Shown: piece after piece, positions 1 through 64,000 of the stretch
Numbering within the stretch: the stretch's first letter is position 1
Layout: every line of letters begins with the position of its first letter
Source of the DNA: Xanthobacter dioxanivorans
Lineage (GTDB): Bacteria > Pseudomonadota > Alphaproteobacteria > Rhizobiales > Xanthobacteraceae
Reading direction: 5' to 3'
NCBI RefSeq assembly: GCF_016807805.1
Contig: NZ_CP063362.1
Location: forward strand, 496,001 to 560,000
Length of the DNA stretch: 64,000 bases
Translations under genes and position numbers: made by a program
The notes under the pieces: generated by a model
Seen by the model: the letters and a program-made list of their open reading frames with translations, nothing else
Told to the model about the DNA's origin: nothing
Database searches by the model: none

Positions 1-307
1 CGCGGTGACGTCGCTGGCGCCGAACGCGCTGGAGCCGAGCTGGCCGCCCGTCGCCACCACCCTGCCGGGCTACGACATCACCGCCTGGTTCGCCGTGGTC
101 GGCCCCGCCGGCGTGCCGGCGGACGTGGTGAACAAGATCCACGCCGACATCAGCCGGGTGCTGGCCGCCCCCGAAATGACGGAGAAGTTCGGCGCCATCG
201 GCCTCGTGCCGCAGGCCATGGGGCCGGTGCAGCTCAAGGCCTTCATCGCCGACGAGATCGTCACGTGGCGGCGCCTTGTCAAGGAAGCCAATATCGAGCC
301 CCAGTGA
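1..307 (+). CDS. Bug/TctC-family tripartite tricarboxylate transporter binding protein (3' part)
   Basis: The window opens inside this gene; about the last 100 codons are present and the start lies outside. The C-terminal lobe has the family pattern: a 'W.AVVGPAGVPADVVNKIHADI' type stretch, then 'LAAPEMTEKFGAIGLVPQ', and a helix ending in 'WRRLVKEANIEPQ'. In this family such proteins are periplasmic solute receptors, often for carboxylates or aromatic acids, and are commonly encoded apart from their TctAB permease. It ends 25 bases before the SDR gene at 333 on the same strand, so the two are probably co-transcribed, which suggests that the ligand feeds an oxidoreductase step. The ligand cannot be read from this fragment. 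Confidence 0.85.
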   Translation, partial: AVTSLAPNALEPSWPPVATTLPGYDITAWFAVVGPAGVPADVVNKIHADISRVLAAPEMTEKFGAIGLVPQAMGPVQLKAFIADEIVTWRRLVKEANIEPQ

Positions 308-332
308 GGGGCGCCCCGGAAAGAGAAAAACC

Positions 333-1079
333 ATGAGCAAGGTGATGCTGGTGACCGGCGCCAGCCGGGGCATCGGGGCGCAGATCGCGCTGCTCGCCGC
401 GCGGCAGGGCTGGAGCGTCGGCGTGAACTACCACCGCAGTGCCGACGCCGCGCTGGAACTGGTGCGCGAGATCGGCGCGGACGGCGGGCGGGCGGTGGCG
501 CTGGCCGCCAATGTGAGCCGCCCGGAGGAGGTCGAGCGCATGTTTGCCGAGCTCGACCAGGCGTTCGGCCGGGTCGGCGCCCTCATCAACAACGCCGGCG
601 TGCTGGCGAGCTTCCGCCTTGCCGATGCGGCGCCGGGGCAGCTGGAAGAGGTGTTCAGGGCCAACGTCTTCAGCGCCTATTATTGCGCGCGGGAAGCGAT
701 CCGGCGCATGTCCACCCGGCACGGCGGGCCGGGGGGCGCCATCCTCAACATGTCGTCCGTGGCATCGCGGCTGGGCGGGCTCGGCGGCGGCACCGCCTAT
801 GCCGGCTCGAAGGGCGCGATCGATTCCTTAACGCTGGCGCTGGCCAAGGAGGTGGGCGGCGAAGGCATCCGCGTGAACGCGCTGCGGCCGGGCCTGATCG
901 AGACAGAGATCCATTCCGTGCATGGCGGCCTCGACCAGATGCGCGCGCTGGCGCGGCAGTCCGTGCCCCTCGGACGGTCGGGCACGGCGCAGGAGGTGGC
1001 GGAGGTCGCCCTGTGGGCCGTGTCGGAGGGCGCCTCCTATGTCCACGGCACCTGCATCGACGTCGCCGGCGGACGATGA
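333..1079 (+). CDS. SDR-family NAD(P)-dependent oxidoreductase
   Basis: A 248-residue classical short-chain dehydrogenase/reductase. Visible are the N-terminal Rossmann motif VTGASRGIG (about residues 7-15), the NNAG motif of strand 4, the catalytic Ser in 'NMSSVAS', and the YAGSK catalytic Tyr/Lys pair. The C-terminus 'DVAGGR' is typical. I chose the ATG at 333, preceded by a GGAAAGAG ribosome site, over an in-frame codon 57 bases upstream that lies inside the preceding gene. Sequence closest in style to 3-oxoacyl-ACP reductase/sugar-dehydrogenase SDRs, but the substrate is not determinable. It follows the binding protein at 1-307 closely and probably shares its operon. Confidence 0.85.
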   Translation: MSKVMLVTGASRGIGAQIALLAARQGWSVGVNYHRSADAALELVREIGADGGRAVALAANVSRPEEVERMFAELDQAFGRVGALINNAGVLASFRLADAAPGQLEEVFRANVFSAYYCAREAIRRMSTRHGGPGGAILNMSSVASRLGGLGGGTAYAGSKGAIDSLTLALAKEVGGEGIRVNALRPGLIETEIHSVHGGLDQMRALARQSVPLGRSGTAQEVAEVALWAVSEGASYVHGTCIDVAGGR

Positions 1080-1447
1080 GAGCGGCGGCCTGCCACATGC
1101 GCCGCGCTCACTGTTCAACCGCAATTGCAAGGGCGTCGATCCCGCCACGGTGACCACCCCGCTGTCGTGCCGCTGATGATTGACATCTCGGCCGTCGAGA
1201 GCCGGCGCCGCGCAATGAGCGTTGCGACCGGTTGCAACGGCCTCCGGACCGAAGCATCCCCCGAGCCGCGGCTCTTCGGGGGTGCGCGGCGCTACCGGTC
1301 ATCATCATCGCCTGCAATTTCGGCCGCAGGCTGAAGACCCTCGAGGGTCCGCGCGTCGCCGCCGTTTGGCCTTGGACGCGGGTATTGGTCCAGGGCCCGC
1401 CCCCCGTGAGTTGAATTCGCTGCGGTGGAGCCTTATGCGTGGACGTC
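1080..1447. other. Intergenic stretch, no gene recognised
   Basis: About 370 bases between the SDR stop and the YgiQ start. Open frames across it have no recognisable motif and no good start. It presumably carries the promoter of the downstream gene, but I could not identify convincing -35/-10 boxes, a terminator or a structured RNA. Confidence 0.4.
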
Positions 1448-3481
<2,034 letters not shown>

Positions 3482-3530
3482 ACGGTCGGCGCCGGCAGGC
3501 GGCGTGCCCCGCCCTGCCCCGCACCAACAC

Positions 3531-4877
3531 TTACTCGGCGGATGGCATGGCCTCGCGCTGCATGACAGCGGCGAAAAATCCATCGGTGTCGTGGCGCGCG
3601 GGCGTCAGCGACAGGTAGTCCGGATGGGCCGAAAAGGTCAGCTGCGGCGCAGCCTCGCGCAGCGGCACGACCTGAAAGGCGGGATGCGCCGCGAGGAAGG
3701 CGGCCGCCTGCTCCTCGTTTTCCTCGGGCAGCATGGAGCATGTGGCGTAGACGAGCCGTCCGCCGGGCTTCACGAGCCGCGCCGCGCTCGCAAGAATACG
3801 GGCCTGCAGCGGCAGGAGATGATCAAGCCCGGCGCCCAGCGGGCGCCAGCGCGCATCCGGATTGCGCCGCCACGTTCCGGTGCCGCTGCAGGGTGCATCG
3901 ACCAGCACGCGATCGAAACTGCCCTTGTGACGTTTCACCCAGCGATCCGTTTCGCCGGCCAGGGGCCTGGTCTCGATATTGTGGAGGCCCGCACGCCGGA
4001 AACGCTCGGCGGCCCGCTTCAGGCGGCCCTCCAGGACGTCGCAGGCCATGACGTGGCCCTTGTTGGCCATCTGCGCGGCAATGGCCAGCGTCTTGCCGCC
4101 CGCTCCGGCGCAGAAATCGACCACGCGTTCGCCCGGCCGCGCGTCCACCAGCATGGCGACAAGCTGCGAGCCCTCGTCCTGAATCTCGACCTCGCCGCTT
4201 TTCAGCATGGGCAGGCTGGCCAAGGAGGGACGCTCCTTCACCCGAATGCCGTAAGGCGCCATGGGCGCCGCCTCGGCCGGAAGGCCGAGATCGCGCAGCC
4301 CGCGCAGCATGACCTCGCGCGTGGACTTGAGCGGATTGACACGCAGATCGAGCGGGGCCGCGGTCAGAAGCGCAGCCATCTCGCGCCCGAACGCGTCATG
4401 GAAACGGCGCCGCAATGGCTCGACCGCCCAGGATGGACATTCAAAGCGCACCTCATCGGGCATGGCTGGATGGTCCATGGGGCAGCCCTGCAATTTGACC
4501 AGCAGCGCACGCTCGTGATCCCTCAACACCGCAGGCGCGAATTTTCCACCGTTGAACAGGCCATGGACCTGATCCGGCGTCTTGCCCCCATCGAGCGCGA
4601 GCCATGCCAGGAGCCGGTTGCGCGGCACGTCGGGCCGGCCGTGCTTCGCCAACCACCAGCCCAGCCGGGCGTGATGTCGCAGCAGCGCATAGAGCAAATT
4701 GGAGATTTGGCCCCGATCCTTGTCGCCGATATGGCGGCGGGACCGAAACCACGCCGAGACGACTGCATCGGCGGGACGTGCGACACGATCGACGTCATGC
4801 ATCAGATCGAGAGTGGCTTGCAGACGGGCGGCGGGGGTCACTTCGAGACGATCAGGCTGGAAAAAGCGCGGCACCAT
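3531..4877 (-). CDS. RsmB/NOP2-family RNA (cytosine-5)-methyltransferase
   Basis: A 448-residue protein matching the RsmB/Sun family: an N-terminal NusB-like helical region (roughly residues 1-140) followed by a SAM-dependent methyltransferase domain. Motif I is 'VVDFCAGAGGKT', motif IV is 'DAPCSGTGTWRRNPD' with its Cys near residue 327, and motif VI is 'YATCSMLPEEN' with the catalytic Cys near residue 379. The two cysteines are those used for covalent catalysis and product release in m5C RNA methyltransferases. The expected role is methylation of 16S rRNA, acting in the cytoplasm, although alphaproteobacteria often carry several paralogues and the target base here is inferred. It is transcribed towards YgiQ and has no obvious operon partner. 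Confidence 0.9.
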   Translation of the reverse strand: MVPRFFQPDRLEVTPAARLQATLDLMHDVDRVARPADAVVSAWFRSRRHIGDKDRGQISNLLYALLRHHARLGWWLAKHGRPDVPRNRLLAWLALDGGKTPDQVHGLFNGGKFAPAVLRDHERALLVKLQGCPMDHPAMPDEVRFECPSWAVEPLRRRFHDAFGREMAALLTAAPLDLRVNPLKSTREVMLRGLRDLGLPAEAAPMAPYGIRVKERPSLASLPMLKSGEVEIQDEGSQLVAMLVDARPGERVVDFCAGAGGKTLAIAAQMANKGHVMACDVLEGRLKRAAERFRRAGLHNIETRPLAGETDRWVKRHKGSFDRVLVDAPCSGTGTWRRNPDARWRPLGAGLDHLLPLQARILASAARLVKPGGRLVYATCSMLPEENEEQAAAFLAAHPAFQVVPLREAAPQLTFSAHPDYLSLTPARHDTDGFFAAVMQREAMPSAE

Positions 4878-5095
4878 AGACGACGGCGCCGCCGCTGACT
4901 ATTGATTCGCATGTCCCTCCGGGCTGATCCCGTTTGGACGCCGCCGCGTGAGAATTTCCCCGCGCCGCGATCAGGCGCAACCGCATCGCCGAGAGCCGTT
5001 CTGGAACGGGTAGAGGCATTGCGTGCGGGGTTTCGAGGGGATTCAAGCTGCGGATGTGGACGCAGGAGCAGCCCGGCCGCGGCGCTGACGCCGTT

Positions 5096-5683
5096 CTAGC
5101 CCTGGAAGCCACCGGCCTTGAGGTAATCGTCTTCCTCCGGAGTTGTGAAGCGACCGAGCATCAGATTGCGGTGCGGGAAGCGGCCGAAGCGGCGGATGAT
5201 GTCGCGATGGCCTTCGGCGTGGGACAGCCACGGCTGGCCCAGCCGCGCGTTCAGCGCCACGGAGAAATCCTGGTCGGCCAGATGCTCCGAATGGGCAAAG
5301 GGCAAGCAGAAGAACAGACGCAGATCGGCCTCGACGTGCGGCATGTGTCCGGCTTCTTCTGCCTGCCGCGCGTAGTGCCGGGCGAGCGGATCGGTCGCAT
5401 ACATGTGGCCCGTGCCGCGGAAAGCGTTGCGGGGGAATTGATCGGCCAGGATCAGGAGCGCGAGCGCGCCGTCCGGCGTTGCCATCCAGTCGTCATGCCG
5501 ACGTGCGGCGACCTCCATGTGAAGATCGATAAATCGGTCGCGAAAGGCAACGTCGAAGCGCGCGTCCTTGACGAACCATTTTGCCGACGCGCCGCGCCAG
5601 AAGGCGACAACATCCCCCGACCGGCTGCCCGCCGGTTTGACGCGCGCGGGCTGCGAAAGGATGCAGGCCCGTTGCCGGTTCAT
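5096..5683 (-). CDS. DUF924 family protein
   Basis: A 195-residue helical protein with the conserved DUF924 features: 'VVAFWRGASAKWFVKD' near the N-terminus, 'ALALLILADQFPRNAFRGTG' in the middle and 'RFGRFPHRNLMLGR' near the C-terminus. The family resembles tetratricopeptide-like helical folds and has no established biochemical activity. The gene lies 12 bases downstream of the LtrA gene on the same strand, so the two are likely co-transcribed. A 218-base gap separates it from the methyltransferase start; I see no gene there. Confidence 0.88.
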   Translation of the reverse strand: MNRQRACILSQPARVKPAGSRSGDVVAFWRGASAKWFVKDARFDVAFRDRFIDLHMEVAARRHDDWMATPDGALALLILADQFPRNAFRGTGHMYATDPLARHYARQAEEAGHMPHVEADLRLFFCLPFAHSEHLADQDFSVALNARLGQPWLSHAEGHRDIIRRFGRFPHRNLMLGRFTTPEEDDYLKAGGFQG

Positions 5684-5695
5684 GCCGTCGGCTTC

Positions 5696-6910
5696 TCAGT
5701 GCGCCGTCGGCCGGACGGCCGAGAGCCGCCGCTTGCGCAGCATCCGGCCCTCCCAGAAGCCGACGGCGAGCATGATGAGCGTCGTCAGCCAGCCCATGGC
5801 GAGCAGGTCGACGGCGGATGCGACAGGGATCAGGAGCAGCAGCGCCGCCACGCCCGCCATATGGGATGCCGGCAGCACGCCGTAGACGGCCTTCTTGTAG
5901 ACGGCGCTTCCGAGCAGATAGATCGCCGGCCCGATCGATAGGACTAGGGCATAAGGCGTCTTCAGCGGATCATGCGGATGCGCCAGCACCAGATCGTTGC
6001 CGACGGCCGTGGCGATGATCCCAGCGACCAGAATGGCGTGGATGTAGTGGAAATACGCCCCCATCCGGCCGGGATCGTCGGAATGGGTAATGGCGTCGGT
6101 GGCATCCTTGCTCGATGTGCCGAAATAGAGCCACCACATGGCGAGCGTGCCCAGGAACGTCGCGAGCAGCGCCGAGAGGATCGGAACATCCCAGCTCCCC
6201 GCCCGCGCCATGGTGGCGCCGGTCGCCAGCAGGGTCTCGCCAAGGGCGACGATCACGAAGAGCTGGCAGCGTTCGGCCAGATGCCCGCCCTCGATCGTCC
6301 AGTCGCTGGTTTTCGAGCGGCCGAGCCCCGGCAGGGGAAAGCCAAACATCGGCGAGACATATTCGCAAGCGATCGCGACCGCCCACAGGGCCATGCGGAC
6401 TTCATGCTCGACGAAGGCCCCAGCGATCCAGAAAGCGGCGGCGATGGAAACCCAGCCGAGCATGCGCCGGTAGTTGGCAGCAAGCGGATGATCCGAACCC
6501 AGCTCCCAGACAATGTAGGCGGTGCGCCCCACCTGGATCGCGGCATAGGCGAGGGCGAAAACCAGCCCGCGCTCGCCGAAGGCGCCGGGGATCGCCGAGG
6601 CCATGACGAGGCCCGCCAGCATTACGGCGAAGATCATGCCGCGGATGCGCGGCGTCTCGGGATCGAACCAGTTGGTGACCCAGCAGGTATATTGCCAGCC
6701 GAGCCAAACCGCGAACCAGAGGATCAGCGTCTCGATGACGCCCGTCAGATTGAGGTTGGTCAGCAGTTCATGGCTGAGCTGCGTCACCGCGAAGACATAG
6801 ACGAGGTCGAAGAACAGCTCCTCGAAGGTGACGCGTGCATGATGTCCGTCGCGGCGACGAAGCAGCGGGTGATGGCCTGAGATCGTGTCGGCCGCGGAGC
6901 TGTCGGTCAT
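5696..6910 (-). CDS. ltrA: Low temperature requirement protein A (LtrA) family membrane protein
   Basis: A 404-residue, very hydrophobic protein with about ten to twelve predicted transmembrane helices. The N-terminal signature 'RVTFEELFFDLVYVFAVTQLS' is diagnostic for the bacterial LtrA family, as are 'ERCQLFVIVALGETLL' and 'HAILVAGIIATAVGNDLV'. LtrA was named from a Listeria mutant unable to grow in the cold; the molecular function of the family is not established. It is followed by the DUF924 gene 12 bases downstream and preceded by a small membrane protein gene ending 15 bases upstream, so the three genes probably form one unit. Confidence 0.9.
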   Translation of the reverse strand: MTDSSAADTISGHHPLLRRRDGHHARVTFEELFFDLVYVFAVTQLSHELLTNLNLTGVIETLILWFAVWLGWQYTCWVTNWFDPETPRIRGMIFAVMLAGLVMASAIPGAFGERGLVFALAYAAIQVGRTAYIVWELGSDHPLAANYRRMLGWVSIAAAFWIAGAFVEHEVRMALWAVAIACEYVSPMFGFPLPGLGRSKTSDWTIEGGHLAERCQLFVIVALGETLLATGATMARAGSWDVPILSALLATFLGTLAMWWLYFGTSSKDATDAITHSDDPGRMGAYFHYIHAILVAGIIATAVGNDLVLAHPHDPLKTPYALVLSIGPAIYLLGSAVYKKAVYGVLPASHMAGVAALLLLIPVASAVDLLAMGWLTTLIMLAVGFWEGRMLRKRRLSAVRPTAH

Positions 6911-6925
6911 GGGCGTTCCAGCGTG

Positions 6926-7195
6926 TCAGGAGCGGGCGAATTGCCAGATGGCGATGGCCGCGACCGCAGCCGGCACGGCGAAGACCACCAGCAGGATGGG
7001 CAGTTCTTGCGCCACGGTGTAGCCGGCCCTGTTGACGCCGACCCAGAGGTTGGCGACCGACACGATGAGCCAGACAGGGATGAAGACCTTGGCGGCCGTG
7101 GCGAGAGCCGGCGTCGTGCCGCCCCAGAGCTGGCCGAACAGCACGAAGACGCAGAGCAGGACGATGCCCCCCGCGATGACCATCAGCATGTGCAT
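6926..7195 (-). CDS. Small three-helix membrane protein, unknown function
   Basis: An 89-residue protein made of three hydrophobic segments (about residues 4-22, 36-52 and 63-83) separated by short polar loops, one containing 'NLWVGVNRAGYTVAQELP'. I do not recognise a characterised family. It sits between the aldehyde dehydrogenase and LtrA, each on the same strand with gaps of 9 and 15 bases, which supports it as a real gene within a run of co-directional genes. It is expected to lie in the inner membrane. Confidence 0.72.
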   Translation of the reverse strand: MHMLMVIAGGIVLLCVFVLFGQLWGGTTPALATAAKVFIPVWLIVSVANLWVGVNRAGYTVAQELPILLVVFAVPAAVAAIAIWQFARS

Positions 7196-7204
7196 GACGC
7201 CCCC

Positions 7205-8581
7205 TTATGAAAACACGCTCAGGTTCTTGGCGATGTCCTTGCCGGCATAGGGCGGGAAAACATCGAGCTCGAGATCGGGATTGCCGATCAGCATGGCCTT
7301 GGTGTTGCTGAGCGCGTCGAATCCAGCCTTGCCGTAATATTTGCCCATGCCGCTGTTGCCGACGCCGCCGAAAGGCAGGCTGTCGATCCAGCAGTGCAGG
7401 TTGGTCTGGTTGATACAGCCGCCGCCAAAGGAGAGCGATCCCAGCACGAAGTCGATCATCGCCGAATCCTTGCTGAAGATGTAGGCGGCGAGCGGCTTCG
7501 GCTTGCGCTTGATGACTGTCACCATCTCCTTGAGGTCGCCATACGGCATGACCGGCAGCACCGGGCCGAACACCTCCTGCTGCAGCGCCGGATCGTCCCA
7601 GGTCGAGGGATAGAGCAGCGTCGGCTCGATGTAACGTGCCTTGACGTCATAGCGCCCGCCATGGACGACTTTTTCCGGCAGGATATAGGAGGCGACCCGC
7701 TCGGCGTCGTGCTCGCTGATCATCCGCGCAAAGTCCGGGCTCTGGCTCGGGTCCTCGCCATACATCTTGACGAGCGATGCCTTGAGCTTCGCGATGAAGC
7801 CATCCGCGACACTTTCATGGACGTAGACATAGCCCGGCGCGATGCACCATTGGCCCGAGATGGCATTATGGCCCCAAGCGATGCGGTCGGCGGCGATGTC
7901 GAGGTTGGCGGTCGCATCGACAATGGTCGGGTTCTGCCCGCCGAGTTCAAGGATGACGGGCGTCAAATTCTCGGCCGCGGCGCGCATCACCACCTTGCCG
8001 ACGGCCGACGAGCCGGTGAAGAAGATGAAGTCGAAGGGCAATGCCAGGAGCTCGCCGATCTCCTCGCGCCCGCCGGTGACGACGGCAACGTTCTCCGGCG
8101 CGAAATATTGCGGGATCAACGTGGCAAACAGCGCTGCCGTTGCGGGCGTCGTGTTGGCGGGCTTGAGGATCACCGGGTTGCCGGCGGCCAGCGCCGCGAT
8201 GGCAGGGTCGAGCAGCAGCAGGATCGGCGCGTTGAACGGGCCGATCACCAGCATCACGCCATAGGGCTCCTTGTAGATAACGCCCCTATTGCCGGTTTCC
8301 TCCAACCCCCTGGGGAGGTCGACGGGCTGCGGCGCCATCAGCGCCTTCAGGTTCTCGCGATAATATTTGATCACGCCGGTTGGCACGGTGATCTCGAAGA
8401 GCTGCTCGAAGGGCGGCTTCCCGAAGTCCCGGTAGAGTGCGGCGCAGAACGCATCCTTGTTGTCGGCGAGCATCCGCTCCATGCGGTCGAGCTGGTCGAT
8501 CCGCCAGTCATGGCTTTTGGTCGCGTCGCTCAGGAAATGCTCCCGCTGCACGTCGAACAGAGCCTGGAATCGGTTGGTCAT
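7205..8581 (-). CDS. Aldehyde dehydrogenase, coniferyl-aldehyde-dehydrogenase-like
   Basis: A 458-residue NAD(P)-dependent aldehyde dehydrogenase. It has the cofactor region 'VLVIGPFNAPI... NPVILKPA', the catalytic Glu in 'ILELGGQNP', and the catalytic Cys in 'GQWCIAPGYVYV'. The short N-terminus, absence of an oligomerisation extension beyond the core, and C-terminal 'FGGVGNSGMGKYYGK' place it with the class-3/coniferyl aldehyde dehydrogenase group, which oxidises aromatic or aliphatic aldehydes to acids. The ATG at 8581 was chosen over an in-frame codon 39 bases upstream because homology starts with 'FDVQREHF'. An SDR gene lies upstream, separated by a strong terminator hairpin. The real substrate is unknown. 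Confidence 0.88.
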   Translation of the reverse strand: MTNRFQALFDVQREHFLSDATKSHDWRIDQLDRMERMLADNKDAFCAALYRDFGKPPFEQLFEITVPTGVIKYYRENLKALMAPQPVDLPRGLEETGNRGVIYKEPYGVMLVIGPFNAPILLLLDPAIAALAAGNPVILKPANTTPATAALFATLIPQYFAPENVAVVTGGREEIGELLALPFDFIFFTGSSAVGKVVMRAAAENLTPVILELGGQNPTIVDATANLDIAADRIAWGHNAISGQWCIAPGYVYVHESVADGFIAKLKASLVKMYGEDPSQSPDFARMISEHDAERVASYILPEKVVHGGRYDVKARYIEPTLLYPSTWDDPALQQEVFGPVLPVMPYGDLKEMVTVIKRKPKPLAAYIFSKDSAMIDFVLGSLSFGGGCINQTNLHCWIDSLPFGGVGNSGMGKYYGKAGFDALSNTKAMLIGNPDLELDVFPPYAGKDIAKNLSVFS

Positions 8582-8632
8582 GACGAAACTCCCGGTGCGG
8601 CGACGCGACGTTGGCTCCATCGAAACAACGTC

Positions 8633-8672
8633 TGAAAAACAGAAGCGGCCGGGGCCCGGCCCCGGCCGCTTC
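8633..8672 (-). terminator. Rho-independent terminator after the SDR gene
   Basis: A perfect 13-bp stem, GAAGCGGCCGGGG (8642-8654) pairing with CCCCGGCCGCTTC (8660-8672), around a 5-base loop. Read on the minus strand the stem is followed by TGTTTTTC, a U-tract. It begins only a few bases after the SDR stop codon, so transcription from the SDR promoter should largely end before the aldehyde dehydrogenase gene. Confidence 0.82.
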
Positions 8673-8677
8673 CCGGG

Positions 8678-9451
8678 TTACTTCGTCGTGTAGCCGCCGT
8701 TGACGAGAATGGTCTGGCCGGTCATCCACCAGCCCTCCGAGACGAGGAAGCGGATGAAGGGGACGATGTCCTCGATGTCGGTCAGGCCGGTCTTGGAGAA
8801 GTTCGACAGCGCCGCCGCGGTCTTGTGATAGGCGACTGCATCGGCGCCCTCGGCGGGGTAGAAAAAGGGGGTATCCATCGGGCCGGGGCCGATCGCCGTC
8901 ACCGAGATGCCGCGCGCGCCGAACTCCTTCGACGCCGCGCGGGTGAAATGTTCGACCGGGGCCTTGGTGCCGGCATAGGCAGCGTAGAAGGGCGTGAACG
9001 CGCCAAGCAGCGACGTCACGACGCTGCAGATCTTGCCCTTGTCGTTGAGGTGCTTTCCGGATTCCTTGATGAAGAAGAAAGCACTCTTCGAGTTCACCGC
9101 CGTCATCTCGTCATATTCAGCTTCCGAGATCTCGACCATCGGCTTCTTCAGCACTTTGCCGACCGTGTTGATGGCGATATCGATGCCACCCAACGCCGCC
9201 TTGGCGTCAGTGAACAGTTTTTCGGTCGCTCCGGCTGTGGTGAGGTCGGCCTGGAAGGCGAAGGCGTCCGCCCCCGCCGCCTTGATCGCCGCCACGGTCT
9301 CGTCGGCGGCCGGCTTTGTGACGCCGGTGTTGTAGTGGACGGCAATCGCCTTCGCGCCCTGCGCGGCGAGATCGCGCGCGATCAGCCCGCCGAGGTTCTT
9401 CGCGCCGCCGGCGATGAGAACGGTTTTTCCCCTGATGCTGTGATCGGTCAT
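8678..9451 (-). CDS. SDR-family oxidoreductase
   Basis: A 257-residue short-chain dehydrogenase with cofactor motif 'VLIAGGAKNLGG' (variant of TGxxxGIG, with Ala-Gly-Gly replacing Thr-Gly), 'INTVGK' in place of NNAG, and active site 'YAAYAGTKA' carrying the Tyr/Lys pair. The C-terminal 'MTGQTILVNGGYTTK' is standard. The ATG at 9451 precedes 'TDHSIRGKTVLIAGG' and is preferred to an upstream in-frame start because of homology length. It is divergent from the LysR gene that starts about 140 bases away, which probably controls it. Substrate unknown. Confidence 0.87.
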   Translation of the reverse strand: MTDHSIRGKTVLIAGGAKNLGGLIARDLAAQGAKAIAVHYNTGVTKPAADETVAAIKAAGADAFAFQADLTTAGATEKLFTDAKAALGGIDIAINTVGKVLKKPMVEISEAEYDEMTAVNSKSAFFFIKESGKHLNDKGKICSVVTSLLGAFTPFYAAYAGTKAPVEHFTRAASKEFGARGISVTAIGPGPMDTPFFYPAEGADAVAYHKTAAALSNFSKTGLTDIEDIVPFIRFLVSEGWWMTGQTILVNGGYTTK

Positions 9452-9590
9452 CGGCGTTGGCCTCCTTGCCCGGCGGCCACCCACGGGACCGCTTCATGCG
9501 GCACACCATATCGTCTATAGATTTCTCATAAATCCGCTCATTTTGACATCACCTGTCAGAAATGACGGACAATCAACCGAGCTGGCGCCC

Positions 9591-10490
9591 GTGGACCGTA
9601 TCGACCTTTTCCGCACCTTCACCCGCGTTGTCGAATGCGCGAGCTTTACCCGCGCCGCCGACACCCTCGGGCTGCCGCGTTCGTCCGTATCGGCCGCTGT
9701 GATCGATCTCGAAGCACGGGTCGGAGCCCGCCTGCTTCACCGCACCACCCGGAAGGTCTCCCCGACCCAGGACGGCGCCGCCTTCTATGAGCGCTGCTTG
9801 CGCCTGATCGCCGATGTGGAGGAGACCGAGGGGTTGTTCCGGCAGACGTCGGTCGGACCGAGCGGTAGCCTGCGCATCGACGTGCCGGGCCGGATCGGGA
9901 GACTGATCATCGCGCCGGCGCTGCCGGAATTCCTCGCCCGCCATCCCCAACTCGACATCGAGCTGCGTGTCACCGATCGGGCGGTGAACCTCGTGGAGGA
10001 GAGCGTCGATTGCGTGCTGCGGGTCGGACCGCTGAGCGATTCAGGTCTCATCGCCCGCAAGATCGGCGACCTCCCGCTGATCAATGTCGCCAGCCCCGGC
10101 TATCTCGCCCGACATGGCACACCGGGCACGCCGGGCGATCTCGGTGGGCATCTGGCCGTCAATTATGCCTCGCCTTCCACGGGTCGCGTCGAGGATTGGG
10201 AATGGGTGGAGGACAGCGAGGTCCGGATGCTGCCGATGCGCGCCCGCGTTACCGTCAACAGCGCCGAAGCTTATATCGCCTGTTGTCTTGCCGATCTCGG
10301 CCTCATCCAGATCCCAGCTTATGACGTCAAACGCCACCTCGCCGCAGGCGAACTCGTCGAGGTCATGCCCGGGCACCGGGCTGCGGCCATGCCGATGACG
10401 CTGCTCTATCCGCACCGTCAGCATCTGTCTCGCAGGCTTCAGGCCTTTGCCGATTGGCTGGAGCAGCTCCTGAAACGGGAAATTCTCTAG
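9591..10490 (+). CDS. LysR-family transcriptional regulator
   Basis: A 299-residue LysR-type regulator: N-terminal winged helix 'DLFRTFTRVVECASFTRAAD ' region with 'LPRSSVSAAVIDLEARVGAR' as recognition helix and 'LLHRTTRKVSPTQDG', then the substrate-binding domain. The pattern is that of the CrgA/DsdC-like group with 'LRIDVPGRIGRLIIAPALPEF'. I prefer the GTG at 9591, which gives a normal N-terminus; an in-frame TTG at 9543 is the alternative. It is divergently oriented to the SDR gene at 8678-9451, the classical arrangement of LysR with its target, and the roughly 140-base spacer is AT-rich. The inducer is unknown. Confidence 0.88.
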   Translation: MDRIDLFRTFTRVVECASFTRAADTLGLPRSSVSAAVIDLEARVGARLLHRTTRKVSPTQDGAAFYERCLRLIADVEETEGLFRQTSVGPSGSLRIDVPGRIGRLIIAPALPEFLARHPQLDIELRVTDRAVNLVEESVDCVLRVGPLSDSGLIARKIGDLPLINVASPGYLARHGTPGTPGDLGGHLAVNYASPSTGRVEDWEWVEDSEVRMLPMRARVTVNSAEAYIACCLADLGLIQIPAYDVKRHLAAGELVEVMPGHRAAAMPMTLLYPHRQHLSRRLQAFADWLEQLLKREIL

Positions 10491-10707
10491 GAAAGCGGCA
10501 GGCCGAACGGCCAACTTGCTGCGGAGTAGGTTCTCGGCCATCAACCCGGGCTATGGCGCTCCCCTCTCCGTTGCCGGGAGGTGTCCGTGCTGACGCCATT
10601 GCCGCGGCTCATCGGCCTGCTGGTGGCGCTGCCCGTGGTGGGGCACGGCACCTGGCCCCCGAAGCATCGCCTTCCGCATCCCGCCGCCGTGATCGGCACC
10701 GACGGGA

Positions 10708-11520
10708 TCAGCCCGCCGGCACCTCGCGCAGATAGGCCAGCAGCATCTCGCTGGCATGCCGCCGCCGGTCCGCGCGCCAGCGGGCGCTGGTCAGGGTCGC
10801 GCTGAACAGGTGCGAGAGGGTCGGGGCATTGGAGATGTGGAAATAGCTCAGCGCCACCATGGTCACGTAGAGCTGGAGCGGGTCGACACCGGTGCGGAAC
10901 ACCCCTTCCGCTTCCCCGCGTGCCAGCACGTCGTGGATGGCGTCCATCAGCGGGGAGGAAATGGCGGAGACGCGGGGCGATGTCTTCAGGTACCGACCGC
11001 CCAGCAAATTCTCGCTGGCCAGCAGGCGGATGAACAGCGGATTCGCCGCGAAATGGGCATAGGTGAAGTCGAACAGCTTCATCATGGCCGGCACGGGGGC
11101 GAGGTCGCGCAGGTTGAGCCGCCGCTCCTGGACACGTATGTCCTCGAACACCGTTTCGAGAACCTTCAGGTAGAGCGCCTTCTTGCCTCCGAAATAATGA
11201 TAGAGCATGCGCATGTTGGCATCGGCCCGGCGGGCGATGGCATCGATGCGCGCGCCGTTGTAGCCGTGCTCGGCAAATTCCTCGATGGCGGCGTGAAGAA
11301 TGCGCTCCTGGGTGGCGGCGGCATCGCGCGGACGGCGGCGGCTGGCCGGCTCCAGGCCCGCTTCCTCCGCCAGGGCAGGGACCGCGTCCGGCGGCGGCCG
11401 CCGGGCTGCATCGTGCGTCGTCGCCGGTGCAGCCGCGGACTTGGGCTTCTTGCGGAGGGAGGCAGGCGTCACCGATTGTCCTTTCCGCGCGCCTTTCGCG
11501 CGCTGTTGTTCTGCTCGCAT
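10708..11520 (-). CDS. TetR/AcrR-family transcriptional regulator
   Basis: A 270-residue TetR-type repressor with an unusually long basic, Ala/Pro-rich N-terminal extension of about 65 residues before the DNA-binding helix-turn-helix 'TQERILHAAIEEFAEHGYNG...ANMRMLYHYFGGKKALY'. The C-terminal half contains 'FAANPLFIRLLASENLLGG', a pattern seen in RutR-like and related regulators of nitrogen-compound catabolism. The start at 11520 was chosen for its position; starts further downstream would shorten only the extension. It faces away from the HpaB-type monooxygenase operon, and I infer that it binds the three 19-bp dyads at 11871, 15336 and 15949. Ligand unknown. Confidence 0.88.
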   Translation of the reverse strand: MRAEQQRAKGARKGQSVTPASLRKKPKSAAAPATTHDAARRPPPDAVPALAEEAGLEPASRRRPRDAAATQERILHAAIEEFAEHGYNGARIDAIARRADANMRMLYHYFGGKKALYLKVLETVFEDIRVQERRLNLRDLAPVPAMMKLFDFTYAHFAANPLFIRLLASENLLGGRYLKTSPRVSAISSPLMDAIHDVLARGEAEGVFRTGVDPLQLYVTMVALSYFHISNAPTLSHLFSATLTSARWRADRRRHASEMLLAYLREVPAG

Positions 11521-11870
11521 GGAATTCCCCTCGGTCCGGCCATGTCTTGCGTCAGTCATTCGGGTGCGATCAGCGGCCTCGGTGCCTGCCTCTGGACCCG
11601 ATGCTCCGCGCGCTCCCCACCGGACTTTGCTTTCCCATACACGATCCTGCCATTCAGTGCTGCAGCCTTGAAGATGTCCATAAACGCCGTCGGCGGCGCG
11701 GACCGGCGCCCCTCTCCCGGCAGCGGCCCCGCGCGCCTCGCCAGATCATCCGGCACCTCGCCGGCACTCGGGCCGAAATGCCCCCAGGGGGTACTTCGGA
11801 CACGGCGCTTTCCCATCTCGATTTGCCAAATCCACGCGCCCCTGATGAAACCGCCTTGACGGCCCCATAA
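11521..11870. other. Divergent intergenic region TetR / monooxygenase
   Basis: About 460 bases separate the TetR and monooxygenase starts. No coding motif was seen. The monooxygenase-proximal end carries the promoter and operator listed separately; a second operator copy close to the TetR start was looked for and not found. Confidence 0.5.
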
Positions 11871-11889
11871 GTAAGCATGTTATGCGTAA
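11856..11889 (+). promoter_or_regulatory. Promoter and operator 1 of the monooxygenase operon
   Basis: The dyad GTAAGCATGTTATGCGTAA spans 11871-11889 (half-sites GTAAGCA and TGCGTAA). A TTGACG -35-like box lies at 11856-11861, so the dyad covers the expected -10 region, as a repressor site should. The same motif recurs at 15336-15354 and 15949-15967. The start codon at 11985 is 95 bases downstream. Confidence 0.72.
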
Positions 11890-11984
11890 TAAACGGAGAG
11901 ATCCTTGGCTGTCCAGGCCCATCCGTTCGGGCGGCGGCCCGACCGGCCGGAGGCGCGCAAGGCAATCCGGACGAGGAGAAGGTG

Positions 11985-13442
11985 ATGTTGAGGTCTGGGG
12001 TCGAACAGCTGGAGTCCATCCGGGATGGGCGCAGAGTACTGATCGGGTCGGAACGAGTCGGGGATGTCACCCGCCATCCCGCGTTTATCGGTGCGTGCGA
12101 GACGGTGGCCGGGCTCTATGACCTGAAAAAGGATCCTGTCCATGCGGCGTTCGCTGTCAGCACGGATGAGGACGCAGATCCCTATTCCTCCTATTTCCTC
12201 AAGCCGAGGACGCAAGACGACTTGAGGAAGCGGGCCGCGACCCATCGGCTGATCGCCGGGAAGACCTTTGGCATGTGGGGGCGGTCCATGGACCATGTCG
12301 CCTCCTTCCTGACAGGAATGGCGATGCGGCCCGGGCTCTTCGAGGTCGGTGACAACGACTTCGGCGCCAACATCCAGGCCTTCTACGACAAGGCCCGGAA
12401 GGAAGATGCCTATGTCAGCTACGCCATCAACCCGCCGCAGGGCACGCGCAACCCCGCCGGCTTCGACGGCACAGGGTTCGACAATCCGAGCCTGCGGGTG
12501 GTCGCCGAGACGGATGACGGCATCGTCCTGTCGGGGCTCAAGATGCTGGCCACCGCGGGCGTATTCTCGAACTATCTCTTCATCGGCAACATCACGCCGC
12601 TCGCGCCCGGGCAAACGGCGGAGGCGGTGACCTGCGTGGTGCCCCTGGCCGCAGAAGGGGTCAGCCTGTGGATGCGCAAGCCCTATGACGGAGGCCCGTC
12701 CGATCCCGCGCGCGCCCCGCTGAGCGCGCGCTATGACGAAACCGACGCCATGGTCCTGTGCAAGGACGTCAAGGTGCCGTGGGAGAACGTGTTCACCTAC
12801 AGGGAGCCGGCCCAGACGCGGCGCATCTTCTTCGAGACGCCGGCGCATTCACTGGGAAATCATCAGTCGAACATCCGGTTCCACGAAAAGCTGAAGATGA
12901 TTGCCGGCCTCGCGCACAAGGTGGTTGCCTGCACGGAGGCGGGGCAGATCCCGGCAGTGAAGGAAGCGCTTGGGCGGCTCGCGTCGCTGGAGGCCCTGCT
13001 GGGTGGGGTCATCGAAGGCCAGATCGCCGCGCCGGAGGCCTGGGGCGAGGGCTACGTGGGGGTTAACCGGCGTATGGTCTATGCGGCCCTCAACTGGTGC
13101 ACGGAGAACCATTCCCAGATCATCGACACGCTGCGGGAGCTGTGCGGCGGCGGCATGTTCCAGATGCCGGCGAACCTCTCCGTGCTCGATGATCCAGAGC
13201 TTGCCGCCGATTTCCGCACCTACTTCCGCACCGCGCATGTGGATGCGGAGGCCCGGGCGCAGCTCTTCAGGCTGGCCTGGGATGTGATCGGGACGGAATT
13301 CGCAGGCCGCCACCAGTCCTACGAGAAATTCTATTCGGGCGGGCCCTTCGCGGTGCGTGCCTACAACTACACGATCGCCGACTGGGACGGCTATGACACG
13401 ATCGTGGACGACCTCCTCATGTCATCCGATTGCGGGAACTGA
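11985..13442 (+). CDS. HpaB-family (4-hydroxyphenylacetate 3-hydroxylase type) flavin-dependent monooxygenase
   Basis: A 485-residue protein of the HpaB/PvcC fold (acyl-CoA-dehydrogenase-like, FADH2-dependent). Seen: N-terminal 'YLKDGR'-like segment 'LESIRDGRRVLIGSERVGDV', the central 'YAINPPQGTRNPAG' and 'LSGLKMLATAGVFSNY' regions, and C-terminal 'LCGGGMFQMPANLSVLDDPE', 'GTEFAGRHQSYEKFYSGGPF'. Start at 11985 has a GAGGAGAAGG ribosome site; an upstream in-frame ATG would add 36 non-homologous residues. Family members hydroxylate phenols or N-heteroaromatics using FADH2 from a separate reductase; no reductase gene is present here, so it must be supplied in trans. First gene of the TetR-controlled cluster, three bases upstream of the GST gene. 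Confidence 0.88.
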   Translation: MLRSGVEQLESIRDGRRVLIGSERVGDVTRHPAFIGACETVAGLYDLKKDPVHAAFAVSTDEDADPYSSYFLKPRTQDDLRKRAATHRLIAGKTFGMWGRSMDHVASFLTGMAMRPGLFEVGDNDFGANIQAFYDKARKEDAYVSYAINPPQGTRNPAGFDGTGFDNPSLRVVAETDDGIVLSGLKMLATAGVFSNYLFIGNITPLAPGQTAEAVTCVVPLAAEGVSLWMRKPYDGGPSDPARAPLSARYDETDAMVLCKDVKVPWENVFTYREPAQTRRIFFETPAHSLGNHQSNIRFHEKLKMIAGLAHKVVACTEAGQIPAVKEALGRLASLEALLGGVIEGQIAAPEAWGEGYVGVNRRMVYAALNWCTENHSQIIDTLRELCGGGMFQMPANLSVLDDPELAADFRTYFRTAHVDAEARAQLFRLAWDVIGTEFAGRHQSYEKFYSGGPFAVRAYNYTIADWDGYDTIVDDLLMSSDCGN

Positions 13443-13444
13443 AC

Positions 13445-14224
13445 ATGGCCGAAGCCGACAGCGATATCGTTCTCTATGATGCGGTCGGGGTGCCGAGCCC
13501 TCGCCGCGTGAAGATGTGCATGGCCGAGAAGCGCCTCGCTTTCACCAGCCGCTTCCTGAACATCGGCATGATGGACCAGAAGCGGCAGGAATATCTGGAC
13601 ATCAACCCCACGGGAATGGTGCCGACGCTCGTCCACAAGGGGCAGATCGTCTATGATTCCAATGTCATCAACGAGTATCTGAACGACTGCTTCCCGGAAC
13701 CGCCCCTGGTGCCGGAGAACCCGCTCGACCGTGCCCGGATGCGCATGTGGTTTGCGTTCGAGGCCGATTTTGCCCGGCCTTTCCGGGATGCCTCCTACGA
13801 GACCATGGGCAAGGCGCGGGTCAAGAATGCGGGCCTCGACAAGGCGCAGCTCATGGAGATCATCACCTCCAAAACAAGCAATCCATTCTATTCCAGCCTC
13901 GTGCTCTCCCTGCTGGAGACGCCCACGAACGAAGCGGTGATCGCGGAAAAGCTCCTGCTCATCTTCGAGAAGATGGCAGGGCTCGAGCGTGCGCTTTCCG
14001 ACGGGCGGACCTGGTTGTGCGGCGCCGATTTCACGCTCGCCGATATCGCGGTGGCCCCCCGGCTCGACCAGTTCCCCGTGATCGGCGTGGACGACTTCGC
14101 GGTGCGCTATCCGGCCGCCGGCGCGTGGCTGGAGCGGGTCAAGGCCCGGCCGAGCTGGCAGCTTTCCCTCACCGTCCCGCCACCGGGCGAGACGCAGCTG
14201 CGCGTGGATTTCAGCGCCGCATAG
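13445..14224 (+). CDS. Glutathione S-transferase family protein
   Basis: A 259-residue GST. The thioredoxin-like N-terminal domain runs to about residue 90, with 'SPRRVKMCMAEKRL' (glutathione site region), the cis-Pro segment 'NPTGMVPTLVHKG' and the gamma-glutamyl site 'VIYDSNVINEYLND'. A helical C-terminal domain follows, ending 'WLCGADFTLADIAVAPRLDQF'. Similar in layout to LigE/LigF beta-etherase and maleylacetoacetate isomerase-like GSTs. It starts two bases after the monooxygenase stop, so the two are translationally linked. In this setting it could remove a leaving group by glutathione attack or carry out a cis-trans isomerisation; this is inference. Confidence 0.88.
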   Translation: MAEADSDIVLYDAVGVPSPRRVKMCMAEKRLAFTSRFLNIGMMDQKRQEYLDINPTGMVPTLVHKGQIVYDSNVINEYLNDCFPEPPLVPENPLDRARMRMWFAFEADFARPFRDASYETMGKARVKNAGLDKAQLMEIITSKTSNPFYSSLVLSLLETPTNEAVIAEKLLLIFEKMAGLERALSDGRTWLCGADFTLADIAVAPRLDQFPVIGVDDFAVRYPAAGAWLERVKARPSWQLSLTVPPPGETQLRVDFSAA

Positions 14225-14371
14225 CATCCGTTCCGTGCGGTTCGCGAGGGGCACCCTTCGGGGCCTTTCGCGTGCGCGGCATCCAACTTGCACCAGCGGG
14301 GTCATTCCGCCCCGTCGGATGTTCGGCCGCCGTGCGGCGGGCACCCAGCGAAACCACTTGAGGATGCGGCC

Positions 14372-15118
14372 ATGACAGACCGGCTCGGCTATCGCCTGAA
14401 GATCGGCATCATCATTCCTTCAACCAATACGACGGTGCAGCCGGAGACCGACGCCATGCGTCCGGCCGGCGTCACCAACCATATCGGGCGCATTCATATT
14501 CCTGATCTTCCGCTGACCAACGACACCGAGTTCGAGGCCATGGTGGAGGCCATCGGGCCGGACCTGTTCGGCGCCGTGGACCGGGTGATGACCTGCAAGC
14601 CAGACCATCTGGTGATGGCCATGTCCATTCCCACCTTCTGGGGCGGCAAGGCCGGCGGGGACGAGCTGTTGGCCCGGCTGGAGGCCCGCGCGGGCGTGCC
14701 GGTGAGCATGGGGTCGGCCGCCTGCGTCGAGGCGCTGCGACGGTTTGCGCATGTCAGGCGCATCGGCATTCTCACCCCGTATCAGCCGGTGGGCGATGCC
14801 CATGTGGCCCGCTATTTCGCCGACCACGGCTATGAGGTGAGCAAGGTGGTGAGCCTGATGCGGCCCAGCGAGGTGCAGATCGCCCACGCCACGGAAACCG
14901 ATATCCGCGAGGGGCTGAAAACCCTTGCCGCGTCGGGCGTCGACGCCATCGTGCAGGCGGGCACGGACCTTGCCGTGACCGACATCGCGGACGAGGCGGA
15001 GCGCTGGCTGGGCCTCCCGGTGATCGCGATCAATGCCGCCACCTATTGGCGCGCGCTCCGCCATGCCGGCATTGCGGATCAGATCCCCGGCCGGGGCGTG
15101 CTGCTGGCCAGCCACTGA
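14372..15118 (+). CDS. Asp/Glu racemase-fold protein (maleate isomerase/arylmalonate decarboxylase-like) lacking both catalytic cysteines
   Basis: A 248-residue protein with the fold markers 'RLKIGIIIPSTNTTVQPE', 'RRIGILTPYQPVGDAH' and 'GLPVIAINAATYWRALR', as in maleate cis-trans isomerase and arylmalonate decarboxylase. In those enzymes a Cys sits in the first ('AC.S/T') and second ('..C.N/T') active-site loops. Here the loops read 'VMAMSIPTFWGG' (about 81-92) and 'IVQAGTDL' (about 193-200), and the only cysteines are at 75 and 118, outside the expected sites. So the usual two-thiol chemistry cannot apply. It is the third gene of the TetR cluster, 147 bases after the GST. A role on an unsaturated dicarboxylate or its amide is suggested only by context. 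Confidence 0.85.
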   Translation: MTDRLGYRLKIGIIIPSTNTTVQPETDAMRPAGVTNHIGRIHIPDLPLTNDTEFEAMVEAIGPDLFGAVDRVMTCKPDHLVMAMSIPTFWGGKAGGDELLARLEARAGVPVSMGSAACVEALRRFAHVRRIGILTPYQPVGDAHVARYFADHGYEVSKVVSLMRPSEVQIAHATETDIREGLKTLAASGVDAIVQAGTDLAVTDIADEAERWLGLPVIAINAATYWRALRHAGIADQIPGRGVLLASH

Positions 15119-15153
15119 CCCCGCCGGGGGCGGCTGCCGGAAGGTCGCTTTGC

Positions 15154-15335
15154 CTAGTGGGTGTCCGGAACGGGCGGGTCGGCGCATTCTGATCGTGCAA
15201 TACGGTTTTTAAATACCATTAGACCGCGACGGAAAAACGCCGGCCAGATCCGCGGGTACATCGCAAAAATCAACAAAATCGAGCTATTGATGATCATGTT
15301 GAGGCTTCGGATGCCGCCCATTTCCTGGGCATCAA
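15154..15335. other. AT-rich spacer upstream of RidA
   Basis: A patch clearly richer in A/T than its surroundings (for example around 15205-15215 and 15260-15300) between the racemase-fold gene and RidA. A 47-codon minus-strand frame across it has no recognisable family. It most probably holds the promoter of the RidA gene just upstream of operator 2. Confidence 0.35.
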
Positions 15336-15354
15336 GTAAGCATGTTCTGCGTAC
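15336..15354 (+). promoter_or_regulatory. Operator 2 (TetR-type dyad) upstream of RidA
   Basis: GTAAGCATGTTCTGCGTAC, the best dyad of the three (GTAAGCA / TGCGTAC half-sites). It ends 57 bases before the RidA start codon. Thirteen consecutive positions from the left end are identical except one with operator 1. Confidence 0.72.
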
Positions 15355-15411
15355 AAATGCGCAAAAGTGGGCCACGCAAGCGGGCGTGTGGCGGCGCGTG
15401 GAAGGCGGACG

Positions 15412-15879
15412 ATGAGCGGCATTGTCGCCGGGCGCCTTGCCACCCTCGGGCTTTCCTTGCCGCCCGTTCCGCCGCCGCGCGGGGCGTTCAAGCCCTATTC
15501 GCGCATGGGCAATGTCATCTATCTCGCCGGCCAGATCTGCGAGTGGAACGGCGAGGTACGCCTCGCCGGCCCCATCGGCGCCCTGCATGATCTGGCGGCC
15601 GGCCAGAAGGCCGCGCAATTGTGCGCGCTCAACCTGTTGGCCTCGCTCTCGCTGGCCCTCGATGGCGATCTCGATCGGGTGGTGGCCTGCCATCGGCTCG
15701 GCGGCTTCGTCTTCGCCACGCCCGGCTATCCCGATGTGCCGAAAGTGGTGAATGGGGCCTCCGACCTCATGTTCGCCCTGTTCGGCGAGGCCGGCCGCCA
15801 TGCCCGCACGGCGGTGGGCGTCGCCACACTGCCGGCCGGCGCCAGCGTTGAGGTGGATGGCATCTTCGAGGTGTCCTGA
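15412..15879 (+). CDS. RidA family protein (long, about 155-residue type)
   Basis: A 155-residue member of the RidA/YjgF/YER057c/UK114 superfamily with 'PYSRMGNVIYLAGQICEWNGE', 'AAQLCALNLLASLSLALDGD' and 'HARTAVGVATLPAGASVEVD', which keeps the Arg that binds the substrate carboxylate in true imine deaminases. Such proteins hydrolyse reactive enamine/imine or aminoacrylate intermediates. Its length and N-terminus differ from classical 125-residue RidA and resemble the protein at 42940-43419. It has its own operator copy and follows the racemase-fold gene; in the pyrimidine (Rut) pathway the analogous RutC acts after the amidohydrolase RutB, and a RutB-like gene closes this cluster. Confidence 0.88.
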   Translation: MSGIVAGRLATLGLSLPPVPPPRGAFKPYSRMGNVIYLAGQICEWNGEVRLAGPIGALHDLAAGQKAAQLCALNLLASLSLALDGDLDRVVACHRLGGFVFATPGYPDVPKVVNGASDLMFALFGEAGRHARTAVGVATLPAGASVEVDGIFEVS

Positions 15880-15948
15880 CCCCGCCCGCTCCCGCCCTGC
15901 CCGCGCCGGATTTCTGGCACGATTCTGGCTTGAGCAGCGCGACCGCAA

Positions 15949-15967
15949 GTAAGTGTCTTCTGCATAA
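15949..15967 (+). promoter_or_regulatory. Operator 3 (TetR-type dyad) upstream of the ABC importer
   Basis: GTAAGTGTCTTCTGCATAA, matching operators 1 and 2 at most positions of both half-sites. A TTGAGC box lies at 15930-15935. The dyad ends 25 bases before the binding-protein start codon, close enough to block initiation. Confidence 0.65.
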
Positions 15968-15992
15968 AACCCGAACGAGGACTTCCAGACCG

Positions 15993-17102
15993 ATGCCGCA
16001 AGACAGCTTCACTCCCTCCCGCCGCAGCCTCCTCAAGGCGGGCGGGGCGCTCGCCCTCTGCGCCACCGCCGGCCTGCGCCTCCCCACGCCGGCGATCGCG
16101 CAGACCCGCGCGATCAAGCTGACGCTGCCCTGGCTCGCGAACGGCTCCACGCTGTTCACCTACGTCGCCAAGAACCAGGGCTTCTTCAAAAAGCGCGGGC
16201 TGGAGGTCACCATCTCCCGTGGCTTCGGCTCGGTGGCGGCGGCGCAGACGGTGGGTGCGGGCGAGTTCGATTTCGGCTTCGTGTTCGCCGGCGGCATTAT
16301 CCTGGGCGCCGCACGCGGCCTGCCGCTGGTGGCCATGGGCACGCTCGGCTACGACGCCACGATGGGCATCCTGGTGCGCGCCGACAGCCCCATCAAGACG
16401 GCCAAGGATCTCGAGGGCAAGAAGATCGGCATCGTGCCCACCTCCGCCGAGGCGCCCTACTGGCCGGCATTCGCCCGCAAGGCGGGCATCGACACCTCGG
16501 GCATCTCCATGGTGCAGATGGACAATCGGGTGCTGGAGCAGAGCCTGATCAACAATCAGGTGGATGCCATCACCGCCATCGGCACCTCCTCCGTGCCGGT
16601 AATGATGGCGCTGAAGCAGCCCTCCCGCTTCATGCTGTGGAGCAAGGCCGGCGTCTCCCTCTATGCCGGCCAGGTGGTGACCCGGGCCGAGACGCTGGCC
16701 AAGGACAAGGCCCTGTGCCAGGCGGTGACCGACGCGCTGGTGGAAGGTCTCGTGTTCGCCCTGAAGGACCCGGAGGCCGGCGTCGATATCTTCCTGAAGG
16801 AAGTGCCGGAAGTGGGCGTGACCAAGGGCGGCAAGGAAAACGCCACCATCTCCCAGGGCCTGATGCACTACACCGTGCTCTCCCCCGAGGCCGAGCAGCG
16901 TGCCATCGGCTTTACCGACATGACCAAGGTCGCAGGCATGGTGGACCTGGTCATGGAGTATGGCGCGCCCAAGGATGCCAAGCGGCCCGATCCGGCGACA
17001 CTCTTCACCAATGACTTCGTCGGCGACGTGGGCAAGCTCACGCCCGACCAGTGGGCAAAGGTGAAGGCGAACGTGGCCGAATACGCGGCGATCCTGGGAT
17101 GA
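15993..17102 (+). CDS. ABC transporter substrate-binding protein, NitT/TauT (NMT1/THI5-like) family
   Basis: A 369-residue periplasmic receptor. The N-terminus has a twin-arginine type signal 'SRRSLLKAGGALALC' ending near 'AIAQ' (about residue 35). The mature part shows 'IKLTLPWLANGSTLFTYVAK', 'GFFKKRGLEVTI' and 'GAGEFDFGFVFAGGIILGAA', as in nitrate/sulfonate/taurine and pyrimidine-precursor receptors. Start at 15993 follows ACGAGGA. It overlaps the ATPase gene by four bases (ATGA) and so forms a transporter operon with it and the permease. The ligand is probably a small heteroaromatic or amide substrate of the cluster, by context only. Confidence 0.9.
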   Translation: MPQDSFTPSRRSLLKAGGALALCATAGLRLPTPAIAQTRAIKLTLPWLANGSTLFTYVAKNQGFFKKRGLEVTISRGFGSVAAAQTVGAGEFDFGFVFAGGIILGAARGLPLVAMGTLGYDATMGILVRADSPIKTAKDLEGKKIGIVPTSAEAPYWPAFARKAGIDTSGISMVQMDNRVLEQSLINNQVDAITAIGTSSVPVMMALKQPSRFMLWSKAGVSLYAGQVVTRAETLAKDKALCQAVTDALVEGLVFALKDPEAGVDIFLKEVPEVGVTKGGKENATISQGLMHYTVLSPEAEQRAIGFTDMTKVAGMVDLVMEYGAPKDAKRPDPATLFTNDFVGDVGKLTPDQWAKVKANVAEYAAILG

Positions 17103-17914
17103 GCACGACTCTGGCTACGGCGTCGGCTTCCTCCCCGGCGGAGCCGTTCAACGCCATCACGGCGCGCGCCGTGCGCAAGGTCTACGCCACCCCCTCCGGC
17201 GCCGTCGAGGCGGTGGCGGAGGCGAGCTTTTCGATCGCGCGCGGCGATTTCGTCTCCATCCTCGGCCCGTCGGGCTGCGGCAAGAGCACCCTCATGCTCA
17301 TGGTGGCGGGCCTGGAGCCCGCCACTTCCGGCGCAATCACCCTGGACGGCCTGCCCGTGAACGGCCCGCGGACCTCGGCCGGCATGATGTTCCAGGACCC
17401 GACGCTGCTGCCCTGGCGCTCGGTGCTGGAGAATGTGCTGTTCCCGGTCTCCATGTGCCGGCCGGTGATGCCGGACGACCGGGCGCGGGCGGAACAATTG
17501 CTGCGCATGGTGGATCTGTGGCACTTCCGCGAGAGGCGCCCGCGTGAACTGTCCGGCGGCATGCGCCAGAGGGTGGCGCTCGCCCGCGCGCTCATCAACG
17601 ATCCGCGCATCCTGTTGATGGACGAGCCCTTCTCCGCGCTCGACGCCATCACCCGCGACGAGATGGGTCTGGCGCTGGCGCGCATCTGGGACACCACACG
17701 CAAGACCGCCATCTTCATCACCCATTCCATCCGCGAGGCCATCTTCCTCTCGGACCGGATCCTGGTGATGGGGCGCCGGCCCTCCACCATCGTGGAGGAC
17801 ATCCGGGTGCCCTTCGCGCGGCCGCGCGCCCCGGAGATCGAGGCCGATCCCGCCTTCAACGAGCTCTATCTCCACCTGAAAGCCTCCATCCACCGCGCGC
17901 CGCCGCTCCAGTAG
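17099..17914 (+). CDS. ABC transporter ATP-binding protein (SsuB/TauB/NrtD type)
   Basis: A 271-residue ATPase with Walker A 'GPSGCGKST' (about residues 59-67), Q-loop 'MMFQDPTLLPWRSV', signature 'LSGGMRQRVALARAL', Walker B 'ILLMDEPFSALD' and the switch His in 'IFITHSIREA'. The 'LLPWR' in the Q-loop region is typical for nitrate/sulfonate/taurine importers. Its start overlaps the binding-protein stop and the permease follows after 71 bases. It energises import together with the neighbouring permease at the cytoplasmic face. Confidence 0.93.
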   Translation: MSTTLATASASSPAEPFNAITARAVRKVYATPSGAVEAVAEASFSIARGDFVSILGPSGCGKSTLMLMVAGLEPATSGAITLDGLPVNGPRTSAGMMFQDPTLLPWRSVLENVLFPVSMCRPVMPDDRARAEQLLRMVDLWHFRERRPRELSGGMRQRVALARALINDPRILLMDEPFSALDAITRDEMGLALARIWDTTRKTAIFITHSIREAIFLSDRILVMGRRPSTIVEDIRVPFARPRAPEIEADPAFNELYLHLKASIHRAPPLQ

Positions 17915-17985
17915 CGGCGCAAGGTAACGAGGGCTCCGTCCATGATTTCTCCTTCGATCATCTTTGCGACCCTGGCTCCTTCCCG

Positions 17986-18831
17986 ATGACGGCGACCCAT
18001 CTCATGCCCGATCTCACCACCCCGTCGAGCCCCGCCGCCCCGCCGCCGCCCGGCCTGGCGGCGCGCGGCTTGGCGGGTGCGCGCGCCCGCATCCGCCCGT
18101 TCGCGCTGCCCATTCTCACCGCCGCACTGATCATTGCCGCCTGGGAAGTTGTGGTGCGGGTGCGCCACATTCCCGAGGTGCTGCTGCCGGCTCCCTCGGC
18201 GGTCGCTGCGCGGTTGTGGGAGACGCTGCCCTTTCTACTGCAGCAGGCGGTGCCCACGACGCTGGAAACCGTGGCGGGGTTCGCCATCTCCACCGTGCTC
18301 GGCATTTCGCTGGCCGTGCTGGTGACCGCCTCGCGCTTCGCCCGCGAGGCGCTTTATCCGAACATCGTGTTCTTCCAACTCATCCCAAAGATCGCGCTGG
18401 CGCCGCTCTTCATCGTGTGGCTTGGCATCGGCTCGCCTTCGCGGGTTACCTTTTCGGTGTTCATCTCCTTCTTCCCCGTGGTGGTGGCGACGCTGACCGG
18501 CCTGACCTCGGTGGATCGGGACCTGCTGCGGCTGTGCCGGGCGGTGGGCGCACGGGGGTGGAAGGTCTATACCCAGGTGCGCTTTCCGGCGGCGGTGCCG
18601 CACATTTTCTCCGGGCTGAAGATCGCCATTACCTTCGCCATGATCGGGGTGATCGTGGGCGAGTTCATCACCGCCCAGGCGGGGCTCGGCTACATGATCC
18701 TATTCGCCGCCTCGCAGGCGGAAATGGCGCTCATCTTCGCCTCCATCGTCCTTCTCTGCGTCATCGGCCTCGCCCTCTATGCCCTAGTGGTGGTGGCGGA
18801 GGCGTTCGCGCTCAAACGCTACGGAGCCTAA
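17986..18831 (+). CDS. ABC transporter permease (SsuC/TauC type)
   Basis: A 281-residue membrane protein with a Pro/Ala-rich cytoplasmic N-terminus of about 30 residues, then six predicted transmembrane helices. The EAA-type coupling loop is 'AVGARGWKVYTQVRFPAAVPHIFSGLKIA', followed by 'VGEFITAQAGLGYMIL', both typical of the binding-protein-dependent transport family for nitrate/sulfonate-like solutes. The stop is separated from the RutB-like start by two bases. It is the only permease subunit, so a homodimer is expected. Confidence 0.91.
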   Translation: MTATHLMPDLTTPSSPAAPPPPGLAARGLAGARARIRPFALPILTAALIIAAWEVVVRVRHIPEVLLPAPSAVAARLWETLPFLLQQAVPTTLETVAGFAISTVLGISLAVLVTASRFAREALYPNIVFFQLIPKIALAPLFIVWLGIGSPSRVTFSVFISFFPVVVATLTGLTSVDRDLLRLCRAVGARGWKVYTQVRFPAAVPHIFSGLKIAITFAMIGVIVGEFITAQAGLGYMILFAASQAEMALIFASIVLLCVIGLALYALVVVAEAFALKRYGA

Positions 18832-18833
18832 GC

Positions 18834-19577
18834 ATGTCCACCGCCCCCGTTTCACAGGCCTATGCCTCCGGCGCCCTCGCCGTCCCCACCGCGCCCGGCG
18901 CCAACATCGTCATCGCCGCACGGCCCGAGCCCGTGGCGCTCTCCATCGCCACCACCGCTCTGGTGGTGGTGGACATGCAGAACGCCTATCTCTCCAAGGG
19001 CGGCTATCTGGACCGGGTGGGGTTCGATGTCTCCACCAGCCCGCCGGTGATCGCGGCGGCGGCACGGGTGCTGAAGGCGGCGCGCGATGCGGGCCTGTTC
19101 GTCGCCCATCTGCAAAACGGCTTCTCGGCGGACCAGGCCGAGGCCGGCGGGCCGACTTCGCCGGTCTGGTACAAGTCGAATGCGCTCAAATACATGCGCG
19201 CGAACCCGGAGCAGCGCGGCACGCTGATCACCCATGGCACATGGGACCACGCCATTGTCGACGAACTGACCCCGCTGCCCGGGGAAGCCGTTGTGCCGAA
19301 GGCGCGCTACAGCGGGTTCGCCGGCACCAATCTGGAGCAGTTGCTGCGGGCGCGCGGCATCACCACCCTGCTGCTGGTGGGGGTGAACAGCAATGTGTGC
19401 GTGGAATCCACCTTGCGCGACGCCTACCATCGCGAGTTCTTCGCCGTGATGGTACCGGAAGCAACGCTTCAGGCCGGGCCGCGGGCCATCCATGACGGCA
19501 GCGTGTTCAACGTGGAAAGTTTCCTCGGCTGGACCGCGACGGTGGATGCGGTGGCCGCCGCCCTCGATGCCAGTTGA
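18834..19577 (+). CDS. RutB-like amidohydrolase (isochorismatase/cysteine hydrolase family)
   Basis: A 247-residue cysteine hydrolase with the triad Asp47 ('VVVDMQNAY'), Lys156 ('VPKARYSGF') and Cys189 ('NVCVESTLRDA'). Over its length it follows ureidoacrylate amidohydrolase RutB: 'GGYLDRVGFDVST', 'QAEAGGPTSPVWYKSNALK', 'THGTWDHAIVDELTP'. RutB releases carbamate and aminoacrylate from ureidoacrylate in pyrimidine ring opening. The monooxygenase RutA is absent from the window, so a different ring-opened amide is probably the substrate. It is the last gene of the cluster, two bases after the permease. An in-frame extension upstream overlapping the permease has no homology and was rejected. Confidence 0.87.
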   Translation: MSTAPVSQAYASGALAVPTAPGANIVIAARPEPVALSIATTALVVVDMQNAYLSKGGYLDRVGFDVSTSPPVIAAAARVLKAARDAGLFVAHLQNGFSADQAEAGGPTSPVWYKSNALKYMRANPEQRGTLITHGTWDHAIVDELTPLPGEAVVPKARYSGFAGTNLEQLLRARGITTLLLVGVNSNVCVESTLRDAYHREFFAVMVPEATLQAGPRAIHDGSVFNVESFLGWTATVDAVAAALDAS

Positions 19578-19671
19578 AAACTGAAATCCGGCGTCCCGTC
19601 AGGCATGCCGTTCATGAGGTTCTCGAACGCCCCGTCTCGATCGTGCCGGTGGAACCCTCGCCTCTTATGAC

Positions 19672-19900
19672 GTGGCCGGCTCCGGCCCGTCGCTGATGCT
19701 GGTGACCGGCCTTGGTGGCGCGCCCCACCAGCATGCGACGAGGGCTGCGAGGCACAGGGAAGCCAGATCGTTCGGGGCCAGCTGTCGTATCGGGATGCGA
19801 TGCGCCGGAAGCCCTCGAGCGGCAGAACGTACGCTCGATGGCGTTGCGCCGAAGGTTCCAGCCAGCGCGGAATTCGCCCCCGCCGCTTCCCGCCGGGCCG
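19672..19900 (-). mobile_element. IS5-family transposase remnant (C-terminal end, frameshifted)
   Basis: On the minus strand one frame reads 'WNLRRNAIERTFCR', and after a frameshift the next reads 'LEGFRRIASRYD', followed after another shift by 'LAPNDLASLCLAALVACWW'. Together these are the C-terminal end of an IS5-group DDE transposase, including the 'RN.IER.F.R' helix with the catalytic Glu, but spread over several frames. The 5' part is missing. It separates the TetR cluster from the isethionate module and marks a recombination scar. No terminal inverted repeats were found. Confidence 0.72.
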
Positions 19901-19907
19901 CTGCGCA

Positions 19908-20729
19908 TCAGCTGTCCGCGTCGTCGTCGCCGGAATCGGGAAGGGTGGCTGCTAGCCGTTCCGCCGCTTCCAGCAGGTTGGGCACCAGGGCTTTCGCCTT
20001 CTCCAGCGAGAACCGCGGCAGGGGGCCGTGGCAGGCCACCGCCGCCACCACCGTGCCGCGCCGGTCCTTCACCGGGACGGCGATGGCGACCAGCCCTTCC
20101 AGGAACTCCTGATCATCCGTGCTGTAGCCACTCCTCGCGATGCGCTCCAGCTCCGCGTCCAGTTCCTGCACGGTGGTGATGGTGTTCGGCGTCTGGGCCT
20201 TCAGGTGCAGCGTTTCCAGGATGCGCCGGCGCTGGACGGGGCGCATGGCGGAGAGGAACAGCTTGCCGGAGGCCGTGCAATGCATGGGTACGCGCGAACC
20301 CACCTCCAGATGCATGCGCAGGGGCCAGGCGGCCTCCACACGATCGAGATAGATCGCCTCGCTGCCCACGCGGGTGACGAAATTGCAGGTCTCGCCCGCC
20401 ACTTCCACGAGCGCCTCCAGGATGCCGCGCCGCTCGGTGCTCACCGAATTGCGCAGCATGTCGAAGCCCATGCGCAGGAAGCGCGGCCCCACGGCGAAGC
20501 GCCGCCCGTCCGGCTCGCGCAGGAGATAAGATTCGGCCTCCAGCTTCTGGCACAAACGGTGGACCGTGGGCTTGGGCAAAGACAGGCGCACACAGAGTTC
20601 CGGCACGCCCAGGGGCGTCTCGGACCTGGCGATCTCGCCCAGGAGATCAAGCGCCCGGAGCATGGCGGAGGCGTTGTCACGCTCCTCCGGTTTCTCCGGC
20701 TTTTCCGCCTGCTGCTTCGCCCTGGCCAT
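19908..20729 (-). CDS. iseR: IclR-family regulator of the isethionate module
   Basis: A 273-residue IclR-type regulator: N-terminal winged helix 'SAMLRALDLLGEIARSETPLGVPELCVRLSLPKPTVHRLCQKLEAE' region (about residues 25-70) and a C-terminal effector-binding domain with 'VPMHCTASGKLFLSAM' and 'QEFLEGLVAIAVPVKDRRG'. Start at 20729 chosen because the upstream frame is basic and non-homologous. It is divergent from a GMC dehydrogenase gene, followed by importer, xsc and pta genes. From memory, isethionate clusters of terrestrial bacteria carry an IclR-type regulator called IseR in this setting; the symbol rests on that synteny. It probably binds the palindrome at 20833-20847. Confidence 0.8.
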   Translation of the reverse strand: MARAKQQAEKPEKPEERDNASAMLRALDLLGEIARSETPLGVPELCVRLSLPKPTVHRLCQKLEAESYLLREPDGRRFAVGPRFLRMGFDMLRNSVSTERRGILEALVEVAGETCNFVTRVGSEAIYLDRVEAAWPLRMHLEVGSRVPMHCTASGKLFLSAMRPVQRRRILETLHLKAQTPNTITTVQELDAELERIARSGYSTDDQEFLEGLVAIAVPVKDRRGTVVAAVACHGPLPRFSLEKAKALVPNLLEAAERLAATLPDSGDDDADS

Positions 20730-20832
20730 CTGAATCGCCACGCCCTTCCGCCGCAGCACCCTTAGCGGCTGGCGACGGTGTGTCAAACGGAACGCAGGTG
20801 CACACGAAACCCTTCGCGCCGCACAACTTAAA

Positions 20833-20847
20833 TCTCATTAAATGAGA
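20833..20847. promoter_or_regulatory. Palindromic operator, IclR/GMC divergent region
   Basis: A perfect 15-base inverted repeat, TCTCATT-A-AATGAGA, lies 76 bases before the dehydrogenase start and 104 bases from the regulator start. A further partial half-site ATCTCATCC follows near 20876, next to a TTGACT box. Its symmetry and position between divergent genes fit an IclR-type binding site controlling both. Confidence 0.7.
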
Positions 20848-20922
20848 CGTTTTAGTTCAAAAAATGGATTGACTCATCTCATCCCTTCGTCGCATCGTCA
20901 GGTCCGCAGAGAGGAAACTGCC

Positions 20923-22629
20923 ATGCAAGGCGAGGAAAACTTCGACTTCGTCGTCATCGGCGCCGGGTCGTCGGGGTGTGTTCTGGCCAATCGCCTGAGC
21001 GAAGACGGTAAAAGCCGCGTTGCTCTCGTCGAGGCTGGTCCAAAGGACACTAATCCCTGGATTCACGTACCCATCGGCTATGGGAAGACCATGTGGAACG
21101 ACCGGCTCAACTGGCGTTTCCACACAGAACCTGAGCCCACCATGGGCGACCGGCGCATCTACTGGCCACGCGGCCGCGTGCTGGGGGGCTGCTCCTCCAT
21201 CAACGGCCTCATCGTCATCCGCGGCCAGCAGGAGGATTACGACGGCTGGGCGGCCCGCGGCGCCACCGGCTGGGGATTTGCCGACGTGCTGCCCTATTTC
21301 CGCAAGCTGGAGGACAATCCCAGCTTCGCCGGCGATCCGCTGCACGGCACCGACGGGCCGGTGACGGTCAGTTCCATTCCGCGCAAGCACGAGCTCATTG
21401 AAGTCATCAAGGAAACCGGCCGAACCCTCGGCGTGCCGGAGACGGCGGACTTCAACGGCGCCCGGCAGGAGGGCGTGGGCTATTACCAGCTCACCACCCG
21501 CAAGGGCTTCCGCATGAGCGCGGCCAAGGCCTACCTCGCCCCCGCCAAGGGCCGCCCGAACCTCACCATCCTCACCGACACCCAGGCCCGCCGCGTGCTG
21601 TTCGCGAACGGCCGCGCCGTCGGCGTGGAGGTGAGCGCCGGGGGCCACGTCAAGGTCATCAAGGCGCGCCGAGGGGTGATCCTGTCCGCCGGCGCGGTGC
21701 AGTCGCCCCACCTGCTCATGCTCTCGGGCATCGGGCCGGCGGCGCACCTCAAGGCCAACGGCATCGGCGTCCATGTGGACAGCCCCGGCGTGGGCGGCAA
21801 TCTGCAGGACCATCTGCAGCTGCGCCTGCTCTACCGCTGCACCAAGCCCATCACCACCAACGATGCGCTGAACTCCGTGTTCGGCCGCCTCAAGATGGGC
21901 CTCGAATACCTGCTGTTCCGCGGCGGGCCGCTGGCCATCGGCATCAACCAGGGCGGGCTGTTCACGCGGGTGCTGCCGGAATCGAAGACACCGGACATCC
22001 AGTTCCACATCGGCACGCTCTCCGCCGACATGGCCGGCGGCAAGGTGCATGACTATTCCGGCTTCACCCTCTCGGTCTGCCAGCTCCGGCCCGAAAGCAC
22101 GGGATGGGTGCGGCTCGGCTCCGGCGAGCCACTCGAGGCGCCAAAGATCACCGCCAATTATCTCGCCACCGAGACCGACCGGCGCTGCGCGCTCGGCGCC
22201 ATGAAGTTCGCCCGCAAGCTCGCCGCCACCGATCCGCTGAAGAGCTATGTGGCGGAGGAGAAGCTGCCCGGCCCGGGCGTCACCGACGACGAGGGCCTCC
22301 TCGCCTTCGCCCGTGAATATGGGGCGACCATCTTCCACCCCGCCGGCACTTGCCGGATCGGCCCCGACGACGACTGCGATGCGGTGGTGGACCCGCGCCT
22401 ACGGGTCCGTGGCGTCGATGGCCTGTGGGTGGTGGATTGCTCCGTGATGCCGACCCTCGTGTCCGGCAACACCAATATTCCCGCGATCATGATCGGAGAA
22501 AAAGCCGCCGACATGATCCGCGAGGACGCACTGAACAACAGGAATGGGCGAGACAACGCCCCAAATCAAATCAATGACGGGAGGACACAACAATGGCTGG
22601 GCAAGCGGGAGCTTCAAGTCGCGAGCTGA
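20923..22629 (+). CDS. iseJ: GMC-family FAD oxidoreductase, probable isethionate dehydrogenase
   Basis: A 568-residue glucose-methanol-choline oxidoreductase. FAD-binding 'FVVIGAGSSGCVLANRLSE' starts at residue 9, the GMC signature 1 is 'GRVLGGCSSINGLIVIRG', signature 2 is 'GAVQSPHLLMLSGIG', and the C-terminal active-site His region is 'FHPAGTCRIGPDDD...SVMPTLVSGNTNIPAIMIGEKAAD'. It would oxidise a primary alcohol to an aldehyde. Its partners, a divergent IclR regulator and downstream MFS importer, Xsc and Pta, make isethionate (2-hydroxyethanesulfonate) to sulfoacetaldehyde the natural assignment. Choline dehydrogenase is the generic alternative. The physiological electron acceptor, a cytochrome c in described systems, is not encoded nearby. 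Confidence 0.78.
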   Translation: MQGEENFDFVVIGAGSSGCVLANRLSEDGKSRVALVEAGPKDTNPWIHVPIGYGKTMWNDRLNWRFHTEPEPTMGDRRIYWPRGRVLGGCSSINGLIVIRGQQEDYDGWAARGATGWGFADVLPYFRKLEDNPSFAGDPLHGTDGPVTVSSIPRKHELIEVIKETGRTLGVPETADFNGARQEGVGYYQLTTRKGFRMSAAKAYLAPAKGRPNLTILTDTQARRVLFANGRAVGVEVSAGGHVKVIKARRGVILSAGAVQSPHLLMLSGIGPAAHLKANGIGVHVDSPGVGGNLQDHLQLRLLYRCTKPITTNDALNSVFGRLKMGLEYLLFRGGPLAIGINQGGLFTRVLPESKTPDIQFHIGTLSADMAGGKVHDYSGFTLSVCQLRPESTGWVRLGSGEPLEAPKITANYLATETDRRCALGAMKFARKLAATDPLKSYVAEEKLPGPGVTDDEGLLAFAREYGATIFHPAGTCRIGPDDDCDAVVDPRLRVRGVDGLWVVDCSVMPTLVSGNTNIPAIMIGEKAADMIREDALNNRNGRDNAPNQINDGRTQQWLGKRELQVAS

Positions 22630-23933
22630 GGCGCGTGGTCGGCGCCAGCGTCATCGGCGCGACCATCGAATGGTATGACTTCTTCCTGTACGGCATCGTC
22701 GCCGGCATCGTCTTCAACAAGCTTTACTTCCCGGCCGACGATCCGGTCGTCTCCATCCTGCTCGCCTACACCACCTTCGCGGTGGGCTTCGTGGCGCGGC
22801 CGGTGGGCGGGCTCATCTTCGGCCATTTCGGCGACAAGCTGGGTCGCAAGAGCATGCTCATCATCACGCTGATGATCATGGGCGTGGCGACGGTGGCCAT
22901 CGGCCTCCTGCCCACCTATGCGCAGATCGGCATCGCCGCGCCCATCCTGCTGTTGATCCTGCGCATCGCCCAGGGCATCGGCATCGGCGGCGAATGGGGC
23001 GGCGCGGTGTTGATGGCGTATGAATACGCGCCGGAGGACAAGCGCGGCTTCTTCGCCTCCATCCCGCAGATCGGCCTCGCGCTCGGCCTGTGCCTCGCCT
23101 CGGGCGTCACCGCCATCGTCTCCATGCTGCCGGACGAGCAGTTCATGGCCTGGGGCTGGCGCTTGGGCTTCATCGGCTCCATCGTGCTCATCATCGTGGG
23201 CATGTACATCCGGCTGAAGGTGCACGAGACGCCGGAGTTCGAGCAAGTGAAGGCCGCCAACAAGGCAGCGGCCATCCCCTTCGTCACCATGCTGCGGGAG
23301 TATCCGCGCAACGTGCTCCTGGGCATGGGCGTGCGCTACATCGACGGCGTGTTCTTCAACGTGTTCGCGGTGTTCTCCATCGTCTATCTGTCGAACTACG
23401 TGAAGGTGCCCCGCACGACGGCCCTGTGGCTGGTGACGCTCGCCGCCTTTGTGATGGTGTTCACCATCCCCATGTTCGGCAAGCTGTCCGACAAGTGGGG
23501 CCGCCCGCGGACCTATGCGATCGGCTCCGCGCTGCTGGCGCTGGTGGCGTTCCCGGCCTTCTGGCTGTTCTCCACCGGCTCCCTGCCGCTGATCGCGCTC
23601 GGCATCGTCGTGCCGTTCGGGGTGCTCTACGCCATGTGCTACGGGCCGGAGGCGGCCCTGTTCTCGGACCTGTTCGACGCCCGGGTGCGCTACACCGGCA
23701 TCTCGTTCGTCTACCAGTTCTCGGGAATCTTCGCGAGCGGCATCACCCCGATCATCGCCACCTATCTGCTCGCCCGCGGCGACGGACAGCCATGGCAGGT
23801 GTGCGCCTACGTGGTGTTCGCGGCGCTGGTGTCCATGCTCTCCGCGCTGGCGATCAAGGTGCCGGCCCCCGGCACCCAGTTATCGAACGCCCGGCGCTCC
23901 GCCGCCGAAGCGGCGCGGCAGCCTGCGCGCTGA
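22593..23933 (+). CDS. iseU: MFS transporter (metabolite:H+ symporter family), probable isethionate importer
   Basis: A 446-residue, twelve-helix secondary transporter of the MHS branch of the major facilitator superfamily. Seen: 'VVGASVIGATIEWYDFFLYG' at the N-terminus, 'RPVGGLIFGHFGDKLGRKSM' in loop 2-3 and 'AQGIGIGGEWGGAVLMAYE' in helices 4-5. Family members bring in small osmolytes and carboxylates with protons. The start overlaps the end of the dehydrogenase gene by 37 bases, showing tight co-expression. In the module it should import isethionate; ligand specificity is inference from context. Confidence 0.85.
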   Translation: MAGQAGASSRELRRVVGASVIGATIEWYDFFLYGIVAGIVFNKLYFPADDPVVSILLAYTTFAVGFVARPVGGLIFGHFGDKLGRKSMLIITLMIMGVATVAIGLLPTYAQIGIAAPILLLILRIAQGIGIGGEWGGAVLMAYEYAPEDKRGFFASIPQIGLALGLCLASGVTAIVSMLPDEQFMAWGWRLGFIGSIVLIIVGMYIRLKVHETPEFEQVKAANKAAAIPFVTMLREYPRNVLLGMGVRYIDGVFFNVFAVFSIVYLSNYVKVPRTTALWLVTLAAFVMVFTIPMFGKLSDKWGRPRTYAIGSALLALVAFPAFWLFSTGSLPLIALGIVVPFGVLYAMCYGPEAALFSDLFDARVRYTGISFVYQFSGIFASGITPIIATYLLARGDGQPWQVCAYVVFAALVSMLSALAIKVPAPGTQLSNARRSAAEAARQPAR

Positions 23934-24006
23934 CCTGTCCCCGACCCGGAGGCGGCGCGCGGCCGCCGCCTCCCTCTCTCCCAGGTTCCAAGAGGATTTT
24001 TCCGTC

Positions 24007-25782
24007 ATGAAGATGACCACCGAAGAGGCGTTCATCAAAGTTTTGCAGGCGCACGGGATCAACGAGGCCTTCGGCATCATCGGCTCGGCCATGATGCCCG
24101 TTTCCGACCTCTTCCCCAAGGCCGGCATCCGCTTCTGGGATTGCGCCCACGAGACCAATGCGGGCCTGATCTGCGACGGCTACACCCGCGCCACCGGCCG
24201 CATGGCCATGGCCATCGCCCAGAACGGGCCGGGCGTGACGGGCTTCGTCACCGCCATGAAGACCGCCTACTGGAACCACACCCCCATGCTGCTGGTGACG
24301 CCCCAGGCGGCCAACAAGACCATCGGGCAGGGCGGGTTCCAGGAAGTCTCGCAGATGGCCATGTTCCAGGACATGGTCTGCTACCAGGAGGAGGTGCGCG
24401 ACCCCTCCCGCGTCGCCGAAGTGCTCAACCGCGTGATCGAGAAGGCCTGGCGCGCCTGCGCCCCGGCGCAGATCAACGTGCCCCGCGATTTCTGGACCCA
24501 GGTGGTCGACATCGAGCTGCCGCAGATCGTGCGCCTCGAGCGGCCCGCCGGCGGCCGCAACGCCATCGCCGAGGCGGCGCAGATCCTCTCCGAGGCGAAG
24601 TTCCCCGTGGTGCTGAACGGCGCGGGCGTCGTCATCGGCAACGCCATCGGCGAGGCCATGGCGCTCGCCGAGCGGCTCGATGCGCCGGTGTGCGCCGGCT
24701 ACCAGCACAACGATGCCGCGCCCGGCAGCCATCCGCTCGCCGTCGGCCCGCTGGGCTACAACGGCTCCAAGGCCGCGATGGAGCTGATCGCGCAGGCCGA
24801 CGTGGTGCTGGCGCTCGGCACCCGCCTCAACCCCTTCTCCACCTTGCCCGGCTACGGCATCGACTACTGGCCGAAGCAGGCCAAGATCATCCAGGTGGAC
24901 ATCAACCCGGACCGCATCGGCCTCACCAAGAAGATCACGGTGGGCATCTGCGGCGATGCCAAGGAAGTGGCCGGCCAGCTGCTCGACCGGCTCGCCCCCG
25001 GCGCCGGCGATGCCGGCCGGGCGGAGCGCCGCGCGCTGATCCACCAGACCCGCTCGCGCTGGCTCCAGCAGCTCGCCTCCATGGACCATGAGGACGACGA
25101 TCCCGGCACCCGCTGGAACGAGGAGGCCCGCGCCCGCGACAAGGGCCGCATGTCGCCCCGGCAGGCGTGGCGAGCCATCCAGTCGGCGTTGCCGAAGGAT
25201 GTCATCATGTCCACGGACATCGGCAACAACTGCGCCATCGGCAATGCCTATCCGAGCTTCGAGATGGGGCGCAAATATCTCGCCCCCGGCATGTTCGGCC
25301 CCTGCGGCTATGCCTTCCCGGCCATCATCGGCGCCAAGATCGGCCGCCCCGACGTGCCGGTCTTCGGATTTGCCGGCGACGGCGCCTTCGGCATCTCCAT
25401 CAACGAGATGACCTCCATCGGCCGCGAGGAATGGCCGCCGGTGACCATGGTGGTGTTCCGCAATTTCCAGTGGGGCGCCGAGAAGCGCAACACGACGCTC
25501 TGGTACGACAACAATTTCGTCGGCACCGAGCTCGACCCCAAGCTCTCCTACGCGAAGATCGCCGAGGGCTGCGGATTCAAGGGGGTGCGCGTGGATACGC
25601 CGGAAAGCCTCAAGGAGGCCATCCACACCGCGGCCGAGGAGCAGAAGCAGGGCATCACCACCTTCATCGAGGTGGTGCTGAACCAGGAGCTCGGCGAGCC
25701 GTTCCGCCGGGACGCCATGAAGAAGCCCGTGCAAGTGGCCGGCATCGCGCGCTCCGATATGCGTGAGCAGATCGCGCGCTGA
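24007..25782 (+). CDS. xsc: Sulfoacetaldehyde acetyltransferase
   Basis: A 591-residue thiamine-diphosphate enzyme. Start ATG 24007 gives 'KMTTEEAFIKVLQAHGINEAFGIIGSAMMP', the characteristic Xsc N-terminus. The TPP/Mg site 'GFAGDGAFGISINEMTSIGR' (GDG near residue 457) leads to 'FRNFQWGAEKRNTTLWYDNN', a segment distinguishing Xsc from acetolactate synthase. Xsc converts sulfoacetaldehyde and phosphate into acetyl phosphate and sulfite in the cytoplasm. Length and motifs agree with the family. Directly downstream lies pta, which turns acetyl phosphate into acetyl-CoA. No sulfite dehydrogenase or exporter gene is in the window. Confidence 0.95.
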   Translation: MKMTTEEAFIKVLQAHGINEAFGIIGSAMMPVSDLFPKAGIRFWDCAHETNAGLICDGYTRATGRMAMAIAQNGPGVTGFVTAMKTAYWNHTPMLLVTPQAANKTIGQGGFQEVSQMAMFQDMVCYQEEVRDPSRVAEVLNRVIEKAWRACAPAQINVPRDFWTQVVDIELPQIVRLERPAGGRNAIAEAAQILSEAKFPVVLNGAGVVIGNAIGEAMALAERLDAPVCAGYQHNDAAPGSHPLAVGPLGYNGSKAAMELIAQADVVLALGTRLNPFSTLPGYGIDYWPKQAKIIQVDINPDRIGLTKKITVGICGDAKEVAGQLLDRLAPGAGDAGRAERRALIHQTRSRWLQQLASMDHEDDDPGTRWNEEARARDKGRMSPRQAWRAIQSALPKDVIMSTDIGNNCAIGNAYPSFEMGRKYLAPGMFGPCGYAFPAIIGAKIGRPDVPVFGFAGDGAFGISINEMTSIGREEWPPVTMVVFRNFQWGAEKRNTTLWYDNNFVGTELDPKLSYAKIAEGCGFKGVRVDTPESLKEAIHTAAEEQKQGITTFIEVVLNQELGEPFRRDAMKKPVQVAGIARSDMREQIAR

Positions 25783-25852
25783 CTTCGATCCGGGCGGGGC
25801 GCTCCTCCGCGCTCCGCCCGGCCGTTCCTGCCCCATTCCCGAGATGCAGGCC

Positions 25853-26929
25853 ATGCTCGCCCTCGACCGGATCATCGACGCCGCGCGTGCCACCCCCCGC
25901 AGCATCGTCCTGCCCGAGGGCGCCGACCCGCGCATCGCCGCAGGCGCCCGCCGCGCCGTGCGCGAAGGCATCGCCCATCCCATCCTCCTCGGCTCCCCCG
26001 GGGAGGTGCTGGCGGCCCTCGATGGTGATGCGCGGGGCATTGCCATCGAGGATCCCGCGACCTCGCCGCGTGTCCAGGCCTATGCGGAAGAGCTGCACCT
26101 GCTGCGCCACGCCAAGGGCATGGACCTCGCCGCCGCCTACCGGCGCATCCGCGAGCCGCTCGCCTTCGCTGCCATGATGGTGCGGCAGGGGGATGCCGAC
26201 GGCACCATCGGGGGCGCCGTCGCAACGACGGCCGAAACCGTGCGCGCGGCCCTCCAGATCATCGGCCTCGCACCGGGGGCGAAGATCGTCTCCAGCTTCT
26301 TCCTCATGATCCTGTGCGAGGATTACCATGTGCAGAAGGGGGCCTATGTGTTCTCCGACTGCGGCCTGGTGATTGATCCGGACGCTGCCGAGCTCGCCGA
26401 CATCGCCCGTGCGGCGGCGCATTCCTACACCGCCATGACCGGGCTGATGCCGAAGGTGGCGATGCTATCGTTCTCGACCAACGGCAGCGCCCGGCACCAG
26501 CGGGTGGACAAGGTAGTGGAGGCGGTGAGGCGGGTGCGGCAGGCGGAGCCGGATCTGGTGATCGAGGGAGAATTGCAGTTCGACGCCGCCTTCGTCGCGG
26601 CGGTGGGCGCTGCCAAGACGGCGCCCGGATCCATGATCCGGGGCGATGCCAACGTCTTCGTCTTCCCCAACCTGGATGCCGCCAACATCGGCTACAAGAT
26701 CGCCCAGCGGATCGGCGGGGCGAAGGCCATCGGCCCCGTGCTGCAGGGCCTCGCCAAGCCCGCCAACGATCTGTCGCGCGGCTGTTCGCAGGACGACGTC
26801 TTCCACATGATCGCGCTCACATGCGCCCAAGCTGCCCGGACGATCCCTGAACCCATGCCTGGAAAGGACAACAGCGTCTGGCAGAACTCACGATCGGCCC
26901 GCAGCCTCGGCGAGCCGCGCGCAGGCTAA
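25853..26929 (+). CDS. pta: Phosphate acetyltransferase (short form)
   Basis: A 358-residue phosphotransacetylase of the short PTA_PTB type with 'RSIVLPEGADPRIAAGARRA', 'DADGTIGGAVATTAETVRAA' and 'NVFVFPNLDAANIGYKIAQR', and the closing 'GLAKPANDLSRGCSQDDV'. It makes acetyl-CoA from acetyl phosphate delivered by Xsc, the standard pairing in taurine and isethionate dissimilation. The start may be 25844 or 25853; upstream in-frame codons overlap xsc and lack homology. The tail after 'CAQA' is a 25-residue non-conserved extension. It is the last gene of the module. Confidence 0.94.
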   Translation: MLALDRIIDAARATPRSIVLPEGADPRIAAGARRAVREGIAHPILLGSPGEVLAALDGDARGIAIEDPATSPRVQAYAEELHLLRHAKGMDLAAAYRRIREPLAFAAMMVRQGDADGTIGGAVATTAETVRAALQIIGLAPGAKIVSSFFLMILCEDYHVQKGAYVFSDCGLVIDPDAAELADIARAAAHSYTAMTGLMPKVAMLSFSTNGSARHQRVDKVVEAVRRVRQAEPDLVIEGELQFDAAFVAAVGAAKTAPGSMIRGDANVFVFPNLDAANIGYKIAQRIGGAKAIGPVLQGLAKPANDLSRGCSQDDVFHMIALTCAQAARTIPEPMPGKDNSVWQNSRSARSLGEPRAG

Positions 26930-26939
26930 GGAGAAAGGG

Positions 26940-27122
26940 TCAATTGCCCAGCTGGAGCATCGGAGCGGAAGCCGCATAGGCCTCCCGCCAATGGGCGAGT
27001 GTCGTCGAGGCGACGGACAAGGAGAGCGGTTGCGCGCCTACGTGAGACGCCATAGCCGCGAACAGCGCCGCCACGAGCACAAGCGGCAGAAGAACCTTTT
27101 GCAGTTCGTCGTCGGTATTCAT
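26940..27122 (-). CDS. Small hypothetical protein with one hydrophobic helix
   Basis: A 60-residue frame with a single hydrophobic segment 'VLLPLVLVAALFAAMASHVGA' split near residues 10-30, either a signal peptide or membrane anchor, and a polar C-terminus 'HWREAYAASAPMLQLGN'. No family recognised and the ribosome site is weak. It is convergent with pta, ending 10 bases away, and sits just before an insertion-sequence remnant, so it may be a relic. Confidence 0.35.
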   Translation of the reverse strand: MNTDDELQKVLLPLVLVAALFAAMASHVGAQPLSLSVASTTLAHWREAYAASAPMLQLGN

Positions 27123-27216
27123 CTCAGGTCACGAGCGTGGTTTCAAACCCGTAATATATCCCCTGCGCCATTTTCCGCCAAATGCGGCGCAACATCGCGC
27201 ACGACTGCGGTGCGCA

Positions 27217-27365
27217 ATGACGGACAACGGCTTTATCGAGCCCTTCAACGGCAAGAACCGGGCAGAAGGCCAGAACACGCATTGGTTTATGAGCTGAACA
27301 GCGCGATTGGCAACAAGCCGCCGATCGCGCTCACGAATGGCTCTCAGACACCCCCGCCGGCATGA
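27217..27365 (+). mobile_element. IS3-family transposase (OrfB) remnant
   Basis: One frame reads 'DNGFIEPFNGKNRAE' and 'NTHWFMS', the DDE-domain segment with the catalytic Glu region of IS3-family OrfB (usual form 'FIESFNGKLRDE.LN.HWF.S'); after a stop and a shift to another frame it continues 'SAIGNKPPIALTNGS', the normal C-terminal end ('RPHSAIG..PP'). About 25 intervening residues are deleted and the first half of the transposase is gone. It lies between the isethionate module and the molybdenum hydroxylase genes. Confidence 0.75.
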
Positions 27366-27605
27366 GCTTTAACCCCGGAATTTTCCAGCTCCGGATAGAG
27401 CCGCGAATTGCCGTCGATGAAATTCGCGTTGCCGCGAGATGGCCTCAACCGCTCGCCTGCGACAATGATCACGACGAGAGCCATCAACCCCACGCCCCAT
27501 GCAAAACACGTTAAGGGGGTATGGCTTCCTTGGCGGACACATCCTCAGCGTCGCAGGGAGGTCGCCTGATCGTGGCGAGCAAGAGGTGCGTTGTCACGGG
27601 TGCCT
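27366..27605. other. Intergenic stretch after IS3 remnant
   Basis: About 240 bases between the transposase scar and the end of the molybdopterin subunit gene. Open frames have no family resemblance; no inverted repeat or terminator could be made out. Probably further eroded mobile-element DNA. Confidence 0.3.
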
Positions 27606-29801
27606 CTACAACAGATCCTCAATGCGGATCGGCAAGTCGCGCAGCCGCTTGCCGGTGGCGTGATGGATGGCGTTGGCGATTGCTGGCGCCACCCCGACCA
27701 TCGACACCTCGCCGAGCCCCTTCACTCCTGCGCTGTTGAAGCAGGTGTCGGGCACGTCGATGAAGGCGACGTCGATGGCGCCGATATCGGCGTTCACCGG
27801 CAGGGCGTATTCGGCGAGGTCGGCATTGAGGAAGCCACCATAGCGCGGATCGACCTCGCTGGCCTCGCGCAGCGCTGCGCCGATGCCCCACACCACGCCG
27901 CCGCGCACCTGGCTGGCGGCGGTGCGCGGGGAAATCACCCGGCCACAATCGGCGACGCTGACCACGCGCGGGACCCGTATCCGCCGCGTCGTCGCCTCGA
28001 CCCGCACCTCGACGAAATGCGCGATGTAGCTGTAGGTGACGAAATCCGGGTAGACCGGGCCGGCCATGGAGGGCAGGCCGGCCTTGAGCCGGTCATAAAT
28101 GGCGTCCGGCTGGCCGGGGGCCTTGCCCGCGACCTCCACCGTCAGTTCCGGCAGCCCGGCCTCTCGCAGGATCCGCGCCGGCTCGCGGTTCGACCCGCCG
28201 CCGGAGGACAGCGCCATCAACTGCGCCAGCAGCGCTTCCGCCGCCGCCTCGACCACAGGAATGGCAGTGGCGGTACCCCAGGAGCCAGCAGTAAGGTGCT
28301 GCGGCGCCGCGCGGGTGTCGCCGATGACCGCCACGATGTTCTCCGGCGCGACGGCGAGCTTGCGGGCAAGCGCCGCGGCGAGCGCGGTGCGAACGCCCTG
28401 GCCCATCTCGTGTACGCCGACGGCGACGGTGACGCGGCCGTCGGCGGCGAGCGTCAGCCTGGCTACCGCCGGCGCCCTCAGCCCGGCATAGGTTCCGATG
28501 GCGACGCCCCAGCCGATAAGGCCGCCGTCCTCCGCCCGCATCGATTGCGGCGCCATCGAGCGGCGTCCCCAGCCGAACATCTGCGCCCCGCGCTCCAGGC
28601 AGCGCCCGACATGGCGCGAGGACAGCGGGCGGCCGGTGACGGCGTCGACCGTGGTGTCGTTGGCAAGCCGCAGGGCCACGGGATCCATGTCCAGCTTATA
28701 GGCGAGCTCGTCGACACAGGATTCGAAGGCGAAGCAGGCGATGTGCTCGAAGGGGGCGCGCATGTAGCCAGGGGTCTGCGCGTCAGTGCGCACCAACTCG
28801 TCCTTGCCGCGGAAGTCGGCGATGCCGTAGAGGCGCGACGAGGTGGTGGCGTATTCCCCAGGGAACAGGTCGTGCCGCGAGGTCTGCGCCTGTGCCTCGT
28901 GGATCGCCGCCAGCATGCGCCCCGAGCGGTCGGCACCGAGCCGGACATGATGGCGATTGGCCGGCCGGAAGCTGGCGAGATGGTAGAGCTGGGCGCGCGG
29001 CACCACGATCTTCACCGGGCAGCCGAGCCGGCGCGCTGCCTCGGCGGCGAGCACGGTGTGGCCCTGCATCGAGTTCTTTTGCCCGAAGCCGCCGCCGACG
29101 AATGGGGAGATTACGTCGATCCGTCCGGCGTCGAGGCCGAGCGCGCTCGCGAGTCCGTGGCGTACTGCCTCGGCGTTCTGGGTGCCTTCATGGACGACGA
29201 GGCGCCCGTCCCGCCATTCGGCGACGCAGGCGATCAGCTCGATCGGGTTCTGGTGCTGCGGCGCGCTGGCGAAATGCGCGTCGATCTGCACCGGCGCCCG
29301 CGCATAGGCGGCGTCGGCGTCACCCGCCGCTATGGGCGGGATGAAATGCGCGATCGGGGTTTGCGCCTGATCGATCACCTCGATGCCGGGCGCATCGAGC
29401 TCCACCGCAAAGGGGACGGTCTCGTAGGTGGCGCGGACGAGCGTGGCGGCATGGGTGGCGGCCTCCGGGCTGTCCGCCACGACGAGGGCGATCGGTTCGC
29501 CGCGATAGGCGATCTCCGGCGAGAGCAGCGGCTGGTAGCTCTGGAAGCCATAGCCGCCGCCCATGATGAAGCCGGCGGACCTGATCGCGCCGAGGCTGGC
29601 GTGGGTCAGCACTAGGCGCACTCCCTCGGCCTCCTCGGCGGCGGCGGTGTCAAGCGAGGTCAGCCGTCCCTTGCCGATGGTGGCGATGGCGAAGACGCCA
29701 TAGGCGAGGTCCGGCCGGGCGTCGTCGGCGGCGAAGGCGATGGCGCCGCGCACCTTGTCATGGGCGTCGACGCGGGCGAGGTCGGCGAAGGGCAAGCTCA
29801 T
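27606..29801 (-). CDS. Xanthine dehydrogenase-family molybdopterin-binding subunit (large, PaoC/YagR-like)
   Basis: A 731-residue molybdenum-cofactor subunit. Seen: 'MQGHTVLAAEAARRLG' after 'GGGFGQKN' (molybdopterin contact), 'VHEMGQGVRTALAAALA' and the C-terminal 'SAGVKGLGEVSMVGVAPAIANAIHHATG' which carries the catalytic Glu. Of the family types (xanthine dehydrogenase, CO dehydrogenase, aldehyde oxidoreductase) the order small-medium-large and the Fe-S insert in the medium subunit fit periplasmic aldehyde oxidoreductase PaoABC. It begins four bases after the medium subunit. No molybdenum-cofactor chaperone (XdhC/PaoD) is visible nearby. Substrate unknown; aromatic aldehyde or N-heterocycle hydroxylation are both possible. 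Confidence 0.88.
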   Translation of the reverse strand: MSLPFADLARVDAHDKVRGAIAFAADDARPDLAYGVFAIATIGKGRLTSLDTAAAEEAEGVRLVLTHASLGAIRSAGFIMGGGYGFQSYQPLLSPEIAYRGEPIALVVADSPEAATHAATLVRATYETVPFAVELDAPGIEVIDQAQTPIAHFIPPIAAGDADAAYARAPVQIDAHFASAPQHQNPIELIACVAEWRDGRLVVHEGTQNAEAVRHGLASALGLDAGRIDVISPFVGGGFGQKNSMQGHTVLAAEAARRLGCPVKIVVPRAQLYHLASFRPANRHHVRLGADRSGRMLAAIHEAQAQTSRHDLFPGEYATTSSRLYGIADFRGKDELVRTDAQTPGYMRAPFEHIACFAFESCVDELAYKLDMDPVALRLANDTTVDAVTGRPLSSRHVGRCLERGAQMFGWGRRSMAPQSMRAEDGGLIGWGVAIGTYAGLRAPAVARLTLAADGRVTVAVGVHEMGQGVRTALAAALARKLAVAPENIVAVIGDTRAAPQHLTAGSWGTATAIPVVEAAAEALLAQLMALSSGGGSNREPARILREAGLPELTVEVAGKAPGQPDAIYDRLKAGLPSMAGPVYPDFVTYSYIAHFVEVRVEATTRRIRVPRVVSVADCGRVISPRTAASQVRGGVVWGIGAALREASEVDPRYGGFLNADLAEYALPVNADIGAIDVAFIDVPDTCFNSAGVKGLGEVSMVGVAPAIANAIHHATGKRLRDLPIRIEDLL

Positions 29802-29805
29802 GGGA

Positions 29806-30787
29806 TCAGTTCCTCTCCCGGGCGATGGACAGGGCGTCGGCGACGGCCCGGATGCCGAGCTCGACCTTGAAGCCGTTCATCCGGCCGGGCCGGGCGCCGG
29901 CGAATGCCGCCTCGCCGGCTTCGCGGGCGGTGTCCGGCGTGAACGGGCGACCGACGAGCGTCGCCTCGGCCTCGCGCGCCCGCCAGGGCCGAGTGGCGAC
30001 GCCGCCGAGGGCAAGGCGCGCCTCGGCCACCGTGTCACCCTCCATCCGCAGCGCTGCAGCCACCGAGACCAGCGCGAAGGCATAGGATTCGCGGTCGCGG
30101 ATCTTGTGATAGGTCGAGGCGCGCCCAAGCGCGGTCTTCGGCACGCGGATGCGCACGATGATCTCGCCGGGGGCGAGCGTGGTCTCGACATCCGGCGTGG
30201 CGCCGGGCGGGATATGCAGCGCCTCGACAGGGAGGCTGCGCGGGCCGCGGGGGCCCTCGACGTCCAGCTGCGCGTCGAAGGCGACGAGCGCGACCGCCCA
30301 GTCGCCGGGATAGACGGCGATGCAGGCTTCACTGCCGCCGAACAGCGCGTGGCCGCGGTCAATGCCCTCCTTCGCCGCGCAGCCGCTGCCGGATGCGCGC
30401 TTGTTACAGGCGAAGGGCGGACCGTTTCGGAAGTAGGCGCAGCGGGTGCGTTGGAGCAGGTTGCCGCCGACGCTCGCCATGTTGCGCAATTGCTGTGAGG
30501 CGGCGCGCCACAGCGATTCCGACAGGGCGGGATAATCGCGCATGATCACCGGATCGGCGGCAACGTCGCTCATGCGGGCGAGGGCGCCAAACGCCAGCTC
30601 GCCCGGCTGCGACGTGTCGATGGTCTCCAACACGCGCAGGCCGTTTATGTCGACGACATGGTCGGGGGTCTCGACGCCGAGCTTCATCAGGTCATAGAGC
30701 GTGGTGCCACCGGCGAGCAGGCGGGTGCCGGGCCCGGCCGCCTCGACCGCCCGCATCGCGTCAGCGACGCTGGTCGCCCGCACATAG

Positions 30788-30801
<14 letters not shown>
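29806..30801 (-). CDS. FAD-binding medium subunit with [4Fe-4S] insert (PaoB/YagS-like)
   Basis: A 331-residue FAD-binding subunit of the molybdenum hydroxylase family, with flavin motif 'LLAGGTTLYDLMKLG' near residues 32-46 and 'SVGGNLLQRTRCAYFR' later. The stretch 'TRCAYFRNGPPFACNKRASG' continuing to 'SGCAAKEG' supplies four cysteines, matching the extra [4Fe-4S] cluster site of PaoB and 4-hydroxybenzoyl-CoA reductase beta subunits. It overlaps the small-subunit gene by 14 bases and is followed after four bases by the large subunit. Electrons pass from molybdenum through [2Fe-2S] clusters to this FAD. Confidence 0.9.
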
Positions 30802-31336
<535 letters not shown>

Positions 31337-31501
31337 CTTCTGCTCCGTTCCGTTGAAGGTGTCCCGCACAGGGCGCCGTACGGAGACGTAACGTCGCGGT
31401 CAGATTTGCCGTTTCGAGGCTAGACGTATTCCAGATTCAGATGCGCCTTTCGGGTTCCGCACGGATGGCGCGGGGCCAGCGCGGGCCTGGCCATGGGCCC
31501 A

Positions 31502-32455
31502 TCATCCACGTAGGGAGCGGCGATACTCTCCGGGCGACAGCCCGACTCTCCGTCGGAAGGCCCGCGTGAAGGCGCTTTGTGACGAGAACCCCGACCGCAG
31601 TGCGATCTCCGCCAGCGGCACTTTTCCGGCGACAATCTCGCTCTTGGCGCGCTCCAGGCGCAGTTGGCTCACATATCGGTGTGGGGGCACGCCAATCGCC
31701 GCCGCGAAGGAGCGGCTGAAATGGAATGCGCTCATGCAGGCGACTCTGGCCAGCGACGCCAGCGATATGTCGTCGTCCAGATGATGCTCGATATGGGCAA
31801 CGACACGTGAGAGTCTTGACGGATCGAGAGGTCTTCTTTGGTCGCGCGCGATGGAGGCTGGGGTGAACTCGGCGTAGTTTTGCAGGAGATGGGCCGACAG
31901 CATCGTAACGGCCGCATCCGCCAGCAGGCGTCCGGCAGAAGTCTCACGCTCCATTTCGGCAAGAACGGTACGGCCGAAATAGTCGATCATCGTGTCGCGG
32001 GGCGTGGCGGCGCTGCGCAGCACCGGCTTGCGGCAGGCAACCGCTTCGTCGGAGGCGACCGCGTCGAGGCTGGATTGCGGAATGTAGATGTGGCCGGCCA
32101 TGAGCGGCGAGCGCGTGGTGCGAATTTCGTCGGCACGCACCTCGGCGGGGCAGACCCAGGCCGTGCCGGTGTGAGTTGGGACCGGGTGTTCGCGACTTCC
32201 GAACTTGCAGGTGGCGCGCCCGTCGCGAACCCCTTCCAATAGGAAGACGATCTCAATCTGCTCGCCATTGTAGCCCGGCCCCTCGGTGCCGGCGTGCGCG
32301 CGCAATTCCGCACTCGCCTCCGACCAGCCACGCCCCTCGGACGATCTAATCAACCGCGACGTCGGATATTTTGCCTGTCCGTGTGAGTACATCCCTGCGA
32401 CACTCAGCTGAAACAGCGAGCATCTTACTCCTGTGCCGAGCGGCGTGGGAGTCAT
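31502..32455 (-). CDS. AraC-family transcriptional regulator
   Basis: A 317-residue regulator with a C-terminal double helix-turn-helix: 'VVAHIEHHLDDDISLASLARVACMSAFHFSRSF' region followed by 'RLERAKSEIVAGKVPLAEIALRSGFSSQSAFTRAFRR' region and closing 'RVGLSPGEYRRSLRG'. The N-terminal part contains 'EGPGYNGEQIEIVFLLEGVRDGRATC', a cupin-like ligand domain. The start at 32455 is preferred; the frame is open further upstream into the NiCoT gene. It stands between the molybdenum hydroxylase operon (downstream, same strand) and the nickel/cobalt permease, and could regulate the hydroxylase. Confidence 0.85.
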   Translation of the reverse strand: MTPTPLGTGVRCSLFQLSVAGMYSHGQAKYPTSRLIRSSEGRGWSEASAELRAHAGTEGPGYNGEQIEIVFLLEGVRDGRATCKFGSREHPVPTHTGTAWVCPAEVRADEIRTTRSPLMAGHIYIPQSSLDAVASDEAVACRKPVLRSAATPRDTMIDYFGRTVLAEMERETSAGRLLADAAVTMLSAHLLQNYAEFTPASIARDQRRPLDPSRLSRVVAHIEHHLDDDISLASLARVACMSAFHFSRSFAAAIGVPPHRYVSQLRLERAKSEIVAGKVPLAEIALRSGFSSQSAFTRAFRRRVGLSPGEYRRSLRG

Positions 32456-32526
32456 GGCCTTAGGTGCGGAGCTCACGTCACCGGGCGAATGCGAAAAGGC
32501 CGTCGCCCAGAGCGGCTGCGGAGAAC

Positions 32527-33648
32527 TTATTCTGCCTCGACATTGCTTGGGCGGGAAGCATTCCGCCACCGATGTGTTCTGCTCGTCCCGGAGGCCCACA
32601 TCAAGGCTGCGACGAGCCAGAAGGTAACGAACAAGCCGGCGATGCCAAAGCCTACGGCGTTCATGTCGAGCGCCTCAACGACGTCCCAGGCACCGCCATG
32701 CAGCGCGAACCGCTCGCCGACAAGGCCGGTAATCTCGACGGAGCCGATGAGCAGGGCAACAATGACCGACAGACCGGTAATGGCGAGATTGTAGTGCAGG
32801 CGACGTAGCGGATGCGCTGACGCCCAGCCATAGGCTGCAGTCATGAACACACCCTGCGCGGTGTCGAACAGCGACATACCGGCAGCAAACAGGATCGGCA
32901 GGCACAGGATTGCGTACCAGGGCAAGCCGCCGGCGGCCCCGGAGGTCGCCAGCACCAGCAGGGCAACCTCCGTCGCGGTGTCGAATCCGAGGCCGAAGAG
33001 TAGACCGACGGCATACATATGCCGGGGACGGTGCACCACGCCGGCGACACGGCCGATCAGCCGGGAAAAAAGGCCACGGCGGGTGAGCCGGCGCTCAATC
33101 TCCGCCTCGTCCGGTGCGCCGCTGCTCAGGCCCTGTCCGGCGCGCCACAGCTCGACCAATACAACAAGATTAAGTATGGCAATGGCATAGAGGAAGCCAC
33201 CGGACACCAGCGTGCCGATGAGGCTGGTCACGCGGTGCAACGTCGAGCCGTCATCGAGGACCGGTGCGGCAAGTGCCCTGACGCCGAAGGCGAGCAGCAA
33301 AGTCAGCAGGAGAACCACGGTAGAATGGCCGCTGGCGAACCAGAAGCCGACCGTCTCTGGCTGCCGCCCCTCCTGCAGCAGCTTGCGCGTGGTGTTGTCG
33401 ATAGCGGCGATGTGGTCGGCGTCGAAGGCGTGACGAACGCCAAGCAGATAGGCTGTCAGACCGAGCCCGACACTGAATGCGAGTCCGCCCGGACCTGAAG
33501 TCGCTGTGTGGATGGGAGTGGTGCCGATGATGGCAAATAGCAGCCCCCAGCCAGCGACGTGCAGCAGAACGATGGTGGCCACCGCGCCGATCGGCGCGGT
33601 GGCTCTAGTGGTTGGGAGGCGATACATGCGCGGCCTCAGCATCTTCAT
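32527..33648 (-). CDS. NiCoT-family nickel/cobalt permease (HoxN/NixA type)
   Basis: A 373-residue membrane protein with about eight helices. The NiCoT signature in helix 2 is 'LGVRHAFDADHIAAIDNTTRK' type (HxxxxDH motif), followed by 'GFWFASGHSTVV' and 'LGFDTATEVALL', all diagnostic metal-transport motifs. It imports Ni2+ and/or Co2+ with high affinity. It is 11 bases downstream of the DUF4331 gene on the same strand. The metal might serve urease, hydrogenase or B12 enzymes, none of which is in the window. I saw no recognisable cobalamin riboswitch upstream. Confidence 0.93.
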   Translation of the reverse strand: MKMLRPRMYRLPTTRATAPIGAVATIVLLHVAGWGLLFAIIGTTPIHTATSGPGGLAFSVGLGLTAYLLGVRHAFDADHIAAIDNTTRKLLQEGRQPETVGFWFASGHSTVVLLLTLLLAFGVRALAAPVLDDGSTLHRVTSLIGTLVSGGFLYAIAILNLVVLVELWRAGQGLSSGAPDEAEIERRLTRRGLFSRLIGRVAGVVHRPRHMYAVGLLFGLGFDTATEVALLVLATSGAAGGLPWYAILCLPILFAAGMSLFDTAQGVFMTAAYGWASAHPLRRLHYNLAITGLSVIVALLIGSVEITGLVGERFALHGGAWDVVEALDMNAVGFGIAGLFVTFWLVAALMWASGTSRTHRWRNASRPSNVEAE

Positions 33649-33659
33649 CGTGGGGGGCC

Positions 33660-34687
33660 TCAGGCCACAGGCGGCATGTAGGGGAAACGGTCAATCGGTT
33701 TCGGCGAGACCGATTCACGGCCGATGCCGAGTGCGATCGGCGTGTTTGCCGCCAGGCTGAACATGACGTCCGGCGCGTTATCGATCAGCGAACGACCGTT
33801 CCAGCCATCGAAGCCGAAGGTCGCTGGGGTGCCAACCACATAGGGCAGGAGTTTGGGGAAGAAGCGATGGGCGAGTGCCACGCCATAGCCCACAGGATCC
33901 ACCGAGGTGCCGTAGGCGGCGACGACATCGGCAACAGCCTTGGCAACCCGAGCACCATGGGCGGCAAAATCCTCGGTGGGGACGCCAGCGTTCAGCCGGT
34001 TGCCGAGATCCTCGTCATATTGGGTGAACAGGGGATGGATCATCGGCAGGCCGACGCGATTGACCGCGTGCCAGCCACCGGCATCGGTGGCGAGGCTGGC
34101 GACCGCCCAGACGCCGATCCGGCTTCCGGGTGCGGCAGCGAACTCGGCGTCCGGCACCTCCAATACGATGGAGTAGACCGTGTGGCCGGCGAACAGGTTC
34201 CGAGCTTTTCTGGGATTCCAACCCATCAGGTTCACGGTCGTACCGTCTTGGAAGGCATGGCCGACGGCGTGCAGCACGTCGGGCTCGATCCAGAATGGAT
34301 CGCCCGCCTTTCCGGCCCACAAGCGTAGGCCGTCGGGGCCGGGGACGGTCTTTCCCGTGCGGCCCTGCGCGATCACTTCGCCATCAGCCCGGGGATCGCT
34401 CGCCTCGGCGGCCGCAAGCCGGCGGAGTACGCAGCTCTGCCCGCCGGTTGCGTCGCGCGCGCCGAACGCGAGACGGAAAGTCAAGTCCTCGACGGCATCG
34501 CCGTTGAGATCGACCTTGAACTCGTACCGGCCCTCGGGGTGATAGCCCGGCTCGGGATGGACCCGAAGATGGAATGGCAGACATTAATGGCGAGGACGGT
34601 GCCGGTCTCGCCACGGAAGACATACAGGTCGGTGATGTCGAGGCGGATGTCCTGGCGGGCGAGGGGTGAATCGAGATGATGCGACAT
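33660..34687 (-). pseudogene. DUF4331 family gene, frameshifted
   Basis: The start at 34687 gives 'MSHHLDSPLARQDIRLDITD' and 'LYVFRGETGTVLAINVCHS', the typical DUF4331 N-terminus. Around 34550 the homology moves to another frame: 'PGYHPEGRYEFKVDLNGDAV' continuing into the long C-terminal part 'EDLTFRLAFGARDATGG ... LFTQYDEDLGNRLNAG'. A single-base indel explains the break; the original frame runs into a stop within about 25 codons. DUF4331 proteins are secreted or periplasmic proteins of unknown function, resembling beta-propeller chaperone-like proteins. Either an inactivated gene or a sequencing error. The NiCoT gene follows after 11 bases. Confidence 0.78.
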
Positions 34688-34909
34688 GGGGAGGCTCGCT
34701 AAAGGAGTAGGTGGCGCAGGCGCGCCGCCTACTTGAGATCGATGCCGGAGTATTGCGCCGTGCCGTCCGTCCCTATTCCACGATGGTTATCGGGCTTGCT
34801 GGACCGCATCGGGACTTGTCAGCGCGGAGGACGAGCCGGCGCAAGATCGGTCAAGAACGCGGCAAGCCGGGAAAAGACCGCGGGGCTGCCGGCATGGCTT
34901 GATCGGCGC

Positions 34910-35872
34910 ATGAAGCACGTTGAAGGCTCACTGGCGACTGCCACAGCACCGCCCGTCGCAATCGACATCATCGATCGCCCTTCCCGTTCTCCGCTGGTAT
35001 TGCAAGAGCACCGCTGGCGTCGGCGACCGACCCATCCCGATGGCACCACGTCCGCCCGCGACATCACGCTGTCGCGCTGGGTGGGGAAAGCGCCGCTGGA
35101 AGTTGCTGCCGGGGAGGTCGAAGCCTGTCACGTCGTCTCGATAGCGTTGCGGTCGACAGCAGCGACGTTCCATTGGGGCCTACGCCGTGTGGTCGATGGC
35201 CTGCTCCCGGCCTCCACCCTGCTTGTGACGGGGCCGCGCGAGCATGGATGCCGAGCTTCCTACCGCGAAGCATCCGATGTTCTCCGGGTGTATCTGCCGC
35301 CGGCATTGATTAGCGAATGTTGGGACAGCCTGTTCCCGAGACATAGGGAGGACGATGCGCCGCTTTGCACGGCGTCCATCATCAATGACGTCTCATTGTT
35401 ACGCTTGATGCTTTCGTTGGTGGATATCGACAGGCGGGACGACCAGCTGGCTCCCGTCATCGCCGAAAGCGTCGGCATCGCCCTGGTGACGCGATTGGTC
35501 TCGCTCTGCGGCACGCTCGGCGGACCGGAGGCCCCTCGCAGGGCGCTCGCCGCCTGGCGGCTGGAGCGGGTAAAGGACTATATCGAGGCGCATCTCGACC
35601 GGGTTCTGACGCTCGACGAGATGGCCCGCGCCGCCGAGCTCAGCCGCATCCGCTTCGGCGCCCAGTTTCGCGAGGCCACGGGGGTGACGCCCTACGCTTA
35701 TGTGCTGCACAGGCGGATCGCCTATGCGCAGACGATGCTTCGCGACAGCGACCGATCCCTGGCGGAAATCGCCCTGCTCGCCGGTTTCAGCAGCCAGGCG
35801 CATTTCACCACGCTGTTTGGGCGGCTCATCGGCTTGTCTCCCGGAAGATGGCGCCGCCAATCGAGGGAATGA
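34910..35872 (+). CDS. AraC-family transcriptional regulator
   Basis: A 320-residue regulator. The C-terminal domain has 'RVKDYIEAHLDRVLTLDEMARAAELSRIRF' region and 'MLRDSDRSLAEIALLAGFSSQAHFTTLFGRLIG' region, the two helix-turn-helix motifs of AraC/XylS, ending 'LSPGRWRRQSRE'. The N-terminal 200 residues contain 'ALRSTAATFHWGLRRVVDG', a less conserved ligand domain. The ATG at 34910 is my choice; an upstream frame to 34733 is open but lacks homology. It is divergent from the broken DUF4331/NiCoT genes, which it might once have controlled; downstream lies only a relaxase remnant. Confidence 0.85.
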   Translation: MKHVEGSLATATAPPVAIDIIDRPSRSPLVLQEHRWRRRPTHPDGTTSARDITLSRWVGKAPLEVAAGEVEACHVVSIALRSTAATFHWGLRRVVDGLLPASTLLVTGPREHGCRASYREASDVLRVYLPPALISECWDSLFPRHREDDAPLCTASIINDVSLLRLMLSLVDIDRRDDQLAPVIAESVGIALVTRLVSLCGTLGGPEAPRRALAAWRLERVKDYIEAHLDRVLTLDEMARAAELSRIRFGAQFREATGVTPYAYVLHRRIAYAQTMLRDSDRSLAEIALLAGFSSQAHFTTLFGRLIGLSPGRWRRQSRE

Positions 35873-35952
35873 CGTGCCCAGCCGCCGGAAGCAGCGGTCT
35901 CGAAGGCGGTCTCGGCGAGAACGGTCACGCCGCCCATCGGGTGATGCGCGGG

Positions 35953-36262
35953 ATGGGTGAACGCGGCGACATTGTCCGCACCATGCAGAAGCCACACCTA
36001 CCGGCGCGGCGCTCGCTCAGGAGAGAGCGAAGCCTTTCCAAGCTGCCGCCGATGGCGAAAGCGTCGCGGGCACCCTCACCGGGACAGTGCAGCTATCGAG
36101 CGGCAAGTTCGCCGTCGTCGAAAAGTCCCGCGAGTTCACGCTCGTCCCGTGGCGGCCGGTTATTAATCGTCAGCTTGGACGTAAGGTCAGCGGCGTTGGC
36201 AGACTGGATCGGTTTCTTGGCAGTCAGGGCGGCAGAGTGGGCTCGGATTGCAATGGAGGTAA
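35953..36262 (+). pseudogene. Remnant of a conjugative relaxase (DUF3363-type C-terminal end)
   Basis: Three frames together recall the end of DUF3363 relaxase/VirD2-like proteins. First 'GERGDIVRTMQ', usual 'ERGDIIRTMQ'; then in another frame 'VAGTLTGTVQLSSGKFAVV' and 'LVPWRPVINRQLGRKVSG', usual 'GRFAMIDDGLGF.LVPWRP.LE..LG..VSG'; and in a third 'GSVSWQSGRQSGLGLQWR' to a TAA at 36260, usual 'GGVDWSFGRKRGLGL'. A large internal deletion and at least two frameshifts have occurred. It indicates a former integrative/conjugative element or plasmid at this place. Confidence 0.68.
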
Positions 36263-36271
36263 CGGCCGGCA

Positions 36272-37171
36272 TCATAACATTGGGTTTGACGACCGGGCTT
36301 CATTGATAAGCCAGTTCGCGAACACCTGTATTGGAGCGTCACTCAATCGGATCGGCTCCGGCAGGACGAGGCAGAAGGTCTTGGAGATCGACTCACCGTC
36401 AGGCCAAGGCGCGGCCAAGCGACCTTCTGCTAACTCGGTTTCGATATACAGGCGCGGCACCAACGCAACGCCGAGGCCAGCCAACGCGGCTTCGATCTGC
36501 ATGGCATGGAGATCGTAACGGGCACCAACCGCAGGATTGGTCAGCATGATCCCGGTTTCCTGCGCATAGCGTTGCCAGGCGTCCGGGTTCTGACGTCGAT
36601 GAAGGAGCGGCAGTACATCCAAGGATACCGTTCCTTCACCTTTACCGAGAAGCGCCGGATGGCAAACCGGGACCAGCGTCTCGTGCAACAGCCGGTGCGT
36701 TCTCATTCCCGTCCATGCGGGATGCTCGAAATGGATCGCAGCATCGAAACCGCTTCCGGCAAGCACAAACGGCTCCATCCGCTCAGTAAGATGCACGATG
36801 ATGTTCGGGTGTTTCTCCCGGAACCGTGCCAGGCGAGGAATGAGCCAGCGCACCGCGAAGGTCGGGATCGTGGCGACGTCGATACTTGCGCCATCGCTGG
36901 GTTGCCCCATCAGATATTGGCTGTCGCGCTCCAGCCGGTCCAGGGACTCGCGAACCTGAACGGCATAACGCTCTCCATTCGGCAAAAGCCGAACACGATT
37001 GCCGACCCGCTCGAACAGCGTAACGCCAAGGAACGCTTCCAGCCGGCCGATCTGGCGGCTGATCGCCCCTTCGGTCAGGGCCAGTTCGTCGGCAGCGCGA
37101 GCAAAGCTTCCATGACGCGCCGACGCTTCGAACGCCATGAGTGCGGAATTGCTGGGAATTTTGCGGCGCAT
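36272..37171 (-). CDS. LysR-family transcriptional regulator, GcvA-like
   Basis: A 299-residue LysR-type protein with N-terminal 'LMAFEASARHGSFARAADEL' and 'TEGAISRQIGRLEAFLGVTL', the GcvA-like pattern, and a C-terminal inducer domain with 'RWLIPRLARFREKHPNIIVH'. It is divergent from the gene trio starting at 37341 with a 170-base spacer that contains two inverted repeats, so it is probably their activator. Codon use appears less extremely GC-rich than in the first 30 kb, in keeping with acquired DNA. Confidence 0.88.
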   Translation of the reverse strand: MRRKIPSNSALMAFEASARHGSFARAADELALTEGAISRQIGRLEAFLGVTLFERVGNRVRLLPNGERYAVQVRESLDRLERDSQYLMGQPSDGASIDVATIPTFAVRWLIPRLARFREKHPNIIVHLTERMEPFVLAGSGFDAAIHFEHPAWTGMRTHRLLHETLVPVCHPALLGKGEGTVSLDVLPLLHRRQNPDAWQRYAQETGIMLTNPAVGARYDLHAMQIEAALAGLGVALVPRLYIETELAEGRLAAPWPDGESISKTFCLVLPEPIRLSDAPIQVFANWLINEARSSNPML

Positions 37172-37249
37172 GACGGCTCCTGACAGGATGGGTCGGCATT
37201 CGATCCGCCGTCACCTTGATATTTGGTCACTGAAGCATGATCCGCTGTC

Positions 37250-37284
37250 GTTATATAGGCGATAACTGGAGGCCTATCATGATA
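37250..37284. promoter_or_regulatory. LysR-type box and palindrome in divergent region
   Basis: GTTAT-N7-ATAAC at 37250-37266 is an inverted repeat of the T-N11-A type expected for a LysR regulator. A perfect 10-base palindrome TATCATGATA follows at 37275-37284. Both lie between the LysR start (37171) and the start at 37341. Confidence 0.6.
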
Positions 37285-37340
37285 AAATATCAACGATAGA
37301 CAAGGCCGCAAGCCCCCCGCTTGCGGTCGAAGGTGATGCG

Positions 37341-37886
37341 ATGATCTATACGGTGGAATGCAGCTTTGCCGATCCGGGCAGCGAAGCGGAATGGAACGAC
37401 TTTTACAGCCTGGACAAGCTGCCAGCGCTCATTTCGGTGAGCGGCTTCCACACTTCGCAGCGTTTCAAGGCGCTGAGCGGTGGCTGCCCGGTCTATCTCG
37501 CCCTTCATTCGATAGACGGCCTCGATATTCTGACGGGCGAGGAATACCGCCTGAAGGGCGGCGGCAATTTCGCACGCTGGCAGCAGCACATCACCGACTG
37601 GCACCGGAACCTCTATGACGGTGTCGACCGAGCGCCGGCCATTGGTGAGGGCGAATATCTGGTGTTGAGTGCGGAAGGCCCCGAGCCTCTGATCCGGCTG
37701 GGCCTCACCCCATATGCGCTGCATGCGGTCGCTATGGAGAAATTTCCGGAATATCGCTGGCTCGCCACGGTAGAGCGCAGCAAGACGCCTGACATCGAGC
37801 ATCTACCGGAAGGTGTCCATGTCTATGCACCGATGACGGCGCAATTGACGAGTGACGGTGACGCTGCTGCTGGGAAGGCACGGTAG
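37341..37886 (+). CDS. Uncharacterised EthD-like / ferredoxin-like fold protein
   Basis: A 181-residue protein of two similar-sized halves. 'IYTVECSFADPGSEAEWNDF', 'KLPALISVSGFHTSQRFKAL' and 'HSIDGLDILTGEEY' are of the kind seen in dimeric alpha-beta-barrel (EthD-like, DABB) proteins, which degrade or bind small aromatic molecules. I do not recognise a characterised enzyme. It is the first gene of a trio (with 37893 and 38241), each separated by under 25 bases, and divergent from a LysR regulator. Function unknown; confidence is for the gene being real, with the fold tentative. Confidence 0.7.
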   Translation: MIYTVECSFADPGSEAEWNDFYSLDKLPALISVSGFHTSQRFKALSGGCPVYLALHSIDGLDILTGEEYRLKGGGNFARWQQHITDWHRNLYDGVDRAPAIGEGEYLVLSAEGPEPLIRLGLTPYALHAVAMEKFPEYRWLATVERSKTPDIEHLPEGVHVYAPMTAQLTSDGDAAAGKAR

Positions 37887-37892
37887 ATCCCG

Positions 37893-38219
37893 ATGCCGAA
37901 TGTCACGATCTTCATTCCCGCAGACAGGATGCCGCCGGATGAAGCCCTCGCAGACCTCACGGAGCAATGCACCGAACTCTGCACGGGCATTCTTCGAGCC
38001 GCATTGGAGAATGTGCATATCGTCTATGTTGCTGTCCGGCACGGCCGGGGGCACCCGGCCTTCGCGGAAATTCAATATCGCCTTGAACCATTTCGGACGC
38101 CGCCGGTCATGGAACGGTTCATGGAAGGGCTGGACGACACCATAAAGAGCAATATCGGCCTCACCGCGCGCATCCGCTGCTTTGGCCATGCAGCGTCGAG
38201 CATTCACGCGCGGAATTGA
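37893..38219 (+). CDS. Small protein, possibly tautomerase-superfamily
   Basis: A 108-residue protein starting 'MPNVTIFIPADRMPPDEALA', with a following helix 'LTEQCTELCTGILRAALENV' and 'HIVYVAVRHGRGHPAFAEIQ'. The beta-alpha-beta pattern with a Pro straight after the initiator Met recalls 4-oxalocrotonate tautomerase/MIF-like proteins, where Pro-1 is the catalytic base. The similarity is weak and not proof. It starts six bases after the previous stop and is followed 21 bases later by the metallo-hydrolase, so the three should be co-transcribed. Confidence 0.6.
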   Translation: MPNVTIFIPADRMPPDEALADLTEQCTELCTGILRAALENVHIVYVAVRHGRGHPAFAEIQYRLEPFRTPPVMERFMEGLDDTIKSNIGLTARIRCFGHAASSIHARN

Positions 38220-38240
38220 GCTGATGCCAGGAGAAAAACG

Positions 38241-39092
38241 ATGTCTATCCTTACATTTCCCACCCAAAAGATCGGCGATTTAACAATCACCGCCGTCAGC
38301 GATGGCTATCTCCACGCCAGTTTCGATTTCCTCGCGAATATCGACCCGGCCGACGCCTCTCGCATGCAGGAAAATGCGGGGATAAAGGATCACACCTCAA
38401 TCCATATCAACTGCTACCTTGTGCGCGGAGGCGGTCGCAGGGTCCTGATCGACACAGGAGCAGGTGGTTTCAAGCAGTGGGGCGGTCGATTGAAAACCAA
38501 TCTGCTGCTTGCTGGCATCCAGCCTTTCGAGATCGACGCGATCCTGTTGACCCATGCCCATCCAGATCATGTCGGGGGGCTGATGGACGCTTCAGGAGCG
38601 GCCGTCTTCCCGAACGCCGAGCTTGTCGCTCACCATCGGGAAGTCGCGTTCTGGCAGGATGACGGCAATCTGAGCCGCGCGCCCGAGCGCGCCCGTGGCA
38701 ACTTCCTTGTGGCGCGGCAGGCGTTCGACGGCTATCGCGACAGGCTGCGCACTTTTGAGGGCGGCAAGGTGCTGCCCGGCATCACAGCGATGCCGCTGCC
38801 GGGACATACCGCCGGACACACCGGCTACCGGCTCGAATCCGGCGGCCAGAATCTGCTGGTCTGGGGCGACATCGTTCATTTCCCCCAGATTCAGGTTCCA
38901 CGCCCGGAGGTGTCGATCGCGTTCGATCAGGATGCATATCTCGCCGCCGAGACACGAAAAAGGCTCCTGGATCTTGCCAGTTCGGAACGACTTCTGATCG
39001 CAGGGATGCATCTTGGTGAACTCGGTTTCGCTCAAGTCGAACGAAGAGGAGCAAGCTACCGCGTTGCTTACGAAATGGCCGCGCCGGATTGA
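38241..39092 (+). CDS. Metallo-beta-lactamase-fold hydrolase (lactonase-like)
   Basis: A 283-residue MBL-fold protein with metal motif 'LLTHAHPDHVGGLMD' (HxHxDH form, with second-site Asp/His), 'PLPGHTAGHTGYRLE' supplying a further His, and 'LLVWGDIVHFPQIQ' supplying the bridging Asp. Length and layout match the group of N-acyl-homoserine lactonases, methyl parathion hydrolase and dihydrocoumarin hydrolases. With two neighbouring small proteins it could open a lactone or ester ring in an unknown pathway. Substrate unassigned. The stop at 39090-39092 touches the HEPN remnant that follows. Confidence 0.87.
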   Translation: MSILTFPTQKIGDLTITAVSDGYLHASFDFLANIDPADASRMQENAGIKDHTSIHINCYLVRGGGRRVLIDTGAGGFKQWGGRLKTNLLLAGIQPFEIDAILLTHAHPDHVGGLMDASGAAVFPNAELVAHHREVAFWQDDGNLSRAPERARGNFLVARQAFDGYRDRLRTFEGGKVLPGITAMPLPGHTAGHTGYRLESGGQNLLVWGDIVHFPQIQVPRPEVSIAFDQDAYLAAETRKRLLDLASSERLLIAGMHLGELGFAQVERRGASYRVAYEMAAPD

Positions 39093-39465
39093 CGTTGCCT
39101 ATTCCCTGCTCGACAAGGTCGCCTTTCTCGTCGATCGCGACTGAGCCTTGGGCAAGGTGCCGGACAGGATTAGCGCCAAAAACGTGTGGATGGTCGAAAA
39201 CAAGGCGCGCCTGCTGCCACTGCGCGGTGTGTTTTGGTTATCGAAGCAACTGTTTGACGACCAACTTAAGCAGGTTACGGCGGCTGATGCTCGTGAACTG
39301 CACGTGTTCCGCAATGCACTTGGGCACACCTATCTGCGTGCGAGCGAAGGCTGGGCCAAGCCATTTATGCTCAATGGAAAGAATAACAATGGGTTCGGCA
39401 TCGCGATCGATAGCGATGAACTCGAAGCCAAGGCGATCCACGTCATGCACTATGCTACGCGATAA
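39091..39465 (+). pseudogene. LA2681-like HEPN protein fragment with in-frame stop
   Basis: The frame reads 'DVAYSLLDKVAFLVDRD', then a TGA at 39142 where family members have Trp, then 'ALGKVPDRISAKNVWMVENK', 'ARELHVFRNALGHTYLRAS' (an R-x4-H HEPN signature) and 'GIAIDSDELEAKAIHVMHYA'. This is the C-terminal half of an LA2681-like HEPN-domain protein, a family of predicted RNases found with defence and mobile-element genes. The N-terminal half is absent; it is fused directly to the end of the MBL gene. A truncated read-through product of about 105 residues from TTG 39148 is conceivable. Confidence 0.7.
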
Positions 39466-39896
39466 TTTGACGACGGATCATACCCGATAGAGCTTATCAT
39501 TATATTTTTCGCTGTAGTAATATTAAATGGGTGAGCCGAGCGGTCTCCTAGAGTGCGAGGAGTGCGAGGAGCTATAATGGCTAGCGCTGTCGTCGTTCGG
39601 GCGCTGATGATTTGCTGCAGCACGTCGGCACGAGCGTGAACCGATCGGCCAGCGACGTGGCACCAGCCGAGTCCGGCGCGCGTCAAAAAGATGAGCGACC
39701 TCTTTCGCGGCGGTCACTGCACATGCTGGCGCCTGCCCTTAGAAGAGGCTGGCGCAAATCGCGAGCATCTCACTTGCCAGTGCCGCCTTTCGGCGGGCAG
39801 TATGGCGAACCACCATTGTAGGTGACGCCTCTCGTTCACCCCTTCCAAAAATCGATTCCATTTGCGTTGGAGTGGATCAAATGCATATGAAGATTC
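39466..39896. other. Intergenic, AT-rich, probably degraded mobile DNA
   Basis: About 430 bases without a convincing gene. The left end (39480-39535) is strongly AT-rich with runs such as TTATCATTATATTTTTCGC, unlike the rest of the window. Short frames here have no recognisable family. It holds the promoter of the LysR gene at 39897, but clear boxes were not identified. Confidence 0.4.
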
Positions 39897-40793
39897 ATGG
39901 TTAATATCAGAAGTATAGAAATTTTCTACTGGGCGGCGAAGCTTAGTAGCTTTTCGCGTGCAGCGGATAAGCTGAACACCACGCAACCGACCGTGTCGCA
40001 GCGTATTTCTGCGCTTGAGGCGCAGTACGGACGGCAATTCATCAATCGCGCCACCAAGCCGATCTCGCTGACCCTCGACGGTCAGGCGCTTCTCCAGCAC
40101 GCGGAACTGATCCTCCGGCAGGTCGCCAACCTCGACCGGGATTTCGATGCTTCCCATCGAACCCGGCAGACGATCCGACTTGGGGTATCGGAAACCATTG
40201 TCCAGACGTGGCTCTCGCGCTTTCTGGAGGCCTCCCATCAGCGCTATCCCAATATTGACTTCGAGATTTCGGTGGACATCACCTCGTCCATGATGGCGGC
40301 GCTGCAGGATGGCGAGCTGGACATGGCCTTCATGCTGGGCCCGGCCACGATCGACGGAATGGCCTGCCATCACCTGATCAACTATCCGCTCCGTTTCTAC
40401 GCGGCGCCCGGCCTTATACCGAACAATACGCTGACGGTCGATCAGCTACGCCGCTTCCCGGTCCTCACCTACCCCCGCAATGCCTATCCCTACACACATC
40501 TGCGGGATCTGTTATTCAAGATCACGGAACAGCGCCCCCGTATCTTCACCAATGCCTCGCTCTCGACCATCGAGCGCATGGCCATCGACCGCATCGGAAT
40601 CGCCCTTGTGGCTCAAGGGGCTTTCTCGCCATCGCTGGAGCGCAAGGCGCTGGTAGCGCAGGACAGCGACATCGAGCTGCCTCCGCTGCGCTTCTTCGCC
40701 TTTTACCTGCTGGGGGTTGGCGCAGAGGTGCTGGAGGATCTCTCTGCCATCGCCGTAAAGGTTGCCGGAAACGCGGCAGTATCCATTTTTTGA
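39897..40793 (+). CDS. LysR-family transcriptional regulator
   Basis: A 298-residue LysR-type regulator: 'IRSIEIFYWAAKLSSFSRAA' and 'TQPTVSQRISALEAQYGRQF' form the DNA-binding part, followed by an inducer domain with 'IRLGVSETIVQTWLSRFLEA'. It precedes, on the same strand, the dehydratase, DUF4392, RidA and TRAP genes and is the obvious candidate regulator. The promoter for those genes overlaps its stop codon (40791-40793). Inducer unknown. Confidence 0.88.
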   Translation: MVNIRSIEIFYWAAKLSSFSRAADKLNTTQPTVSQRISALEAQYGRQFINRATKPISLTLDGQALLQHAELILRQVANLDRDFDASHRTRQTIRLGVSETIVQTWLSRFLEASHQRYPNIDFEISVDITSSMMAALQDGELDMAFMLGPATIDGMACHHLINYPLRFYAAPGLIPNNTLTVDQLRRFPVLTYPRNAYPYTHLRDLLFKITEQRPRIFTNASLSTIERMAIDRIGIALVAQGAFSPSLERKALVAQDSDIELPPLRFFAFYLLGVGAEVLEDLSAIAVKVAGNAAVSIF

Positions 40794-40818
40794 ATGCGCA
40801 AGCATACATTTATATAAT
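40790..40818 (+). promoter_or_regulatory. Sigma70-type promoter for the dehydratase/TRAP operon
   Basis: TTGAAT at 40790-40795, a 17-base spacer and TATAAT at 40813-40818. This is one of the best consensus matches in the window. It overlaps the end of the LysR gene and lies about 58 bases before the dehydratase start. Confidence 0.68.
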
Positions 40819-40875
40819 TTTACTCGAACTTCACACCGTCGTCACATGTCCGCATCCCGCGATGTGGAGATGACG

Positions 40876-41864
40876 ATGAGTGCCTATTTCGAGCCAGATG
40901 CGAGCCTGATCGCTGCGGCGCGCGAGCGGATTGCCCCCTACGCGGTGCACACGCCTCTGGTGGAGTCGCCGGCCCTGAACCGTCTTCTCGGAGCGAGGAT
41001 CCTCATTAAGCCGGAAACGCTGCAGAGAGCCGGCTCCTTCAAGTTTCGCGGCGCCCTCAACCGTGTGCTCCAGCTCAGCAAAGAGCAGCGCGCGGGCGGC
41101 GTAGTGGCGTGGTCGTCGGGTAACCACGGCTTGGCCCTGTCCTACGTGGCCAAGGAATTGGGCATCAAGGCGACCATCCTGATGCCGCAGGAAGCGCCCA
41201 AGGCTAAGATCGAGGGCGTGCGCGCCAATGGCGCCACGGTTCGTCTCTACGACAAGACAAAGGAGATCCGCGAAGAGATCGGCGCCAGGATCGCTGCCGA
41301 GACCGGAGCGGTGATCGTTCCTCCCTATGACGACCCCTATGTTATGACCGGGCAGGCGACGCTGGGCGCCGAATTCGCCGAACAGGCCGCACGCGCGGAC
41401 ATGCCTCTCGACGTGGCCCTGTTCGCCTGCTCGGGTGGGGGCTCGTCTCAGGCGCCGCCTGCGGTGTTCACAGCGTCTCGCCGGACACGCGGATCTTCAG
41501 CGTCGAACCCGAGGGTTTCGACGGTATGGCCCGCTCCCTCGCGGCGGCTGAGCGGGTCCGTGCACCCGCTGACGGAGCCTCCATTTGCGATGCTCTTCTG
41601 GTTCCCGTGCCGGGCGAACTGACTTTCCCCGTGTGCCAGCGCCATCTGGCCGGCGGTCTGTCTGTTTCCGATAAGGAGGTGAAAGCAGCACTGCGCTTCG
41701 CTTTCACCGACCTGAAGCTGGTGGTGGAGCCTGGCGGCGCCGCTCCTCTGGCAGCGCTACTCGCAGGCAAGCTCGATATGAAGGGCAAGACGGTCGGCAT
41801 TGTCCTGAGCGGCGCCAACACGGACCCCGACAAGTTCGCCACGTACATCACCGACGTGGCTTGA
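40876..41864 (+). pseudogene. Serine/threonine dehydratase-like gene broken by a one-base frameshift
   Basis: The first frame codes for a fold-type II PLP enzyme: 'HTPLVESPALNRLLGARILI', the PLP lysine in 'GSFKFRGALNR' (Lys56) and 'AWSSGNHGLALSYVAKELG'. In the Gly-rich phosphate loop after 'FACSGGG' the frame is lost at a run of five G (41437-41441); one more G restores 'LVSGAACGVHSVSPDTRIFS' and 'VEPEGFDGMARSLAAAERV' through to the stop at 41864. Start at 40876 has GGAG six bases upstream. As written only a 5' fragment of about 230 residues would form. Either a real knock-out or a homopolymer sequencing error. First gene of the TRAP operon. Confidence 0.8.
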
Positions 41865-41869
41865 GGCAT

Positions 41870-42943
41870 ATGGCAATGCTTGATTACGAAAGTGGCAAAG
41901 GCCGACTGGTTGCTCAGGTCATCGAGGATTTCATGACCGTGGACCTCACCGGCGTCGGGCTGATAGCCGGACTGTACCAGGCCCTTCAGGAGCGTCAGCC
42001 AGGGCCGGCCTGCATGCGGGCGGCGGAGCTGATCTGCGCGCGGGTGCGCGCCCAGGGCGGACCCGTCGTCATCGCCACCGGATTTCCCGAAGGAGCCGGC
42101 GTGCCCGAAACCGATGGGCCGGTCGGCGCCGCCCTTCTGGCACGCGCTCTGTTCCTGGGTCTCGGCATCGAGACTGTCATTCTGACCGATGAGAATTGGG
42201 TCGGCATGATGGAGGGAACCTGCCGCGGTGCCGGCCTCGCCCCACTGCCCTTTCCTGACGATGGGGTCATCCATCCGCTGGCCTTCATCCGTCCCGTCTA
42301 CATCCGCGGCACGCCCAAGGACGAGGCCGGCTGCAAGGCCGTCACGGACGCCCTGCTCGACGTGACAAAGCCCTCTCTGGTCATCGCGATCGAGCGGCCG
42401 GGCGCCAATGACAACGGGCTGTATCACGGGCTCGGCGGGCGCCCCCTCGATGGCATGGTGGCGGATTACGACCAGTTCTTCCGGCGTGCCAAGGCCGAGG
42501 GCGTGCCCTTCGTTGCCATTGGCGACGGCGGCAACGAACTGGGCATGGGCGTGGTCGCCGAGAAGCTCAAGACTTTCTCCCCCAAGGCGAAGGATTGTGG
42601 CACGCCCGGCCGGGGTGGCGTCGCCGCGGCAACGGCGGCCGATCTCCTCATCGTCTCCAACGTCTCCAATTGGGGCGCCACCGGCCTGATCGCGGCCCTC
42701 TCGGCCTATCTCGGCAAACCCTCCGTCTTTCATGACGGTGCCCTGGAACGGCGCTGTATCGAGCAGTGCGTGTCCTTCGGCGGCGTGGACGGCATGTTCA
42801 TGGGACCGGAGCCTGCGGTAGACGGCATCTCCGCCGCCGAATGGGAAGGACTCGTCACCACCCTGCGCAACACGCTGGAACGCCTCGCCGGCCGGGTCGT
42901 CGGCTGGAAGGGCGACGGCGGGGACTGGAGGCAACTGAAATGA
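41870..42943 (+). CDS. DUF4392 / D-glutamate cyclase-like protein
   Basis: A 357-residue protein resembling the catalytic C-terminal domain of mammalian D-glutamate cyclase (DUF4392). Conserved pieces: 'VVIATGFPEGAGVPETDGPV', 'LALAFIRP'-type segment 'HPLAFIRPVYIRGTPKDEAG', 'VIAIERPGANDNGLYHGLG' and 'FVAIGDGGNELGMGVVAEK'. The eukaryotic enzyme converts D-glutamate into 5-oxo-D-proline. Bacterial homologues are poorly studied. It begins five bases after the dehydratase and overlaps the RidA start by four bases, so these are coupled. The likely role is handling a D-amino or cyclic amino acid, but this is inference. Confidence 0.83.
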   Translation: MAMLDYESGKGRLVAQVIEDFMTVDLTGVGLIAGLYQALQERQPGPACMRAAELICARVRAQGGPVVIATGFPEGAGVPETDGPVGAALLARALFLGLGIETVILTDENWVGMMEGTCRGAGLAPLPFPDDGVIHPLAFIRPVYIRGTPKDEAGCKAVTDALLDVTKPSLVIAIERPGANDNGLYHGLGGRPLDGMVADYDQFFRRAKAEGVPFVAIGDGGNELGMGVVAEKLKTFSPKAKDCGTPGRGGVAAATAADLLIVSNVSNWGATGLIAALSAYLGKPSVFHDGALERRCIEQCVSFGGVDGMFMGPEPAVDGISAAEWEGLVTTLRNTLERLAGRVVGWKGDGGDWRQLK

Positions 42944-43419
42944 CGGAGACGCTCGTGGGAAACGTGGGCCGAAGGATGGCGGAACTCGGCTACACATTGC
43001 CCCCCGTGAATCCACCCCAGGGCAACTATCTGCCCTATCAACGCAGCGGCAATCTGGTCTTCGTGGCGGGACAAGGTCCACGCCTCATGGGGCAGTTGGT
43101 CTATCAGGGGGTCCTCGGCGGAGATCTCGGGCTCGATGAAGGACGCAAGGCAGCACAGCTTTGTGCTCTCAACATTCTCGCACAGCTTCGGCATGCCTGC
43201 GGCGGAGACCTTGATCGTGTCGTCCGCATGATCCGGGTCGCGGGACTGGTCCGCTGCGTGGCGGATTTTGGCGATCAGGCCAAGGTGCTGAACGCGGCAT
43301 CGGACCTCCTTTGCGAGGTGCTGGGGGCCGCTGGCCCCCATGCGCGGATCGCTTCCGGCACCCACTCCCTGCCCTCGGGGATGGCGGTGGAGATCGAGGC
43401 AATCGCTGAGATCGCGTGA
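42940..43419 (+). CDS. RidA family protein (long type, paralogue of 15412-15879)
   Basis: A 159-residue RidA/YjgF-fold protein: 'LPYQRSGNLVFVAGQGPRLM', 'KAAQLCALNILAQLRHACGG' and 'HARIASGTHSLPSGMAVEIE', keeping the substrate-binding Arg. It closely follows the layout of the RidA in the TetR cluster and both differ from classical RidA by a 15-20-residue N-terminal extension. It begins at an ATGA overlap with DUF4392. Pairing with a PLP dehydratase is meaningful because such enzymes release enamine/imine intermediates that RidA hydrolyses to keto acids. Confidence 0.89.
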   Translation: MTETLVGNVGRRMAELGYTLPPVNPPQGNYLPYQRSGNLVFVAGQGPRLMGQLVYQGVLGGDLGLDEGRKAAQLCALNILAQLRHACGGDLDRVVRMIRVAGLVRCVADFGDQAKVLNAASDLLCEVLGAAGPHARIASGTHSLPSGMAVEIEAIAEIA

Positions 43420-43511
43420 CTGGCCCGGCTCTCGCCAGCGCCCAGCCCGGGGCGGCTCTGACCCGACCCGGGCCTAAAAAAGAAACTGAAACCTGACAGA
43501 GGAGTCCTTTG

Positions 43512-44573
43512 ATGAAACGTTTGCTTTCCGGCGTGCTCGCACACTCGGTTCTGCTCGCCTCGCTGCTTTCTACGCCCGTCGTGGCGCAGGAGTTGAAACC
43601 CGATCACTTCAAAGTTGTCGGCATAGCCTCGACCATTCCGGTGGCGATCTATGATGAAAAGCCTTTCTGGACCACGACGCTGCCTGCGGACTCCAAAGGC
43701 AAGCTGACCGCAGACCTCACGCCCATCGAGCAGATGGGGCTCGACGACCAGTCCTTGTTGCGACTGATGAAACTGGGCGTGATGGATTTCGCCGGCATGG
43801 ACATCACCAAGATGGCCGGCGACGATCCGCGTTTCGAGGCGTGTGACCTGGCCGGCGCACTCCCCGATATGAAGAAGGCACGTGCGGCCTGCTCCGCCTA
43901 TCGCGACGTGCTCGACCGCCGGATGGAGGCCAGCTGGAACACCAAACTCCTGGCCATCGGCGCCAGCACGCCCCAGGTCCTCTGGTGCCGCGACGAGGTT
44001 AAGTCGATCGAAGACCTGAAGGGCAAGAAGATCCGCGTTTTCAACAATACGCTGCGCGATTTCGTGACCGGCCTTGGCGCGACGTCGGTATCCATTGCCT
44101 TCTCGGAAGTGGTGCCCGCGCTGAGCAATGGCGTGGTCGATTGCGCGGTAACGGGCTCGCTGTCCGGCAACACCGCCGGCTGGCCGGAAGTGACCAAGTC
44201 CGTCTTCATGCTGCCGTTGGGCTGGAGCTTCAACGTGGTGACGGTCAACAAGAAGCGCTGGGACGCGCTGCCGCCCGAGACCAAGGCGTTCCTGACCAAG
44301 GAATTCGCGGCATACGAAGACAAGATGTGGGAGACGCTCGCCCAGAGCATTGATCAGGCCGCCATCTGCAGCACCGGAAAGCCGGGATGCAAGCTCGGCA
44401 AGCCGACCAAGGTCACGCTGGTTGAACCCTCCGAGGCGGACATGAAGCGGGCCAGCGAGATCGTGGCGAAGACCGTGCTGCCCGGTTGGGCCAAGCGGTG
44501 CGGCGCGGCCTGTGTCGCGGAATGGAACGACCGGATCGGGACTATAGCCGGCGTGAAGATGTCCGCGAACTAA
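43512..44573 (+). CDS. dctP: TRAP transporter solute-binding protein (DctP family)
   Basis: A 353-residue periplasmic receptor with a Sec signal peptide 'KRLLSGVLAHSVLLASLLST' cleaved near 'VVAQ' (about residue 25). TRAP hallmarks include 'GLDDQSLLRLMKLGVMDFAG', 'LKGKKIRVFNNTLRDFVTGL' (the Arg binding a carboxylate) and 'VVDCAVTGSLSGNTAGW'. Four cysteines near the C-terminus ('AICSTGKPGCK' and 'RCGAACVAEWND') probably form disulfides, an uncommon detail. The ligand is likely a carboxylate, perhaps an amino acid, given the neighbours. The ATG at 43512 follows AGAGGAG. Confidence 0.88.
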   Translation: MKRLLSGVLAHSVLLASLLSTPVVAQELKPDHFKVVGIASTIPVAIYDEKPFWTTTLPADSKGKLTADLTPIEQMGLDDQSLLRLMKLGVMDFAGMDITKMAGDDPRFEACDLAGALPDMKKARAACSAYRDVLDRRMEASWNTKLLAIGASTPQVLWCRDEVKSIEDLKGKKIRVFNNTLRDFVTGLGATSVSIAFSEVVPALSNGVVDCAVTGSLSGNTAGWPEVTKSVFMLPLGWSFNVVTVNKKRWDALPPETKAFLTKEFAAYEDKMWETLAQSIDQAAICSTGKPGCKLGKPTKVTLVEPSEADMKRASEIVAKTVLPGWAKRCGAACVAEWNDRIGTIAGVKMSAN

Positions 44574-44681
44574 CCTTCTGCCCCATGCTCGGCTTCGGCG
44601 GGCATGGGGCAGATCGTATGCGGTTCTTATGTTTCCTTCTGCGGAATTCCTGCCGTCTTGCACGGCGAAGGAGGGCTTGCA

Positions 44682-45272
44682 ATGTTGCGCCTGCTTGACT
44701 TAACCCGCGCCGTCGCAAGGAGCGGCCTGTGGCTCGGCGGCTGTGTCATCGCCGCGACCGCGCTGCTTGTTTCCTGCGATATCCTGCTGCGTGCGCTCTT
44801 CAACCATGCCATCGACGGGACGGACGAGTTGGCCCGCTTCGCCCTCGCGGTCTCTACGACATGGGCGCTGGCCGGTGCGCTGCTCGATCGGGCCCATATC
44901 AGGGTCGACACCGCCTATGGCTATTTTCCGGGCGCCGTGCGCCTTCTGCTCGATCTGACGGCGCTATCGGCCTTCTTCCTCGTCTTCGCCCTGATCTTCT
45001 ATTACGGCCTCGAAATGGTTGCGCAGTCGTGGTTCAGCGAGGCGCGTTCGACATCCGCTCTTCAGGTTCCCATGGTCATTCCCCAGACCATCTGGCTGGT
45101 GGGCCTCGCCATGTTCCTCGCCACGGACATCGTGCTGATGATTGCGGCCCTCAGCCTAATCGCCAGCGGCCGAAGCGCCGAGGCGGCCCCCCTCATCAGC
45201 ATGAAGAGCGCGGACGAGGAAGTCCATGAGGAACTGGAGGGCGCAACGCCCCAGCTGAGGACCGGCGCATGA
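44682..45272 (+). CDS. dctQ: TRAP transporter small permease (DctQ family)
   Basis: A 196-residue protein with four transmembrane helices, starting 'MLRLLDLTRAVARSGLWLGG', with the DctQ-type 'LLRALFNHAIDGTDELARFA' segment. The ATG at 44682 has an AAGGAGG site seven bases upstream; an earlier in-frame ATG at 44604 adds 26 residues without homology. It ends with an ATGA overlap into the large permease. It forms the membrane complex with DctM. Confidence 0.86.
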   Translation: MLRLLDLTRAVARSGLWLGGCVIAATALLVSCDILLRALFNHAIDGTDELARFALAVSTTWALAGALLDRAHIRVDTAYGYFPGAVRLLLDLTALSAFFLVFALIFYYGLEMVAQSWFSEARSTSALQVPMVIPQTIWLVGLAMFLATDIVLMIAALSLIASGRSAEAAPLISMKSADEEVHEELEGATPQLRTGA

Positions 45273-46552
45273 TCTTCGCTTCTCTCTTGAGCCTTCTCAG
45301 CCTGCTCTTCATGGGCATCCCCGTCGCGGCGACCCTGGCGATCACGGGACTGATCCTGTCCGGTCTTTATTCGCCGCTTCCGCTGCATTTTGCTATCGCC
45401 GAAATCTCCTGGACCGTCACCAATAACTTCCTGCTTATCGCCATCCCTTTGTTCGTGATGCTGGGAGAACTGCTGCTGCGCTCGGGCCTCGCCTCGCGCA
45501 TGTATTCAGCGCTGGTCTTGTGGATGCCCTGGCTGCCAGGCGGCCTGATGCACTCGAATATCGCAGCCTGCGCCATGTTCGCGGCCACCTCGGGCTCCAG
45601 CGTTGCCACCGCCGCGACCATCGGGACCGTGGCGCTCCAGGAAGTGAAGAGGAATTCCTATAACGAGCGTCTCTTCCTCGGAACCATTGCCGCAGGCGGC
45701 ACGCTTGGCATCCTCATCCCGCCTTCGGTCAACCTGATCCTCTTCGGTGTGCTGACGGAGACATCGATCCCTCGGCTTTACCTTGCCGGAATCCTGCCTG
45801 GTTTCCTGCTGGCGGGCTTCTTCTCCCTCCTGGTCGTCGTTCTCTGCCTGTGGCGTCCCGAATGGGGCGGAACGCAGACCCGCGCCAGTTGGAGCGATCG
45901 CCTGCACGCGCTGCCCGACCTTCTCCCGCCCTTGGTTATCTTTCTGGCGGTCATCGGCTCGATCTATATGGGTTGGGCAACCGCGACCGAAGCAGCGGCC
46001 CTCGGCGTAGTCACCACGGCCTTAATCGCCGCTCTTTACGGTTGCCTCTCCCTCCGCGTCATCCTGTCGGCGTTCGAGGGCACCATGCGCACGTCCGCCA
46101 TGATCATGGCGGTGATGATCGGAGCCTATTTCCTGAACCTCGTGTTCGGCGCCACTGGCCTGCCGGCGGCGGTCAGCACCTGGATCACGGGAATGGCGCT
46201 CACGCCGTTCGAGTTGTTCTGCCTCGTGGTCGCCTTCTATTTCGTGCTCGGCATGTTCATGGAGACGCTGTCCATGATGGTCGCGACGGTTCCCATCGTG
46301 GCGCCGATCCTCGCCGCTGCCGGGTTCGATCCGGTCTGGACAGGTATCATCATCGTGCTGTTGATGGAGATCGCCCTCATCACGCCCCCCGTCGGGCTCA
46401 ATCTCTTTGTGGTTCAGAGCTTGCGGAAACGCGGGCCTATGGCCGACGTGATCTTGGGCACGGCGCCGTTCGTTCTGGTGATGATCGGCTTCGTCTTCCT
46501 GCTCTACGCATGGCCTGATCTGGCCTTGTGGCTGCCTCGGAGCATGCGTTAG
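45269..46552 (+). CDS. dctM: TRAP transporter large permease (DctM family)
   Basis: A 427-residue, about twelve-helix permease. Conserved pieces: 'FLLIAIPLFVMLGELLLRSG', 'SGSSVATAATIGTVALQEVK' and 'AAGGTLGILIPPSVNLILFG', followed by 'PVGLNLFVVQSLRKRGPMAD' near the C-terminus. It carries out Na+-driven uptake with DctQ and the binding protein. It is the last gene of the operon; a GC-rich stem-loop without a clear T-tract follows (46568-46592). Confidence 0.92.
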   Translation: MIFASLLSLLSLLFMGIPVAATLAITGLILSGLYSPLPLHFAIAEISWTVTNNFLLIAIPLFVMLGELLLRSGLASRMYSALVLWMPWLPGGLMHSNIAACAMFAATSGSSVATAATIGTVALQEVKRNSYNERLFLGTIAAGGTLGILIPPSVNLILFGVLTETSIPRLYLAGILPGFLLAGFFSLLVVVLCLWRPEWGGTQTRASWSDRLHALPDLLPPLVIFLAVIGSIYMGWATATEAAALGVVTTALIAALYGCLSLRVILSAFEGTMRTSAMIMAVMIGAYFLNLVFGATGLPAAVSTWITGMALTPFELFCLVVAFYFVLGMFMETLSMMVATVPIVAPILAAAGFDPVWTGIIIVLLMEIALITPPVGLNLFVVQSLRKRGPMADVILGTAPFVLVMIGFVFLLYAWPDLALWLPRSMR

Positions 46553-46786
46553 CCGGCCTGTGCGTTTCCGCCCGCGCCAATGGGGCGGGCGGCGGCCCAG
46601 GCCGGGCGTATTGCGCAAGACCTTCGAACTCGCGGATGGTTTTATCCGTTTGGAGAAGGCGGCGAACGATGCGAGGCGCGCTTCGCGACTGAGAATGGCG
46701 CGCATCACAAAGGGGGCGGCCCGTCGTCACAAGCGCAGCGAACACGTCGCCACGCCGGCAAGCGCGCTGGATCGCATCATTTCGCT

Positions 46787-48217
46787 TCAGCTCACCTTGC
46801 TGACAGCCGGGATGACCCACGAGCCGTCGAGGATCGACGGGTTATTCTCGTCCGGCCAATACAGGCGCATCATCAGGTTGAAGCGGTCCTTCGGCGCGGG
46901 AAGCCAATTGGCTTCCTTCCCCGCGCCGGGGCTCTCGTTCTGTATGTAGATGATCAGCGAGCCATCCGGCTCGTACACCGGATTGGTGCGCACGCTCATC
47001 GAGTAACGGTTGATGGGGTTGGCGACGAAGAACATGTTCGCGTCATACATGGTCAGCGACCAGAAGCCCTTCACCGGCGGCAGCTGGCCGGCCGCAAAGC
47101 GCAGCTGGTACTTGTTCGCGCCGCTATATTCGTCGCCGGCCTTGTTCTTGAGCGAGGTCGGGTAGACCGCGTCCTGCGGGCGATTGGCGCCGAGGCCGAT
47201 GGCGGTGATGAGCGCGCGCTGGAGATAATCGGTGCCGTAGAGGCCGGTCTTGATGGTGTAGCCCCAGCCATTCACGTCCTTCACATCGCCGTCGCTGAAC
47301 TTGAAGTGCAGCATGATGCGATCGAAGGAGAGCTGCGGCAGGCGCTTCTCCCAGCGGGCGTTGATCGCCTTGGCATTAAATCTCTGACCCGGCACGAGGC
47401 CGATGTCCTTGAAGCGCTCCAGCGCCGGCTCATCCTTGGCCGCCGCCGGATTGGTCTTCATCAGCTCGGCGAGCAGCGTGAAATACTCGGTCGCGGTAAG
47501 CGCATTCACCTGATCACGCACCGAGGTCTTCATGTCGATGGCGGGATCGACCTTGCCGGCCGGCGGGGTGTAGTCTTTGCCGAGCGCACTCAGCGGGAAC
47601 AGCTTGAACTGGTCCTGCAGCGCATGGACGGCAGCATAATCCTCCGGCGTGCCGGAGCAATATATGCGCCCGAGCATCCACACCATGCTGGTCGGCGACT
47701 TCAGCCGCACCATGCCGTCCGGCACCTTGCCGGACCAGCCGGGGCCGGTGACGAGGAAGGTCTGCGCACCGGTGCCGGTGGTGCGGGAGCCGGGCACCTG
47801 GAACACATTGGTCCAGCCGTCGAGGAACGGCAGCAGGAAATAGCGGCCCTTCATGTCCGGGATGCTGATCACCCAGGGCTCGGCCCCGACATCGAAGAAA
47901 GCGGTGGTGTAGAGCGTGTCGGCATTCGGCGCCGTCACATCGCGGAACGCCGCGTCGGGATAGGAACGCGCCTTGATGATGGTACCCATCGGGGCGCGCA
48001 TGCCCTCCGGCGCTGCGACATTGGTCATGACGCGGCGGGTATATTCCATCGTCACCAGCGGATAGCCGTAGACATAGGCGTCCGAGGCGGCCTTGAAATC
48101 CTCGGTGCCCTCGACGAGGTCGAACAGCGGTCCGTCCCAGGCCAGAGCGCCCTGATGGGTGGCGGCGAGCGCGAAGGCGGTTCCGCCCAGCAGCAGGGTG
48201 CGGCGCGAGAGTATCAT
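46787..48217 (-). CDS. DUF1254/DUF1214 domain protein, exported
   Basis: A 476-residue protein with a signal sequence, 'MILSRRTLLLGGTAFALAA', cleaved near 'GALA'. It has the DUF1254 region 'SDAYVYGYPLVTMEYTRRVM' and 'PNADTLYTTAFFDVGAEPWV' and the C-terminal DUF1214 with 'KGFWSLTMYDANMFFVANPI' and 'DRFNLMMRLYWPDE'. Family function is unknown; members are secreted or periplasmic. I chose ATG 48217 (AGGAAG six bases before) over 48238. Stands alone, facing away from the AraC pseudogene with a 340-base spacer. Confidence 0.9.
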   Translation of the reverse strand: MILSRRTLLLGGTAFALAATHQGALAWDGPLFDLVEGTEDFKAASDAYVYGYPLVTMEYTRRVMTNVAAPEGMRAPMGTIIKARSYPDAAFRDVTAPNADTLYTTAFFDVGAEPWVISIPDMKGRYFLLPFLDGWTNVFQVPGSRTTGTGAQTFLVTGPGWSGKVPDGMVRLKSPTSMVWMLGRIYCSGTPEDYAAVHALQDQFKLFPLSALGKDYTPPAGKVDPAIDMKTSVRDQVNALTATEYFTLLAELMKTNPAAAKDEPALERFKDIGLVPGQRFNAKAINARWEKRLPQLSFDRIMLHFKFSDGDVKDVNGWGYTIKTGLYGTDYLQRALITAIGLGANRPQDAVYPTSLKNKAGDEYSGANKYQLRFAAGQLPPVKGFWSLTMYDANMFFVANPINRYSMSVRTNPVYEPDGSLIIYIQNESPGAGKEANWLPAPKDRFNLMMRLYWPDENNPSILDGSWVIPAVSKVS

Positions 48218-48238
48218 CACATGCTTCCTCAATGTCAT

Positions 48239-48558
48239 GGCGGGAACGTCGCGAGGCTCATTCAGCGACAGAGACGGTCATCATTATCCACCGGGCATTC
48301 GGTCACGTGAATCGGGAGCCGCACGACGGTAGGGCGGGCGTAAGGAAACGTCTACTCCTCGTGGCGCCGCCAGGCCGCGCGCGGAGGCCATCAAGAGCTT
48401 GTGTCAAGATCAGCTGCATATTTCCGTTTGATGACATGCAGTCGTGAAGCAATGTTTCCCTTTATTCAGGGGATTCGGGTCGCGACCGCCTTGTCGAGGG
48501 GGTAAGCCATAGCTTAGGTAAATTGCTGCCGCTTGCTTTAAGAGGACAGGGGCGACCG
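48239..48558. other. Divergent intergenic stretch
   Basis: About 320 bases between the DUF1254 start and the AraC-like pseudogene. No coding motif, terminator or structured RNA was found. Two-way promoters are likely, but no convincing boxes were identified. Confidence 0.35.
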
Positions 48559-49254
48559 AATTTGAACAATGTTCCGTCCCAGCGCGTCGGGCCGCTCGCG
48601 GCCTTGCCGGACCTGCTCAACAAACAGGGTGTCAGCCTTGATGAGGCCTTTGCGGGCTCGGGCATCGAACCCTCGCAGCTCGTGCCGGATCCGAGATTTC
48701 CCTATCCCGCCCTCTCCGCCCTCGTCGAGCGGTCGGCCATCTGGCGCGCTGCCCGCATCTCGGGCTCCTCGTCGGCGCGCGCAACGATCACCGCGCTCTC
48801 GGCCCGATCGGCGAGATGATGGCCAGTGCGCCGACGCTTGGCGACGCGTTTCGCGACTATGTCGGTCTTCAGATCAGCTATTCGCGCGGTGCAATGGTCT
48901 ATCTGCAGAATATCGGCGACGACACTCTTCTCGGCTACGGGCTGTACGCCTTCCCCGGAGCTGGCCGCCAGATCAATGATCTGGTCTTGGCCATCGGATG
49001 CAACATGGTCCGCTCGCTCACCGGCGGCCGCGCGGACCCGCTGTCCACGCCGGCGAGCGTGGGCCAGCCTATCAATATTGCGCCCTATCGCAGCGCCCTG
49101 AAGACCACCACCCTGTTTGATCAGGAGCATACCGCCGTGGAGGTCTCGGCGCGCGACATGGCGCTGCCGCTCCCCGGCCCGATCCGGCGAGACGGCTGCA
49201 ACTTCGCACCGGCATCCAGAAGACGCTGTGGGGCGACCTCGAGGACAACCGGTA
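48559..49254 (+). pseudogene. AraC-family regulator, frameshifted and truncated
   Basis: The N-terminal AraC-type ligand domain is readable across three frames: 'VGPLAALPDLLNKQGVSLDE' and 'DPRFPYPALSALVERSAIWR', then a one-base deletion near 48748 moving to 'CPHLGLLVGARNDHRALGPI' and 'AMVYLQNIGDDTLLGYGLYA', and a further shift near 49175 to 'PARRLQLRTGIQKTLWGDLE'. The DNA-binding helix-turn-helix half is missing altogether; after about 49254 an unrelated sequence leads to the thiolase gene. It cannot make a functional regulator and probably once controlled a neighbouring pathway. Confidence 0.75.
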
Positions 49255-49323
49255 TCGTTGGCGCTTTCCAATTCAGTATGATGCCGCCTGCCAGTTTGTT
49301 CACCGCACGCCGCAAGTGACCCG

Positions 49324-50502
49324 TCAGCAACGCTCGACAATGACGGCAATGCCTTGCCCCCCACCGATGCACAAGGTGACGAGCCCATAACGCCCGGCCG
49401 TGCGATGCAGCTCGTAGATGGCCTTGATGGCGAGAACCGCGCCGGTCGCGCCCACCGGATGGCCGAGCGCGATCGCCCCGCCATTGGGGTTCACCTTGGC
49501 CGGGTCGAGGCCAAGCGCCTTGGACACCGCGCAGGCCTGCGCCGCAAAGGCCTCGTTGGACTCGACCACGTCCAGCTCCTCGACCTTCAGCCCCGCTTTC
49601 TCCAGCGCGATCCGGACCGCAGGCACCGGGCCCATCCCCATCTCCGACGGGTCGACGCCCGAGAAGCCATAGGAGACGAGACGCGCCAGCGGCTCAAGAC
49701 CCCGCGCGCGGGCCACATCCGCATCCGCCAGCACCACGGCGGCTGCTCCGTCATTGATGCCGGAGGCGTTGCCCGCGGTGACGGTCCCGCCCTTCCTGAA
49801 CGCTGGCCTCAGCTTCGCCATGTCGTCGAGGCTTGCGTCGGCCCGGAAGTGCTCGTCGGTGTCGAACAAGACCGTTCCCTTGCGGGTTACGACCCCGAAC
49901 GGCGCGATCTGCTTAGCGAAGTGGCCGGCCGCCACCGCCGCCGCGGCCCGCCGGTGGCTCTCGACCGCGGCTTCGTCCTGCTGGGCGCGGCTGATGCCGT
50001 AACGCTCCGAGACGTTCTCGGCGGTCACCCCCATGTGGCCGTGGCCGAATGGATCGTTGAGCACGCCGAGCATCATGTCCACCGCCTCGGCGCCACCCAT
50101 CCGCTGCCCCCAGCGCGCCGCCGGCAGGAGATAGCCGCCGCGGCTCATGCTCTCGGCGCCGCCTGCAAGGGCGATTGAGGCATCCCCGAGGCGGATGATC
50201 TGGGCCGCGCTGACGATGGCCTGCAGGCCGGAGCCGCACAGGCGATTGACCGTCAGGGCCGGCGCGTCCTTCGGCACGCCAGCTTCCATGGCGATCACGC
50301 GGGACAGATACATGTCCCGCGGCTCGGTATGAATGACGTTGCCGAACACCGCATGGCCCACCTCCTCGGGAGCGATGCCGGCGCGGGAAATGGCCGCCTT
50401 GGCGGCATGGGCGCCGAGCGTCGTGGGCGGAACGTCCTTCAGCGTTCCCCCGAAGCTTCCGATGGGTGTGCGGGCCCCGGAGAGAAACACGATCTGGCTC
50501 AT
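49324..50502 (-). CDS. Acetyl-CoA acetyltransferase (thiolase)
   Basis: A 392-residue type II thiolase. Catalytic Cys in '[20 protein letters not shown]' (about residue 90), His in '[18 protein letters not shown]', and C-terminal catalytic Cys in '[17 protein letters not shown]'. It cleaves or forms 3-ketoacyl-CoA with CoA. It starts 38 bases downstream of the enoyl-CoA hydratase gene in a minus-strand run that reaches 58250, so it probably performs the last step, acetyl-CoA release, of that pathway. Confidence 0.93.
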
Positions 50503-50540
50503 GGGATATCTCGGCTGAGGAGAGGGGACGGTCTTAAGTG

Positions 50541-51344
50541 TCAGGAGGATGCCGCTGCGCTGGCCGAACCGCTCCGCCCGCCCTTTGTTGCAAAGAACGC
50601 GGCAATGGCGGCGTGTACCGGAGGCTGGCGACCGAGCTCGCCCTGGAGATCCCGCTCGAGATCGAGCTGGGCGGAAAGAACGCTGTCGGAGGCATGGCGA
50701 ATGAGGCGCTTGGTGGCGGCGACCGCGCCCGGATCGAGGGTGGCGAGGCGGGTGGCGATCATCTCCGCTTCCTGGGCCAGCGCTGCGTCGTCATGCACCT
50801 GCCACACGAGCCCAAAGCTCAACGCCTCCTCCGCTGATATCTTCTCGCCGAGCAGCATCATGCCTGCGGCGCGAACCCGCCCGGACAGGTGGGTCAGGAA
50901 GGCCGAGTTGCCCGCGTCCGGCACCAGCGCAAGGCCGGCGAAAGGCTGGTAAAAATAGGCCGACCGCCCGGCAACCACGATGTCGGTGGCCAATGCGATG
51001 CCGACAGCCGCTCCCGCGCACGGGCCGTTCACCATCGCCACGATGGGCAGGCGTGAATCGCGCATCTGGCGGACGAGCGGGTTGAAGTGATCCTCGAGCA
51101 CGGCGTCGAGCGCAGGGAGGGTGTCAGGCGCGATGGAGGAGAGGTCGTAGCCGGCGCCGAAGGCGCGGCCTTCGCCCGTCAGCACCGCGCAGCGCACGTC
51201 CGGATCCGCTTCGGCGCGGGCGAACGCCGCTTTCAGCTCGTCCGCCGTCTGGTCGCGATAGGCGTTGAGGCGCCCTGGCCGGGCGACCGTCAGGCGCGCC
51301 ACCGCGCCGGTCTTCTCGTAGGTCACGTCCTCGTAGTCGCTCAT
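50541..51344 (-). CDS. Enoyl-CoA hydratase/isomerase family protein
   Basis: A 267-residue crotonase-fold protein: 'GAVARLTVARPGRLNAYRDQ', 'CAVLTGEGRAFGAGYDLSSI' (oxyanion-hole Ala/Gly) and 'VNGPCAGAAVGIALATDIVV'. The Glu residues of the classical hydratase active site are not clearly present, where 'LVPDAGNSAFLTHL' replaces 'L.PE.G....L', so an isomerase or other crotonase reaction is possible. It starts with an ATGA overlap on the HCCA-isomerase-like gene, showing tight coupling. Confidence 0.87.
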   Translation of the reverse strand: MSDYEDVTYEKTGAVARLTVARPGRLNAYRDQTADELKAAFARAEADPDVRCAVLTGEGRAFGAGYDLSSIAPDTLPALDAVLEDHFNPLVRQMRDSRLPIVAMVNGPCAGAAVGIALATDIVVAGRSAYFYQPFAGLALVPDAGNSAFLTHLSGRVRAAGMMLLGEKISAEEALSFGLVWQVHDDAALAQEAEMIATRLATLDPGAVAATKRLIRHASDSVLSAQLDLERDLQGELGRQPPVHAAIAAFFATKGGRSGSASAAASS

Positions 51345-51955
51345 GCGGGCTCCCTCCGATTGCCTCCCGCGAGCCGCCATGCGATCTGCGGCAGACGGTC
51401 CGCGCCGAAAAATCCCTCGCCGTCCACCACGAAATAGGGCGATCCGCACACGCCGGCGGCCACGGCTTCATCCACTGCGGCCGCGAGGCGCCGCTTGGTC
51501 CCTGGATCGGCCAATGTCGCGCGCGCGGATGCCTCGGTCATCCCAAAGGCCGCGGCGGTTTCGAGCACCACCGCCGCCTCCGCCAGCGACCGGCCTTCGA
51601 CGAGATGCGCATGCAGGAGCGCGTGCGCGATGTGCGGCGCGATTTCCGGGCGTGTCTCCGTCAGGGCATAGAACAGACGTCCTGCAAGATGAGTCGAAAC
51701 GCCCAATCGTTCCGGCAAGGCGAAGGGGACCCCGTGGAATGCGGCCGATCGCACCATGTCGGCGACCAGATAGCCGCGCCGGGCCGGTGCATCCAGGGGA
51801 GCCGGGATCCCCTGGGCCTTGAGCACGGCCCACAGCAGGACCGGTCGCCACGCGATGCTGCGCCGATGCTCCCGCGCCAGCCCTTCGATGCCGTTCAGCG
51901 CGAACCACGCATAGGGCGAGGCGAAATCGAAATAGAAGCGGATCGGCGCCGCCAT
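51341..51955 (-). CDS. 2-hydroxychromene-2-carboxylate isomerase-like DsbA-family protein
   Basis: A 204-residue thioredoxin-fold protein of the kappa-GST/HCCA isomerase type: 'IRFYFDFASPYAWFALNGIE' replaces the CxxC of DsbA by SPYA, then 'RPVLLWAVLKAQGIP' and 'VAAGVCGSPYFVVDGEGFFG'. In naphthalene degradation its relatives isomerise a chromene-carboxylate using glutathione. It is coupled by overlap to the enoyl-CoA hydratase and starts two bases after the carboxyltransferase, an unusual place for such a protein, so its reaction here is unknown. Confidence 0.85.
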   Translation of the reverse strand: MAAPIRFYFDFASPYAWFALNGIEGLAREHRRSIAWRPVLLWAVLKAQGIPAPLDAPARRGYLVADMVRSAAFHGVPFALPERLGVSTHLAGRLFYALTETRPEIAPHIAHALLHAHLVEGRSLAEAAVVLETAAAFGMTEASARATLADPGTKRRLAAAVDEAVAAGVCGSPYFVVDGEGFFGADRLPQIAWRLAGGNRREPA

Positions 51956-51957
51956 GG

Positions 51958-53565
51958 TCAGAAGCGGAACACGCCGTAGCCGGGCTCGCCGAGCGGTGCG
52001 TTGAGCGAGGCGGAGATGGCGATGCCCAGCGCGTTGCGCGTGTCCGCAGGATCGATCATGCCGTCGTCCCAGAGCTCGGAGGTGGAGTAGTAGGCCGAGA
52101 GCTGGTCCTGATAGGCGGCTCGGGTATCCTCCCACACCCGCTCCAGCACCTCGGCATCCACCTCGCCGCCGTTGCGGCGCATCTGGTTGGCCTTCACCTC
52201 GGCGAGGGTATTGGCGGCCTGGTCGCCGCCCATGACGCCGATCTGGTGGTTCGGCCAGGTGAGAAGCAGGCGGCTGTCGAACGCCCGCCCGCACATGCCG
52301 TAGTTCCCGGCGCCGAACGAGCCGTTGCACATCACGGTGAATTTTGGCACCCGCGAGCAGCTCTGCGCCATGATCATCTTGGCGCCGTCCTTGGTGATGC
52401 CGCGCCGCTCGTATTCGCGGCCGATCATGTAGCCCGTGATGTTCTGGAGGAAGACGAGCGGCGTATTGTTCTGGTTGCACAATTCGATGAAATGGGCACC
52501 CTTCAGCGAGGAATCGTTGAACAGCACGCCGTTGTTGGCAAGGATGCCCACCTTGAAGCCCCAGATGTTGGCGAAGCCGCAAATGAGGGTCGTGCCGTAG
52601 GCGGGCTGGTACTCGTGGAAGCGGCTGCCGTCGACGATGCGGGCGATGATCTCGCGCATGTCGAACTGCTTCTTGATGTCGTCGGGAACGATCCCGTAGA
52701 TCTCCTGGGGATCGTAGAGCGGCGGCTCCGGCGTCTCCTGCTGGCAGTTCCACCTCGTCGGACGGTCCCACTGGGCGACGATCTCCCGGCCGATATGGAT
52801 CGCTTCGTCCTCGCTCGTCGCGGGGTAGTCGCAGGTGCCGCTGACACTGGTATGCATGTCGGCGCCACCAAGCTCCTCGACGCTCACCTCCTCGCCGGTG
52901 GCGGCACGCACCAGCGGCGGACCACCCAGGAAGACGGCGCCGGTGCTGCGCACGATGACGCTGTAGTCCGACAGCGCGGGAATATAGGCGCCTCCGGCCG
53001 TGCAATGGCCGAACACGAGGGCGAGCTGCTTCACGCCGAGCCGCGAGAGGTGGGACTGGTTCCGGAAGATGCGTCCCGCCATGTGCTTGTCGGGGAACAC
53101 CTGCGACTGGAGCTGGAGGAAGCCGCCCGCGGAATCGCACAGGTGAACCACCGGCAGGCGGTTCTCCATGGCGATCTCCAGGGCCCGGACGATCTTCTTG
53201 GCCGTGAGCGGATACCAGGCGCCGCCCTTCACGGTGGAATCGTCAGAGCGGATCATCACCTCGCGGCCGGAGACGACGCCGATGCCGGTGACGGAGCTGG
53301 CGGAAGGAGAATCCCCCTCATAGGCCATGTTGGCGGCAAGCGAGGACAATTCGAGAAACGGCGTCCCCGGATCGAGCAGCTTCTCGATGCGCTCGCGTGG
53401 GCGCATCTTGCCTTGGCGGGCGAGGCGCTCCAGATCCCGCTGCGGCCGGGCGTGACGCGCGGCGTCCTGCCGCTCGCGAAAGCGGGCGACCAGGTCCCGG
53501 TTATGGGCGGCGTTGCGCCGGAAGTCGGCGCCCGCGGTGTCGATCATCGAGCGGATGACACGCAT
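51958..53565 (-). CDS. Acyl-CoA carboxylase carboxyltransferase (beta) subunit
   Basis: A 535-residue carboxyltransferase of the propionyl/methylcrotonyl/geranyl-CoA carboxylase class: 'RERIEKLLDPGTPFLELSSL', 'HCTAGGAYIPALSDYSVIVR', 'FLGGPPLVRAATGEEVSVEE' and 'MGGDQAANTLAEVKANQMRR'. Together these match methylcrotonyl- or geranyl-CoA carboxylase beta subunits more than propionyl ones. It transfers CO2 from biotin to an acyl-CoA. It lies three bases after the BCCP gene. Substrate remains open; AtuA nearby favours a branched unsaturated acyl-CoA. Confidence 0.92.
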   Translation of the reverse strand: MRVIRSMIDTAGADFRRNAAHNRDLVARFRERQDAARHARPQRDLERLARQGKMRPRERIEKLLDPGTPFLELSSLAANMAYEGDSPSASSVTGIGVVSGREVMIRSDDSTVKGGAWYPLTAKKIVRALEIAMENRLPVVHLCDSAGGFLQLQSQVFPDKHMAGRIFRNQSHLSRLGVKQLALVFGHCTAGGAYIPALSDYSVIVRSTGAVFLGGPPLVRAATGEEVSVEELGGADMHTSVSGTCDYPATSEDEAIHIGREIVAQWDRPTRWNCQQETPEPPLYDPQEIYGIVPDDIKKQFDMREIIARIVDGSRFHEYQPAYGTTLICGFANIWGFKVGILANNGVLFNDSSLKGAHFIELCNQNNTPLVFLQNITGYMIGREYERRGITKDGAKMIMAQSCSRVPKFTVMCNGSFGAGNYGMCGRAFDSRLLLTWPNHQIGVMGGDQAANTLAEVKANQMRRNGGEVDAEVLERVWEDTRAAYQDQLSAYYSTSELWDDGMIDPADTRNALGIAISASLNAPLGEPGYGVFRF

Positions 53566-53568
53566 GAC

Positions 53569-54072
53569 CTATTGATCTCCTTCTGCCGGCGCCAGGCGCG
53601 CGACCACTTCGTCCTTCTCGAAGGTGTCGCCATCGCCCTTCAGCACGGCGACGAGTTCGCCGTCGCGGGGCGCCACCAGCGTCGTTTGCAGCTTCATGCT
53701 CTCGATGGTGAGGACGGCCTCTCCCCGGATCACCGGGTCGCCCGCCGCCTTGTGGACGTGGACGACAGCGCCGGGCATGGGCGCGAGGATCTCGTCCCGG
53801 CCGCTGCCCGGGCCCGCGCCCTCGTCGAAGGGATCGACCACGTCCACCGCGACAGTGCGCCCGTCGATGCGCACCAGCGTGGTACCGGTGCTCGCGATGC
53901 GCTCGAACGGGAGGCGCGCGCCGTCGAAGGTGATGGCGCCGGATCCGTCGCCGGCCGGGCCGAGATCGGCGATGGTGTGGAGGCGGCCGTCGATGCGCAC
54001 CGTGAGGTGCGGCCGGCGGGCGACGATCTCCACCTCGTGGACACCGTCCTCCAGCTTCAGCTTCAATGTCAT
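53569..54072 (-). CDS. Biotin carboxyl carrier protein, separate polypeptide
   Basis: A 167-residue protein whose C-terminal 75 residues are a biotinyl domain: 'EILAPMPGAVVHVHKAAGDP' and the biotinylation site 'LTIESMKLQTTLVAP', where Ser-Met-Lys-Leu replaces the usual Ala-Met-Lys-Met. The N-terminal half is a beta-rich segment, as in the BT domain of MCC/PCC alpha subunits. In most acyl-CoA carboxylases it is fused to the biotin carboxylase; here the two are separate genes four bases apart. The biotin Lys is intact, so it should be functional. Confidence 0.88.
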   Translation of the reverse strand: MTLKLKLEDGVHEVEIVARRPHLTVRIDGRLHTIADLGPAGDGSGAITFDGARLPFERIASTGTTLVRIDGRTVAVDVVDPFDEGAGPGSGRDEILAPMPGAVVHVHKAAGDPVIRGEAVLTIESMKLQTTLVAPRDGELVAVLKGDGDTFEKDEVVARLAPAEGDQ

Positions 54073-54076
54073 GACC

Positions 54077-55636
54077 TCAATTCCTCCAGGCGCCGATGCT
54101 CGCGTGCGGTTCAGGCACGTCGGTCACAAGGGTCTGGAAAATCCGCTGGCCGAGGGCCGCGACGATCAGGGCGCGATCCCGGGCGGCGGCATCGAGCGGG
54201 CGGGGGGCGAGACTGTCGGCGTGCTCGGAGACGAAGGCGGTGTGCAGGTCGCCGGCCCGGAACGCCGGGTGATCCAGCACCCGCGCGAGATAGTCCACAT
54301 TGGTCTCGACGCCGAGGATCGCCAGCTCGCCCAGCGCCGAGAGGGTGCGGTCGATAGCGTCGCCGCGATCGGCGCCCGCGACCACCAGCTTGGCCAGCAT
54401 GGGATCGAAGTCGGCTGTGATCTTCTGGCCTTGCCTTAACGCGTTCTCGAAGCGGATGGCAGCCCCCTGCGGGACACCGAGATGGCGCACGGCGCCGGTC
54501 GCCGGCAGGAAGCCGCGATCAGGCGCCTCGGCGCAGATGCGGCATTCGACAGCATGGCCGTGCGCGACGATCTCCTGTTGCGGCGCCGGCAGGCCCTGCC
54601 CCGCCGCGATCTCCAGTTGCGCCCGCACGAGGTCGATGCCCGTGATCATCTCGGTCACCGGATGCTCGACCTGGAGGCGCGTGTTCATCTCCAGGAAGAA
54701 GAAGCGGCCATCGGCACCGAGGATGAACTCGACCGTTCCCGCATTCTTGTAGCGCGCGGCGGAGGCGAGCCGCACCGCGGCGGCGCAGATCTCGTCGCGC
54801 AGGGCGACCGGAAGGCGCGCGGCCGGGGCCTCCTCGATGATCTTCTGAAAGCGGCGCTGCACCGAGCATTCCCGCTCAAAGAGATGGATGGCGCCGCCCG
54901 TCCCGTCGCCGAGCACCTGCACCTCGATATGGCGGGGGCGCTCCACATAGACTTCGGCATAGACGCGACCGTCGCCGAAATAGCGCTGGGCCTCGCTGGA
55001 AGCGATGCGGGCGGCCTCGCGCAGGGCGCCCGCATCGGGCACGATGCTCATGCCCTTGCCGCCGCCGCCGGCCGCCGCCTTGATGAGGAGGGGAAAGCCG
55101 ATGCGCTCGGCCTCGGCCGCAAAGGCGTCGAGGTCTCCCGTCGGCATGACGGACGGGGCCACCGGCACGCCGTGGGCCTCCGCGAACTGCCGCGCGGAAA
55201 TCTTGTCACCCATGAGGGCGATGGTGTCCGCGTCTGGGCCGATGAAGGTGAGGCCGGCCTCCGCCACCTGCCGCGCGAAGCCGGCGTTTTCCGAGAGGAA
55301 GCCATAGCCGGGGTGGATCGCGTCCGCGCCGCAGGCGACGGCCGAGGCGACGATCTGCGCCCCGTCGAGATGGGCGGCGACCGCGCTGTCCCCCACGAGC
55401 TCGACGGACTCGTCCGCGCCCGCCACGTGGGGAGCGTCGGCGTCTACGCGGTGGAACACGGCGACGGTGCCGATGCCCATCTGGCGCAGGGTGCGCTGGA
55501 TGCGCACGGCGATCTCGCCGCGATTGGCGATGAGCACGCGCCGGAACGGCACCGGCGCACGGGTGCGTGGTTCGGACGGGACGTCCAGGGCGGCGTCGAG
55601 GCGAAATGCGTCGCGTGGCGGGGCAGAATGGCTCAT
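54077..55636 (-). CDS. Biotin carboxylase subunit of acyl-CoA carboxylase
   Basis: A 519-residue ATP-grasp biotin carboxylase: 'FRRVLIANRGEIAVRIQRTL', 'LIKAAAGGGGKGMSIVPDAG', 'RHIEVQVLGDGTGGAIHLFE' and 'FFLEMNTRLQVEHPVTEMIT', all conserved. The BCCP domain normally attached at the C-terminus is missing and is a separate downstream gene. A 35-residue N-terminal extension precedes the core. The start at 55636 overlaps the AtuA stop (ATGA). Product of the enzyme is carboxy-biotin for the beta subunit. Confidence 0.92.
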   Translation of the reverse strand: MSHSAPPRDAFRLDAALDVPSEPRTRAPVPFRRVLIANRGEIAVRIQRTLRQMGIGTVAVFHRVDADAPHVAGADESVELVGDSAVAAHLDGAQIVASAVACGADAIHPGYGFLSENAGFARQVAEAGLTFIGPDADTIALMGDKISARQFAEAHGVPVAPSVMPTGDLDAFAAEAERIGFPLLIKAAAGGGGKGMSIVPDAGALREAARIASSEAQRYFGDGRVYAEVYVERPRHIEVQVLGDGTGGAIHLFERECSVQRRFQKIIEEAPAARLPVALRDEICAAAVRLASAARYKNAGTVEFILGADGRFFFLEMNTRLQVEHPVTEMITGIDLVRAQLEIAAGQGLPAPQQEIVAHGHAVECRICAEAPDRGFLPATGAVRHLGVPQGAAIRFENALRQGQKITADFDPMLAKLVVAGADRGDAIDRTLSALGELAILGVETNVDYLARVLDHPAFRAGDLHTAFVSEHADSLAPRPLDAAARDRALIVAALGQRIFQTLVTDVPEPHASIGAWRN

Positions 55637-57462
55637 GCGGCGGCTCCGGAGGCTGTGTCGACGCCCCATTCGGCCAAGGGACCGCCCGGCGCGATCCAGG
55701 CAGTGGGGACGGCCACGGGCATGTCGAGAAGGATCTGGGCAAGAGCCTTGCCTTGCGGGTCGTAACGGAGCGATGCGATGCCGCCGCCCCCGAGGCCCTG
55801 GTGGAGCAGGATGTTGAAGCCGTCCAGGCCGGGCCACTCGAAGATCTCAATGGCGCCCACCGCGACATGGGACAGGTAAGCCCCGACCGCTTCCAGCGAA
55901 AGGCAGCGCCGCAGGATCGGGATGAACGCTGTCTGGCGCGCCAGCACGGCGATGTTCGCGATGTCCCCCTTGTCGCCGGAGCGCCCATGGGCAAGGGCAA
56001 TCAGCGGAACCTCGACGAGAGGCCCGGCCAGGGCGAAGGCCTCGACCGGAGGCGCGGCGGGGACGGCAGGCACCGGTGACGGCGGGATGGGAATCCCCAC
56101 TGCGTGCCGTGCCCCGTCCGCTTCGACGCTGACGGGAACGGCGGCCTTGTCCACCAGGAAGGAGAACAGCCGTACCACCGGCTGCGGCTCCGGGCGCCCG
56201 CCGGCGAAGCCGGTGATGCCCTGCGCCATGGCGGTCGCGGCCGGGTAGATCTCGCGGGTGAAGATCGCCAGCGCCTCGCGCCGGGGATGGCGTACCGCGA
56301 TCTTGAGCATCACTTCCCGCGCCGCGCGGGCGCGACTGTGGGCGCCATAGTTCCACTCGCCGCCCAGGACTTCGAGGGAGGTCTCGGTGAAGGCGTCGTG
56401 GCCGGCCTCGCGCATCAGGCGGCTGGCACGGGCGAGGATCGCGCCGCCCACCGCCTCCGCCTTGGCCACGGCCTCGCGCCCCGCGATCATCATGGTCGCG
56501 GTGGCCCGGAAGCCGTCCTGGTAGGTAGCGCTCACCTTGTAGCTCGGCGTGGCGGGCCGGCCACGCGCGCCGCTCACCCGCACCCGGTCGGGACCTGCCT
56601 GCTCCAGCCGGATGGCGGACCAGTCGCACGTGACGTCGGGCAGGATGTAGGCCGTGGGATCGCCCACCTCGTAGACCACCTGCTCGGCCACGGTGCGCAC
56701 ATCCACCAGTCCACCCGTCCCGGCCGGCTTGGTGATGGTGAAGGTGCCGTCCGCGTGGCATTCGGCGATCGGGAAGCCCATCCGGTCCCAGCCAACCACG
56801 TCGCGCCAGTCGGTGAAGACGCCTCCGGTGACCTGGGCCCCGCATTCGAGCACATGCCCGGCGAGGCTGCCGGCGGAGAGCAGGTCGAGATCGTCCGCCC
56901 CCCAGCCGAATTCGTGCATCAGCGGGCCGAGCACCAAGGCAGAATCCACGCAGCGGCCGGTGAGCACCACGTCCGCGCCGGCCCTGAGCGCGGCCGCGAT
57001 GGGCAGCGCCCCGAGATAGGCGTTCACGCTCTCCAGCCGCTCCGGCAGGGGGGCGCCGGAGAACATCTCGGTGATGCCTTTCGCATGCAGGCCCGCGATC
57101 TGCGGCGTGAGGTCGTCGCCATCCACCACGGCCACCTTCAGGTCCACGCCCTCGGCCGCGAAGGCCTGCTCCAGGGCGGCCCGGCAGGCGGGGAGATTGA
57201 CGCCGCCTGCATTGGTGACGACGCGGATCGACCTGTCCTTGATCTCCCGCGCGAGCGGACGCATCACCGAGGTCACGAAGTCCGTGGCGTAGCCGAGCTC
57301 CGGCTTTTTCGACTTCATCCGGGCGAGGATCGACATGGTGATCTCGGCCAGATAGTCGAGCACCAGATAGTCGATGTCGCCGGAGCGCACGAGCTGCACG
57401 GGCCCTTCCGGCGTATCGCCCCAGAAGCCGGCGCCGCAGCCGATTCTGACGATTTTTTCCAT
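55633..57462 (-). CDS. atuA: AtuA-family (acyclic terpene utilisation) protein
   Basis: A 609-residue AtuA (DUF1446) protein. The N-terminal domain of about 450 residues starts 'VRIGCGAGFWGDTPEGPVQL' and includes 'RVVTNAGGVNLPACRAALEQ' and 'ADVVLTGRCVDSALVLGPLM'. The C-terminal AtuA-associated domain has 'LIALAHGRSGDKGDIANIAV' and is joined in one polypeptide. AtuA is required for citronellol/geraniol catabolism in Pseudomonas but its reaction is not established. It overlaps the biotin carboxylase start and follows the ECH gene by five bases. Its presence points to a geranyl-CoA/methylcrotonyl-CoA type carboxylation pathway. Confidence 0.9.
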   Translation of the reverse strand: MEKIVRIGCGAGFWGDTPEGPVQLVRSGDIDYLVLDYLAEITMSILARMKSKKPELGYATDFVTSVMRPLAREIKDRSIRVVTNAGGVNLPACRAALEQAFAAEGVDLKVAVVDGDDLTPQIAGLHAKGITEMFSGAPLPERLESVNAYLGALPIAAALRAGADVVLTGRCVDSALVLGPLMHEFGWGADDLDLLSAGSLAGHVLECGAQVTGGVFTDWRDVVGWDRMGFPIAECHADGTFTITKPAGTGGLVDVRTVAEQVVYEVGDPTAYILPDVTCDWSAIRLEQAGPDRVRVSGARGRPATPSYKVSATYQDGFRATATMMIAGREAVAKAEAVGGAILARASRLMREAGHDAFTETSLEVLGGEWNYGAHSRARAAREVMLKIAVRHPRREALAIFTREIYPAATAMAQGITGFAGGRPEPQPVVRLFSFLVDKAAVPVSVEADGARHAVGIPIPPSPVPAVPAAPPVEAFALAGPLVEVPLIALAHGRSGDKGDIANIAVLARQTAFIPILRRCLSLEAVGAYLSHVAVGAIEIFEWPGLDGFNILLHQGLGGGGIASLRYDPQGKALAQILLDMPVAVPTAWIAPGGPLAEWGVDTASGAAA

Positions 57463-57467
57463 GGCGC

Positions 57468-58250
57468 TCACTCCCCGGTCCAGCGGGGCGCGCGCTTCTC
57501 GGAGAAGGCGGCGAAGCCCTCGCGCGCATCCTGCGTCCGGGCCATGTTGGCGAGCATGAACTGCGCGTATTCGAGCGCGTTGTCCATGCTCATGCCACGG
57601 ATCTTGCCGAGCCCCTGCTTGCCGAGGCGGATGCCTGTCGGCGACTTGTCCACGATGCGGGAGACGAGCCAGTCGGTCTTGGCGTCGAGCGCGTCGGCGG
57701 GCACCGCGTGGTTCACGATGCGATCGGCAACGGCATCCATCGCCGTGATGGGCTCGCCGGTGAGGCACATGTCCATCAGCACGCGATAGGGCACGACCCT
57801 GAGCAACATGGGCAGGATCATCATGGGGAAGAGGCCGACCTTCACCTCGGTGACCCCGAGCAGCGCATCCTCCCGCGCCACCACGAGATCGCAGCCGCAG
57901 GCGAGGCCGAAGCCGCCGGCCAGCGCGTGGCCGTTCACCCGCGCGATCAGGGGGAGCCGGCAGGCGTCCATGCGGCGGATGAGCCCCGCCACGTAGTGGC
58001 GCGGGTCCGCAGCGTCGATGGTGAACGGCGTGCCCTCGGCGTTGGGCTGGAGGTCGCCGCCTGCGCAGAAGGCCTTGTCGCCAGCGCCGGTGAGCACCAC
58101 CGCGCGCACGCTGCGGTCCGCCTCCGCCGCGTCGAGCCCGGCGCAGATGCCGGCGGCCACGTCCGCATTGAGCGCGTTGCGTCGGGTCTCGCGGTCGATG
58201 ACGAGCGTCACCACCGCGCCCGAGCGCTCGCTTCGCACCGGTTCCGTCAC
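57468..58250 (-). CDS. Enoyl-CoA hydratase/isomerase family protein
   Basis: A 260-residue crotonase: 'GAVVTLVIDRETRRNALNAD', 'AVVLTGAGDKAFCAGGDLQP', 'RVNGHALAGGFGLACGCDLV' and 'LGVTEVKVGLFPMMILPMLL', with one active-site Glu visible. The start is GTG 58250, preceded by GGGGAGACGC; an upstream in-frame ATG would cross the promoter. It is first in the minus-strand carboxylase operon, which runs ECH-AtuA-BC-BCCP-CT-HCCA isomerase-ECH-thiolase, and resembles AtuE-like hydratases of the acyclic terpene route. Confidence 0.88.
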   Translation of the reverse strand: MTEPVRSERSGAVVTLVIDRETRRNALNADVAAGICAGLDAAEADRSVRAVVLTGAGDKAFCAGGDLQPNAEGTPFTIDAADPRHYVAGLIRRMDACRLPLIARVNGHALAGGFGLACGCDLVVAREDALLGVTEVKVGLFPMMILPMLLRVVPYRVLMDMCLTGEPITAMDAVADRIVNHAVPADALDAKTDWLVSRIVDKSPTGIRLGKQGLGKIRGMSMDNALEYAQFMLANMARTQDAREGFAAFSEKRAPRWTGE

Positions 58251-58298
58251 GCGTCTCCCCCTGTGTGGTTCTTGTTGGTCATTGCCGTCGTTGTGAAT

Positions 58299-58327
58299 AA
58301 ATGATTTCAATTCACCAACCCTGTCAA
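58299..58327 (-). promoter_or_regulatory. Promoter of the carboxylase operon (minus strand)
   Basis: Minus-strand TTGACA (58327-58322), a 17-base spacer and TCATTT (58304-58299). The -35 box is a perfect consensus; the -10 is a partial match. It lies 50 bases before the GTG start of the hydratase. Confidence 0.58.
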
Positions 58328-58366
58328 CTCCGTTCTGCAGCACGGGCGGATGAAGCTGGTTCAGGA

Positions 58367-58397
58367 TTGGTAAACAAAGGAAAAATTGGCATATAAT
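58367..58397 (+). promoter_or_regulatory. Promoter of acyl-CoA dehydrogenase/SDR operon (plus strand)
   Basis: TATAAT at 58392-58397 with TTGGTA at 58367-58372, a 19-base spacer, in an AT-rich patch (about 58360-58410) of the divergent region. The start codon at 58537 is 140 bases downstream. No clear operator symmetry was found between the two promoters. Confidence 0.5.
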
Positions 58398-58536
58398 GGT
58401 TGATATGAGCGAGGCTCATCGCCGCGCTTGACGCTGGAGGGCGCCTCTGCCAATTTTATGAAAATCACTCAGTAATCGGCGGGGAAGCCGGGAAACGGGC
58501 GCGACGGCATCGATCCGAAGCGCAGGGAGGACATCA

Positions 58537-59763
58537 ATGGTCGCGCTGGACAGCAGTGCTCTCGATAATTTCGCACCCGATCCCATGTTCGACCTGAACG
58601 AGGAGCAGCGCGCCATCCTCGACCAGGCGGACCGCTTCGGCCGCAACGAGCTCTATGGCTTCAGCGAGCGCATGGATGCCGAGGAGTGGTGGCCCGAGGA
58701 TGCCTTCCGCAAGATCGGCGACGCCGGCCTGTTCGGCATCACCATTCCCGAGGAGTTTGGCGGCGCCGGCCTCGATCTGACGGCGGCGGGGCTGGTCCTG
58801 CAGGGCTTCTCGCGCTGGAACCACGCCCTCGCCCTGAGCTGGGTGGCGCACGACAATCTGTGTGCCAACAACATCTATCGGAACGGCAACGACGCGCAGC
58901 GCCGCAAGTACCTACCGGACCTGTGCTCCGGCCGGAAGATAGGCTGCCTCGGCCTCACCGAGCCAGGGGCCGGTTCCGACGCGCTCGGCTCCATGCGGAC
59001 CACGGCGCGGCGCGAGGGCGACAGCTACGTGCTCAATGGCTCGAAGATCTACATCACCAATGGCCCGGTGGCGGACATCCTGCTGGTCTACGCCAAGACC
59101 GACCGGGCGCTCGGGGCCCACGGCATCTCGGCGTTCATCGTCGAGAAGGACTATCCCGGCTTCAAGGTGGCGCAGAAGCTCGCCAAGATGGGCTATCGCG
59201 GCAGCCAGACGGCCGAGCTGGTGTTCGAGGAATGCCGCGTCCCCGCGGAGAACCTTGTCGGCGCCGAGAATGCCGGCGTCGCGGTGGTGATGAGCGGGCT
59301 CGACCTGGAGCGTGCCATGATCTCCCCCATCTGCCTTGGCGTCGCCGAGCGCGCGCTGGAACTGTCCATCGACTACGCCAAGACCCGCCAGCAGTTCGGC
59401 AAGCCCATCGGCGCGTTCCAGATGGTGCAGTCCATGCTCGCCGAGATGTATGTGGCGGTGGAGACCATGCGCAGCTTCACGTACCGCACCCTCGCGGCTG
59501 CGGCACCCCTGGAGGTCGGCGGCGGCGGGCGGGGCGACATCCACATGCTCACCGCGGCGTCCGTGATGTATGCGGCGGAGGCCTGCCACCAGGTGCTCGA
59601 CAAGGCGGTGCAGATCCACGGCGGATCCGGCTACATCTGGGAATCGGAGATCAACCGCCTGTTCCGCTCCACCAAGCTGCTGGAGATCGGCGCCGGCACC
59701 ACCGAGGTGCGCAAGCTCATCATCGCCGGCGAGCTGCTGAAGGACCTGAAGCGCCATGGATGA
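58537..59763 (+). CDS. Acyl-CoA dehydrogenase
   Basis: A 408-residue FAD-dependent acyl-CoA dehydrogenase: 'IGCLGLTEPGAGSDALGSMR' (FAD/substrate site), 'YVLNGSKIYITNGPVADILL', 'DYAKTRQQFGKPIGAFQMVQ' and 'IHGGSGYIWESEINRLFRST', with closing 'AGTTEVRKLIIAGELL'. Its sequence is closest in style to isovaleryl-CoA/citronellyl-CoA dehydrogenases. The start follows AGGGAGGACATCA. It overlaps the SDR gene by eight bases. In the pathway it would make the alpha,beta-unsaturated acyl-CoA on which the carboxylase acts. Confidence 0.92.
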   Translation: MVALDSSALDNFAPDPMFDLNEEQRAILDQADRFGRNELYGFSERMDAEEWWPEDAFRKIGDAGLFGITIPEEFGGAGLDLTAAGLVLQGFSRWNHALALSWVAHDNLCANNIYRNGNDAQRRKYLPDLCSGRKIGCLGLTEPGAGSDALGSMRTTARREGDSYVLNGSKIYITNGPVADILLVYAKTDRALGAHGISAFIVEKDYPGFKVAQKLAKMGYRGSQTAELVFEECRVPAENLVGAENAGVAVVMSGLDLERAMISPICLGVAERALELSIDYAKTRQQFGKPIGAFQMVQSMLAEMYVAVETMRSFTYRTLAAAAPLEVGGGGRGDIHMLTAASVMYAAEACHQVLDKAVQIHGGSGYIWESEINRLFRSTKLLEIGAGTTEVRKLIIAGELLKDLKRHG

Positions 59764-60631
59764 GCGAGTGCAGGGTGAGCCGGCAGACATGGCATACGGG
59801 CTCGACGACGAAGCCCTCGCGACCCACCCGACGGTCTATGCGCCCGGCGCCTTCGCCGGGAAGACGGTACTGATCTCCGGCGGGGCAGGAGGCATCGGCC
59901 GCGCGGCCGCCTGGCTGCTGGGCCGGCTCGGCGCGCGCGTCGTCCTGGCCGGGCGCAGTGCGGAAAAACTCGATAAGGCGGTGGCGGTGATGCGCCGGCA
60001 CGGGCTCGATGTGAGCGGCCAGCAGGTCGACATCCGCGATCCCGAGAGCATCGCCGCGCTCTTCTCCGCCATCGGCGCGCAGGTGGGCGCCACCGACATT
60101 CTCATCAACAGCGCGGGCGGCCAGTTTCCCCAAGCCGCCATCGACTTCTCGGCGAAGGGCTGGAACACGGTCATCAACACCAACCTCAACGGCACCTGGC
60201 ACATGATGCAGCAGGCGGCACGCGCGTGGCGCGATGCGGGCCGGCCGGGGAGCATCGTCAACATCGTGGTGGTGACCAGCCACGGCCTCCACGGGGTCGC
60301 GCACACCATCGCCGCCCGCTCGGGCGTCATCGGCCTCAGCCAGGCGCTGGCGGTGGAATGGGCGCCGCTCGGCATCCGCATCAACTGCATCGCGCCGGGC
60401 GTGATCGAGACGCCGGGGTGGCGCGTCTACGATACGAAGGCGGTGGCCGCCTATCCGAAATCCAACCCGATGATGCGCAACGGCACCACCTGGGAGGTGG
60501 CGGAGGCCTGCGCCTATCTCGGCGGGCCTGCGGGCGCCTTCGTCACGGGCGAGGTGTTGAACGTTGCCGGCGGCAGCCAGCTCTGGGGTGAGACCTGGAC
60601 CATCGAGAAGCCGGACTACTTCAAGGTCTGA
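59756..60631 (+). CDS. SDR-family oxidoreductase
   Basis: A 291-residue SDR with 'VLISGGAGGIGRAAAWLLGR' for cofactor binding and 'INSAGGQFPQAAIDFSAKGW' after it. In the active-site position 'VVVTSHGLHGVAHTIAARSG' the canonical YxxxK is not present: the expected Tyr is His and the Lys is Arg, so catalysis may differ, as in 2,4-dienoyl-CoA reductase-like or atypical SDRs. The start overlaps the acyl-CoA dehydrogenase by eight bases and a terminator follows. AtuB and AtuG of the acyclic terpene route are SDRs, a possible but unproven parallel. Confidence 0.85.
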   Translation: MDERVQGEPADMAYGLDDEALATHPTVYAPGAFAGKTVLISGGAGGIGRAAAWLLGRLGARVVLAGRSAEKLDKAVAVMRRHGLDVSGQQVDIRDPESIAALFSAIGAQVGATDILINSAGGQFPQAAIDFSAKGWNTVINTNLNGTWHMMQQAARAWRDAGRPGSIVNIVVVTSHGLHGVAHTIAARSGVIGLSQALAVEWAPLGIRINCIAPGVIETPGWRVYDTKAVAAYPKSNPMMRNGTTWEVAEACAYLGGPAGAFVTGEVLNVAGGSQLWGETWTIEKPDYFKV

Positions 60632-60673
60632 CCGCTCCACACGCCTTCCCGTGACCCTCTCTCGGGAAGCCTC

Positions 60674-60704
60674 GGCCGCGCCATTGGCTGGCGCGGCCTT
60701 TTTT
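60674..60704 (+). terminator. Rho-independent terminator after the SDR gene
   Basis: GGCCGCGCC (60674-60682), a 7-base loop, GGCGCGGCC (60690-60698), then six T (60699-60704). It is a perfect 9-bp stem with a U-tract on the plus strand. It also lies directly behind the convergent LivF gene, but has no U-tract in that direction. Confidence 0.88.
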
Positions 60705-60708
60705 ACGT

Positions 60709-61503
60709 TCAGGCGAGCCAGCGCTTGCGGCGCCGGTAGTGCTTCACGGCGTGATAGTCCACGTGCTTCGCCCCGCCGCCGAGATAGGCGTCCTGGATGT
60801 CGGGATTGGAGGCGAGCACCTCAGCCGTGCCGCTCATCACGATGCGCCCCTGGTCGATGAGATAGGCGGAGTTTACGAGCTCCAGCGCCGCCACCGCGTT
60901 CTGCTCCACGAGCAGCACGGCGACGCCGGCCTCGGCATTGATGCGGCGGACGATGTCGAAGATCTCGTCGACGAGGAACGGCGCGAGCCCGAGGCTCGGC
61001 TCGTCGAGCAGGATCAGCTTCGGCTCGGTCATCAGGGCGCGGGCGATGGCGAGCATCTGCTGCTCGCCGCCGGAAAGGTAGCCGGCCTTCGCCTTCGCGC
61101 GCTCGGCAAGGCGCGGGAAGCGCGCGAACATCTCGTCCACCAGCCGCTTCACCTTGGCCCGGTCGGCATGCATGGAGGTTGCGGCGAGCAGGTTCTCCTC
61201 GGGCGTCAGGTGCTCGAAGACGCGGCGGCCTTCCAGCACGTGCACGAGGCCGCGGCGCACCCGTTCGGGCGGGTCGAGGGCGAGCATGTCTTCGCCGTCG
61301 AACGTCACTTGGCCGCGTGTCACCTGTCCCCGCTCGGCCTTCAGCAGGCCGCTGATGGACTTCAATACGGTGCTCTTGCCGGCGCCGTTCGCGCCGAGGA
61401 GCGCCACGAGGCCGGCCTTCGGCACCCCGAGGGAGATACCCTTCACGGCGAGGAACACGCCGTCATAGACCACCTCGATGTTGTTCAGCGCGAGCAGGGA
61501 CAT
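60709..61503 (-). CDS. Branched-chain amino acid-type ABC transporter ATP-binding protein (LivF-like)
   Basis: A 264-residue ATPase with Walker A 'GANGAGKST', Q-loop region, signature 'LSGGEQQMLAIARALM', Walker B 'ILLDEPSLGLAP' and 'VLLVEQNAVAALELVNSAYL', typical for LivF/UrtE. The start at 61503 precedes 'SLLALNNIEVVYDG'. The C-terminus has a basic extension 'YHAVKHYRRRKRWLA', which is common in homologues next to aromatic/terpenoid acyl-CoA clusters. Last gene of the Liv-type operon; 70 bases downstream of the binding protein. Confidence 0.9.
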   Translation of the reverse strand: MSLLALNNIEVVYDGVFLAVKGISLGVPKAGLVALLGANGAGKSTVLKSISGLLKAERGQVTRGQVTFDGEDMLALDPPERVRRGLVHVLEGRRVFEHLTPEENLLAATSMHADRAKVKRLVDEMFARFPRLAERAKAKAGYLSGGEQQMLAIARALMTEPKLILLDEPSLGLAPFLVDEIFDIVRRINAEAGVAVLLVEQNAVAALELVNSAYLIDQGRIVMSGTAEVLASNPDIQDAYLGGGAKHVDYHAVKHYRRRKRWLA

Positions 61504-61573
61504 GGGGTGCGCCTCCACGCGGGGCCTCCGATGCCCCGCGTCGCATGGTCGATCAGATGGGCGTGTGGCCCGG

Positions 61574-62836
61574 CTACTTGCCGGACTTCTGGAACTCGGC
61601 GGCGCTCTCGCGGATCACCGCCCAGACCACGTCCGAATAGGCCGAGAACCAGTCGGTGACAGGCACGAACTTGGCGCCGTCCCAGCGGGCGATGCGGGCC
61701 TTGCCGCCGCCCTGGTGATCCTCCCGCGTGACGGTGGTGGGCGGGATCAGCCCTTCGGCATCGAAATTGGTGATGGAGGTGAGGCCGGCGTTCAGCCAGC
61801 TGCCGGAGATCGGCCCCTGCGGTGCCTTGGCGAAGGCCTGGCGCACGCCTTCCACCATGAGGGAGGCAAGCATGACGCCGTAATTGTAGTAGGCGGTGCC
61901 CACCTTGTCGGCGGGACCAGCGCCCTTGCCGGGCTCGACTACGTCCTTGAGGATCTGCTGGATCAGCTTGGGCGTGCGGCCGGAGGCGCACGGCTCGATC
62001 TTCAGCACGCCGGACGCCTGCTCGCGGCCCACCACGTCCATGTCCGATTCCGAGAGCCACACGCTCGACGACACCTTGGAGAGCGGCAGCCCGTTGCGGA
62101 TGGCCTCGGTGAGGGCGACCGTCTGTCCGACGCCGGCGCCCCAGAACACGATCCAGTCCGGCCGCGTGCGGCGGACCTGCGGCCAGATGGCGGACTGGTC
62201 GTTGCCGGGCGGTGTGTAGGGGAAGGTGGAGAGCTCGAAGCCGAGCTTCTCCTGCAGGCGCTTCAGTACCGGTAGTGGCTCCTTGCCGAAGGGCGTGTCG
62301 ATATGCACGAAGCAGATCTTCTTGCCCTTCAGGTCGCCGGACTGCTGGCGGAAATAGTCCACGAGCAGCGCTATCTGCGTCCAGTAATTGGGCGAGAGCG
62401 GGAAGACGTAGGGGAATACCGTGCCATCCGCCGCGTCACTGCGGCCGGAAAAGGCGGTGATGAGGTTGATCTTGTCTTCCAGCGCGCGGGGGGTGAGCGC
62501 GCGGGCGACGGGCGTCGAGAGCGGATCCACCAGCACCGCGCCCTGGCTCCTGGCGCGCTCGTAGGCCTCTATGGCCCGGGGCAGGTCGTTGCCGTGGTCG
62601 GAGACGTCGGGAAGGATGGTGTATCCGTTGACGCCGCCGCGGGCATTGACGAGGCTTATGTAGTCCCGCTGGCCCTGATTGTATTCGGCTGTCACGAACG
62701 TATAGATCTTGGTGAAGTCCTGCGGCATGGAGAAGCGGATGACCTTCTCCTGCGCCGAAGCGGGCGCGATGCGAAACTGCGCGGCGAGCGCGGCCGCGGC
62801 GGCGCTCGTCAGCAGGGTGCGGCGTGTCACGGACAT
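61574..62836 (-). CDS. ABC transporter substrate-binding protein (Liv type, Peripla_BP_6)
   Basis: A 420-residue periplasmic receptor with a signal peptide 'MSVTRRTLLTSAAAAALAAQ' (Tat-like RR) ending near 'ASAQ'. The mature part shows 'YISLVNARGGVNGYTILPDV', 'KICFVHIDTPFGKEPLPVLK' and 'DWIVFWGAGVGQTVALTEAI', the type-I periplasmic fold. These receptors bind branched amino acids, aromatics, fatty or terpenoid acids. The ligand is likely the acid degraded by the adjacent carboxylase pathway. Start at 62836 with GGGAGGAAATC upstream. Confidence 0.9.
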   Translation of the reverse strand: MSVTRRTLLTSAAAAALAAQFRIAPASAQEKVIRFSMPQDFTKIYTFVTAEYNQGQRDYISLVNARGGVNGYTILPDVSDHGNDLPRAIEAYERARSQGAVLVDPLSTPVARALTPRALEDKINLITAFSGRSDAADGTVFPYVFPLSPNYWTQIALLVDYFRQQSGDLKGKKICFVHIDTPFGKEPLPVLKRLQEKLGFELSTFPYTPPGNDQSAIWPQVRRTRPDWIVFWGAGVGQTVALTEAIRNGLPLSKVSSSVWLSESDMDVVGREQASGVLKIEPCASGRTPKLIQQILKDVVEPGKGAGPADKVGTAYYNYGVMLASLMVEGVRQAFAKAPQGPISGSWLNAGLTSITNFDAEGLIPPTTVTREDHQGGGKARIARWDGAKFVPVTDWFSAYSDVVWAVIRESAAEFQKSGK

Positions 62837-62902
62837 GATTTCCTCCCCTTGTATTTGCGGGGCGGCTTTCCCGCCGCCCTCCCTCACGCAGTGCGGCCGG
62901 CG

Positions 62903-63973
62903 TTATCTGGCGTGGCGGAAGGGCCAGACCAGGAGGTAGTTGCGGGCATTGTTGTAGATCTTGGCGAGGCCGAGGGGCTCCCACAGCAGAAAGCCCATGA
63001 TCATCGCGCCGTAGAGCATCAGCGGCAGGTGCGCGCGCAGCTCCGCCGAGATGGAGAGGCCGAGCAGCGCCGCGCCCGCGCCCACGAGATGGTTCAGCAC
63101 GATGGGGGCGAACAGGATGAGCGCCGCGCCGAAGAAGGAGCCGAGGACGCTGCCGAGCCCGCCCACGATCACTATCGCCACCAGCTGAATGGACAAATCG
63201 AGGTGGAACTGGTCGGGCGAGATGGCGCGATAATAGCTCACCGCCAGCACCGACCCGACCACCCCGCCGATGAAGGACGAGACCCAGAAGGCCAGCAGCT
63301 TGAAGCGGAAGGAATCCACGCCGATCACCGCCGCGGCGTAATCCTTCTCGCGCACGGCGGCGAGCGCACGGCCAAAGCTGGTACGCTTCACGTTCAGCAT
63401 GAACAGGGTGACGACGACGCACACGCCGAGCGCGAAGTAATAGGCCGCGCCATCGCTCGACAGAGGCACCCCGAGGAACCGCACCGGCGGCACCTGCAGC
63501 GTCGCCTGCGTGCCGCCGCTGATGAACTCGAAATGGCTGATGAGAAAGTCGACGATGTACTGCATGGCGAGCGTCGCCATGGCGAGGTAGAGCCCCTTCA
63601 CGCGCAGGGCCGCCGCGCCGAACAGGCTGCCGACGGCAGCGCTCATGAGCCCGCCGGCGAGCATGGCGATTTCCAGCGGGACGCCGACGCGCAGGAGGTG
63701 GACGGAGGCGTAGGCGCCGATCCCGATCACCGCGCCGTAGCCGAGATGGATCTGTCCGGCGCCGCCCATCAGCAAATTGAGGCCGAGGGCCGCTGTGGAC
63801 CAGATGATCCAGGGCAGGATGTAGGTGACGAGATAGAGCCGCTCAAACACGAACGGGGCAGCGAGCAGCACCGCGAATGCCACGGCCACGAGGCCACGGT
63901 CGAAGGCGAACGGCCACAGCTGGCGCTCGTCCTGGTAGCGGGTGTGCAGGGTACCGGCTCGGCGATAGAACAT
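62903..63973 (-). CDS. Branched-chain-type ABC transporter permease (LivM-like)
   Basis: A 356-residue membrane protein with about nine helices: 'LGLNLLMGGAGQIHLGYGAV', 'GLYLAMATLAMQYIVDFLIS' and 'LVAIVIVGGLGSVLGSFFGA' are family-specific. The start codon overlaps the stop of the gene upstream (TGATG). It forms a heterodimeric channel with LivH. Order in this operon is LivH-LivM-binding protein-LivF; a LivG-like ATPase is presumably further upstream, outside the window. Confidence 0.92.
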   Translation of the reverse strand: MFYRRAGTLHTRYQDERQLWPFAFDRGLVAVAFAVLLAAPFVFERLYLVTYILPWIIWSTAALGLNLLMGGAGQIHLGYGAVIGIGAYASVHLLRVGVPLEIAMLAGGLMSAAVGSLFGAAALRVKGLYLAMATLAMQYIVDFLISHFEFISGGTQATLQVPPVRFLGVPLSSDGAAYYFALGVCVVVTLFMLNVKRTSFGRALAAVREKDYAAAVIGVDSFRFKLLAFWVSSFIGGVVGSVLAVSYYRAISPDQFHLDLSIQLVAIVIVGGLGSVLGSFFGAALILFAPIVLNHLVGAGAALLGLSISAELRAHLPLMLYGAMIMGFLLWEPLGLAKIYNNARNYLLVWPFRHAR

Positions 63974-64000
63974 CACACCCTCTCGATATGCTCGCGGCCG
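63973..64000 (-). CDS. Upstream gene of Liv operon, 3' end only (probably LivH permease)
   Basis: Only eight codons and the stop are present, reading 'GREHIERV'. LivH permeases commonly end with a '..LFGR...RV' tail, and the position directly before LivM fits. The TGA overlaps the LivM start (TGATG). Confidence 0.5.

Follow-up and report, generated by a model that had tools for sequence, protein, structure and literature searches.

The described systems closest to the locus reported here are the Rut pathway (RutA-G), the lower Nic pathway (maleamate amidase and maleate isomerase) and, for single components, the 4-hydroxyphenylacetate 3-monooxygenase HpaB and arylmalonate decarboxylase or EutA. 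The pyridine monooxygenase PyrA pathway, in which an HpaB-type enzyme opens an N-heterocycle and an amidohydrolase follows, is alike by description only, and to our knowledge includes no RAC (the racemase-fold protein of Table 1), Rid protein or RutB. With the Rut pathway our locus, found in a 64,000-nucleotide stretch of the Xanthobacter dioxanivorans genome (the window), shares a RutB-like amidohydrolase, a Rid-family protein, a TetR-family regulator, an oxidation step and a RutD-like hydrolase, the last in three relatives and as a remnant in the window. It differs in that no RutA, RutE, RutF or RutG is recognised in the cluster, oxidation is assigned to an HpaB-type enzyme with a GST-fold protein, or to a molybdenum hydroxylase in relatives, RAC and an ABC importer are additional, and HMM scores stay under the equivalog cut-offs. 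With the Nic lower pathway it shares the isochorismatase and maleate-isomerase folds, whereas it lacks the catalytic cysteines, its hydrolase is nearest to RutB and NicX is not recognised in the cluster. As the preliminary description had supposed, no pathway with this gene set was found in searches of the open-access literature. We hold with moderate confidence that the cluster is a catabolic operon: a cyclic ureide or pyrimidine-like N-heterocycle of small size would supply nitrogen, and possibly also carbon, by way of a lower pathway of Rut type, where an exchangeable oxidation module stands in for RutA.

Table 1. Features of the cluster, in coordinates of the window.
Feature	Position	Strand	Remarks
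TetR-family regulator (TetR_N + TetR_C_29)	10708..11559	-	conserved-core gene
HpaB-type flavin-dependent monooxygenase, oxygenase component, 485 aa	11985..13442	+	swapped-in module
GST-fold protein	13445..14224	+	starts 2 nt past monooxygenase stop codon; swapped-in module
Sigma-54-type (-24/-12) site facing RAC, CGGCATCCAACTTGCA	14277..14292	+	9/12 consensus positions, 79 nt upstream of RAC
RAC, Asp/Glu-racemase / maleate-isomerase / AMDase-fold protein, 248 aa	14372..15118	+	without catalytic cysteines
Rid-family protein (RidA)	15412..15879	+	PF14588
NMT1/SsuA-type solute-binding protein (SBP), ABC importer, Tat-type signal	15993..17102	+	
ABC importer ATPase	17099..17914	+	
ABC importer permease	17986..18831	+	
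RutB-like isochorismatase-fold amidohydrolase	18834..19577	+	best match RutB (TIGR03614, 8bkd)
RutD-like alpha/beta hydrolase remnant, 35 aa, 63%	19636..19740	+	broken gene

Open reading frames and domain matches bear out the layout first described, eight genes in one direction behind a divergent TetR gene, at the positions originally given; the RutD-like remnant and the sigma-54-type site of Table 1 are additions to it. RutA, NicX and a flavin reductase are likewise missing from the cluster's genes, the scope to which the statement on NicX applies; a genome-wide profile search for RutA gives 17 matches, of which even the best, at 177 bits, does not reach the cut-off of 498.3, and the 14 flavin-reductase (Flavin_Reduct) matches in the genome all lie outside the window. 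The top NCBIfam model for the TetR regulator is RutR, at 50 bits far under its cut-off of 368.

The order RAC-RidA-SBP-ATPase-permease-RutB is identical in five other genomes (L108-L112), with TetR nearby, and in a sixth (L144), which has TetR, RAC, RidA and SBP, the contig ends within the ATPase gene. TetR of the window has counterparts in all six (66-78%), and the RAC-to-RutB genes are still open, with 70-91% identity to the relatives. Beside this core every one of the six carries a molybdenum hydroxylase, which five of them have between TetR and RAC; in L109, TetR sits between RAC and the hydroxylase, which is split and matches that of L110 at just 34-50%, the range for the relatives' hydroxylases being 41-82%. 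The sequence read on either side of the core contains neither the monooxygenase nor the GST in any of the six (no monooxygenase match of at least 40% identity, the level from which the search lists most queries), which marks the pair as a swapped-in module. DNA homology between the window and its nearest relative, L108, covers 10718-11349, ending inside TetR, and resumes from 14360, at RAC, with none in between, indicating that monooxygenase and GST took the place of the molybdenum hydroxylase. An unrooted tree sets the window and L108 together against the other five (97%), so that replacement in the window's lineage requires the fewest changes. Searching with the L110 proteins (tblastn) reveals no hydroxylase remnant between TetR and RAC in the window, and elsewhere in its genome there is no close copy among 34 matching places (best 35%). 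Given the absence of the pair from all six relatives and the break in DNA homology, we reject a single inherited unit of eight genes; the set expected to be conserved together is composite.

Gene maps of the relatives follow a simple GC-position rule and can err in detail, the evidence being the genes found by homology. RAC of at least 72% identity occurs in nine other genomes of the family, four of them (G033, G134, G185, G080) without the core, and at E <= 1e-100 across 385 genomes of the wider class it is found in the window's own genome only. The order-wide search was made with RidA, not RAC, and more core carriers in the order may therefore have been missed; one genome (G506) has a 76% RidA and no further core gene of high identity within the 19 kb read.

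Within the loci of all six relatives, divergent sigma-54-type sites are confined to the region upstream of RAC: among 2071 overlapping 250-nt segments over the six, 22 hold both divergent sites, and all 22 overlap the stretch immediately upstream of RAC. The site in the window has the same 16 bases as in L108, where the homologous site also scores 9/12 and the forward site scoring 10 is another, unaligned one. It is weak by itself, because 43 of 500 shuffles of the window's 250-nt stretch reach the same score, and gains its support from the sites of the relatives. Upstream of the window's monooxygenase the best score is 8/12, none being good, and before related monooxygenases the best are 6-8 (L006, L007) and 6 (L045), with no forward site in L027; scans for sigma-70 promoters and terminators remained at chance level. 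The promoters of the relatives, with the weaker RAC site here, would fit nitrogen control.

In another, unlikely reading, monooxygenase and GST would form an aromatic-compound unit of their own that merely came to lie between TetR and RAC, leaving the RAC-RutB operon independent or decaying. In its favour, RAC retains its own upstream sigma-54-type site, the molybdenum hydroxylase is missing, a remnant is all that is left of the RutD-like gene, and no RAC is visible near the related monooxygenase in 69 of 80 loci (many on short contigs, and with mixed surroundings across the family). Against it, the genes from RAC to RutB stay open and conserved, the pair occupies the position of the hydroxylase in five relatives, and related monooxygenases do lie near RAC relatives or paralogues in 11 of the 80 genome loci. 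This last association is the neighbourhood that the preliminary description had proposed to look for in other genomes. GST relatives of 50-58% lie near related monooxygenases in 4 of the 80.

RAC had been called Cys-less, which is right for the two catalytic positions of the fold, aligned to Met84 and Gly197, and wrong for the protein as a whole, which has Cys75 and Cys118. The two maleate isomerase cysteines give way to the same residues in all 120 close homologues examined at these positions, out of 1716 homologues at E <= 0.001. The predicted structure (pLDDT 91.6) matches solved folds, maleate isomerase 2xed among them, with TM 0.85-0.86. Best profile matches are Pfam Amdase (64 bits) and EutA (86 bits), but RAC stays under both equivalog cut-offs, with 64.8 bits against 225 for arylmalonate decarboxylase and 85.7 against 318 for EutA (TIGR02990). 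The catalytic pair of arylmalonate decarboxylase is given as Cys188 with Gly74 (PMC4996985). These residues align to Gly197 and Met84 of RAC, Met84 by ungapped reading from Phe89. Having no catalytic cysteines, RAC is not expected to share the racemase or isomerase activity of its relatives, and we reject a role as maleate isomerase on the catalytic positions; judging by the fold and by the conserved Ser85, Tyr137 and Thr198, it may bind a carboxylate or an enediolate.

These residues weigh on a Nic-type lower pathway, in which pyridine hydroxylation and ring opening would be followed by the isochorismatase-fold enzyme as maleamate amidase and RAC as maleate isomerase, yielding fumarate. The match of RAC to the maleate isomerase fold is consistent with it, as are three loci (L024, L045, L072) where an isochorismatase relative, RAC and a monooxygenase occur together, but the replaced cysteines, the closeness of the hydrolase to RutB and the absence of NicX among the cluster's genes make it quite improbable, and we know of no role for a Rid protein or a RutD-like hydrolase in the Nic pathway. 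The preliminary description had seen Rut and Nic themes combined; the Nic comparison is weakened because both cysteines are missing, and the Rut comparison is strengthened by the RutB-like, Rid and RutD-like components.

The Rid protein matches PF14588 and its arginine region is conserved with 3d01 and PA0814; judged by its motif, this region may be equivalent to Arg104/105, the deaminase arginine. The role of that arginine in Rid deaminases is described in PMC8113886. Weak PDB relatives of the SBP include N-formylaminopyrimidine-binding and THI5/THI13 proteins, the top match, at 50 bits, being another protein. The RutB-like hydrolase scores 292.9 bits with TIGR03614, short of the cut-off of 377.95, with RutB still its best match, and 240 bits with the RutB structure 8bkd; the alignment to RutB keeps what we presume to be the catalytic Asp, Lys and Cys positions. 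After RutB, a whole RutD-like gene is present in three of the six relatives (L108, L111, L112; the L144 contig ends too early to judge), with 223 and 216 bits for L108 and L112 against the RutD model TIGR03611 (cut-off 238.5), and the remnant in the window is not recognised as RutD.

The monooxygenase has the Pfam HpaB_N and HpaB domains of HpaB itself (221 and 154 bits, both over gathering cut-offs) and lies under both HpaB equivalog cut-offs. Residues of the FAD-dependent HpaB class are Arg100-Tyr104-His142 (PMC10537072). Arg100 is retained, but Tyr104 and His142 give way to His104 and Tyr146, which all 29 aligned sequences share, and no reductase adjoins. Among 267 plasmid records no relative exceeds 37.6%, and chlorophenol and nitrophenol monooxygenases occur among the PDB relatives. 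In two Rhizobium loci (L006, L007), similar to each other, genes of pyrimidine-nucleoside type adjoin a related pair of monooxygenase and GST, a nucleobase hint; neighbours in L006, which was scanned, resemble pyrimidine nucleoside hydrolase, N-carbamoyl hydrolase, TRZ/ATZ deaminase and PuuE, and the Rhizobium nucleoside hydrolase, PuuE-like, deaminase and BhcC-like proteins all fall below NCBIfam equivalog cut-offs. Least probable of the alternatives is that the operon would degrade or detoxify a halogenated or nitrated N-heterocycle, like HpaB-type chlorophenol and nitrophenol monooxygenases and with a reductive GST: HpaB-type with GST-type dehalogenation is known in chlorophenol pathways, and 4oo2, an annotated chlorophenol-4-monooxygenase, matches at 187 bits, near the top 4-hydroxyphenylacetate enzyme (191 bits), but the remaining chlorophenol-type chains reach 100-118 bits and the molybdenum-hydroxylase relatives hold no pointer to a halogenated compound.

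As far as sequence can tell, the TetR-linked catabolic cluster first proposed, with importer, oxidation step and RutB/RidA-type steps, is supported; the ring opening by the monooxygenase and the isomerisation or dehalogenation with help of the GST that were proposed along with it are putative. In the Rut-like operon that we favour, the NMT1-type ABC importer would, from its family, take the compound in, and a molybdenum hydroxylase would oxidise it in the relatives. In the window the HpaB-type monooxygenase, its replacement by comparison, would oxidise it with reduced flavin from a reductase encoded elsewhere, and the GST-fold protein may handle a reactive or cis-configured product. RAC, with the residues described above, would act on the oxidised product, the RutB-like hydrolase would, like its family, cut a carbamoyl or amide group, and the Rid protein would deaminate the resulting enamine, helped in some relatives by the RutD-like hydrolase. 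A broader and less probable reading is an undescribed way of scavenging nitrogen from a nucleobase-like ring: the conserved lower pathway of Rut type would accept oxidation modules that are not homologous to each other (a molybdenum hydroxylase, or an HpaB-type enzyme with GST), and the maleate-isomerase-fold enzyme, lacking its catalytic cysteines, would catalyse a new reaction, for example decarboxylation of the oxidised ring or its opening. Molybdenum hydroxylases and HpaB-type enzymes differ in chemistry, so each module may have a substrate of its own. The comparison predicts nitrogen control, an identical import ligand in both versions and ureido or enamine intermediates. This appears to be a clean natural case of two non-homologous oxidases in the same slot of one operon, and identification of the substrate would give chemistry to an 'arylmalonate decarboxylase/maleate isomerase' family without the catalytic cysteines and to an unassigned HpaB-type family.

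RAC relatives also occur on plasmids. Two further plasmid loci, included for the EutA comparison, carry no EutA annotation. Eight plasmid loci with RAC relatives have mixed surroundings, including one in Roseomonas where a 52% RAC relative adjoins a RutA that scores 615 bits, over the cut-off, a second nucleobase hint. In a Thioclava plasmid locus the neighbour of RAC is an FAD-dependent monooxygenase, and a gene of the isochorismatase family lies close by.

Downstream of a divergent TetR gene the window (C1:496001-560000 of a 6.65 Mb genome in 5 contigs) encodes, in order on the plus strand, an HpaB-type monooxygenase, a GST-fold protein, a 248-aa protein of the maleate isomerase/arylmalonate decarboxylase (AMDase) fold (RAC), a Rid protein, an NMT1-type solute-binding protein, an ABC ATPase, a permease and a RutB-like isochorismatase-fold hydrolase. 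This eight-gene arrangement agrees with the preliminary description, and its family assignments are clear at domain level. None of the equivalog cut-offs listed for these proteins is reached: the hydrolase scores 293 bits against 378 for RutB, the monooxygenase 225 against 480 for HpaB-1, and RAC 86 against 318 for EutA and 65 against 225 for AMDase. No described pathway with this gene set, for which novelty had been claimed, turned up in the open-access literature searched.

Features of the window and its DNA homology to L108, the nearest related locus
Feature	Position	Strand	Remark
Aldehyde dehydrogenase and SDR genes, divergent LysR-type regulator (by eye)	7205-10490		Left of TetR; outside homology to L108
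TetR gene	10708-11559	-	
Homology to L108, TetR part	10718-11349		Then break
Monooxygenase	11985-13442	+	
GST-fold protein	13445-14224	+	
Sigma-54-type site	14277-14292		Faces RAC; GST-RAC gap
Homology to L108, restart	14360-19566		From just before RAC; in pieces
RAC	14372-15118	+	
Homology to L108, last piece	19666-19727		
IclR regulator, GMC-type oxidoreductase, MFS transporter, sulfoacetaldehyde acetyltransferase Xsc (1030 bits), phosphate acetyltransferase	19908-26926		Last two over cut-off; resembles a route for isethionate or sulfoacetaldehyde catabolism
Molybdenum hydroxylase encoded by three genes, for a PaoC-like large subunit (below cut-off), an FAD and a 2Fe-2S subunit	27609-31399		Only distantly related to that of the relatives' core
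Threonine/hydroxyaspartate-type dehydratase (below cut-offs), unassigned 422-aa protein and a second Rid protein, at 47% to that in the cluster; consecutive genes	40789-43413		TRAP transporter (by eye) downstream

Among 397 relatives RAC was found at E <= 1e-105 (identity 72% or more) in 10 genomes, the window's own included, and in none of the 13 same-genus genomes. Stretches were fetched from the nine others and from G514, a genome of another family found through RidA. Five of the nine (L108-L112) have RAC, RidA, solute-binding protein, ATPase, permease and RutB in identical order with TetR nearby, the set being absent from the fetched stretches of the other four (L113-L116); the G514 locus (L144) runs through TetR, RAC, RidA, solute-binding protein and a partial ATPase to the contig end. 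In L114-L116 RAC (72-74%) has as neighbours ABC genes of the branched-chain type together with an alpha/beta hydrolase and a molybdenum hydroxylase, both distant. In all six core carriers a molybdenum hydroxylase (FAD subunit plus a fused 2Fe-2S/molybdopterin protein, split in L109) adjoins the core, lying between TetR and RAC in five; the L109 order is RAC, TetR, hydroxylase. The eight genes had been described as one cluster, but they are not conserved as one set: in the stretches read of these six, neither the monooxygenase nor the GST finds a match at 40% or above. Elsewhere in two of the genomes (G071 and G169) there is a relative of the monooxygenase at 50-51%.

The part of L108 without window homology is this hydroxylase (L108 positions 4105-7688), and an unrooted seven-taxon tree (928 aligned columns) places window and L108 together with 97% for the split. 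Of 34 places in the window genome that match the relatives' hydroxylase the best reaches 35%, none being a close copy, and GC by codon position of the monooxygenase-GST pair is not striking. By sequence comparison, the window gene set is thus a composite, in whose simplest history the monooxygenase-GST pair would have replaced the molybdenum hydroxylase. At the other end, an alpha/beta hydrolase follows RutB in L108, L111 and L112, with RutD the best model for the two scanned (L108 and L112, 223 and 216 bits against 238.5), and a 35-aa piece of this gene (63% identity) is left in the window. L110 has no RutD-like match and L109 a short opposite-strand match only; the L144 contig ends before the gene's place, its weak 24% match lying elsewhere.

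Two divergent sigma-54-type sites lie upstream of RAC in all six core relatives, the opposite-strand site facing the hydroxylase (TetR in L109). Sites of >=10/12 on both strands occur in 22 of 2071 overlapping 250-nt segments of the six loci, all 22 overlapping the stretch upstream of RAC; because the loci are related, the count reflects conservation together with rarity and does not stand for six separate events. The L108 site homologous to the others' RAC-facing site scores 9, its forward 10 being a different match farther upstream; the window site has the same 16 bases (9/12, a score reached in 43 of 500 shuffles). RAC-facing sites of 10/12 are also present in L115 and L116. Nitrogen scavenging is typically under sigma-54 control.

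The high-confidence RAC model (pLDDT 91.6) has its best Foldseek match in the PDB in 4ix1, a Rhodococcus protein that is uncharacterised; maleate isomerase 2xed (TM 0.85-0.86) and AMDase come next. The description of RAC as Cys-less is borne out at the catalytic positions: Met84 aligns to the first (Cys in maleate isomerase; AMDase Gly74 if read gapless from Phe89) and Gly197 to the second (Cys194 of maleate isomerase, Cys188 of AMDase; AMDase residues from PMC4996985). Both are invariant in 120 of 120 close homologues, and in the fetched loci another 43 copies, some sharing a genome, have Met (36), Ile/Val/Leu (5) or an unread residue (2) at 84 and Gly (41) or gaps (2) at 197. Ser85, Tyr137 and Thr198, corresponding to AMDase dioxyanion-hole positions, are conserved. 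Relatives of RAC (37-41%) adjoin genes for amino-acid adenylation (NRPS-type) on plasmids of Rhizobium, Leisingera and Bradyrhizobium (L164-L166).

Of the HpaB residues whose roles are given in PMC10537072, the monooxygenase keeps Arg100 and has His104 for Tyr104 and Tyr146 at the His142 position, both invariant in 29 of 29 aligned relatives. The suggested neighbourhood of monooxygenase and RAC recurs in part: near related monooxygenases at 80 loci, many on short contigs, are relatives of RAC (11), RutB/isochorismatase (7), GST at 50% or more (4) and Rid (1), but the window's full set is at none. Two similar Rhizobium loci, L006 and L007, have a related monooxygenase-GST pair in the company of an isochorismatase, flavin reductase, importer, pyrimidine-type nucleoside hydrolase, N-carbamoyl hydrolase, TRZ/ATZ deaminase and proteins resembling PuuE and BhcC (family scan of L006 alone, mostly below equivalog cut-offs), and in Roseomonas a 52% RAC relative adjoins RutA (615 bits against 498).

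Gene content, the replacement, catalytic cysteine loss and the relatives' promoter-type sites rest on observation or comparison. In the proposed pathway the importer would take the substrate into the cell, where it would be oxidised; RAC would act on the product, the RutB-like hydrolase would cleave a carbamoyl or amide bond, and the Rid protein would deaminate an enamine. PyrA is an HpaB-type enzyme that opens the pyridine ring. RutC is a 3-aminoacrylate deaminase needing an Arg, according to PMC8113886. A cyclic ureide or pyrimidine-like substrate is no more than moderately supported, by the RutB/Rid/RutD affinity and two nucleobase-type neighbourhoods. RutB-like and Rid proteins are present, and a RutD-like one in relatives. 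Since the RutA and equivalog tests are negative, the cluster is classed here as a variant lower pathway resembling Rut rather than as part of the Rut family. Another arrangement recurs in L145-L148 and L152, in which a TetR relative, an isochorismatase (28-31% to RutB) and a Rid protein (58-62%) accompany ABC genes of BMP/nucleoside-type appearance (by eye).
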